Shown here in pieces: positions 1 through 35,662 of a DNA stretch of 35,662 nt; the stretch's first letter is position 1; each line of letters opens with the position of its first letter. This DNA comes from Bacillota bacterium (GTDB lineage Bacteria; Bacillota; Sulfobacillia; Sulfobacillales; Sulfobacillaceae). Position numbers and translations under genes: made by a program. A model generated the notes under the pieces. It ran no database searches, had not been told where the DNA came from, and worked only from the letters and a program-made list of their open reading frames with translations. The stretch lies in contig JAJYHT010000018.1 in the NCBI GenBank assembly GCA_021784595.1, positions 1-35,662 of the forward strand. The letters run 5' to 3'.

Positions 1-82
1 AGTCTTCGCGCTCAATATTGCGCGCCCGGCAAATATAGTCGATGAATTGGCGCGCGGAAAAGTGGGGTTCGCCCTCATTCAT
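1..82 (-). CDS. hypothetical protein, N-terminal fragment cut by window edge
   Basis: An open frame on the minus strand starts with ATG at 82 and runs off the window start without a stop, giving 27 residues that begin MNEGEPHFSARQF. An AAGGATG ribosome-binding site lies about 8 bases upstream. I do not recognise the fragment. A tiny open frame (88-168, minus strand, 26 residues, beginning MMYVIKTPKQ) ends just upstream and could be co-transcribed with it, but it has no clear ribosome-binding site. Confidence 0.4.
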   Translation of the reverse strand, partial: MNEGEPHFSARQFIDYICRARNIERED

Positions 83-206
83 TGGAATCATCCTTTTTCG
101 ATAACATACCCCACGATTTCGCCCAGATCAATTGGGATTTGTTTGGGAGTTTTAATTACGTACATCATAAGATACGTCAGGCAGTCCCTTGTAGGTGGAG
201 AGAGCA

Positions 207-215
207 TGGTACAAT
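207..215 (+). promoter_or_regulatory. possible extended -10 promoter for the exported protein gene
   Basis: TGGTACAAT fits an extended -10 element (TGnTAnAAT). The best -35 candidate, TTGTAG at 189-194, is only 15 bases away, so the extended -10 would have to carry the promoter. Transcription would begin near 222, leaving a leader of about 130 bases that holds the inverted repeat at 292-310. Confidence 0.3.
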
Positions 216-291
216 TTAGGTAAAACGAGTACCCGAGTGGGGGCGGTCGAAGACATGTATGTAGCAAGGTAACGGGCACTATCAGAATGTG

Positions 292-310
292 TATTATCCC
301 TTGGATAATA
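292..310. promoter_or_regulatory. perfect inverted repeat, candidate operator
   Basis: TATTATCC at 292-299 is the exact reverse complement of GGATAATA at 303-310, separated by three bases. It lies 41 bases upstream of the ATG at 352. Its size and symmetry suit a dimeric repressor site or a small RNA hairpin. No regulator gene is adjacent. Confidence 0.4.
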
Positions 311-351
311 ACAGTTCAAGTCTGGGATAGCAGACATTGGGGGGCTAATCC

Positions 352-837
352 ATGAAGAATAAATGGCGGGGGGTAATAGGAGGAGTAGGTCTAGTTGCTG
401 GTGTAGGGGTGTGGTTCCTTGTCGGGCCCGTAATGGCACCGAAAGTGAGTGCAGCGCCGCGACCAATAAATATGAATACCTATGTGCCGACTGATTTGGC
501 TGCTACACCAGTGACTACAACATTAGGGCCTGGAGTGAGTGCGTCTCGGGCTACGGCTATTGCGTCGGTCATGGCCTATATTGATAAGTTGTATCCGGCG
601 TCGGCCCGTACGATGCCCATTAGCGTCACGAGTGTCCGGTTAGAGCATTCGCGATCGGCGGTGCCCAAAATTGGAGCCCAAAACCTGTGGTTAGTCGCGG
701 TATCAGGAATTCCTAACCAGTGGTCCCATTCAGTGTCGTCTCCCTATAGTGCTAGTTTGTTTATAGTTAGCGCTCAGACAGGACACGTTCTTGAACAAGT
801 GCTGACGGATCCTTTAACGGGGCATTTGGGTCAATAG
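352..837 (+). CDS. exported hypothetical protein
   Basis: 161 residues, ATG start with a GGGGGG ribosome-binding site about 7 bases upstream. The N-terminus is a classic signal or anchor: basic start MKNKWR, a Gly/Val-rich hydrophobic stretch at residues 8-28, then an AAPRP region that could be a signal peptidase site. The mature part is Ser/Thr/Val-rich with no cysteines. The C-terminal part (sequence LFIVSAQTGHVLEQ) resembles the strand-turn-strand of PepSY-type domains, where a 'vsa.tGevl' pattern is common, but the match is too short to assign. The gene is monocistronic and probably acts outside the membrane. Function unknown. Confidence 0.65.
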   Translation: MKNKWRGVIGGVGLVAGVGVWFLVGPVMAPKVSAAPRPINMNTYVPTDLAATPVTTTLGPGVSASRATAIASVMAYIDKLYPASARTMPISVTSVRLEHSRSAVPKIGAQNLWLVAVSGIPNQWSHSVSSPYSASLFIVSAQTGHVLEQVLTDPLTGHLGQ

Positions 838-1140
838 TCACCATTTCCCTCATTAGGCCACGCTGAGAGGGGAAAGCCGGACCCTAGCGCAGTCAACTGA
901 TCTTTCCGAGGCCTCCCGGCAGGTAATAGGGTGGTTCGACCGAGAATGTTTTTGCGGCAAAGACCGCGTGCTTGCATCGGAAAGGCGGGCGCTCGGTTGG
1001 TGTTCAGGGCGCTGGCCATAAAACTTCTTCCTTGGGAGACCAGTCTTGCGTTTCCGGTTGCTCCTGATCGTCTTCCCCGCCTCGTGGCATTCCGTACTGG
1101 CCTGGGTTGCGGTCCGACAAATTTTGCTCAGGGAGATGGA
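838..1140. other. gene-free stretch
   Basis: This 300-base gap lies between the stop of the exported protein and the stop of the convergent acetyltransferase. Open frames on both strands are short, lack ribosome-binding sites and have low-complexity Arg/Pro-rich translations. I see no convincing terminator hairpin, RNA gene or repeat. Confidence 0.4.
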
Positions 1141-1689
1141 TTAACGGTTGGGATGCCAATCCTGCTCCAGCATGCTATAGATAATATGGTCGACAAAATG
1201 GTTATAGAGCCATTCCGCTTGTCGTCGACAGCCTTCGTTGACGAAACCCAATCTGTCCGGGATGGCTTGGCTCTTGAAATTTTGGGTAGCCACCTCAATT
1301 TCGACCCGATTCAACTGGTAGTCATCGAATAGGAAATCCACTAAGGATTGGCAAGCTTTCGTCATGATGCCAAGTCCTTGAAAGTCTTGCCCAAGCCAGT
1401 ACCCAATGGCGGTGGAGCGGTTCGGCCAATCAATGTGATGGAGGCCTATGACTCCCGCCAAAGTTTCGCGGTACCATATGCCCAGTTGAAATCCGTTGTT
1501 GCCAGCATATTGGGAGAGCGTGGACTGAATAAATTGCCGGGAATCATCGACGCTTTCGACGTGGTCGACCCACGGAAGCCATTCTCTTAAGTGTTGGCGC
1601 GATGTATGGGTTAATGCATATAATTGCTCAACATCGCGAAGTTCTAAAATCCGAAGATGAATGCTGTCGGTTACCAATCGATTAAACAT
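1141..1689 (-). CDS. GNAT-family N-acetyltransferase (RimJ/RimL-like)
   Basis: 182 residues from ATG at 1689, with AAGGAG six bases upstream; this is better placed than the TTG one codon earlier. The order of motifs is that of the RimL/YdaF group, which acetylates protein N-termini or small amines with acetyl-CoA: an N-terminal LRILELRDVEQLYALT strand-helix, the central AGVIGLHHIDWPNRSTAIGYWL strand pair, the acetyl-CoA loop region GQDFQGLGIMTKA (Q/GxxGxG/A-like), and the NRVEIEV..QNFKSQAIPDRLGF block. The usual 'N.aS..v.eklGF' appears as NFKSQAIPDRLGF. Length is typical. It is transcribed alone toward the exported protein gene. The substrate cannot be told from the sequence. Confidence 0.85.
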   Translation of the reverse strand: MFNRLVTDSIHLRILELRDVEQLYALTHTSRQHLREWLPWVDHVESVDDSRQFIQSTLSQYAGNNGFQLGIWYRETLAGVIGLHHIDWPNRSTAIGYWLGQDFQGLGIMTKACQSLVDFLFDDYQLNRVEIEVATQNFKSQAIPDRLGFVNEGCRRQAEWLYNHFVDHIIYSMLEQDWHPNR

Positions 1690-1931
1690 CAAGATCTCCT
1701 TACCACCGTCTAAACAGCGTATTTAATGTGGCGCGCTCATTACAACTGCCTTAAGGTCATGTCTATCTTCCAATTTGAGGGCACAGTGATATTCTATCTC
1801 TATGATACTGGTTGGGTTGAGTTTAGGCGATAGGTAGACTCCGACCATATTTTGTATCCAACGGTAGTCGAATAATCGAGCCGATGGGGTACGTGGAGTT
1901 CACAGGAACGCCATGAATTATTGCAGAGGAC

Positions 1932-2762
1932 GTGAAAAGCATACATCAATATCACGATGGGCATGTGCATTTTTTTCCACCTCAACTCAAGACCGCAATC
2001 GACCATTGGTTTGAGCGGGAGGGATGGGTTCTCTATTACCGGGACCAGCAAGCATCTGAACTGTTGGAACTCTTGCGCAAAGACGGCGTGGATCAATTGG
2101 CTGTTTTGGTGTATGCGCATAAACCAGGAATGGCTTCGGAACTGAACTCTTGGTTGCATCAATTTGGACAGCAGCACGCGGGTCTACATTTATTTGGCAC
2201 CGTTCATCCTGACGATGTCAATATGGAGGAGGAGGTAAGGCGATGTCTCGATGACTTGAACTTTACGGGGTTTAAGCTGCATGCCAACGTGCAGCGGGTG
2301 TCGGTGGATGATGAGCGGTTAGAGCCGATGATGCGAGGCATCCAGGAGCGAGGTCGAGGCCTCATCATCCATGCCGGGCGAGAACCGCATGCCAATGCCT
2401 TTGTGGGGTGGAGACCTTTCTCCCGCCTGATGGCACGCTATCCGCAGCTTAAAGTTCAGATCGCGCATTTAGGACATGATGAAATAGCGGAATTTATTGC
2501 CGTAAGTCATGACTATCCGCATGTATATTTTGATACGGCTATGATTCCAAGTTCCCGCTTTCTTCTGTCTACCGAGCGTTTGGGGGAAATTTTGAACGAA
2601 ATTCCTAACCGCATAATTTACGGCAGTGATCTGCCTATCCTGGAAGAACCGATGGCTTACCATCGCACACGAATTCTTCAGGCTATTGAGGATCCCGGCT
2701 TGCGAGACAAAGTTTTTTTGAGAAATGCTGAACGCTTTTGGCGATCTGAAACGGATGCATGA
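1932..2762 (+). CDS. amidohydrolase-2 family metal-dependent hydrolase
   Basis: 276 residues with a TIM-barrel amidohydrolase pattern (PF04909-like): an HxH metal motif at residues 11-13 (DGHVHFF), a GFKLH strand near 113-117, IIHAGRE near 145, IAHLGHDE near 177 and the terminal YGSDLP aspartate motif near 230. These residues normally bind one or two divalent metals and activate water for C-N or C-C bond hydrolysis or decarboxylation. The GTG start is the only usual start after the in-frame stop at 1914, but its GAGGA ribosome-binding site sits only one base upstream, so the true start may differ slightly. It is followed by the glucoamylase gene, which has its own promoter candidate. Substrate unknown. 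Confidence 0.8.
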   Translation: MKSIHQYHDGHVHFFPPQLKTAIDHWFEREGWVLYYRDQQASELLELLRKDGVDQLAVLVYAHKPGMASELNSWLHQFGQQHAGLHLFGTVHPDDVNMEEEVRRCLDDLNFTGFKLHANVQRVSVDDERLEPMMRGIQERGRGLIIHAGREPHANAFVGWRPFSRLMARYPQLKVQIAHLGHDEIAEFIAVSHDYPHVYFDTAMIPSSRFLLSTERLGEILNEIPNRIIYGSDLPILEEPMAYHRTRILQAIEDPGLRDKVFLRNAERFWRSETDA

Positions 2763-2792
2763 CGTTCCAAGCCTGTTCAGAGGTGGCCGCTA

Positions 2793-2801
2793 TGCTACAA
2801 T
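2793..2801 (+). promoter_or_regulatory. extended -10 promoter candidate for the glucoamylase gene
   Basis: TGCTACAAT matches the extended -10 form, 60 bases before the preferred ATG at 2861. The -35 region is weak (TGTTCA at 2774-2779). Confidence 0.35.
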
Positions 2802-2860
2802 GATTACCAATGGGTTGTCATACCATGGAATGATTGTATGATGAAAGTGAGGCGGCACGG

Positions 2861-5233
2861 ATGCAAGCACCAGGAAAGCCTGGAGTGCAAGCTCGGTGGA
2901 CCAGCAGTGCCAAGGCTGGGGTGGGTACGGCGATTGATTCCACTTCTGCGGTATGGTTCACCCTATCGCATGGTATCCTCAATGAGATCTATTTTCCTCG
3001 AATGGATGTCGCCAACACACGGGATGTGCAGTTGTTAGTTATCTCCCGTGATGGAGGATTTTGGGAAGAGAAACGCGATTTGGTCCACTCATTTGAATAT
3101 GTGAATCCCCAGGCGCCAGCATTTCAATTAATCAACGACGAGCCATCAGGAAAGTTCCGGATTACGAAACGGATAGCAACTTGGCCCGGTGGCAATGCTC
3201 TTGTGCAATATACGGAATTTACGGTACTTGATGGCGACCCTGCCGACTACCGTGTCTTTTTGCTGGCGGCACCCCATATTAGCAACCAAGGAGGTGGTAA
3301 CTTCGCTGCCGTCACGTCGCTTCGAGAAAGGTCGGGATTGCTGGCTTGGCGCGATGGCACATTTCTGTGCATTACCTCGACGACATCGTTTCTCAAACAA
3401 AGCGTGGGATTTGTAGGAGTTTCGGACGGCTGGACGCTGTTGCGGCGGGACCATGAACTGACGGTTTATGATCAAGCTTATGATGGCAACGTGGCAGTCA
3501 CCGCTGAACTAGACTTTCGCACCCAAAGTGCGCAGACTATTGTGATGAGTTTTGGCCGCAATCAGTCCGAAGCGAAATTTACCGCAGAACTTGCACTGTT
3601 GCACCAGTATGCCAATATCGAAGCGCATTATATAGCGGGTTGGCAAGCCTACATTAACAGCTTGCCGCATATCCTGCCTGAGAAAGATCCCCACAGTCGG
3701 ATGCAACGCATAGCGGCCATGGTTTTAAAGACTCACCATGGGAAGTTGTTTCCCGGGGGCATGATTGCGTCGTTGTCCATTCCCTGGGGCCAAGTGTGTG
3801 GGGATGGCAATATTGGCGGATACCATTTAGTGTGGCCGCGCGACATGGTGGAGGCGGCCAATGCATTTATCGCACTAGGGGACTTGAACGCTGCCCGGCA
3901 GTCACTGTTATTCTTAATGGCGACACAAAGAACGGATGGGTCTTGGGCTCAAAATTTCTGGTTGGATGGCACACCCTATTGGGATGGATCCCAGTTGGAC
4001 GAAACCGCATTTCCCATTCATCTGGCATTTCGGCTGCAGCAGTTGGATGCCATGCGTCCCGGTGAAGATCCTTATCCGATGGTTAAAAAGGCCATGGCCT
4101 TTTTAGTCCAAGCAGGACCTGTAACGCAACAAGAGCGTTGGGAGGAAGATGGCGGATACTCTCCGGCTACACTTGCAGCGTGCATCAGTGCTTTAGTGAT
4201 GGGGGCCGCTCTAGCCCGCGACCGAGGAGACCGTCAAGCGGCAGAGTACGCGGAAAATGTAGCGGATTACTGGCAGGCTAATATTGATCGATGGACGTTT
4301 ACCAACGACGGCGCCATTGATCAGCGGTATCCCAGCCACTATGTGCGTATACATGTGGCGGAAACGGAAAGTGCGGACGGAAACCTGGAGCATGGATGGG
4401 TTCCTATTAAAAATTTGCCGCCGGGGGCATCCAGTTTTTTCCCGGAACAGGTGGTTATTGACGGAGGATTTCTAGAGCTGGTACGGCATGGGATAAAAGA
4501 ACCCGACGACCAGCACGTCGTTATGTCCGTAGAAGCATACGATGGATTGCTGCGAAAAGAGATGCCCTATGGACCGCTTTGGTATCGCTATAATCATGAC
4601 GGGTATGGCGAGCAGGAAGACGGCTCGCCCTACATGGGGGCAGGAATCGGGCGACTCTGGCCTCTGCTGGCCGGTGAACGCGGCCACTATGCGCTGTCCC
4701 GCAACGAAAGCGCGTTGCCCTACTTGCGTTCTATGGAAGGAGCCGCCTCAGAAGGTGGCTTGATTCCGGAACAAGTGTGGGATGGGCCTGAATTGCCCGA
4801 ACGAGAGCTTTATCCTGGCCGGCCTTCGGGCTCCGCGATGCCCTTGGTGTGGGCTCATGCCGAATATATTAAGCTTGTGCGTTCAGTAGCGCTTGGTAAA
4901 ATTTTTGAAACGCAAGATGTTGTGCGCAAGCGCTATGCCAATGACGACGCTCACCGACTGGGCTGGGTATTTTGGCAGTTCAATCATAAACGGCGACGCT
5001 GGCAAACCGGGGAGCACACCCTTAAGATTTCAGTATTGGCTCCAGCTCAACTGACATATACGACCGATGGCTGGCAACACGTTCATACGGCTACGCTCCA
5101 GGACAGCGGTCTCGGCATGTACTTTCAAGATATAGATCTCACAGAGACCGACCAAGTGGAATTTACATTTTTTTGGACCGTGGCCGGGCGGTGGGAAGGA
5201 CAAAACTTTCAAATACAGCGGGTTGACCTGTAA
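2861..5233 (+). CDS. glycoside hydrolase family 15 glucoamylase/glucodextranase-like protein
   Basis: About 790 residues. Bacterial and archaeal GH15 enzymes release glucose from the non-reducing ends of starch, glycogen or related alpha-glucans by inversion. An N-terminal beta-sandwich domain (from APGKPGVQARW to about residue 260) precedes the (alpha/alpha)6 barrel. The barrel contains GYHLVWPRDM, the general-acid segment RWEEDGGYSP near residue 430 and the general-base segment near residue 580 (WYRYNHDGYGE). A C-terminal beta domain follows. No signal peptide is visible, so the enzyme is probably cytoplasmic and may act on glycogen or trehalose-type sugars. An in-frame TTG at 2834 would add nine residues; ATG at 2861 is preferred because GTGAGG lies upstream. 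A hairpin terminator follows directly. Confidence 0.9.
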   Translation: MQAPGKPGVQARWTSSAKAGVGTAIDSTSAVWFTLSHGILNEIYFPRMDVANTRDVQLLVISRDGGFWEEKRDLVHSFEYVNPQAPAFQLINDEPSGKFRITKRIATWPGGNALVQYTEFTVLDGDPADYRVFLLAAPHISNQGGGNFAAVTSLRERSGLLAWRDGTFLCITSTTSFLKQSVGFVGVSDGWTLLRRDHELTVYDQAYDGNVAVTAELDFRTQSAQTIVMSFGRNQSEAKFTAELALLHQYANIEAHYIAGWQAYINSLPHILPEKDPHSRMQRIAAMVLKTHHGKLFPGGMIASLSIPWGQVCGDGNIGGYHLVWPRDMVEAANAFIALGDLNAARQSLLFLMATQRTDGSWAQNFWLDGTPYWDGSQLDETAFPIHLAFRLQQLDAMRPGEDPYPMVKKAMAFLVQAGPVTQQERWEEDGGYSPATLAACISALVMGAALARDRGDRQAAEYAENVADYWQANIDRWTFTNDGAIDQRYPSHYVRIHVAETESADGNLEHGWVPIKNLPPGASSFFPEQVVIDGGFLELVRHGIKEPDDQHVVMSVEAYDGLLRKEMPYGPLWYRYNHDGYGEQEDGSPYMGAGIGRLWPLLAGERGHYALSRNESALPYLRSMEGAASEGGLIPEQVWDGPELPERELYPGRPSGSAMPLVWAHAEYIKLVRSVALGKIFETQDVVRKRYANDDAHRLGWVFWQFNHKRRRWQTGEHTLKISVLAPAQLTYTTDGWQHVHTATLQDSGLGMYFQDIDLTETDQVEFTFFWTVAGRWEGQNFQIQRVDL

Positions 5234-5261
5234 TTCTGAGCATGGTTTTGCTTTCATACCC

Positions 5262-5300
5262 CAACAAAAGCCCCAGGCAACAGCCCGAGGGCTTTTGTTG
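5262..5300. terminator. bidirectional hairpin terminator
   Basis: CAACAAAAGCCC at 5262-5273 pairs perfectly with GGGCTTTTGTTG at 5289-5300, with a 15-base loop. The T-rich right arm and A-rich left arm suit termination of the glucoamylase gene on the + strand and of the convergent gene on the minus strand. Confidence 0.75.
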
Positions 5301-5323
5301 TTCATGTTGGGACAAACCTCTTA

Positions 5324-5689
5324 TCATGCGTTTGAACTGCTGGCTGCGTCAGCCACTTGGACCTCTTGGGGAGTGTCAGGACAAACAAAAATGACTTCCG
5401 CTCGTTCAGCGGCACCCTTGACCTTGCCGTGAAGGCATACGTGATAAGGAGCGCCATCTTTGGCAATCAACAATTGCCAATGGCCTACCGCCGGCGGGCG
5501 CTTGTCGCCCTGGGGAGACAGTTCCGCCTGCATTAAGACGTGGATGCCGGGCACGGCTGCATAGTATGGCAAATGATCCATTTTTCCCATATTAATGTTG
5601 CGCAACGCTTGATTGATAAGATCGAGAGATTCGTTAAGCTCTGGCAACAGAGCCTTCACGATGTTCGTGTCAACAATGTAGCTCGCCAT
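5324..5689 (-). CDS. hypothetical protein
   Basis: 121 residues, ATG at 5689 with a distant AGAGG about 13 bases upstream. I do not recognise the family. The N-terminal half is helical (VKALLPELNESLDLINQALR). The C-terminal half has beta-strand character with two cysteines (HVCLHGKVKG and VIFVCPDTP) and an Ala/Ser-rich tail. The gene is divergent from the sulfur-oxidation operon and convergent with the glucoamylase, whose terminator it shares. It has no signal peptide. Its intergenic region is shared with the sulfur operon, so common control is possible but unproven. Confidence 0.55.
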   Translation of the reverse strand: MASYIVDTNIVKALLPELNESLDLINQALRNINMGKMDHLPYYAAVPGIHVLMQAELSPQGDKRPPAVGHWQLLIAKDGAPYHVCLHGKVKGAAERAEVIFVCPDTPQEVQVADAASSSNA

Positions 5690-5902
5690 GTTTTTAGTTT
5701 CGCCTCTTTCATACGCTCATCTTGGCCTTTTTTCCACCAGTTATGTTGTTAATGGTAAAAGATAATGGGGAGTATCGCAATTCAGGGTTTTAATTTTTGA
5801 ACCTGTAAGTTTGTAAAATTTATTTAATGTGTCAATCTACTATACTTAATAAATTTATCCTTGATGAAAGTAAGTTAATTTTTTCACAAATAGGAAACTT
5901 TA

Positions 5903-5931
5903 TTGAATTGTAATATATTCAGTACTATCAT
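5903..5931 (+). promoter_or_regulatory. promoter of the sHdr operon
   Basis: TTGAAT at 5903-5908, a 17-base spacer and TATCAT at 5926-5931 form a good sigma-A-type promoter. The -35 hexamer is identical to the one in front of tRNA-Pro (24025-24030). The predicted start near 5938 gives a leader of about 87 bases before the GTG at 6025. The whole 5690-5930 stretch is strongly AT-rich and otherwise without genes; TATACT at about 5839-5844 is another possible -10 element. Confidence 0.5.
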
Positions 5932-5945
5932 GGAGTTGACCGACA

Positions 5946-5966
5946 GGGCTAGTGACTACGGGCTAG
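5946..5966. promoter_or_regulatory. GGGCTAG direct repeat, candidate operator
   Basis: GGGCTAG occurs at 5946-5952 and again at 5960-5966, a 14-base period, just downstream of the predicted start of transcription. The inner GCTAG/CTAGC can also pair as a 5-bp hairpin. The position suits a repressor site. Known sHdr clusters in Hyphomicrobium are controlled by an ArsR-type repressor, but no such gene is in this window. Confidence 0.3.
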
Positions 5967-6024
5967 CAGAAAAGGGGTCGGGTGGTGACGGTTGATTCCC
6001 TCGTAAACCATAGGAAGGGTGAGC

Positions 6025-6492
6025 GTGTTGCAAGACCGCCTAGCGATCATTGTCTCTAAGGGTACCTTAGATATGGCCTATCCCCCGTTTATATTGGCCA
6101 CGGCTGCGGCTGCCTTGGATATGGAATGCATGTTGTTCTTTACATTTTGGGGCCTCGATGTAATCCACAAGGACAAAATTGACAATCTAGAAGTCTCCAT
6201 TGCGGGCAATCCCGGCATGCCTACCATGGCTAAAGTGGCCGGTGTCGTCCCGTTTGGCACCAAAATGGTGTCATCTATGTTTAAGAGCCAGTTTGCCAAG
6301 TCCCAAGTGATGCCGATTCGCGAATTTGTGCATGAGGCTAAAGAGTTGGGAGTTCACATGGTGGCATGTCAAATGTCGATGGATGTACTGGGTGTAAAAC
6401 GCGAAGAACTGGTGCCTGAAGTGGAAGACGTCGTGGGAGCTGCAACGTTTTTAGACTTTGCCCGGGACGCCAAAGTGAGCTTGTTTATTTAA
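6025..6492 (+). CDS. dsrE3A: DsrE3A-like sulfurtransferase
   Basis: 155 residues from GTG at 6025, chosen because AGGAAGG ends six bases upstream; the in-frame GTG at 6019 touches that site. The DsrE/DsrF-like fold is clear: first strand LAIIVSKGT, the DMAYPPFILATAAAALDM helix, the strand MLFFTFWGLDVI, a long insert, then VHMVACQMSMDVLGV. Cys115 in ACQMSMD sits where DsrE3A proteins carry persulfide. In characterised sHdr systems DsrE3A exchanges sulfane sulfur with TusA in the cytoplasm. It is the first gene of the operon, 116 bases before hdrC1, so a second internal promoter is possible. Confidence 0.85.
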   Translation: MLQDRLAIIVSKGTLDMAYPPFILATAAAALDMECMLFFTFWGLDVIHKDKIDNLEVSIAGNPGMPTMAKVAGVVPFGTKMVSSMFKSQFAKSQVMPIREFVHEAKELGVHMVACQMSMDVLGVKREELVPEVEDVVGAATFLDFARDAKVSLFI

Positions 6493-6608
6493 CAACGCGG
6501 CATTGTTCAAATGAGTGACCGATAGGTCTACAGGGCTTCAACACCTGTGGTAGCTGTGCTATTGCGTTGAGGTATGATGAAAATTCTGTTTTCAAAGGAG
6601 GTAGGAGG

Positions 6609-7295
6609 ATGCCATCAGACCGTTATCTGGAGGTTCCTCTGGTGGAGAAACAGCGCTTGTTCGATGAAGTCAAGGCGGACCCCAGATTTCACACGTACTT
6701 GTATGGATGCTACGAATGTGGCATTTGTGTGGCGGCCTGCCCGTCGGCTCGTTTTTATGACTTTTCACCGCGAAAAATTGCTCAAGCGGCAGCGCGGGAA
6801 GATCTTGAGTTGATTTACGAGCAGATGAACGATGACATCTGGAATTGCTCGCAATGTTTTTCGTGCAATCGCTGCCCTCGCCAGAACAGTCCTGGGGGAC
6901 TCATTACTATCATGCGTGAAGTAGCCGTAAAAAACGGCATGCGATCCATGAAAGAGGCCTTGGCCGGATATACTCGCATTATTTACAAAATCATGACCAC
7001 CGGGACCCAGGTTTCACCAGATATGCTTCAAGAGGATGCCTTCCCTGACTGGGGACCTCAAGTCAAGATGGTGTCGGACAATTTGGATTTGTGGCGTCGC
7101 GCCCTGCCTCCCGAAACCCTGCATACAACAGGATTGTCTTGGCAGGTTGAGGAGCGCACTATGCAGGAGCTTTACGCGATATGGAAGTTGACCGGAACTC
7201 TCGACATGATTAGTGAGGTCGATGAAGGCCTGCACGACATCATGGAAGAAATTATGGACGATGCACTAGAAGAGAGCGGCATTTCGGTTGACTAG
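6609..7295 (+). CDS. hdrC1: sHdrC1, heterodisulfide-reductase-like Fe-S subunit
   Basis: 228 residues, ATG preceded by GGAGGTAGGAGG. Two four-cysteine sites are visible: Cys34/37/40/44 (CX2CX2CX3CP, a standard [4Fe-4S] site) and Cys80/83/86/89 (CSQCFSCNRCP, CX2CX2CX2C, one residue shorter than usual). HdrC proteins wire electrons between the HdrA flavin and the HdrB catalytic clusters. Together with B1, A, hyp and C2B2 it forms the cytoplasmic sHdr complex that oxidises protein-bound sulfane sulfur. The C-terminus is long, acidic and helical. The gene ends 16 bases before hdrB1. Confidence 0.92.
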   Translation: MPSDRYLEVPLVEKQRLFDEVKADPRFHTYLYGCYECGICVAACPSARFYDFSPRKIAQAAAREDLELIYEQMNDDIWNCSQCFSCNRCPRQNSPGGLITIMREVAVKNGMRSMKEALAGYTRIIYKIMTTGTQVSPDMLQEDAFPDWGPQVKMVSDNLDLWRRALPPETLHTTGLSWQVEERTMQELYAIWKLTGTLDMISEVDEGLHDIMEEIMDDALEESGISVD

Positions 7296-7311
7296 AGAAA
7301 GGAGAGCGAAT

Positions 7312-8517
7312 ATGGAACCGATGGAAATACCCGTCTTGAAAGGCGGCACCAAGGTAGCGACCTCCCGCGTGTTTGATCGTGATCCCGATACTGTGCCCGA
7401 GGAAGATTTGCGTGAAGCTATATGGGCGTTGGGCCGCGAAGGCGAGTGGATTGTGCAGCCGGTTCCAGAACCATATTATCTTGCACCCACAAAATATGGC
7501 CGTTTGAAGAAAATTCCGCTTGAGCACACCTGGCATCACAAAAGCTGTGGTCAATGTGGGCATATTCCCGGCTATTCGACCTCGATTTTTTGGCTGAACC
7601 GTCTGTTGGGCTACGATTACTTTGACCCCCGCGACCAGACGTCGTGCACCGCTTGGAACTATTACGCCTCAGCAACATCCAATCAGGTTGCCCAAGCCGC
7701 GGTGGCTATGCGCAATTTTTCCGCTGCGTATGAATCTGGATATTTTCCCATGATTCATTGCGGAACGAGTTTCGGCCACTACAAAGAGGTGCGCCACGAA
7801 TTGGTGCATGATGCCAAATTGCGTCGTCAGGTGCGGGCCATTATGGACAAACTGGGCCGACCCTTTGTGATGCCGGAAGAAATTGTGCATTACAGCGAAT
7901 GGATGTATGCGATTCGTGACGAATTGAAAAACCGTGTTCAGTACGATTTGTCGAACATTACAGCCACGGTCCATCCTGCGTGCCACTATTACAAACTGCA
8001 AACCGGAGACGCCATTTATGACCCTGAGATATATGGTGGACAGCGGACCGCAGCCGTTACCGGGGTAGTGCAAACCTTAGGCGCCACCGTAGCCGACTAT
8101 TCTAGTTGGTACGATTGTTGCGGATTTGGGTTTCGGCACATCTTGGTGCAAAGAGACTTTACCCGAAGTTTCGCCACCTTGCGAAAAATTGAGGTGATGA
8201 AGGAAGAGGCCAATCCCGACGTGGTCTTAACGCATGACACAGGCTGTGTGACTTCGCTGGACAAAAGCCAATTTGCCGCGCAAGCCCACAATCGCAATGT
8301 CGGAGTCCCGGTCATGTCAGAATCTCAATTTGCTGCGATTGCTGTTGGCGCGCACCCGTTTCGGGTAGCGCAGCTCCACTGGCACTCTGTTGATTATCGG
8401 CCCTTGCTCAGCAAAATGGGGATTGATCCAGAAAAAGCGTGGATGGAATTCCAAGGTGACTTGGAGCAAATCAAGAGCGGAGCCATGGACTACCTAACGT
8501 GGGAGCACGTGCTCTAG
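7312..8517 (+). CDS. hdrB1: sHdrB1, heterodisulfide-reductase-like catalytic subunit
   Basis: 401 residues, ATG with AAAGGAGAG upstream. CCG-type motifs that bind non-cubane [4Fe-4S] clusters are present: Cys79/82 (SCGQCGH), Cys112 (TSCTAWNYY), Cys150 (IHCGTSFGHY), Cys224 (HPACHYYK), Cys269-Cys270 (DCCGFGFRH) and Cys312 (TGCVTSLDK). The last motif reads CxxS instead of the CxxC common in HdrB. In methanogen HdrB these clusters split disulfides; in sHdr they are thought to act on lipoate-bound sulfur. It is tightly packed between hdrC1 and hdrA (24-base gap). Confidence 0.92.
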   Translation: MEPMEIPVLKGGTKVATSRVFDRDPDTVPEEDLREAIWALGREGEWIVQPVPEPYYLAPTKYGRLKKIPLEHTWHHKSCGQCGHIPGYSTSIFWLNRLLGYDYFDPRDQTSCTAWNYYASATSNQVAQAAVAMRNFSAAYESGYFPMIHCGTSFGHYKEVRHELVHDAKLRRQVRAIMDKLGRPFVMPEEIVHYSEWMYAIRDELKNRVQYDLSNITATVHPACHYYKLQTGDAIYDPEIYGGQRTAAVTGVVQTLGATVADYSSWYDCCGFGFRHILVQRDFTRSFATLRKIEVMKEEANPDVVLTHDTGCVTSLDKSQFAAQAHNRNVGVPVMSESQFAAIAVGAHPFRVAQLHWHSVDYRPLLSKMGIDPEKAWMEFQGDLEQIKSGAMDYLTWEHVL

Positions 8518-8541
8518 ACAAAAATGGAGGGAAGGGCGATT

Positions 8542-9609
8542 ATGGCTGGTTCAGATACCGTATTGATTGTGGGAGCGGGACCGGGTGGGATCGAAGCCGC
8601 TCGAGGAGTGGCCGACCTTGGCAAACGTGCTCTCCTGGTTGAGACAAAAGGCGATATTGGGGGCACCCCCTACGAGTATTATGCCACCTTAACACCCGAT
8701 TTGCGCGAAACTCATGAAGCGATGCATGAGATGGTGACTGCAGTAAAAGAACATCCGTTGATTGACTTGCGATTGAATACTCGGGTTGTCAATAGCGAGG
8801 GAGAGATCGGCCACTTCAAGGTGACACTGCAGGATGAGTCCGGGTCGCGAACCGAGGAAGAGGTGGGCGCTATTGTTGTCGCCACAGGATTCCAGCACTT
8901 TGATCCAGGGCGGGAGACCCAGATGTACGGGTACTACGAGTACGATGATGTGCTGACTCTGGTAGATGCCGAGCAAATGTTCAAAGCGGGACGAATTGTC
9001 CGGCCCTCCAACGGCGAAGTTCCGGAACGGGTAGCCTTTATTCAGTGCGTGGGATCGCGGGACCGTCAAATCGGCAATCAGTGGTGTTCCAAAGTGTGTT
9101 GCGGTATTGCATCCAAACAGTCTATCGAAATTAAGCGGATGTTGCCGAATGCGAAAGTCTTCATCTTCTATATCGACATGCGGATGTACGGATTTTGGGA
9201 AGACATGATTTATTGGAAGGCGCAAGAGGAGTACAAGGTCAACTATATTCGCGGGATTGTCACTGAAATCATTCGGAAAGGAGATAAATTGCTGATCAAA
9301 GGGGAAGACACCACCATGGGGCGGCCGATGGAGGTGCTAATGGACATGGTGATTTTGTCAGTGGGTATGGAGCCGTCGAAAGGCACGCTGGAAATGGCCA
9401 ACATTTTCAATCTGCCGCGTGAAGAGCATGGATTTATTGCCACCAAAGACGGTGGTCCTTTGGACACGGTCTCCACCAAAGTGCCAGGCATATTCCTAGC
9501 GGGAGCCGCAGCAGGACCTAAAGACATTGAAGATACGGTCTCGATGGGTGGTGCAGCAGCCATGAAAGCGGTGGCAACCTTAAATCGGCTAGCGCTTGAA
9601 GTGGGATGA
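8542..9609 (+). CDS. hdrA: sHdrA, FAD-binding subunit
   Basis: 355 residues from ATG at 8542, with AGGGAAGGG upstream; an in-frame ATG at 8524 has no site. A Rossmann FAD motif opens the protein (VLIVGAGPGGIEAARG, GxGxxG at residues 11-16), followed by the second nucleotide segment IVVATGF, the HdrA cysteine signature IQCVGSRD...WCSKVCC and the C-terminal PGIFLAGAAAGPKDI flavin-contact block. At about 355 residues it is the short sHdr form, without the extra ferredoxin and thioredoxin-reductase-like domains of methanogen HdrA. It overlaps the next gene by four bases (ATGA). Confidence 0.93.
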   Translation: MAGSDTVLIVGAGPGGIEAARGVADLGKRALLVETKGDIGGTPYEYYATLTPDLRETHEAMHEMVTAVKEHPLIDLRLNTRVVNSEGEIGHFKVTLQDESGSRTEEEVGAIVVATGFQHFDPGRETQMYGYYEYDDVLTLVDAEQMFKAGRIVRPSNGEVPERVAFIQCVGSRDRQIGNQWCSKVCCGIASKQSIEIKRMLPNAKVFIFYIDMRMYGFWEDMIYWKAQEEYKVNYIRGIVTEIIRKGDKLLIKGEDTTMGRPMEVLMDMVILSVGMEPSKGTLEMANIFNLPREEHGFIATKDGGPLDTVSTKVPGIFLAGAAAGPKDIEDTVSMGGAAAMKAVATLNRLALEVG

Positions 9610-10331
9610 TGACGCCGGTAATAGATGCCGAAGCGGTCAAAGAATTTCTCGACAAAGCCGAGCCATTTTTAACGTCGGATATGCTGCATCACTGGGATGT
9701 AACGTTGCTAGCGCGTCAGCAAAAACTAACCGAGATACTCTTCAAACCATCTCTAAATTCGAACGCCCGTATCAAAAGTCTATCAGCATTGGTTGCCAGT
9801 ACGGCCAGGCTTTCAGAAGACGCATTAATACCGTGGATGCCTGTGATGCAAAGAGTTCTCGATCTGACTATCGACGATGTTCAGGCCGTTGTGCCTTACA
9901 TCGGAGGATTGGACTCGGCTCCGAGTTGGTTGTGGGAATGGGCAACTTTTTGGGGATTTACCATCGATCCCGTCCAGCATCCATGGTGGAGCCGATGGCT
10001 CTATTCCCCAGACAGCCGCACCGGTTCGATGGCGTTGGTGATGATGGACCCTGAGCAGCTCAGCAGCACGGCAGACGAGTTGTATCAGCAGTTAAGCATG
10101 GGAGTCACGTTTTACGTGAGTGTGCTGGAATCGACCAGACGATTCAATGTGGTTTCGGATCGGTTTCGTGGCTGGATTGGCCTTGCCTGCACTTATGCGG
10201 TCTATATGTTCACGATGGCATCCTGGCGACTCACCACGGAGTTTACCCAAGTCATGCCGCCATTTCCCAAGGTGGTTCAAAGTCTTCTTGGGATTCATAG
10301 ATGGGAGGGATCCGTCTTTGCAAAAGGCTAA
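9606..10331 (+). CDS. conserved hypothetical protein of sHdr clusters ('hyp')
   Basis: 241 residues, starting inside the hdrA stop codon (ATGA overlap). It has no cysteine motif, so it is not an Fe-S carrier. It is rich in Trp and aromatic residues (WLWEWATFWGF, HPWWSRWLY) and has one hydrophobic helix near residues 195-210. A gene of unknown function at exactly this place, between hdrA and hdrC2, is a known part of sHdr operons, and this one is assigned by position and size. It may be a structural subunit of the complex. It overlaps the fused hdrC2-hdrB2 gene by 14 bases. Confidence 0.75.
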   Translation: MMTPVIDAEAVKEFLDKAEPFLTSDMLHHWDVTLLARQQKLTEILFKPSLNSNARIKSLSALVASTARLSEDALIPWMPVMQRVLDLTIDDVQAVVPYIGGLDSAPSWLWEWATFWGFTIDPVQHPWWSRWLYSPDSRTGSMALVMMDPEQLSSTADELYQQLSMGVTFYVSVLESTRRFNVVSDRFRGWIGLACTYAVYMFTMASWRLTTEFTQVMPPFPKVVQSLLGIHRWEGSVFAKG

Positions 10332-11580
10332 ATCTATTGAACTGGAGGTTGCGGTAGTCAATGGCATCGAATTGCCGGGGCATTGGAACCGCATGTTCGA
10401 ACCTCGTGTGATTTCGGAGTATGACTTGTCAGTGCTTGATCAAGTCACCAGCATACCTGGCGCAGAGTCGCTCGGATACTGCTATCAATGCGGCAAATGC
10501 ACCGCCGTGTGCCCCGTTGAGACCGTGGGGGATTACTCACCTCGCAAGATATTTCGAAAAACACAACTCGGCGTGTCTTTGATGGATAGTCCAGACTTAT
10601 GGCTTTGTACCACGTGCCGCAATTGTTTACGGGTCTGTCCCAAAGAAGTCAACATGATTGACATTATGCCAGCAGTGCGGGAGCAGGCGGTGCTCGAAGG
10701 TAAGGCACCGGCAGAGTTGCTGACCGCGTTTGAGAATACGGCACGCTATGGCAATCCGTTGGGGGAACCGCCACGCAAGCGCACTGAATGGGTGAAAAGC
10801 GCTGAAGTTCCGGTCCCGGTGATGTCCCAGGTGAAGGCACCGGTCGACGTGTTATGGTTTGTAGAATGCTACCCCTCGTATCATCCACGAGGCAAGGATG
10901 CCTCGGTTGCCCTTGCGCGCCTATTCAACGCACTAGGCGTCGAGTTCGGTATTTTAGGCACCGAGGAAAAGTGTTCGGGAGACTCACAAAGAATGGCTGG
11001 CGAAAAAGGGCTGTTCGAGATGTTAGCCGAACACAACATCAAGATGCTGTCGAAGTATCAGTTCAACCAAATCGTGGTTACTGACCCTCATGCATTTAAT
11101 GCGTTCCTGCACGAGTATCCCAAATATGGCGGCCAATGGCCGGTGCAGCATTACACGCAATTTTTGGCTCCGCTGATCGACCAAATGCATTTGACCCGTC
11201 CCTTAAACAAAAAGGTAACGTTCCATGATCCGTGTTACCTAGGCCGGCACAACGGTGAATACGAGGCGCCGAGGGATCTCTTGAAAGCCATTCCGGGACT
11301 GGATTTAGTGGAGATGGGTCACTGCCGGGAAACCGCTTATTGCTGCGGGGGAGGCGGTGGTGGCATGTGGCTTGATAGTTTTACCCGGGACTATACCAGT
11401 CAACGTCTTTCGGAGAAGCGAGTGCTGGAAGCGGTGGAATATGGAGCGGACATTTTAGCAGTCACCTGTCCCTATGAAGTCTCCCGGTTTGAGGATGCAG
11501 TCAAGTCGACAGGAAATGGGGGCCGGCTTGAGGTCAAAGATATTGCTGAATTGCTGGCTTATTCAGCGGAGTTGATTTGA
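10318..11580 (+). CDS. fused sHdrC2-HdrB2 subunit (HdrB3/HdrD-like)
   Basis: 420 residues from TTG at 10318, with GGGAGGG eight bases upstream; the longer frame to 10120 only shadows the hyp gene. The N-terminal HdrC part has two [4Fe-4S] sites, Cys55/58/61/65 (CYQCGKCTAVCP) and Cys97/100/103/107 (CTTCRNCLRVCP). The C-terminal HdrB part carries one full CCG motif: HDPCYLGRH, AYCCGGGGGGMW and VTCPYEVS. The first CCG motif is degenerate (ECYPSYHP, then EEKCSGD, with CSG replacing CCG). Separate hdrC2 and hdrB2 genes are usual in proteobacterial sHdr operons. The fusion with downstream etfAB matches what I recall as the second sHdr operon type. It is strongly similar to the soluble half of the membrane protein at 13356-15353. 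Confidence 0.88.
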   Translation: MQKAKSIELEVAVVNGIELPGHWNRMFEPRVISEYDLSVLDQVTSIPGAESLGYCYQCGKCTAVCPVETVGDYSPRKIFRKTQLGVSLMDSPDLWLCTTCRNCLRVCPKEVNMIDIMPAVREQAVLEGKAPAELLTAFENTARYGNPLGEPPRKRTEWVKSAEVPVPVMSQVKAPVDVLWFVECYPSYHPRGKDASVALARLFNALGVEFGILGTEEKCSGDSQRMAGEKGLFEMLAEHNIKMLSKYQFNQIVVTDPHAFNAFLHEYPKYGGQWPVQHYTQFLAPLIDQMHLTRPLNKKVTFHDPCYLGRHNGEYEAPRDLLKAIPGLDLVEMGHCRETAYCCGGGGGGMWLDSFTRDYTSQRLSEKRVLEAVEYGADILAVTCPYEVSRFEDAVKSTGNGGRLEVKDIAELLAYSAELI

Positions 11581-11629
11581 GCCGACTCACTCTGATGGAA
11601 AAATTCGTACCCCATGAAGGAGGTTCCTA

Positions 11630-12397
11630 ATGCGTATTTTGGTATTGACCAAATCGGTTCCTGACTTGGTTGAGGAACTGGTTTTAGACGAAGACAGCGG
11701 GGAGCTGCTCCATGATGAGATGACCTATGTGCCCAGCGAGTGGGATGATCATGCGGTGGAAGAAGCACTGTTGATAAAAGAGGACTCGAATGCCGACGTC
11801 ACGGTATTGGCTGTGGATACAGGAGACGTGGACAACATGCTGTTTACGGCGTTGGCTAAAGGAGCAGACCGGGCAATCAAGCTCCAAGGGGATTTCGACT
11901 TGTCGACATCCAACCGTAAACGGGCACAGGCGATCGCGCACTATGTGAAGGAAAACCCTTACGATCTGATTTTATCCGGGGTTCAAGCCATTGATGACAT
12001 CGATGGCCAAATTCCTGCCATGGTGGCTGGCCTGTTGGGGATGCCCCATGCTTCCGTGGTGACCGATGTCCGGCTAGATGGCGACCGTGTTCATTTTCAT
12101 CAAGAGTATGGGGGAGGGCTTCAGGCCGAACTGGCTAGTCAGACGCCGGTTGTGTTGGGGATTCAAGCGGCGCGCAAGCCACCCCGATACGCCTCGATAG
12201 CTAAGGTGCGTCAGATGATGAAGTCTTCTGTTTTGGAAGAGGTTGAAGTAGCTGTCGAGGAAGTGCCGGAATTGGAGATTCGACGATTCTTCAAGCCAGT
12301 GGCCGCGGGCCATGCCGAAATGATTGATGGGGACGCGGAGGAAGTCGCCGAGCGGATTGTCTCTATATTAAAAGAACGTAATTTGGTAAGGGGGTAA
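11630..12397 (+). CDS. etfB: electron transfer flavoprotein beta subunit
   Basis: 255 residues, ATG with GAAGGAGG upstream. Typical EtfB layout: MRILVLTKSVPD start, DDHAVEEALLIKE, ADVTVLAVDTG, ALAKGADRAIKL, then the nucleotide-binding segment LILSGVQAIDDIDGQIPAMVA and the PPRYASIAKVRQM recognition region. EtfAB heterodimers carry FAD (and AMP or a second FAD) and shuttle electrons between dehydrogenases and a quinone reductase. Its place directly behind the sHdr subunits and ahead of a membrane ETF oxidoreductase suggests that it accepts electrons from sHdr. It lies five bases before etfA. Confidence 0.95.
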   Translation: MRILVLTKSVPDLVEELVLDEDSGELLHDEMTYVPSEWDDHAVEEALLIKEDSNADVTVLAVDTGDVDNMLFTALAKGADRAIKLQGDFDLSTSNRKRAQAIAHYVKENPYDLILSGVQAIDDIDGQIPAMVAGLLGMPHASVVTDVRLDGDRVHFHQEYGGGLQAELASQTPVVLGIQAARKPPRYASIAKVRQMMKSSVLEEVEVAVEEVPELEIRRFFKPVAAGHAEMIDGDAEEVAERIVSILKERNLVRG

Positions 12398-12402
12398 AAC
12401 GA

Positions 12403-13353
12403 GTGGGTCCGATACTGGTGGTGGCGGAATTTACAGAAGGCGAGTTGTCTGATACCAGTCGAGAACTCTTGACCAAGGCGCGAGAATTGGCGCAATCCCT
12501 CGGCTCGGAAGTGATAGCGGTAGGCTTTGGATCTCATGCAGAGCACGCGATGGCCAATGCGGATGCGGATCGCGCGGTAGCGATAACCGGGCTAGGGTTG
12601 GACCAATATCTTCCGCTTACTTACGAACGCACATTGTCTCAGATTGTGTCGGAGTATCACCCCCTACTGACCATGGTGGCAAATTCTACTATGGGACTGG
12701 ATTTGGGAGCTGGAGTAGCGGCGGCTCAGCACATGCCGGTGATTGCCTATTGCAACGGGCTACACACTGACGCAGAGGATATTGTGGCGCAGTGCCAGGC
12801 TTTTGCTGGGAAATTGCTGGCTGAGGTGGCGGTACCGGCCGGTGGTGCTGTAATCACAGTGTTGCCGGGATCCTTTGGGTCGTCTGGCACCAGCGGCCAT
12901 CCTGAAGTCACGGTGATGGCAGTAGATTCTGTGCCAGGGATGGACGTTGTGAAAATTTTAGAGCCGGAAAAGGGCGACGTGGACATTACCCGGGCCGATA
13001 TTCTGGTAAGTGTCGGTCGGGGGATAGGAGATCCAGAAAACCTGGGACTGGCGCAAGAACTAGCCGAGGCTATTGGGGGAGTAGTCAGTTGCTCGCGCCC
13101 GGTAGTGGATGCTGGATGGCTGCCTAAGGCACGACAGGTGGGAAAGTCTGGTCAAACCGTCAAGCCCAAATTATATTTGGCGTTGGGAATCAGCGGGGCA
13201 CCGGAGCATTTGCAAGGCATGAAGGATGCCGACCTCATTATTGCTGCCAATACCGATGAATCCTCTTCAATTATGGAAGTGGCTCATTATGGCACTACCG
13301 TGGATATCTTGGATTTGATGCCTGCGTTAGCTGAACGGTTGAGGGGGGAGTAG
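12403..13353 (+). CDS. etfA: electron transfer flavoprotein alpha subunit
   Basis: 316 residues, GTG start with GGGGGT about seven bases upstream, overlapping the end of etfB's site. The N-terminal alpha/beta domain begins MGPILVVAEFTEGEL. The C-terminal FAD domain is easily seen: GRGIGDPENL, SRPVVDAGWLPKARQVG, KSGQTVKPKLYLALGISG and a final AANTDESSSIMEVAHYG. The usual 'INKD..APIF' appears as ANTDESSSIM, a divergence close to the flavin that could change its redox potential. The stop is followed within three bases by the next start, so the three genes are translationally coupled. Confidence 0.95.
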   Translation: MGPILVVAEFTEGELSDTSRELLTKARELAQSLGSEVIAVGFGSHAEHAMANADADRAVAITGLGLDQYLPLTYERTLSQIVSEYHPLLTMVANSTMGLDLGAGVAAAQHMPVIAYCNGLHTDAEDIVAQCQAFAGKLLAEVAVPAGGAVITVLPGSFGSSGTSGHPEVTVMAVDSVPGMDVVKILEPEKGDVDITRADILVSVGRGIGDPENLGLAQELAEAIGGVVSCSRPVVDAGWLPKARQVGKSGQTVKPKLYLALGISGAPEHLQGMKDADLIIAANTDESSSIMEVAHYGTTVDILDLMPALAERLRGE

Positions 13354-13355
13354 CG

Positions 13356-15353
13356 TTGGCGCTGCGCGATGTTTTAATGGCGGCTACAATCATTATGTTT
13401 GTGGCCGCCGGCGCCATTTTTTCCCGGCGCTTTTGGAATATCTACCAAGTGATGAAAAAGTCGCGTCCCACCAATCGGTCTGATCGCTTGGGAGAGCGCT
13501 TAACGTCTACCTTTATTCAGGTATTTGCTCATAAACGCATGTTGAAGATCCGATATTCCGGCGTGCTCCACCTATTCATATTCAGTGGATTTGTGGTGTT
13601 GCTGATCGACGTGGTGGGGTCCATATTGCAACTGTTCGTTGCAGGATTTTCCATCGGGCCAGTGCTGGGCATGATAGTGGACATATGGGTCTGCCTGGTG
13701 CTTATCGGGGTGGTGATGGCCATTTATCAACGCGCCGTGATAAAACCGGAACGCTACCATGGCTCCGACGAGACGGATGGCTACATCATTTTAGGGATGA
13801 TTACCATGATTGTCATTGGTATTGCCATCCATGAATCGTTTTATCCTTATGCAGCAATACCGGTCTTTGGTGTGAAGTCGGCGCCCATCGGTGCAATGGA
13901 GTTTTTAGCCTATGGGTTGTCTCATTTGTGGGCGACACTGGGCTGGACTGCGCCTAGGGCCGCGAGTATTGGCTATGCAGTTGGTTATGCGATGGACATT
14001 TTGGTGATCTGGATATTTTTGGCCTATCTGCCATATTCGAAACATTTGCATGTTTTTCTGGCTATACCCAATATCTTTGTGCGAAAAATGCGTCCCCCCG
14101 GCGAATTGGTGCCTTCTCCAGTGCCGGAAGAAGGGATCGCCATTAGAAGTTTTGGGGACTTATCGTGGAAAGATGTGATGGACCTTTATACCTGCACCGA
14201 ATGTGGACGGTGCCAGGCCGTCTGTCCTGCCCATGCGGCAGGCCAGGCTTTGTCTCCGAAGATGATCATTTTGGAGTTGCGAGAGGCGCTTAAGAAAGAA
14301 TTGGCCGGTGGCGAGCCGATTCCCTTGGCGGGAGGTGTAGTTAGTCAGGAAGAGCTGTGGGCATGCACGACTTGTGGAGCCTGCATGGAAGCGTGCCCGG
14401 TCTTTATCGAACATGTCCCCAAGATTGTAGGCATGCGGGCAGCATTGTTGGAGGATGGTGAAATTGATAAGAGCGCGCAGAAAGTCCTGGTAGGGTGGGA
14501 CCGCCAGGGGAATTCCTTTGGTCAACCGTTAAAGAAACGTCCACAATGGACTAAAGGGCTGGATGTTGCAATAAAGGATGCCCGTCGAGAACCCGTGGAT
14601 TGGCTTTGGTTTGTCGGTGACTTTGCTTCCTATGACCCTCGCTTGCAAGATCTTACGCGGCTGGTGGCGCAACTCTTGCAAAGAGCCGAGGTGGACTTTG
14701 GAATTCTCTACGATGGCGAGAGCAATTCAGGAAACGATGCACTGCGGATAGGGGAGTTTGGACTCTTCGAAGCTTTGGCGCAAAAAAACCTGGCGAAGCT
14801 GGAAGAAGCGCAATACAACATGATATTTACCACGGATCCGCATTCACTGAACGCTTTGAAAAACGAGTATGTCAAGTACGGCTTCGATCGGCCCGTTAAG
14901 CATTATACGGAGGCCTTCGTAGACTTGATTGAGGGTGGAAAGTTTGATTTGAAACCGTTGGGAATTCGAGCAACCTATCACGACCCTTGTTATCTCGGGC
15001 GATGGAACCGGATTTTTGATGCGCCGCGAGAGCTAATCAAACGCGTGGGCGTAGATTTGGTGGAAATGCCGCGCCACGGCGAGAATAGTTTTTGCTGTGG
15101 AGCGGGTGGTGGACGAATTTGGATGGAAGAAGTGGGCATCAAAGAGCGACCCGCAGATCAACGAATTAAGGAGGCGCTGACCTTAGAGGGGGTGACGCAC
15201 TTTGTGGTGGCATGTCCTAAAGATGTGGCCATGTTTACTGCAGCGGTAGCGTCGACCGGAAATGAAGGGCGGCTTCGCGTTGTCGATGTGGCTGAACTTT
15301 TGGCGGAAGCGGCGGGTCTAGGCATCCCAGACAAGTTGGTGGCAACCCGCTGA
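13356..15353 (+). CDS. membrane Fe-S ETF:(mena)quinone oxidoreductase-like protein (EMO/EtfD)
   Basis: 665 residues, TTG start with GGGGGGAG five bases upstream. An N-terminal NarI-like membrane domain has hydrophobic helices near residues 8-22, 70-95, 103-124, 143-160 and 213-226, with histidines (72, 159, 190, 230) able to bind b-type haem. Two ferredoxin sites follow (Cys280/283/286/290 and Cys337/340/343/347), then an HdrB-like domain with one complete CCG motif (HDPCYLGRW, FCCGAGGGR, VACPKDVA). This is the architecture of EMO/EtfD, which passes ETF electrons to menaquinone. In its first CCG motif the cysteines are gone (GDFASYDPR, GESNSGND). It is probably the membrane exit of the sHdr electron path. 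Confidence 0.88.
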   Translation: MALRDVLMAATIIMFVAAGAIFSRRFWNIYQVMKKSRPTNRSDRLGERLTSTFIQVFAHKRMLKIRYSGVLHLFIFSGFVVLLIDVVGSILQLFVAGFSIGPVLGMIVDIWVCLVLIGVVMAIYQRAVIKPERYHGSDETDGYIILGMITMIVIGIAIHESFYPYAAIPVFGVKSAPIGAMEFLAYGLSHLWATLGWTAPRAASIGYAVGYAMDILVIWIFLAYLPYSKHLHVFLAIPNIFVRKMRPPGELVPSPVPEEGIAIRSFGDLSWKDVMDLYTCTECGRCQAVCPAHAAGQALSPKMIILELREALKKELAGGEPIPLAGGVVSQEELWACTTCGACMEACPVFIEHVPKIVGMRAALLEDGEIDKSAQKVLVGWDRQGNSFGQPLKKRPQWTKGLDVAIKDARREPVDWLWFVGDFASYDPRLQDLTRLVAQLLQRAEVDFGILYDGESNSGNDALRIGEFGLFEALAQKNLAKLEEAQYNMIFTTDPHSLNALKNEYVKYGFDRPVKHYTEAFVDLIEGGKFDLKPLGIRATYHDPCYLGRWNRIFDAPRELIKRVGVDLVEMPRHGENSFCCGAGGGRIWMEEVGIKERPADQRIKEALTLEGVTHFVVACPKDVAMFTAAVASTGNEGRLRVVDVAELLAEAAGLGIPDKLVATR

Positions 15354-15380
15354 TGGCAGTAAATAACGGGAGGTTTTAGG

Positions 15381-15821
15381 ATGAGTGAAGTGAACGGATG
15401 TCGACTGCCTGATGACTTGTACTACTGGGTGGATAAGCATGTATGGGCCAAACCTTTAGAAGACGGGACCGTGTTGGTGGGGATGACGGACGTAGCGCAA
15501 AGCTTGGCGGGGAAGATTGTGGTGGTGAGCTTGCGCTCTTTGAATAAAACATTGGTGAGAGGCAAGAGCGCGGGGACGTTGGAGAGCGGAAAGTGGGTCG
15601 GATCCATTCCTACTCCGGTAGCCGGAACGGTGATTGCGGTCAATGAGCAGTTGAAAGGCAAGCCTAGCATTATCAACGATGACCCGTACGGAGATGGCTG
15701 GATCATCAGGGTTCAGCCGTCCAATTGGGAAAGTGACCAAGGAGAACTAGTGACGGCAGAAGTTGGTGTGCAAGCGTATCGCGATAAATTGGAAGCGGAT
15801 GGCATTCATTGCGGTGGATAG
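15381..15821 (+). CDS. lbpA1: lipoate-binding protein LbpA (GcvH-like), copy 1
   Basis: 146 residues, ATG with GGGAGG upstream. The fold is that of glycine-cleavage H protein: VLVGMTDVAQSLAGKIVVV, then the lipoyl loop TLESGKWVGSIPTPVAGTV with Lys71 as the modified residue, then INDDPYGDGWIIRVQP. LbpA proteins of sulfur oxidisers differ from GcvH and carry lipoate that binds sulfur intermediates for the sHdr complex. No gcvP or gcvT is nearby and an sHdr operon precedes it, so LbpA is the right reading. A cysteine near the C-terminus (IHCGG) is also seen in this family. Confidence 0.93.
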   Translation: MSEVNGCRLPDDLYYWVDKHVWAKPLEDGTVLVGMTDVAQSLAGKIVVVSLRSLNKTLVRGKSAGTLESGKWVGSIPTPVAGTVIAVNEQLKGKPSIINDDPYGDGWIIRVQPSNWESDQGELVTAEVGVQAYRDKLEADGIHCGG

Positions 15822-15836
15822 AAGGAGGGATCTTCG

Positions 15837-16316
15837 TTGTCCACAGTCTTTGCCTGCGAATTTCCCGACCATCTGTGGTTTGACGTGGAGCGGGATGTCT
15901 GGATTCTGGCTCTTGAGAACGGTTTTCTGCGGTTGGGAATGACAGATCCTGCCCAAACTCGGTCCGGAAAAGTTTTACATGTGCGGGCGCGGGCGGGAAA
16001 AACCCAACCTATCGGGAAAAGTCTGGCCACGATTGAATCGGGGAAATGGGTAGGTCCTTTTCCGGCTCCGGTGGCGGGCACTGTAGTCAAGGTGAATCAA
16101 GCGGTACTGGCCGATCCCAATCTCATTAACCGAGATCCGTATGGGGCCGGATGGTTGGTTGAAATTCAGCCGGAAAACCCGGACTGGCACCGACCGGACT
16201 TGGTGCTAGGGGAAGATGTGGCGCCATTATATCAATCGAAGCTGAAAGAGGCGGGCTTGACCTGTATGCGGTGCGCGCCTTTGGATGGGGAGGATGACGG
16301 CAGTGCGCTACCTTAA
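15837..16316 (+). CDS. lbpA2: lipoate-binding protein LbpA (GcvH-like), copy 2
   Basis: 159 residues, TTG start with GAAGGAGGG six bases upstream, 15 bases after copy 1. It shares the core with copy 1 (LRLGMTDPAQTRSGKVLHV, TIESGKWVGPFPAPVAGTV with lipoyl Lys70, INRDPYGAGWLVEIQP) but has diverged considerably and ends in an extra CMRC tail rich in Asp/Gly. The tandem pair suggests duplication followed by specialisation, for example for different partners. Its 3' end overlaps the ligase gene by 14 bases, coupling carrier and modifying enzyme. Confidence 0.93.
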   Translation: MSTVFACEFPDHLWFDVERDVWILALENGFLRLGMTDPAQTRSGKVLHVRARAGKTQPIGKSLATIESGKWVGPFPAPVAGTVVKVNQAVLADPNLINRDPYGAGWLVEIQPENPDWHRPDLVLGEDVAPLYQSKLKEAGLTCMRCAPLDGEDDGSALP

Positions 16317-17388
16317 TTTGGGAACGGTCTCCAGTGCGAGCTCTCAAGCCGTTTATCACGCACTGGCCGAACGTATGGCGGACCAGACTGCGGAACCGAC
16401 ATTAGTGACAGTTAGTCCAGACAGGCCTTACGCGTGTGTGGGATATCATCAAGTGGCGAGTCGGGAAATTGATCGGGGCTATTGCGAGTCGCAGGGAATT
16501 TTGGTAGGAAGGCGCATGGTGGGGGGCGGTGCCGTCTACCTCGACCATGACCAAATCTTTTGGCATCTCCTGCTCCCGACCTACCATGGGACCGTAGAGA
16601 CTCTGTATCACGACATCTTGAAAGCACCGATTGCGGCCTATCGAAAAATGGGCATCAGTGCAGAACATCGCCCAGTCAACGACATCGTGGTCGGTTCCCG
16701 GAAAATTGGCGGCACGGGAGCGGCTCAGTTGGGTCAGGCCACCGTTATCGTTGGCAGCATTTTGATGGACTTTGACAGCAAAAGCATGGCCCGCATTTTG
16801 CGAGTGCCCTCGGAAAAGTTTCGTGACAAGATGGTAGCGAGCTTGGACGAGTATATGACAACCGTTCGGCGGGAACTAGGCGAGGCGGCTCCTAGTCGTG
16901 AAGAGGCGACGGGACTGCTGGTTCGTGAATTCTGCATCGCCTTGGGTCAAGAAGTGCGGGACAGTCATCTAACACCGCAAGAATGGGATGGCGTCCACAA
17001 ATATGCACACACACTGTTTGACCCTGATTTCGTGTATAAGGGAGAACGCGGTTTGATTCAAGCTGGCGTTAAGATTCGCGGAGACGTTCACCTGTTTGAA
17101 GGAGTGCACAAGGCACCAGGTGGACTGATTCGGCTCATTTTTCGAACTCGGGACGGTTTAATTGACGATGTGGCACTCAGTGGAGACTTCTTTGTCACAC
17201 CGCTGGATGACGGCAGCATAGGTGAGTTTCAAAGGTCTCTGGTGGGCAAGCCAAACCGTGATACCATGATATTAGAGGCGGCTTTTCAGTTGTTGGCTCG
17301 AGTTTATATCCCCGGAGTCACAGCAGACGATATTCGGCAAGCATATTTAAATGCGCAATTGTTGGAGGTTGCAAGACTAGGGTCCTAG
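16303..17388 (+). CDS. lipoate-protein ligase for LbpA (sLpl-like)
   Basis: 361 residues from GTG at 16303, nine bases after GGGGAGG; ATG at 16285 or 16294 would add a few residues but has no usable site. The biotin/lipoate ligase fold is clear: YACVGYHQVASREID, GRRMVGGGAVYLDHDQIFWH (the RRxGGGAVxxD lipoyl-AMP loop), VNDIVVGSRKIGGTGAAQ with the catalytic lysine, and TVIVGSILMDFD. The C-terminal accessory domain is present. It activates lipoate or octanoate with ATP and loads it onto LbpA. Specific ligases of this kind are known companions of sHdr genes. No lipoyl synthase is in the window, so sulfur insertion or lipoate supply must come from elsewhere. Confidence 0.9.
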   Translation: MRYLNLGTVSSASSQAVYHALAERMADQTAEPTLVTVSPDRPYACVGYHQVASREIDRGYCESQGILVGRRMVGGGAVYLDHDQIFWHLLLPTYHGTVETLYHDILKAPIAAYRKMGISAEHRPVNDIVVGSRKIGGTGAAQLGQATVIVGSILMDFDSKSMARILRVPSEKFRDKMVASLDEYMTTVRRELGEAAPSREEATGLLVREFCIALGQEVRDSHLTPQEWDGVHKYAHTLFDPDFVYKGERGLIQAGVKIRGDVHLFEGVHKAPGGLIRLIFRTRDGLIDDVALSGDFFVTPLDDGSIGEFQRSLVGKPNRDTMILEAAFQLLARVYIPGVTADDIRQAYLNAQLLEVARLGS

Positions 17389-17418
17389 ATCACAAATAAC
17401 TATCAGGAGGCTAATCCC

Positions 17419-17670
17419 ATGAGCGAACAAAGCAGCGTAGAAACCATTGCCTTAAAAGTCGATGCGTCCGGTTTAAAGTGCCCAATGCCGGTCATTCGGG
17501 CCAAAAAAGGGATATCGAGTGTTGAGATCGGTCAGAACATGGAGATTTTGGCGACAGACCCGGGTGCTATGGCTGATTTCAAGGCATGGGCCAGGTCAAC
17601 CGGAAATGAACTGTTATTGGCAGAACAAAATGGCGACGTGTTTCGGTTTGTTATTCGGAGATTGAAATAG
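17419..17670 (+). CDS. tusA: TusA sulfur carrier protein
   Basis: 83 residues, ATG with AGGAGG upstream. The TusA/SirA signature LKVDASGLKCPMPVIRAKK is present, with the persulfide-carrying Cys21 in CPMP, followed by a small two-layer fold (ATDPGAMADFKAWARSTGN). TusA moves sulfane sulfur between rhodanese, DsrE3A and the sHdr machinery. It has 13 bases to the next dsrE-like gene, which supports a joint role. Confidence 0.95.
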   Translation: MSEQSSVETIALKVDASGLKCPMPVIRAKKGISSVEIGQNMEILATDPGAMADFKAWARSTGNELLLAEQNGDVFRFVIRRLK

Positions 17671-17683
17671 GGAGGTAAAAGAG

Positions 17684-18061
17684 ATGGATGATACGAAAAA
17701 GTACCTATATATCCTGACCACCGGTCCCGAAGTGGCATATCGCTCCGCTTCGCCATTTTTCCTAGCTACCACCGCCGCGCTTATGGACCACGACGTATCG
17801 ATGGTCTTCACCATCAAGGCGACTGGGTTGCTGAAAAGAGGATTGGCCGAAACCTTGATGGTGAAAGAAGGGGGAGAAGGAGCCAACCTTCAGTTTTTTA
17901 TCGACCAAGCTCGTGAGGCAGGGGTGAAATTCTACGTCTGTGCTCCCAGCTTGGACTTGAATGATTGTTCGGTTGAAGATTTGATCGACAATGAGGGCGT
18001 AGTCGGTGGCACAGCAGTTAATGAGATGGCTCTTGAGTCCGACGTTGTGATTACGTTTTAG
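17684..18061 (+). CDS. DsrE-family protein, small paralog
   Basis: 125 residues, ATG with GGGAGG upstream. It has a single DsrE-like domain: YLYILTTGPEVAYRSASPFFLATTAALMDHDVSMVF (strand, helix, strand) and VKFYVCAPSLDLNDC with Cys86 and Cys95. Cys86 aligns with the active cysteine position of DsrE proteins (compare ACQMSMD in the first operon gene). It lacks the long insert of the DsrE3A at 6025. It may be a DsrE3B/C-type carrier, but I cannot settle the subtype. It lies two bases before the GAF gene. Confidence 0.8.
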   Translation: MDDTKKYLYILTTGPEVAYRSASPFFLATTAALMDHDVSMVFTIKATGLLKRGLAETLMVKEGGEGANLQFFIDQAREAGVKFYVCAPSLDLNDCSVEDLIDNEGVVGGTAVNEMALESDVVITF

Positions 18062-18063
18062 CC

Positions 18064-18540
18064 GTGGATGGCGAAACGGAAGTCCATTCAGTGGATCAAA
18101 TAGTGCCCCAAGTCTCTAATTGGATAAGTCAAGGGAGCGGCAAGATTGGCTTGATGGCGAACGTTGCCGCTCTTTTCTTTGGACACTGGGAACACGCTTC
18201 TTGGGTGGGATTTTACCTGGTTGGTGCTTGGGAATCACCTCTGATGCTAGGACCTTTTCAAGGTCGCCCAGTTCCTCCCGCGTTGGACTGGGGAACGGGG
18301 ATCGTGGGCATGGCAGCTCGAGAACGTTCGGTGCAGTTGGTGCATGGGGTAAAACACTTTGCTGGCTATTTGGCGCACGTTGCGGAGACCCGTTGTGAGG
18401 CAGCCATCCCCATCGTGTGCCATGGACGGGTGTTGGCTGTCCTTGATGCCCAGTCCAAGCAAGTGGAAGGTCTCGGTGTTTTGGAACTGGAGCTAATGAC
18501 AAAGGTTGCCGAATTATTAAGCCAAGCTTGGTGTGAATAG
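18064..18540 (+). CDS. GAF-domain protein related to free methionine-R-sulfoxide reductase, active-site cysteines lost
   Basis: 158 residues, GTG start two bases after the dsrE-like stop; no clear ribosome-binding site, so coupled translation is likely. The whole protein is one GAF domain of the fRMsr type (LMANVAALFFGHWEHASWVG, LGPFQGRP, GTGIVGMAA, HGVKHFAGYLA, VLAVLDAQS). Against my memory of the E. coli enzyme it aligns without gaps, but the three redox cysteines are replaced by Pro71, Val81 and His105. It is therefore probably not a reductase and could be a small-molecule or redox sensor. It is the last gene of the operon. Confidence 0.75.
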   Translation: MDGETEVHSVDQIVPQVSNWISQGSGKIGLMANVAALFFGHWEHASWVGFYLVGAWESPLMLGPFQGRPVPPALDWGTGIVGMAARERSVQLVHGVKHFAGYLAHVAETRCEAAIPIVCHGRVLAVLDAQSKQVEGLGVLELELMTKVAELLSQAWCE

Positions 18541-18555
18541 GGTCTTATACGGATG

Positions 18556-18599
18556 ATGGCAAAGCCGCCCAAAGCGTTTTTCGTGGGTGGCTTTGCCAT
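18556..18599 (+). terminator. hairpin at the end of the sHdr operon
   Basis: A 16-bp stem (18556-18571 with 18584-18599, one G-U pair) and a 12-base loop lie 16 bases after the GAF stop. No T-run follows, so it may act with Rho or stabilise the 3' end rather than work as a simple intrinsic terminator. Confidence 0.65.
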
Positions 18600-18721
18600 G
18601 GCTAGTGGATCCTGTGCCAAAAATTGCTCAGACAATTTGTAACAACTTTGCAATGAAAGTAGTGTATAGTAGGTCATCGGACAGGCTAATCAGAGCGGGA
18701 CGTACGAAAGGGTGGGTCAGT

Positions 18722-19660
18722 ATGAAGATAGGATCAGTATCCATGGCGTTGGCGAGCGCCGGTATGATGATGGGAATCGCAGGCTGCGGAACCGCTGCCG
18801 CTGCTAAGCCTCTGACGGTGGCTGAGGTGCAGCAACAGCCGATCACAAAAGCACAACTGACCAACTTTGTCGCAATGACGGAGTTTTTTCAGGGCACTAC
18901 CTTGCCGAACAACAGTCAAGAAAAAACCTTGGAAGTCAAAGCGCTGGTTCAGCAAACAGCCGTGAATCAGTGGGCCCTAGCACATAAACTCATTACGATG
19001 AAAAAAGCTTCTAGTCAAGCCAATCAACTAATTACCAGCCAGATTGAGGCCCAAGTCGGCGGGGCCAAAGGCTTGGACCAATTGCTGAAGTCCAAACACC
19101 TAACCTTTGCGACCTTGCAAACGTACGTTACGGACCAAATGGTCACGCAAAGCGCCTTCACTTATGCGACTAAAAATGTCAAGGCGCCGACCACAGCCTC
19201 TGAACAACAATATTATCAAAAGAACAAAACACAATTCACCAATCCCCAGCAAGATGAGATTCGCGATATTGTGGTTAAAAGTAAGAGTGAAGCCGCGACT
19301 ATTTTGTCCCAGGTTCAGCATGGCGCAAATTTTGCGCAGTTGGCAACCAAGGATTCAATTGCCTCGACAGGCAAGAGCGGGGGAAGTCTGGGATATTTGC
19401 CGGTGAGTCCTACAGGGGGCATGTCACTTGGGATGTATCAAGCAGTGCAATCCATGAAGGTTGGGCAATATACCACCTACCAGGGCAGCCAAGGATATCA
19501 CGTAATTCAATTGGAAGCTACCAAGCCGGCGACGGTGTCTCCATTTTCCCAGGTGCAGAGCCAAGTCAGTTCGGTGTTGCTGCAACAATCTCAAGACACC
19601 GTGTATCAAGCGTTTGCCAGCAAAGTCGAAAAGTCGATGAAAATTAGCTTAACCCACTAA
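18722..19660 (+). CDS. PrsA-like foldase lipoprotein (parvulin peptidyl-prolyl isomerase)
   Basis: 312 residues from ATG at 18722 (GGGTGGG upstream); the open frame extends to 18587 but runs through the operon hairpin and has no site. A lipoprotein signal ends in the lipobox GIAGC. An N-terminal SurA/PrsA-type helical region (about 45-180) is followed by a parvulin domain: NPQQDEIRDIVVKSKSEA, HGANFAQLATKDS, GGSLGYLPVSPTGG and GYHVIQLEA. Such proteins help secreted proteins fold on the outer face of the membrane, which matters in acid. TATAGT at 18665-18670 is a possible -10 with a poor -35. Confidence 0.88.
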   Translation: MKIGSVSMALASAGMMMGIAGCGTAAAAKPLTVAEVQQQPITKAQLTNFVAMTEFFQGTTLPNNSQEKTLEVKALVQQTAVNQWALAHKLITMKKASSQANQLITSQIEAQVGGAKGLDQLLKSKHLTFATLQTYVTDQMVTQSAFTYATKNVKAPTTASEQQYYQKNKTQFTNPQQDEIRDIVVKSKSEAATILSQVQHGANFAQLATKDSIASTGKSGGSLGYLPVSPTGGMSLGMYQAVQSMKVGQYTTYQGSQGYHVIQLEATKPATVSPFSQVQSQVSSVLLQQSQDTVYQAFASKVEKSMKISLTH

Positions 19661-19759
19661 AATCAAAATTTCGTTGGTATGCAAGAGTTTTGCCCTTTAT
19701 CCTGTGGTAGTTCAACGTCTATACTAGGGAGTATTACTAGTATAAAGGACGGGATATCA

Positions 19760-21439
19760 ATGCCAGAGGGCTGGAATCGACGCAGTCAACGAATAACTAG
19801 AGGGGCAGAAAGGTCGCCAAACCGTGCGATGTTGCGAGCACTCGGGTTTGGCGACAACGATTTTTCCAAGCCCATTGTGGGTATAGCTAATGGTCAGAGT
19901 ACCATCACCCCGTGCAACATGGCACTGGGACAACTAGCGTCTGCGGCCGAACAAGCGGTTCGAGCGGCAGGAGCCATGCCGCAAACATTTGGCACGATTA
20001 CGGTTAGCGATGGGATCTCGATGGGTACCGAAGGCATGCGATACTCTTTGGTGTCGCGCGAAGTGATTGCCGATTCTATCGAGACGGTTTGTGAAGCTGA
20101 AAGTGTCGATGGTGTGTTGGCGGTTGGGGGATGCGACAAAAACATGCCGGGGGCCATGATGGCGCTCGCACGGATGAATATTCCCGGAATTTTTGTGTAC
20201 GGAGGTACTATTAAACCCGGACACTATCAAGGTCGGGACTTAACCATTGTCAGCAGCTTTGAAGCTGTCGGCGCGCATGCGGCGGGAAAAATTTCCGATG
20301 ACGAATTGTACGAAGTTGAGCGTCATGCTTGTCCCGGCGCGGGATCATGCGGCGGAATGTATACCGCCAACACCATGTCCTCCGTGATTGAGGCTATGGG
20401 GATGAGTCTTCCTTATTCATCCACTATGGCAGCAGAAGATGAAGAGAAAATGATTAGTGCGGCAGAATCAGGCAGGGTGTTGGTTCAGGCCATCCAAGCT
20501 GACCTCAAGCCGCGTGATATCATGGGACGCCATGCATTTGAAAATGCTATTGCGGTCGTCATGGCTCTGGGTGGGTCGACCAATGCCGTGTTGCATTTGC
20601 TGGCGATTGCGCATGCAGCAGAGGTTCCTTTGACTATTGATGATTTTGAGGAAATTCGCAAAAAAGTGCCCGTTTTATGCGATTTGAAACCTTCTGGTCG
20701 GTTTGTCGCCACCGATCTGCATCGTGCAGGCGGGGTGCCCCAAGTGATGAAAATGTTGTTGGTCCATGGCGTATTGCACGGCGATTGCATGACCATTACC
20801 GGACGCACCGTGGCCGAAACATTAGATAGTGTGCCAGATGAGCCTGATGCCAATCAAAACGTGATTCAACCATGGAATGACCCCGTGCACGAAACGGGAC
20901 ATTTAGCGATTCTTAAGGGAAACTTGGCTGAGGAAGGCGCAGTTGCAAAGATAACCGGAATTAAGGCATCTGCCATTACGGGACCGGCTCGGGTTTTTGA
21001 TTCCGAGCAGGAAGCGTTGGCGGCTATCTTAGGTCACCAAATAGTTCCTGGAGATGTGTTGGTGATCCGCTATGAAGGGCCTAAAGGCGCTCCTGGAATG
21101 CCGGAAATGTTAGCGCCTACCTCAGCCATCATTGGCTTGGGACTAGGTGACAGTGTGGGCCTCATCACGGATGGTCGGTTTTCGGGCGGGACATACGGCA
21201 TGGTCGTCGGCCATGTGGCTCCTGAAGCCTTTGTGGGCGGAACCATTGCATTGGTGGAGGAGGGAGACTCCATTACCATTGACGCGGACAAGCGGCTACT
21301 GCAACTAAATGTGGCGGACGAAGAAATTCAACGGCGCCGCCAGGCTTGGAAACCGCCGACGCCGCGTGCTACGAGAGGTGTCTTGGCTAAGTACGCTAAA
21401 CTGGTCTCAAGTAGCAGCATTGGCGCGGTAACTGATTAA
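19760..21439 (+). CDS. ilvD: dihydroxy-acid dehydratase
   Basis: 559 residues from ATG at 19760, with AAAGGACGGG upstream; the frame continues to 19679 without a better start. It catalyses dehydration of 2,3-dihydroxy-isovalerate and -3-methylvalerate in valine, leucine and isoleucine synthesis. The Fe-S cysteines are in [24 protein letters not shown] and [17 protein letters not shown]. Further IlvD landmarks are [41 protein letters not shown] and [13 protein letters not shown]. Length is typical. It stands apart from other ilv genes. TATACT at 19720-19725 may be its -10. The stop overlaps the convergent gene's stop by four bases. Confidence 0.96.
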
Positions 21440-22062
21440 TCCCATGCCTGTTTCATGATTTGAAGCGCCATAGGGTCTAACGGCGCATTGCGTTCCTCCA
21501 AGAATTGGCTTAGAATCGCTCGCTCTTCGGGGGAACGGTTCTGGGCCAATTTGAATTTGGCGTCCCACCTCGTAACAGTTAAATGGGCCACACCCAGTCG
21601 CGACAGGTCGCGGTGGTAAAAGGCGTTATCGGTAACGGGATGAAACGATTGATTGGGCTCATAATGGTGGACTAAGCGATCGAGCACTTGACCTACCTCA
21701 GTCGGATCAATTGAGGTGGTGGCTTGGCAGTAAAACGCAATAGCGCGGAAATGCAAGGTCGCGTATCCCGCGTAGTCTTTGCTTACGGTAGTGTGAGGGG
21801 TAAATGCCAACGGCTGATCGATGAAAAATGTACAAGCACCGCGTGCCGAAAGAGCTTGAAAGGTTTTGTCCTCTTGAACTAAATGCAAATCGAATCGGCT
21901 AGGAGTATGGGCATCCGGCGCCGCAAAGTATTGAAATGGCAGTAAACTGACCACCGGATAGCCTTCGGGGTCAACCGCAATGCATTTGCCCTGGAAGTTT
22001 TCTGCAATGAATTGATCCACTTGTGATTGAGTGACGGATGGATATGAAGAGCTTTGATACAT
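21436..22062 (-). CDS. FMN-binding split-barrel protein, PaiB-like
   Basis: 208 residues, ATG at 22062 with GGGAGG upstream. The C-terminal block [23 protein letters not shown] closely follows the PaiB family ending 'fKLSQNr...R..v...L', and [22 protein letters not shown] fits the middle of the flavin-reductase-like split barrel. PaiB-type proteins bind FMN and are often called negative transcriptional regulators, though many may be oxidoreductases. The expected N-terminal 'P..F' and 'lPf' segments are present in modified form ([11 protein letters not shown]). It diverges from the MFS transporter across a short region with a palindrome. Confidence 0.65.
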
Positions 22063-22076
22063 AAGACACCTCCCAG

Positions 22077-22097
22077 TACATGAATGTATTTAGTATA
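22077..22097 (-). promoter_or_regulatory. promoter -10 with overlapping palindromic operator
   Basis: TACATGAATGTA at 22077-22088 is a near-perfect palindrome (TACAT, two bases, ATGTA). TATACT on the minus strand (22092-22097) is a good -10, placing the transcription start inside the palindrome. TACATG recurs at about 22116-22121. The arrangement suggests a repressor controlling the PaiB-like gene and perhaps the divergent transporter. No strong -35 is seen. Confidence 0.4.
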
Positions 22098-22159
22098 GAG
22101 TAAAGACGAGCGTCGTACATGAGGAATTTGCTATAGTGGAAGCAGAGAGAAGGGACTAC

Positions 22160-23395
22160 GTGGAACCTGATAGTCAAACAGAACAATATAATCAGCGCAT
22201 TAACAGTTGGAATGGCATATTTAAGGCTATGGCGCTACGGCTAGTCAATCCCTTTTTAGGCATCAATCTCATTCGGTTGGGCGCTCCTAATCTGTATCTG
22301 GGAATCTTAGACGCTGTTCCTTCGATTGCGGGCGGGTTGGCGGCTCTGCTGGGAACGCCTTGGCTGTCAAGACGCCGCGATCCTCATCGTACGACCATGC
22401 ACCTATTTCTGATTGCGCGAGCATTTTATTTGGTTTTTGCGCTGATTGACGTTTTGGCGCGGGGCCCGGGAATTGCTGCCACTTGGATGCTCTTGGCTAT
22501 AGTGGCTATGGATATGCCAGCGGCACTAGCCACCTTATCATGGCAAAGTCTGACTACTCAGCTGTTTTCCTCCCGGACCCGAGTGACCGCTGTGATGTGG
22601 CGTCAATGGGGCATGAATTTAGTGGGCTTGGTTACGGTCATCGTTGGCGGAATTGCCATTTCCAGTGACCCGAGTGTGCATGGCTACATCGTGCTGTATA
22701 CCGTGGCAGCCGTGTTTGGCTTTGTGGAAGTAACCATTTACCGAAGATTTCGGGTCGAGGGTGTGCCTCAGGTTGTTGCGGGCAATTGGACGGAAGTTGT
22801 GCCCCGCCTGATGAAACGTACACCCTTTCGTCGTTTTGTGATAGCTGGCATCTTGTTTTATTTTGGTTGGTTGATGCTGTGGCCGGTAGCCTTAAGGTAT
22901 CAGGTGTCAGATGTCCATGCAACCAACGGCTGGATGGCTTTGTATTCGGCAACCAATGCGGTAAGCACCATGATTGCCCTGCCCATTTGGAGAAAGTTGA
23001 GTCAAAGTATTGCACCCGCTCGATTGCTCGCACTGGCTGCTGGATTAATGGCGGTGACGCCGTTCATCTATAGCTTCTCGCCGTCCCTCCAAGGCATCAT
23101 CTGTGCGCAGGTAACCGGGGGTTTAGCTGGAGCCGGTTTAAACCTCTTACTATTTGTGCGGCTGATGGAGGTTGTGCCCGAAGAAGATCGTTTGCTGGCG
23201 GTGGGCGCCAATACCGCGATGACAGGATTAGCCGGAGCGGCCGGTGCATTGAGCGGGGTAGCGCTCTTGGCCTTTGGCCCAGTAGCGTTGCCCGCCGCAT
23301 TGTCGACTGGCCTGCGTGTAGTGGGAGCTGGACTTTTTTTGTGGAGCATCCCAGCCCAGGGCCGTCATTGGCTTAATCGGCAAGTTTCAGGTTGA
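22160..23395 (+). CDS. MFS-type membrane transporter
   Basis: 411 residues from GTG at 22160, with GAGAAGG six bases upstream; an in-frame GTG at 22136 has no site. The sequence is mostly transmembrane helices, with about 11-12 hydrophobic stretches and a cytoplasmic loop after the sixth. A short basic loop after the second or third helix (TPWLSRRRDPHRTTM) corresponds to MFS motif A. The long first loop and LGAPNLYLGILDAVPSIAGGLAALL resemble putative drug or metabolite exporters. Substrate not predictable. It is transcribed divergently from the PaiB-like gene. Confidence 0.82.
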   Translation: MEPDSQTEQYNQRINSWNGIFKAMALRLVNPFLGINLIRLGAPNLYLGILDAVPSIAGGLAALLGTPWLSRRRDPHRTTMHLFLIARAFYLVFALIDVLARGPGIAATWMLLAIVAMDMPAALATLSWQSLTTQLFSSRTRVTAVMWRQWGMNLVGLVTVIVGGIAISSDPSVHGYIVLYTVAAVFGFVEVTIYRRFRVEGVPQVVAGNWTEVVPRLMKRTPFRRFVIAGILFYFGWLMLWPVALRYQVSDVHATNGWMALYSATNAVSTMIALPIWRKLSQSIAPARLLALAAGLMAVTPFIYSFSPSLQGIICAQVTGGLAGAGLNLLLFVRLMEVVPEEDRLLAVGANTAMTGLAGAAGALSGVALLAFGPVALPAALSTGLRVVGAGLFLWSIPAQGRHWLNRQVSG

Positions 23396-23534
23396 ACCGA
23401 AGAACCAGGTGCATACCCCGGCAGTCAAGGCATCGCTCCAATCTTTCCCAAATCCGCGCAACCCTTAGGCTTATTGCGAGACGGTATGATAATGTGGAAT
23501 GAGATCGGAAGCGAGGAGGAATGATGAGTTTTAT

Positions 23535-23870
23535 ATGTTACAGTTAAATGATCAAATTGTGGCGCAGAAAATGACCGTGGCGCAATCCTTCACAAAAAAA
23601 TTTATGGGTCTTATGGGGCGGCGAGCCATACACGACGAGGCTTATATATTTCCCGGTACAAACGCTATTCATACATTTTTCATGCGGATTCCCATCGATG
23701 TCCTATATTTGAACCGCCAAGGCAAAGTGGTTAAGGTGGTTAATCGCATGAAACCATGGCGATTAGGCCCCTGGGTGCGCGAAGCATGGTGGGTGGTCGA
23801 GCTAGAGGCGGATGCCGCCCACGGAGTGATGGTAGGCGATCTTTTGCAGGGAGGTCCATGGGGCAATTGA
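23535..23870 (+). CDS. DUF192 family protein
   Basis: 111 residues from ATG at 23535. DUF192 features are plain: VAQKMTVAQSFTKKFMGLMGR at the start, FPGTNAIHTFFMRIPIDVLYLN (the 'hsFfM..piDvlfld' motif), GKVVKVV, MKPWR and a C-terminal ELEADAAHGVMVGD. Function of the family is unknown; many members are exported, but this one has no signal. The AGGAGG at 23514-23519 lies 15 bases before this ATG and instead fits an out-of-frame ATG at 23524 that opens a seven-codon frame ending at 23547. The in-frame ATG at 23499 has no site. Confidence 0.82.
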   Translation: MLQLNDQIVAQKMTVAQSFTKKFMGLMGRRAIHDEAYIFPGTNAIHTFFMRIPIDVLYLNRQGKVVKVVNRMKPWRLGPWVREAWWVVELEADAAHGVMVGDLLQGGPWGN

Positions 23871-23873
23871 TGC

Positions 23874-23907
23874 AAAAAAAGAACAGGCTAGCTTGCGTTA
23901 GCCTGTT
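23874..23907 (-). terminator. rho-independent terminator of tRNA-Pro
   Basis: On the minus strand, AACAGGCTA (23899-23907) pairs perfectly with TAGCCTGTT (23882-23890), loop of eight bases, followed by CTTTTTTT (23874-23881). It ends tRNA-Pro transcription a few bases after the CCA and may also serve the convergent DUF192 gene. Confidence 0.85.
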
Positions 23908-23912
23908 TCACA

Positions 23913-23989
23913 TGGTCGGACTGGCGGGATTCGAACCCACGACCTCTACCACCCCAAGGTAGCGCGCTACCAAGCTGCGCCACAGCCCG
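23913..23989 (-). tRNA. tRNA-Pro (anticodon GGG)
   Basis: A 77-base cloverleaf with encoded CCA. Acceptor stem CGGGCTG pairs with CAGTCCG; the D arm is GCGCAGCTTGGTAGCGC; the anticodon stem CTACC/GGTAG holds the loop TTGGGGT, giving anticodon GGG; the T arm has GTTCGAATC flanked by GTGG/CCGC-type pairing. Reads CCC and CCU proline codons. Confidence 0.96.
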
Positions 23990-24001
23990 ATGACAGTAGT
24001 C

Positions 24002-24030
24002 AGTATACCAGAAGTGGCCCTACAATTCAA
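24002..24030 (-). promoter_or_regulatory. promoter of tRNA-Pro
   Basis: On the minus strand TTGAAT (24025-24030), 17 bases, then TATACT (24002-24007), 12 bases before the mature 5' end of the tRNA. This is the best sigma-A promoter in the window. Confidence 0.7.
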
Positions 24031-24105
24031 TCGGTTTCCGTCCTCAGCAAATTGCGTCCTTCGCGTTTTCTGATGGTAATCCTCCGACCTCCACCAACTT
24101 GCAAA

Positions 24106-24486
24106 TTAGCTCGATCCCCCATATGAGGGGGACTCCTTGGCCTCACATTCACGACGTAAAGGTCGATCATTGGTGACACACGTCCATCCCCGTTCTTTGG
24201 CAAGGAGCAGACATAGGTGGTCCTGCATAGACAGCCGACCTCGTCCTTGAGCGGCCGCAAGCAGTTGGTTAACGTCAGGTTTTACAAGAGTGATTCCCAG
24301 CCGCGCACAATCCGCCTCTGCGAGTTCCTTCACTTCGCCCAGCACTGGTGTAGCCACATTAATTGTTCCCACGTGCGTTGAGATCATCGCAATAATAGAA
24401 TCGTCGCAGTGAGCATAGTCCACAAGGATGTTAGCGTCCAATATCAGCAATGGCCGAGAGGTCCCGCTCACCTGCTCTATTCCCAC
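24106..24486 (-). CDS. PIN-domain protein, probable toxin ribonuclease
   Basis: 126 residues, GTG start overlapping the upstream gene by ten bases; GTG at 24471 is an alternative. It has the PIN fold: LLILDANILVDYAHCDD with Asp17, GEVKEL with Glu51 or Glu54, MQDHLCLLLAKERGWTCVTNDRPLRREC with Asp89 and Asp107. These acidic residues would bind Mg2+ in an RNase of the VapC kind. Coupling to an XRE/ImmA gene suggests a toxin-antitoxin pair, possibly like the known PIN-ImmA partnerships. The C-terminal Ser/Gly tail is short. Confidence 0.8.
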   Translation of the reverse strand: MGIEQVSGTSRPLLILDANILVDYAHCDDSIIAMISTHVGTINVATPVLGEVKELAEADCARLGITLVKPDVNQLLAAAQGRGRLSMQDHLCLLLAKERGWTCVTNDRPLRRECEAKESPSYGGSS

Positions 24487-25628
24487 GATGCAACGCGGTC
24501 TCGCATAGTATCCAAGTCTAATCGTAGGACTTCCGCGCCTCTGCTGAGGGTAATGTCCTCTCGTTCGATCGCGAGACGCACTAGCTTGGACAACCGGTCT
24601 TCCACGAAATCTGACGCAGACAAAGAATCCGGCTCTTGGGACCGCAACACTTCGGACATAGATTGATGAAATGAACAGGGCAGCAACGCCTCGGGTTCGT
24701 CCATGACCCTTAAGGTCCTTCCCGTTCGCGACTTAAAGCCCACTTGAAACCTCTCCCAAACGGAGCTTCCATAACCCTCCGACAATCGGTACAGCACCGT
24801 TTTGTAGCTTACCTGGAATATGCGTTTGACTTTAAGCACGCGATCCACAAAGGCCAACCCATAAGTCTCACTCCACTCCGGTTCGAAGGCATCGTCAGGC
24901 ATTAGGAAGTGGGACGCAAAAATGTTGGCCTCATGCTCGTGCTCCTCATCCTCTTGGGTTTCGTCTACCTGATACGCTTCCAGGTGTAATAGCAAATGGC
25001 CTAGCTCATGGGCCGCACTAAAAATCCATCGTTCAACCGCAATGCGTTCCCACACATTCACCACGATAGCTGGACCACCATCTTGCGTCGAGACGGACAG
25101 GCCGAAGAAGTCATCTGACGCAAGAATGAACGGGTAAAGTTTAATACCTCTGGATTCCAGCAAACCGGCGGTATCCCGAATTGGTTCCTTCGGAGCAAGG
25201 CCCATCTCCTTCCTCGCGCTTTGGGCAGCCTGTCTGGCGCGGGATGCCCCCTGGGGAACTGCTGCAAGCTGACGCGCGAGACCGCCGACCTTGTAGGAAA
25301 TTTTGTCATCCAGCAGGTCTTCCAAGTAATCGAAATCCTCTAACCATCGCGCCACGTCGGTCAGGATCTGGTCTCGACTTTTCATCCGCTTGAGGGCCCG
25401 AAATCGTACATGCTCCAACGTACGAACGGGACTCACCAGATCCTCGAGTCTCACTCCAAGACCTGCTGCAATGTTCTGCAACGTGGACACTTTGGGCATG
25501 GAGTCTCCGGTTTCGATGTTGCGGTATGCAGGACGGGACAAACCACTCAGAGTCGCCACATGCTCTTGCGTAAATCCCTTACTCTCACGAATTCGGCGAA
25601 GATTGGCGCCAATCACATTGAAAGCCAT
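24477..25628 (-). CDS. XRE-type HTH / ImmA-IrrE (M78) metallopeptidase fusion, probable antitoxin-regulator
   Basis: 383 residues from ATG at 25628 (AAGGGTGG upstream). The frame runs on to 25784, but that part is AT-rich operator DNA. Residues 5-65 are an XRE helix-turn-helix (IGANLRRIRESKGFTQEHVA, LSRPAYRNIETG). Residues 150-260 are the ImmA/IrrE domain with zinc motif HELGH (His207, Glu208, His211) and a third ligand in EHEANIFASHFLMP (Glu233). The C-terminal 120 residues are unassigned. Proteins of this type repress their own promoter and can cleave or neutralise partners. It is directly followed by the PIN gene. Confidence 0.88.
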   Translation of the reverse strand: MAFNVIGANLRRIRESKGFTQEHVATLSGLSRPAYRNIETGDSMPKVSTLQNIAAGLGVRLEDLVSPVRTLEHVRFRALKRMKSRDQILTDVARWLEDFDYLEDLLDDKISYKVGGLARQLAAVPQGASRARQAAQSARKEMGLAPKEPIRDTAGLLESRGIKLYPFILASDDFFGLSVSTQDGGPAIVVNVWERIAVERWIFSAAHELGHLLLHLEAYQVDETQEDEEHEHEANIFASHFLMPDDAFEPEWSETYGLAFVDRVLKVKRIFQVSYKTVLYRLSEGYGSSVWERFQVGFKSRTGRTLRVMDEPEALLPCSFHQSMSEVLRSQEPDSLSASDFVEDRLSKLVRLAIEREDITLSRGAEVLRLDLDTMRDRVASWE

Positions 25629-25642
25629 AAACACCACCCTTC

Positions 25643-25715
25643 TTGTTATATTTTGTTCTTTTATTGTAACCAAAAAATCAGATTTTGTTATCATGATATG
25701 TATGATTAACAAAAT
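25643..25715. promoter_or_regulatory. operator region of the XRE-ImmA/PIN pair
   Basis: ATTTTGTTA at 25682-25690 is the exact inverse of TAACAAAAT at 25707-25715 (16-base gap). A further direct copy ATTTTGTT is at 25650-25657, and TTGTTAT occurs at both 25643-25649 and 25686-25692. The sites lie in the AT-rich stretch just upstream of the XRE gene, where the promoter must be, as expected for autoregulation. Confidence 0.55.
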
Positions 25716-25781
25716 TTCATTGTCCTCGTATAATGTAGCCAAGATGAGAAGCACCAAGAACAGACCGACCATCGAATTCGA

Positions 25782-25812
25782 CAAAAAGACACGGCATGGT
25801 CAGATGCCGTGT
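25782..25812 (-). terminator. rho-independent terminator of the peptide importer operon
   Basis: ACACGGCAT (25789-25797) and ATGCCGTGT (25804-25812) form a perfect 9-bp stem with a six-base loop; on the minus strand it is followed by CTTTTT. It lies about 135 bases after the last permease stop. Confidence 0.75.
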
Positions 25813-25947
25813 GATTTCGACCCTCATTGTGGCCGGTTGGATATGGACACAATCCCTTTAAACGATACCATATCCTCCCGGCGAACAAAACATCTCGGCT
25901 AAGATGGCGGGCAATGGCTTTTAAGTGGCCACTGACCGCTTTGAATG

Positions 25948-26898
25948 TTAGCGATAGGTAATGCGGGGATCCACCAGACCGTAAAGCAAGTCGGCCAACA
26001 GATTGCCTAATACCGTGAGAACCCCCACTATCATTACGGTAGCGAGGATAATGGGGTAATCCCGTTGAAAAGCCGCATTCCATGTCAAAAGCCCGATGCC
26101 AGGGTAATTGAAGATTAACTCAATGACCAAAGCTCCCCCAAACAATCCCGGAATAGACAACCCGAACAAAGTGATAATCGGAAGAAGAGAATTTTTCAAG
26201 GCGTGCTTGAACAACACGGCAAACTCGCTCAGACCTTTGGAGCGTGCGGTACGGACGTAATCTTGAACCATGGCGTCCATCAGCGAGGACCTCATAAAAC
26301 GTGCCCAGGATGCCACAGTCGAAAGCACCAGTACGGTGACAGGCAAGGTGGCATGCATCACAAAACTTCCAAATCCGCCCGGGCCGTTGGGACTGGTGAT
26401 GCCTCCCGAGGGAAACCAGCCAAGGTCTACGGCGAAAATCATTACAAATAAAACCCCAAGCCAAAACACTGGCATTGACCACAAGAAGAATGTGACCGTG
26501 GTAATTACGTGATCGAACCATCGGCCCTGGTAGTATCCTTGTACAGTACCCATAAAGACGGCCAATAAGTGCGCCAGTACGATAGCCACAGACACCAGTT
26601 CCAAAGTGTGGGGTAAATACGTGCCAATGACATGGATGACGGGTTGGTCAAACGTGTAGGAGTAGCCAAAGTTGCCGTGTAGCAGACGCCAGAACCAAAT
26701 GCCGAATTGAACGTACAAGGGCTTGTTCAGACCCAAAGACCGATTAATGGCGGCTATGCGAGCGGGAGTTGAATGTTGCCCCAAAAGAGACTGAGCTGGG
26801 CCGCCAGGCACTATGTGAATCAAAAAAAAGCTTAGCAAAGCGATGAAAAACAGCGAGGGAATCGCCTGCAACAGCCGTCGCAAAGCGTAGATTAGCAT
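25948..26898 (-). CDS. peptide/nickel-type ABC transporter permease (DppB-like)
   Basis: 316 residues, ATG at 26898 with AAAGGAG 12 bases upstream. It starts LIYALRRLLQAIPSLFFIALLSFFLIHIVPGGPA, the typical DppB/OppB opening. About six helices follow, with the permease EAA-like loop DYVRTARSKGLSEFAVLFKHALKN contacting an ATPase and the C-terminal NYPGIGLLTWNAAFQRDYPIILA motif. It pairs with the DppC-like protein to form the membrane channel for an oligopeptide or similar substrate. It is the last gene of the importer operon. Confidence 0.92.
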   Translation of the reverse strand: MLIYALRRLLQAIPSLFFIALLSFFLIHIVPGGPAQSLLGQHSTPARIAAINRSLGLNKPLYVQFGIWFWRLLHGNFGYSYTFDQPVIHVIGTYLPHTLELVSVAIVLAHLLAVFMGTVQGYYQGRWFDHVITTVTFFLWSMPVFWLGVLFVMIFAVDLGWFPSGGITSPNGPGGFGSFVMHATLPVTVLVLSTVASWARFMRSSLMDAMVQDYVRTARSKGLSEFAVLFKHALKNSLLPIITLFGLSIPGLFGGALVIELIFNYPGIGLLTWNAAFQRDYPIILATVMIVGVLTVLGNLLADLLYGLVDPRITYR

Positions 26899-26920
26899 GG
26901 TTGAGAGCGCTCCTTTCGCA

Positions 26921-27808
26921 CTACATTCGGCTGTCTAAGGCGCCGCGCAAGGCTTCCGAGATAAAATTGATCGAAAGCACGGTCCATAGCAACGCGATAC
27001 CGGGTGGGTATATCAACCACCATGAGTTTTCGTACATATAGGACATTGAGGTGGACAGCATGGTGCCCCAATTGGGTTCCGGAGGCGGAAGACCCAAGCC
27101 CAAAAAGCTTAACGTGGCAATGGTAATGATGGCCCCGGCAATTTGAAATGTGGTCGCGACCATTACGGTGCCGATGACGTTGGGCAATAATTCCTTTACC
27201 ATAATGTGAAGATTATTGGCGCCAAAAGCGCGAGACGCTTCCACATAGTCTCGCTGTTTTATTGACAGCACTTCGGAGCGGACAAGACGCGTGACTCCAA
27301 ACCAGGAGGTGATGGCTAGGATGATGATCAGCATCAGGGGACTGGGCTGGAAGGTGACGTCTAAAAACAACAAGAGGAACAGCGTAGGGATAGATAGTAA
27401 AACGTCAATAATACGCATTAAGAGGCTGTCCAGCCAGCCTCCAACCAATCCACTAATGAGCCCATAGGTGACGCCAATAATCATTGAGGCCACTGCTGCA
27501 CTAAAACCGACAATTAACGAAAGGCGTCCTCCATACATCATTCGGGATAAATAATCTCTTCCCAAATCGTCAGTACCTAACAGATGCTGGGCACTAGGCG
27601 CGGCCATAAGATTGTTGACGTTGGTTGCTAGCGGATTGACGCGATACAAAAATGGTCCCACGAACGAGAACAACACAATCAGCACAATGCCAATGAGTCC
27701 CACCCATGCCATGGGATTGTGCAAAAACAGCCGAACTGCTCGCGATGTGCCCGGCGAAGGATCGGCAATCTCTTCAGGAATGAGCACTGTACTTGGTTGA
27801 ACTGCCAT
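26921..27808 (-). CDS. peptide/nickel-type ABC transporter permease (DppC-like)
   Basis: 295 residues from ATG at 27808 (GAAGGGTGATG upstream), preferred over the 11-residue extension. Features: cytoplasmic N-terminus, first helix WVGLIGIVLIVLFSFVGPFLY, HLLGTDDLGRDYLSRMMYGGR (a DppC/OppC hallmark), the EAA-like loop RDYVEASRAFGANNLHIMVKELLPN and LSFLGLGLPPPEPNWGTML. It forms a heterodimeric channel with the DppB-like permease downstream (22-base gap). Confidence 0.93.
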   Translation of the reverse strand: MAVQPSTVLIPEEIADPSPGTSRAVRLFLHNPMAWVGLIGIVLIVLFSFVGPFLYRVNPLATNVNNLMAAPSAQHLLGTDDLGRDYLSRMMYGGRLSLIVGFSAAVASMIIGVTYGLISGLVGGWLDSLLMRIIDVLLSIPTLFLLLFLDVTFQPSPLMLIIILAITSWFGVTRLVRSEVLSIKQRDYVEASRAFGANNLHIMVKELLPNVIGTVMVATTFQIAGAIITIATLSFLGLGLPPPEPNWGTMLSTSMSYMYENSWWLIYPPGIALLWTVLSINFISEALRGALDSRM

Positions 27809-27880
27809 AACATCACCCTTCAATAGCGGAGGTGGACCCAATCACGACGATTGGGCCCCCTTCTGACGGCAATTTAAACG

Positions 27881-29641
27881 TTATTTAGAGACCCACCAAT
27901 ATTGGGGTGCAATCCCTTGTGTAAACGAATTCGCATATTTTACGACTCCATGCACGTTATCTGCGTTGAGCCCATATCCGGGACCATAAGGGACAAATAA
28001 GATGGGAAGGTCCTTGCTGACATAGGATTGGAAGTTGTACAGGGCTTGCAGTGATTCGGCCGCCGTTTTATACGGCGTGTGGGTTAATTGGATTAAGTGG
28101 GTCATTTCAGGACTGCTGTATCCCTGACTGTCAAGGCCGACGCCAGGCTGTCCGAAGAGGCCGCCGCCTGTGGGGTATGAACCTCCCCAAGCAATCCCGC
28201 CGTAGTCCTCCATCTCCCACTGGTTGTTGGTAAGGGCCACGATAGTGCTGAACGGTTCGGGGACTAGGGTCACCTGAATTCCTTCTTGTGCCCATCCTTC
28301 CTTCATCAGCGTGACTTCTTGGACAGTAGAGTTGGAACCGCTGGAGTAATCCAAGGTAAACGCCATTTTTTGTCCGCTACTGTTCTGCATCACGCCGTTG
28401 ACTTCGTGCCATCCATGTTGTTCCAGAAGAGCTTTGCCTTGAGCTGGATTATATGGGTAATCCATTTTCAGATTGGGGTTATAGAAGATGGTGCGCGGGG
28501 TTGGCAACACGATGCCATTTTCCACGATGCCATTACCTTGGTATGCAGCCTTGTTGATGGCTGGTTGATTGATGCCCATCTGCAGAGCTTGGCGCACATA
28601 GAGATTCTTAAAGATGTTGCCCACTCCGTGAGGGGCGTTTTGACTGGCCTGGCTATTGCCATTGTTCATATTGACAATGGTGTCGTCGTAGCCAAGCGGG
28701 TAATTGATGACAAACTTATAGCCGGCTACGGAATTTCTCTCTTTGTACAAGGAAGTGGGCAAATAGCCGACTTGAACGGCGCCTGTCTTTAGAGCGGCAA
28801 ATTCTGCGGTGTCGCTGGTTTCATACTGCAAGACGAGCTTGGAAAGATAGGGCTTATGTCCATCGTATTTCGGGTTGGGGGCAAATACCCATTGCTGGCT
28901 GGCGGTGGCACTAACGAGCTTGAAGGGACCGTCAATCACACTATAGGCCGCATTGGTCGGTTGGGTGGCGATTTGACCCAGCCAGGTTAATTCCTGTTTC
29001 ATGTCGCTTGCTGTGCTGGTGCCATACTTGTCGAATGCGGCTTTAGGTAATGGGATAAAATCACCCAATCCATTGTAGATGAACCATTCTTGGTTGGCTG
29101 GTTGCTTTAAGGTGATGGTAAACTGGTGTGGTCCGTCTGCGACCACACTCTGAACACCGGTGGGAATGTCGCCAGTGCCAGCTCCCACATAGGGCCATGG
29201 AGCAGGTGCGTTTGCGGCTGAAGCTCCTTGAATGATGTGCCAGGTAAAGAGCACGTCAGCGGAGGTGACCGGTGTGCCGTTTGACCACTGGAATTTAGGA
29301 TTCATGGTGACCGTGTACTGAGTTCCTGCTGCATTCGGTGTAATTGCCGAGGCAATGGACCGACTGTAGTTGATGGAGCCGTTGGAGTTCAAGCTGAAAA
29401 GTGGTTTGTACATCATGTTTTGTACCCATGCATTGTAAAGACTATCTTGTAACCCATTCATCAAGGGAAAGTACCAGGTTATGTTGCTGTTGGCTGGTAA
29501 GGCCATAACGATGGTGCCGCCCGACTGCGGAGTCGACGAACTCGTGGTCGTCGACGGGTTAGTAGAACTTCCGCACCCCGCCAATGCTAAGCTCGAGGCT
29601 AGTAGTAAACCAGAAGCCAGAGCTATTTTATTGCGCTTCAA
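27881..29641 (-). CDS. peptide ABC transporter substrate-binding lipoprotein
   Basis: 586 residues, TTG start at 29641 with GGAGGAG five bases upstream. A lipoprotein signal ends in ALAGC, followed by a Ser/Thr linker. The rest is a family 5 solute-binding protein: MYKPLFSLNSNGSI, FQWSNGTPVTSADVLFTWH, DGPFKLVSATASQQWVFAPNPKY, KNLYVRQALQMGINQPAINK and PYNPAQGKALLEQHGW. It would capture peptides or other small solutes outside the cell and deliver them to the two permeases. No ATPase gene accompanies the operon, so the ATPases must be encoded elsewhere. Confidence 0.92.
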   Translation of the reverse strand: MKRNKIALASGLLLASSLALAGCGSSTNPSTTTSSSTPQSGGTIVMALPANSNITWYFPLMNGLQDSLYNAWVQNMMYKPLFSLNSNGSINYSRSIASAITPNAAGTQYTVTMNPKFQWSNGTPVTSADVLFTWHIIQGASAANAPAPWPYVGAGTGDIPTGVQSVVADGPHQFTITLKQPANQEWFIYNGLGDFIPLPKAAFDKYGTSTASDMKQELTWLGQIATQPTNAAYSVIDGPFKLVSATASQQWVFAPNPKYDGHKPYLSKLVLQYETSDTAEFAALKTGAVQVGYLPTSLYKERNSVAGYKFVINYPLGYDDTIVNMNNGNSQASQNAPHGVGNIFKNLYVRQALQMGINQPAINKAAYQGNGIVENGIVLPTPRTIFYNPNLKMDYPYNPAQGKALLEQHGWHEVNGVMQNSSGQKMAFTLDYSSGSNSTVQEVTLMKEGWAQEGIQVTLVPEPFSTIVALTNNQWEMEDYGGIAWGGSYPTGGGLFGQPGVGLDSQGYSSPEMTHLIQLTHTPYKTAAESLQALYNFQSYVSKDLPILFVPYGPGYGLNADNVHGVVKYANSFTQGIAPQYWWVSK

Positions 29642-29731
29642 GCTATCTCCTCCTTATTTTTACGCAATGCTATGCATCTTAAGGCGTCAACCTCGCAATA
29701 TATTTCGACATGGAAAGTAAAATTCCTGCTA

Positions 29732-29760
29732 GAATTACACCGGTCTTAACACAATGTCAA
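29732..29760 (-). promoter_or_regulatory. promoter of the peptide importer operon
   Basis: On the minus strand a perfect TTGACA (29755-29760), 17-base spacer and TAATTC (29732-29737), a weak -10. It lies 90 bases upstream of the TTG start. Confidence 0.45.
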
Positions 29761-29795
29761 CATAAATTTAGCTGAAATTTTCCTGAATTAAAGCG

Positions 29796-30275
29796 CTACT
29801 GTACTGCATGAATGTCTGCGCAGGCCGCATGGGTGATTTCCAACAGCGACTCTGGACTGCTCGGAAATACGGCAAAGGGGTGCCCTGCAGCGGCCCAAAG
29901 CGTTGGATAGTCCAGTAAATTGTTGTCCATGATGGTGGTTAGGGCTTTGGCATGACCCACTGGCGGGACACCGCCAATGGCAAAGCCAGTCTGTTCTTTG
30001 ACCCAGTCGGCATCGGCTCTGCGCAAAGGTTCACCGAGCAGGTCGGTGGCTTTTTCCAAATCCACCCGATCACGTCCGCTGACGAGCAACAAGTAGGGAG
30101 TTTGTGATTCATGTCCTTTAAACACCAACGACTTCACAATTTGACCCACATCGCACTGCAAAGCGTGTGCAGCGTCCTCTGCCGTGCGGGCGGTCTCCTC
30201 TAGTTCGATGACGACATTATGATGGCCAAATTGCGCCAACACGTCTTGCACCTTTTGGGCACTGGGTTTTAGCAT
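29796..30275 (-). CDS. YbaK/EbsC-family aminoacyl-tRNA deacylase
   Basis: 159 residues from ATG at 30275; AGGAGG lies 12 bases upstream and rules out the earlier in-frame starts. The YbaK fold is recognised by TAEDAAHALQCDVGQIVKSLVFKG (with the conserved Lys), YLLLVSGRDRVDLEKA and GFAIGGVPPVGHAKALTTIMD. Such proteins hydrolyse mischarged tRNA, typically Cys-tRNAPro or Ala-tRNAPro, in the cytoplasm. Exact specificity is not clear from the sequence. The gene is alone and divergent from the Mrr-like gene. Confidence 0.88.
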   Translation of the reverse strand: MLKPSAQKVQDVLAQFGHHNVVIELEETARTAEDAAHALQCDVGQIVKSLVFKGHESQTPYLLLVSGRDRVDLEKATDLLGEPLRRADADWVKEQTGFAIGGVPPVGHAKALTTIMDNNLLDYPTLWAAAGHPFAVFPSSPESLLEITHAACADIHAVQ

Positions 30276-30332
30276 GGGATTTAATATCCTCCTACTAGTC
30301 ATGTTATTCCATTGGGTCCGACGCGACAATAA

Positions 30333-30374
30333 ATAATATTTTTTGAGACAGTGTCATGAAGAGAATATCTTCAT
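30333..30374 (-). promoter_or_regulatory. promoter of the deacylase gene with overlapping palindrome
   Basis: On the minus strand TTCATG (30355-30360), 16 bases and TATTAT (30333-30338). The -35 overlaps a perfect inverted repeat, ATGAAGA (30356-30362) and TCTTCAT (30368-30374) with a five-base gap, which could be an operator. A weaker 6-bp inverted repeat, TTCCCC/GGGGAA, is at 30401-30422. Confidence 0.4.
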
Positions 30375-30514
30375 TCTGGGGTGAGTGTACGCTACATGCA
30401 TTCCCCCTGAAAGCAAGGGGAAAGCCCATGTCCGCCTTCAGCCCCGCGGCGTATTGCCTTAAACAATTCTTATGCGCCTGATTAGGAATTTGTGTCGGGA
30501 ATACAGCTTTTGGC

Positions 30515-30542
30515 TTGAGTGGGTAGAGGAGCCTGGTATGCT
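30515..30542 (+). promoter_or_regulatory. promoter of the Mrr-like/Nudix operon
   Basis: TTGAGT (30515-30520), 16-base spacer, TATGCT (30537-30542) preceded by TGG, which makes an extended -10. The start near 30549 argues against translation from the GTG at 30519. Confidence 0.5.
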
Positions 30543-30632
30543 AGAGGGAGACCGCACTTAAAAGAACGGCCGAACGAATCATTGATCGTTACGCTGGGAG
30601 GGAGGGGGTTCGAGACGGGGTATGCCGATGAG

Positions 30633-31229
30633 ATGCAAAACTTGCGACGACAACTGTTTGAGAAACATTGGCCGCAGCTCATGCCTCAAGTAAAGCGCCA
30701 TATTATGGATCAAGGCCAACCGTTGTCGCGGGTTCAAGTCGAAGCTTTTGCGCTCTATATGGAGGAAACCTTTCATCTTGGGCAAGTGGATCGTCGGCAG
30801 TTGCAGCGGGCAGCCGATGAGTTGGCAAGCCAGGTACTGCAGCAAACGGGGTGGATGACCTTGGATGATTGTGCGCACTTGACGCCTAAGGCCTTTGAGC
30901 GGCTGGCGACCCAGTTGTTTTTATTATCGGGATATCACCCGACCATGGCGGCCCCTCAAATGGTAGGAGAACTACGTATTTGGCAATTGGCCCGGACTGA
31001 CAGTCTGCCCATTGGCGTGGTCGCTGTCTTAGGTTCACTCAGCGCCGCCTCTGTGAGCCGGCTGAAATTGCAAAACCAAACCATCGTGGTGCTCACCCCG
31101 TCCGAAGTGGGTCACGCTGTAAAAGAGGGGTGCCGCAATAGTGCCGTACAAATTATAGACGCCCAGGGCCTGGCTGCCTTATTGGAAAAATATCCGGTAG
31201 CGCGGGGACTGATTACTGAAGGGAATTAG
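30633..31229 (+). CDS. degenerate Mrr-like (restriction-endonuclease fold) protein
   Basis: 198 residues from ATG at 30633; TTG at 30582 would add 17. The strong GGGAGGGAGGGGG at 30598-30609 has no in-frame start at normal distance, so the start is uncertain. The N-terminal half is helical. From LTPKAFERLATQLFLLSGYHP the sequence follows the Mrr_cat pattern ('FE.l...ll...Gy'), ending with IVVLTPSEVGHAVKEGCRN and AVQIIDAQGLAALLEKY, which resemble the 'vTts.fs..A...a....i.LiDg..L..Ll' end of Mrr domains. The catalytic D...(Q/E)xK residues are not visible. It is probably a non-cleaving DNA-binding relative; no methylase is nearby. It is co-transcribed with the Nudix gene. Confidence 0.55.
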   Translation: MQNLRRQLFEKHWPQLMPQVKRHIMDQGQPLSRVQVEAFALYMEETFHLGQVDRRQLQRAADELASQVLQQTGWMTLDDCAHLTPKAFERLATQLFLLSGYHPTMAAPQMVGELRIWQLARTDSLPIGVVAVLGSLSAASVSRLKLQNQTIVVLTPSEVGHAVKEGCRNSAVQIIDAQGLAALLEKYPVARGLITEGN

Positions 31230-31241
31230 GAGGGTCTAGCA

Positions 31242-31835
31242 ATGGAAAATTCGTTGACGATTGCGCGCATAGGGGAGATTCTGGAAGGGTTGGCCACTGA
31301 TGGACTCTATTGGGCGAACAATGAATATGATAAAAAACGGTACCAACGCATTTTGGAATTGGCCTATCAACTGGGCACCGAGCCAGTGGGCAGTACTGAT
31401 CCAGTCCCGCGGGTGCCGGTTACCCCGAAAATTGGGGTCGATGGCGCGGTGTTTAACCAGCAAGGAGATATTTTACTGATTCGGCGTAAGGATACAAGAC
31501 TTTGGGCCATGCCCGGAGGGGCTGTGGAAATTGGCGAATCGCCCAGTGTCGCAGTGGTCCGGGAAGTGCAAGAGGAAACCGGGGTTATTATGAAGCCGCT
31601 CAGTGTGGTGGGAGTCTTTGACAACTGGATGGACCGCCGTGAATTGGCTCATCACCTGTATCATGTGGTGATAAGAGGTTTCTTGGCAGGTGGCGGCATC
31701 CGAATTCAGGAATCTGAAATTCTCGCGGCATCATGGTTTAATCCCACAGAATTGCCCGACTCGATGGCTTTTCACCCCGGCCATTATGGCAGAGTTGTCC
31801 ATGCCGTCGAGGGCGCCATAGGAGTTTTTGATTAG
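31242..31835 (+). CDS. Nudix hydrolase with N-terminal NUDIX-associated domain
   Basis: 197 residues, ATG with GGAGGG upstream. Residues 1-60 are a helical N-terminal extension found in a subgroup of Nudix enzymes (LTIARIGEILEGLATDGLYWANNEYDKKRY). The Nudix box is complete: Gx5Ex7REVxEExGV, in GAVEIGES...REVQEETGV. It would hydrolyse nucleoside-diphosphate-X compounds such as ADP-ribose or NAD-type substrates with Mg2+. It follows the Mrr-like gene by 12 bases. Its stop codon overlaps the stop of the convergent flippase gene by four bases. Confidence 0.93.
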   Translation: MENSLTIARIGEILEGLATDGLYWANNEYDKKRYQRILELAYQLGTEPVGSTDPVPRVPVTPKIGVDGAVFNQQGDILLIRRKDTRLWAMPGGAVEIGESPSVAVVREVQEETGVIMKPLSVVGVFDNWMDRRELAHHLYHVVIRGFLAGGGIRIQESEILAASWFNPTELPDSMAFHPGHYGRVVHAVEGAIGVFD

Positions 31836-33430
31836 GAGGGTTTGGGTCGGTGCAATACCGGAATTAAATGAAGGAGCTCTATCACATGTAGCCATGAGGT
31901 GGGCATGAGCTGTGCCAGGCGGTTGATGTCACGGTCGGCGTAAAATCCGCTAATCCGCAAGAAAAGAGCGAACAGCAGGGTATACAGCATCGACATGATC
32001 AACAGAGACAGAAATGTTGTTGCGCGGCCAGTGCCCAAAGACAGTGCCCAATGACTTAATTCGCGTATCACTAAAAGTGCTGGGAGGGTGCTGGCAATGA
32101 TGGGCACGACCCATTGCCCCAAGCCGTGCCACCAATCTAGAGACAAAACGCGAAAGAACAACCACAAAAAGTATGCCGAACCCAGCACTGTGCCGGCGGC
32201 AGTTCCCAGCAGGATGCCGAACAATCCCCACCGGGAAGCCAAGCTTAACGAAAGGCCAAGCTTCAAGACGCTGCCCACAATGGCGTAATAGGATTCAAGG
32301 CGTGGTTTGCCGATTCCCCGTAGATATGTGGTGCCTATGCCGGTCAGATTGTTGACGGTGTAGGTGATCAAGAGCAAGCTCACAATTAAAAAAAACTGAG
32401 AATATCGGTGATGCAGCCAGAAGTACATGATGAGGGTGCTGGTGGCGGCGATAAGCCCAGACAAGAAGAAGGTGGCCAAGGCAAGATAACGGCTGGCATC
32501 CACGTAATGGGAGCGAATATGCTCTTGGGACTGATGTTGCGCTTCCCACACAGAAAAAACCGGGAGCAGGGCGGACGAAAAATTTAATGGGAAACGTCGT
32601 GACAACAAAGCTAGCTTATTGCCTACCTGATACACCCCGGCCGCAGCTGCGCTTACATAGAGCCCAATTAAAATCCGGTCCGTCTCATTGTTGATTTGAT
32701 TGGACAGCCGATTGATCTGGATCCAGCCACCGAAAGCCAACAATGTTTTAATCAAGGTCTTGGAAATTTTCAGCGGGTTGACCAGTGGCGTCTCACGCAG
32801 CCACTGCACCGTCAGGACCCCATAGACTATCGTAGTCCCAATCCACGACACGTAATTAGCAATGATGAAAGCATACAGTCCCCACTGACGAGCTAACCCA
32901 ATCAGCAACACCGTGTAGTTGACGATTTGAAATAGCACATTGATGGTGGAAACTAGGCGCAGTTTTTGAAGGGCAATGGACAGCGAACCAAAGACGCTAA
33001 AGCTTTGGGATAGAAATAAATAGGCATAAACCCACCAGAACGCGGATTCTGCGATATGTTGATCAGAAGCATTCAAGTGAAACCACAAGCCAAATCGTGG
33101 GGCCACATAATAGGCCACGGGGCTTAACGCGACTCCCATGGCCACATATAAAAGCAGGCTAATGGTGATAATCTGGCGTACTGTATGGCGTTCATGATGG
33201 GCGGCAGCCATGGCCAGCTGAGTGACAAAGGTGCCTCCGACTCCTAGGTCAAATAATGAAAAATAGCTCAAGACGCCCGACAAAATCACCCAGACGCCAT
33301 AAAGAGCCAGACCTACGCGATGAATCGCAACAGGAATCACCACGAAGCCCATTAATAAGATGATGATCGTAGCCCCCGTCATCGCCATGGAGTTGCGAAA
33401 AACTTTTTGGGCAGTGGGTCTGTCAGCCAT
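31832..33430 (-). CDS. polysaccharide biosynthesis flippase (Wzx/MOP superfamily)
   Basis: 532 residues, ATG at 33430, five bases after GGAGGGC; ATG at 33433 is only two bases from it. About 14 hydrophobic helices cover the protein. Typical features of the MOP superfamily are the N-terminal RNSMAMTGATIIILLMGFVVIPVAIHRVG with YGVWVILSGVLSYFSLFDLGVGGTFVTQLA, and a central FGGWIQINRLSNQINNETDRILIG. It would move lipid-linked sugars to the outer face of the membrane for capsule or cell-wall glycans. No glycosyltransferase genes flank it. Confidence 0.88.
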   Translation of the reverse strand: MADRPTAQKVFRNSMAMTGATIIILLMGFVVIPVAIHRVGLALYGVWVILSGVLSYFSLFDLGVGGTFVTQLAMAAAHHERHTVRQIITISLLLYVAMGVALSPVAYYVAPRFGLWFHLNASDQHIAESAFWWVYAYLFLSQSFSVFGSLSIALQKLRLVSTINVLFQIVNYTVLLIGLARQWGLYAFIIANYVSWIGTTIVYGVLTVQWLRETPLVNPLKISKTLIKTLLAFGGWIQINRLSNQINNETDRILIGLYVSAAAAGVYQVGNKLALLSRRFPLNFSSALLPVFSVWEAQHQSQEHIRSHYVDASRYLALATFFLSGLIAATSTLIMYFWLHHRYSQFFLIVSLLLITYTVNNLTGIGTTYLRGIGKPRLESYYAIVGSVLKLGLSLSLASRWGLFGILLGTAAGTVLGSAYFLWLFFRVLSLDWWHGLGQWVVPIIASTLPALLVIRELSHWALSLGTGRATTFLSLLIMSMLYTLLFALFLRISGFYADRDINRLAQLMPTSWLHVIELLHLIPVLHRPKPS

Positions 33431-33440
33431 CATGCCCTCC

Positions 33441-33470
33441 TTGTTGTTGGGGTAATTCTCGCTGTATGAT
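33441..33470 (+). promoter_or_regulatory. possible promoter of the pentapeptide gene
   Basis: TTGTTG (33441-33446), 18 bases, TATGAT (33465-33470), 39 bases before the TTG start. Confidence 0.35.
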
Positions 33471-33508
33471 AACCAAACCGGGATTTCGGGTAAAGGTGGA
33501 AGGGCAAA

Positions 33509-34093
33509 TTGTCCAAAGAAGATTATGAAGCAAAAAATATGCCTAAGATGCTATGGAAACACCGCGAACTCGATAACGTCAGTTTTCGGTACGCGGTGTT
33601 GGATGACGCCGTCATTCGGGGATGCCGGTTTGTACATTGCGATTTTACCGGGGCTTTTTTGCGCGGCTCGGTGATGGAAGAGAGTATGTTCGTGGGGTGT
33701 GACTGGACCCGCGCTTCGTTTTTTGGAGCTTCCTTGCTCAATTTAAAAATGATAGGCGGGGTGTTTGATGAAGCAGACTTAAGAGGAGTCATTATTCGCG
33801 GCGGCGATTGGACTGCTAGTCGTTTAAGGTACCAAAAACTTCGAAAGCAAAATTTTTCTAAAATGCATCTGGCCGATGCGGATTTTTATGGCTCAGACCT
33901 ACAAGAAGTGGATTTTCGGGATGCTGATTTGACTCGAGCCAACATTGCCCAGGCCAGGTTGTCCCATGCCGACTTTCGGGGTGCTGAAGTGGAGGGCATA
34001 GATTGGAGCGCCGTGGCTTTGCAATCTATTATTGTGGATTCATCTCAAACCATTGTGATTGTGAGGGCATTAGGGGCTAAAGTTCGAGATTAG
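33509..34093 (+). CDS. pentapeptide-repeat protein
   Basis: 194 residues, TTG start with GGAAGGG four bases upstream. From about residue 20 to 165 the sequence shows tandem A(D/N)LxX repeats: VSFRYAVLDDAVIRGCRFVHCDFTG, ADLRG, ADADFYGSDLQEVDFRDADLTRANIAQARLSHADFRGAE. These form a right-handed quadrilateral beta-helix. A short non-repeat segment (RLRYQKLRKQNFSKM) splits the repeats into two blocks. Some family members mimic DNA and protect gyrase; nothing here shows that role. No signal peptide. Confidence 0.9.
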   Translation: MSKEDYEAKNMPKMLWKHRELDNVSFRYAVLDDAVIRGCRFVHCDFTGAFLRGSVMEESMFVGCDWTRASFFGASLLNLKMIGGVFDEADLRGVIIRGGDWTASRLRYQKLRKQNFSKMHLADADFYGSDLQEVDFRDADLTRANIAQARLSHADFRGAEVEGIDWSAVALQSIIVDSSQTIVIVRALGAKVRD

Positions 34094-34407
34094 ATAATCT
34101 GTCACATGAAGAACATGGGCAAGGTGGCTACCGGTGGATCGATTTGTTGCAAAACCTACGAATTTAGCATATCGACCATCAAATGCCACATTTGTTATGT
34201 CATCCGCGTTTCCTCTCGCGATTCGTTCTGAGGTCCCGTCTACGGGCGATAATTCCGATCAAGGCTGCTACCCTGGGGTATGGAGAGGATAGATGGGCCG
34301 ATGCAGGATGAGTGCTACTAGCGAGATGGCCACAAGAGCCAAGATCGCTCTGCACTGTGCGTCGATCGTCCAATGTCAAGCAGGATTAATGTCGGACCTA
34401 TGATCAC
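34094..34407. other. gene-free stretch
   Basis: About 310 bases between the pentapeptide gene and the convergent lipoprotein gene. No open frame with a ribosome-binding site and no RNA gene was seen. Its base composition is mixed and the content could be a decayed gene or element, but I find no terminal repeats or recognisable protein remnant. Confidence 0.35.
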
Positions 34408-34433
34408 TGGACGCCTTAGTGGTAAGGCGTCCA
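34408..34433 (-). terminator. perfect hairpin overlapping the lipoprotein stop codon
   Basis: TGGACGCCTTA (34408-34418) and TAAGGCGTCCA (34423-34433) form an 11-bp perfect stem with a four-base loop. The last codons and the TAA of the lipoprotein gene (minus strand) lie inside it. No T-run follows, so it may act as a Rho-independent stop only weakly or protect the mRNA end. Confidence 0.55.
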
Positions 34434-35399
34434 ATGCACAGCCATGGCACACGTATCTACCGGGTTTTGTGCCATCGGTTGGCGTGCGGCCACAGTCATC
34501 AATTGATCGCCGTTGATCCAGTCAATGCGTCCGACGGCAGTGCTTGGGCTAATCATGTCAATCATGATCAACCCAGGAAAAGGCGGCAAATAATGCGTGT
34601 GAAGATAATTCACGACTGAAAGCGCCATTGCCTGCTCGTACTGTGCAGACGCTCCGACAATTTCAATCGTCCAGTTGCCTTCGTACCAAACTAACTTGGC
34701 GTTAGTGTAGTTCGAGCCATATGCGTAGGCGGTCGCCACTAAGGCATCGCCGCCATTGCCTACTGTCATTTTTTGGCTAGCAGTGGCTTTTGCCGTGGCT
34801 TGGTTTGCCAACCATAACGGATTGTTGCTTCTTAGGACGGTTGCCCTCTGGGGGCTCGTACTGACTGGTTGGCTAGAACCCAGCAGCGTCAGGCCAAACG
34901 ATCCGACATAGGGTGCTCGGGAATCAAGGTGTTGACTTATCGTCGGATTATTTACCCCTAAGGGGATCGCGGTATCAAGCAAATGCACGGTCCAACTGAC
35001 GTTGGTTTGTGTGGTCAGCGCGGTTAAATATCCAAATCCTGGGCCAGGCGCAGGCGGTATGACTGTGGGCGCGGCCAGAGGCAAATCGGTGGACGAAGCA
35101 AGACTGTTCATGGCTGTGGCGATGATCGGATTCCATGACGAGAGATTGTTCGATGTTGACGGGGAGGCCGATGGTGAGGTGCTGGCAGAGGATGACTGTA
35201 CAGGGCTCGATGACGACGGATTGGTTGAGGTGCTTGATGACGTTGGACTAGCACTGGGAGCGGTGGAAACCTGACCGGAAACCGTATAGCTGTTGGAGTG
35301 TTGTGCAGGCTTGGTGATGTGCGCGGCGCCACTTAGACCGCATCCGGTAATAGTCAACAACAACGCGGCGGATGACAAAATCGCACCAGATTTAGGCAT
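34416..35399 (-). CDS. Ser/Thr-rich lipoprotein of unknown function
   Basis: 327 residues, ATG at 35399 with AGGAGG eight bases upstream. A lipoprotein signal ends in the lipobox TITGC (residues about 16-20). Residues 35-90 are a Ser/Thr/Pro/Ala-rich low-complexity linker that would hold the rest away from the membrane. The C-terminal domain (about 95-327) has beta-type segments, for example AKLVWYEGNWTIEIVG, GLIMIDMISPSTAVGRIDWINGD, and one cysteine (DTCAMAVHW). I do not recognise the domain. It is likely anchored on the outer face of the membrane. Confidence 0.75.
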   Translation of the reverse strand: MPKSGAILSSAALLLTITGCGLSGAAHITKPAQHSNSYTVSGQVSTAPSASPTSSSTSTNPSSSSPVQSSSASTSPSASPSTSNNLSSWNPIIATAMNSLASSTDLPLAAPTVIPPAPGPGFGYLTALTTQTNVSWTVHLLDTAIPLGVNNPTISQHLDSRAPYVGSFGLTLLGSSQPVSTSPQRATVLRSNNPLWLANQATAKATASQKMTVGNGGDALVATAYAYGSNYTNAKLVWYEGNWTIEIVGASAQYEQAMALSVVNYLHTHYLPPFPGLIMIDMISPSTAVGRIDWINGDQLMTVAARQPMAQNPVDTCAMAVHWTPYH

Positions 35400-35480
35400 T
35401 GTGATAACCTCCTATTCACAAACTAAAACGCCAAACTACTTTTGAAGGTTACATAATTGCATTACCGCAAAAGCGCTGCA

Positions 35481-35660
35481 TTACCGGGGTCTGGGTGAAT
35501 GGTACCGATGGCTTTGGTGGCATCGTGTTTCCCCCCCTTTAATGCCGTCCGGATGGATGCGCAAATCCTGCAGGGCACGGCGAATCTCGGCGAGGGCTTG
35601 CTGCTCCTCCAGACTCACCAGGGTGCCGCCATTTTGGAGGAATCCAGACTTAATGCCTCG
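35481..35660 (-). CDS. possible C-terminal fragment of a gene cut by the window edge
   Basis: An open frame enters from the right edge on the minus strand and ends with TAA at 35481. It includes a helical stretch LVSLEEQQALAEIRRALQDL, then a G7 run (ATTAAAGGGGGGG) after which the translation becomes Arg/His-rich and unlikely. The true gene may end or shift frame at the G run. An ATG after the run at about 35532 opens a 24-codon frame. I do not recognise the fragment. Confidence 0.25.
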   Translation of the reverse strand, partial: RGIKSGFLQNGGTLVSLEEQQALAEIRRALQDLRIHPDGIKGGETRCHQSHRYHSPRPR

Positions 35661-35662
35661 GC

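Follow-up and report, generated by a model that had tools for sequence, protein, structure and literature searches.

The gene arrangement described here is already known, having been published in 2014 as the Sulfobacillus 'hdr gene cluster II' (Justice et al. 2014, PMC4378227), and it has also been described as Group III (Cao et al. 2018, PMC6067878) and as type II sHdr (shdrC1B1AHB3 + etfAB), which is defined by the presence of etfAB in the cluster (Li et al. 2024, PMC11582611). Common to these clusters are an Hdr core with a fused C2B2 subunit, etfAB, LbpA, a ligase, TusA and two DsrE proteins, and the long six-helix CCG protein that is syntenous with etfAB in cluster II of Justice et al. 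is the membrane protein that we refer to as EMO. That electrons leave sHdr by an ETF is likewise a published idea (PMC4378227, PMC6067878, PMC6776052, PMC11582611), with Hdr-to-ETF flow proposed by 2019. In Thermomicrobium roseum, the trd_0160-0142 cluster also contains hdrABC, etfAB, tusA and dsrE1/2, together with three lbpA genes, and its authors propose that electrons reach the respiratory chain, possibly via ETF (PMC6776052). Type I sHdr systems, found in Hyphomicrobium and Acidithiobacillus, share the shdrC1B1AH core, LbpA, sLpl(AB) and sulfur transferases, but have separate shdrC2 and shdrB2 genes and often linked lipS1/S2. They are defined without etfAB (PMC11582611), which bears out the statement of an earlier note on this DNA that many proteobacterial sHdr operons do not encode the electron acceptor. 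The sHdr-LbpA pathway of Hyphomicrobium, a type I system that has been tested genetically, forms sulfite (PMC10332631), and in mycobacteria electrons pass from ETF to EtfD and on to menaquinone.

We analysed a 35,662-nt stretch of DNA, here called the window, in which 15 consecutive genes had been reported. All 15 are present on the + strand between 6028 and 18540 in the reported order, and are given below with the flanking promoter and hairpin candidates.

5864–5931, + strand: probable promoter block, with TTGAAT-17-TATCAT at 5903–5931
6028–6492, + strand: dsrE (DsrE2-like, PF13686, E 1.1e-45), probable start TTG 6028
6567–7295, + strand: shdrC1, 4Fe-4S dicluster subunit (domain match and family locus survey)
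7288–8517, + strand: shdrB1, CCG-domain subunit (domain match and family locus survey)
8524–9609, + strand: shdrA, FAD/Fe-S flavoprotein (HdrA-family matches, E 2e-78)
9606–10331, + strand: shdrH/hyp, conserved all-alpha protein with no Pfam family
10318–11580, + strand: fused shdrC2B2 (= shdrB3), Fer4 and two CCG domains, probable start TTG 10318
11630–12397, + strand: etfB, with the cluster-specific recognition loop PRYASIAKVRQ
12403–13353, + strand: etfA
13356–15353, + strand: emo, membrane ETF:quinone oxidoreductase of the DgcB-like branch, without D1 ligands
15381–15821, + strand: first lbpA, lipoyl lysine in ESGKWVG
15837–16316, + strand: second lbpA, lipoyl lysine in ESGKWVG
16285–17388, + strand: lipoate-protein ligase, catalytic and C-terminal accessory domains
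17419–17670, + strand: tusA
17684–18061, + strand: second, short dsrE
18064–18540, + strand: GAF-domain protein, a relative of free methionine-R-sulfoxide reductase that has lost the aligned cysteines
~18556–18602, + strand: strong hairpin 3' of the cluster (z = -5.5), with no T-run in this window

The description of these genes as mostly overlapping or less than 50 bases apart is true for 13 of the 14 junctions, the exception being dsrE-hdrC1, where at least 74 bases intervene. Since the gene set is preserved in 21 complete Sulfobacillaceae loci, the gene order lies far beyond chance. For dsrE, TTG 6028 is a likelier start than GTG 6025 because two congeners have the same TTG, while the most likely start of HdrC2B2 is TTG 10318, which overlaps hyp and is conserved in many relatives; an ATT start was rejected. 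A search for a fold relative of the Hyp protein found none. Cysteine motifs are retained in TusA and in both DsrE proteins. In the GAF protein, the cysteines aligned with the two of the S. aureus protein stretch (84 and 108 in alignment numbering) are missing in all 22 copies, so that it lacks the cysteine signature of free methionine-R-sulfoxide reductases.

With shdrC1, B1, A, H and a fused B3 in one syntenic cluster, etfAB within that cluster, and LbpA with a conserved lysine beside a linked ligase, the locus can be assigned to type II sHdr, and by analogy it is predicted to convert sulfane sulfur to sulfite. It comes from a different genus of the family than the published Sulfobacillus cluster II, and it differs from the T. 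roseum cluster in phylum and in gene order, with TusA-DsrE placed before Hdr in a Thermomicrobiaceae locus (L074). To judge by its sequence, the cluster is a putative operon of a Sulfobacillus-like bacterium that very probably oxidises carrier-protein-bound sulfur, the electrons reaching the respiratory chain by way of a flavoprotein and then a membrane protein. The earlier note had held that the operon carries every piece for the electron route, which is accurate for that route but does not extend beyond it: the lipoyl synthase gene LipA, for example, lies on a different contig of the same genome.

We found etfB, etfA and emo together in all 21 complete loci of the Sulfobacillaceae survey and in 25 of 27 loci outside the family, the remaining two of which stop at a contig end. 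All 15 non-family loci flanked by 9 kb or more on either side have the three genes, compared with only 1 of 19 equally long loci carrying distant HdrC2B2-like genes. The etfB-etfA-emo set is thus obligatory in type II sHdr clusters, and its linkage to sHdr spans many phyla. Whether it always follows fused hdrC2B2, a check that had been proposed, is a separate matter: although constant in its presence, etfBA-emo relocates within the cluster as one block and ends the cluster in about half of the family, and therefore does not always stand behind hdrC2B2. Two gene orders occur in the Sulfobacillaceae loci, and these probably match IIa and IIb of Justice et al. 2014. The genome also encodes another ETF and another EMO, separate from those of the cluster.

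The cluster EMO matches EtfD of Mycobacterium smegmatis (PDB 9OJN, PMC13083937) in sequence (E 1e-88, ~30% identity) and in fold (TM 0.88), and retains both heme b His residues, Arg137/306, the two quinone Phe residues, D3, D4 and most D2 ligands. With its membrane domain, quinone site, two cubane clusters and CCG domain it belongs to the EMO/EtfD superfamily, and its best-supported predicted function is to accept electrons from ETF and reduce menaquinone. Unlike the M. smegmatis protein, it has no long C-terminal tail, and it lacks the complete ligand set of EtfD proper: the four cysteines of the linear [3Fe-4S] cluster D1 (Cys503/538/581/584) are replaced in all 45 cluster EMOs, here by D, N, D and S, and the D2 ligand Cys712 has become Asp. 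The D1 ligands are present in 25/25 second EMOs of the family, and the second EMO of this genome has the complete set. All 45 cluster EMOs fall in a single starred tree branch, the DgcB-like branch, with the EMO of dimethylglycine (DMG) catabolism and the GMC-oxidoreductase-linked EMO of Agrobacterium. These are also etf-linked and have the same D1-less, Cys712Asp pattern, but serve other dehydrogenase partners. As the branch is common to GMC- and DMG-linked systems, the pattern is not specific to sHdr, and a ligand loss unique to sHdr was rejected.

In addition, the EMOs found in Sulfobacillaceae have a different history from those of Alicyclobacillus, a single origin of all cluster EMOs being rejected by the AU test (p 8e-7). 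This excludes tight sHdr-EMO co-evolution, and on these trees the EMO has evidently been replaced independently of the Hdr core. Trees of Hdr and of EtfAB, by contrast, are consistent with each other in the cases that were tested. We suggest that EMO is an exchangeable adaptor for sulfur, dimethylglycine and GMC-oxidoreductase pathways.

In EtfB, the dehydrogenase-recognition loop has Ile or Val in place of Leu in 48 of 48 cluster proteins and is unlike that of acyl-CoA-dehydrogenase ETFs and of DMG-linked ETFs, the latter keeping the Leu loop. Deletion of this loop was considered and rejected; it is present but altered, and a stretch ~10 residues downstream is shortened. The cluster EtfB has W3A1 ETF as its nearest neighbour and groups with the AMP-type ETFs, apart from bifurcating CarD and Bcd-Etf, as a non-bifurcating ETF does.

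Given the obligatory linkage, the heme and quinone residues of the EMO, the class of EtfB with its loop signature, and the presence of a further ETF and EMO in the genome, a dedicated route from sHdr through EtfAB and EMO to menaquinone, as the earlier note had proposed, is the best explanation and a likely one. The sHdr complex (C1, B1, A, Hyp and C2B2) would obtain its sulfane sulfur from TusA and the DsrE proteins, and LbpA, lipoylated by the operon's ligase, would participate in the oxidation of this sulfur to sulfite. Electrons gathered on sHdr, most likely at the sHdrA FAD, would then reduce the dedicated EtfAB, a transfer that we infer along with the direction of flow towards menaquinone. 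Since the EMO is without the D1 cluster of EtfD, EtfAB would donate at D2, from which D3, D4 and heme b would relay them on to menaquinone. Besides the shared EMO branch and the differing EMO histories, two further observations count against the route. Type I sHdr functions with no EtfAB linked to it, so that the complex has no inherent requirement for an ETF; and hdr transcripts of S. acidophilus TPY are more abundant on FeSO4 than on S0 (table values 1.35–3.0; PMC5114278), a pattern unexpected for an operon simply induced by sulfur.

The same TPY transcripts, lower on S0, are what might be expected if the module ran in reverse, from menaquinol through EMO and EtfAB to sHdr, reducing disulfides or persulfides. 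In syntrophs, EMO-type enzymes can work in the direction of ETF, and Hdr enzymes are reversible; in an aerobic acidophile, however, menaquinol is ill suited to reducing low-potential disulfides. We regard this direction as improbable, since in the type I system studied by genetics (PMC10332631) TusA, DsrE, LbpA and the ligase go together with the oxidation of sulfur to sulfite. A division of the electrons, in which those of LbpA dihydrolipoamide go to NAD+ via a shared dihydrolipoamide dehydrogenase and just the remaining pair enters EtfAB-EMO, was proposed on potentials (-0.29 V; Cao et al. 2018, PMC6067878). The two LbpA proteins of the operon and the usefulness of NADH to an autotroph speak for such a division, but a dihydrolipoamide dehydrogenase gene is absent among the 15 genes, and we consider it unlikely, if the least so of the alternatives.

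ETFs are generalists, and close relatives of this EMO function beside GMC oxidoreductase or dimethylglycine dehydrogenase-like genes, so EtfAB might serve a different dehydrogenase and merely be co-located with sHdr. The 15 genes include none for an acyl-CoA, GMC or amine dehydrogenase, while the persistence of the sHdr linkage across phyla, the distinctive EtfB loop and the other ETF of the genome also make this explanation very improbable. Bifurcating members exist in both the HdrA and ETF families, yet a bifurcating EtfAB that used the electrons of sHdr to make NADH or low-potential electrons is the least credible reading of all, given the position of EtfB beside W3A1 ETF and its DDIDGQIP stretch where CarD and Bcd-EtfB have DGDTAQVG.

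Extending the sHdr-EtfAB-EMO-menaquinone route to type II sHdr in many phyla, we lean slightly towards a dedicated exit made up of an EtfAB co-inherited with sHdr, bearing a non-acyl-CoA-dehydrogenase loop, and a replaceable DgcB-like EMO without the linear [3Fe-4S] cluster, whose remodelled D2 (four Cys, His and probably Asp) would receive electrons directly from ETF. Type II clusters provide the clearest genetic hint as to what accepts the electrons when sHdr oxidises sulfur, and the EtfB loop signature and EMO ligand pattern make the proposed route more specific and testable. These two signatures and the EMO swap were not found in the published type II sHdr descriptions examined and appear to be new relative to them, although an earlier description is possible.

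Finally, we considered the signals flanking the cluster. The promoter had been called good, which is overstated, as TTGAAT-17-TATCAT matches the consensus at 9 of 12 positions and matches of this quality are not enriched (10 found, 14.6 expected in shuffles); it stands as a candidate inside a block conserved in two congeners. The long hairpin reported after the cluster is indeed strong and, with no 3' T-run, is only a candidate terminator; in a congener, a hairpin at the corresponding place is followed by TTTTTT.

The window belongs to a 3.79 Mb draft genome whose genus falls within a 34-genome family that also contains Sulfobacillus. All 15 genes at 6028-18540 lie on the + strand, and their Pfam and NCBIfam assignments bore out the gene identities proposed in the earlier note. 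The tightly spaced operon with a good promoter and a closing hairpin described there held in part: every junction but one spans at most 50 bases, the exception being the longer dsrE-hdrC1 gap; the promoter match is mediocre on its own but sits within a conserved block; and a genuine hairpin (z -5.5) stands 3' of the last gene but has no T-run. In a congener, a hairpin is accompanied by six T. Just downstream of the -10 box, inside the upstream block conserved in three congeners, lies an inverted repeat (GCTAGT...GCTAGC, 5949-5967) that could be a regulator site or a leader hairpin.

Both the arrangement and the idea of its electron route are already published. Hdr gene cluster II, present in all Sulfobacillus genomes, contains etfAB, with which a longer hdrC encoding six transmembrane helices and two CCG domains is syntenous (Justice et al. 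2014, PMC4378227); this longer hdrC is EMO. Cao et al. 2018 (PMC6067878) later named the arrangement, as it occurs in Actinobacteria and Firmicutes, Group III, and type II sHdr was defined as shdrC1B1AHB3 plus etfAB in a single cluster (Li et al. 2024, PMC11582611). Islam et al. 2019 (PMC6776052) proposed that electrons from Hdr pass to the respiratory chain, with ETF as a possible carrier. The earlier note's interpretation, that electrons from sHdr leave through EtfAB and the membrane protein to quinone, was reached independently but is therefore a restatement.

We surveyed the linkage of etfB, etfA and emo to the cluster. Within the family, the sHdr-specific Hyp gene occurs in 23 of 34 genomes, and all three genes are present in 21/21 complete loci, the window included. 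The block follows hdrC2B2 in the genus of the window and in g9, a large genus, and stands at the cluster end after the GAF gene in g2, g4, g6, g8, g10 and g11; thus it moved as one unit, never leaving the cluster. Scanning named genomes outside the family at an HdrC2B2 identity of at least 55% yielded 27 further loci, mostly from MAGs, recorded as Alicyclobacillus, Chloroflexota, Thermomicrobiota, Deltaproteobacteria/Myxococcota, Actinomycetota, Bacteroidota, Gemmatimonadota and Calditrichota. All three genes were found in 25 of these, and in the other two the sequence stops 1.8 and 3.4 kb past hdrC2B2. Where at least 9 kb was available on both sides, the block was present in 15/15 loci, compared with 1/19 for distant HdrC2B2-like genes. 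The block is therefore always in the cluster but does not always follow hdrC2B2, as the second family order and loci L071, L084, L089 and L091 show. In another type II cluster (L078), EtfB still follows hdrC2B2, yet EtfB and EtfA are about 6 kb apart.

EMO matches Mycobacterium smegmatis EtfD (PDB 9OJN) in both sequence and AlphaFold model, and we transferred the ligand positions known from 9OJN (PMC13083937) to 45 cluster EMOs. Heme His78/241, Arg137/306 and every cysteine of clusters D3 and D4 are retained in 45/45, as are quinone Phe85/230 except in one Chloroflexi group (Leu/Ile). At D2, Cys637/672/673/709 and His583 are kept but Cys712 is replaced by Asp, and the four cysteines of D1, the linear [3Fe-4S] cluster, are absent, in all 45. 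No ligand is missing from the genome's second EMO or from its 24 orthologues in the family. The pattern of the cluster EMOs is not unique to sHdr, being common to EMOs beside DMG-dehydrogenase-like genes (Azoarcus) and found in an EMO beside a GMC oxidoreductase and EtfA (Agrobacterium); FadF-type EMOs of Bacillus lost D1 separately and retain Cys712. The authors of the EtfD study argue that FadF and DgcB, which lack D1, receive ETF electrons directly at D2 (PMC13083937), and by inference electrons should enter the cluster EMO in the same way.

The fused HdrC2B2 (10318-11580) keeps the first two CCG cysteines, those that EMO lost, with Asp/Ala at the next two positions and Glu at the last; in a Gordonia copy (L090) the first two are gone too. 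The CCG clusters are probably not of the standard noncubane kind.

The solved structure nearest to the cluster EtfB is W3A1 ETF. In quick trees with long branches, the cluster EtfBs formed a starred clade whose sole other members are GMC-linked ETFs, separate from the second EtfB of this genome and from the bifurcating proteins CarD and Bcd-EtfB. In human ETF, dehydrogenases dock at the recognition loop (PMC4148887). This loop carries Leu in canonical ETFs, DMG-linked ETFs and the second EtfB, and Ile or Val in 48/48 cluster EtfBs, followed mostly by [ASGT][KR][VIL]R. Bifurcating EtfBs have Val too, so loss of Leu alone is not diagnostic. About 10 residues downstream of the loop, a stretch (human VIKPGDLGVD region) is some 5 residues shorter in all cluster EtfBs than in most ETFs. 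These EMO and EtfB signatures are apparently new and testable, although priority cannot be claimed.

In the Hdr core tree, Sulfobacillaceae and Alicyclobacillus group together with full support, the EtfB tree agrees (86), and EtfA does not contradict the grouping (p 0.295), but EMO rejects it (p 8e-7), as it also does a single origin of cluster EMOs. EtfAB thus behaves as the stable sHdr partner and EMO as an adaptor, swapped for another of the same branch.

On the best reading, sHdr-LbpA would oxidise sulfane sulfur and pass electrons to EtfAB, which would deliver them to EMO and through D2, D3, D4 and heme b to menaquinone, a quinone that Sulfobacillus produces (PMC4378227). The weak link is the step from sHdr to EtfAB, whose basis is linkage and co-inheritance. 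Published data for S. acidophilus TPY show more hdr transcript on FeSO4 than on S0 (PMC5114278), which does not fit this reading simply.

Regarding the other cluster genes, the Hyp protein (9606-10331) has a confident all-helical model (pLDDT 93) to which Foldseek found no similar solved structure (best E 0.83); it is a conserved sHdr subunit whose fold is apparently unsolved. The product of the last gene (18064-18540) is a GAF protein with a relationship to free methionine-R-sulfoxide reductase; it has lost both aligned cysteines in 22/22 copies and is possibly a sensor or binding protein. Copies were found only in Sulfobacillaceae and Alicyclobacillus clusters (window; L038-L059, L069). In the complete single-contig genome carrying locus L045 (G020:C1, 5160-8947), an insert of about 3.8 kb splits hdrA, so sHdr may be broken there or the inserted DNA may be mobile. 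Outside the cluster, the window's own genome encodes another TusA (G000:C28; L062, 9880-10128), with 72% identity to the cluster TusA. Finally, the gene at 24477-25784 (- strand) encodes a helix-turn-helix protein with a HELGH metallopeptidase motif, ImmA/IrrE-like by eye, and adjoins a peptide ABC-transporter operon (25948-29641).
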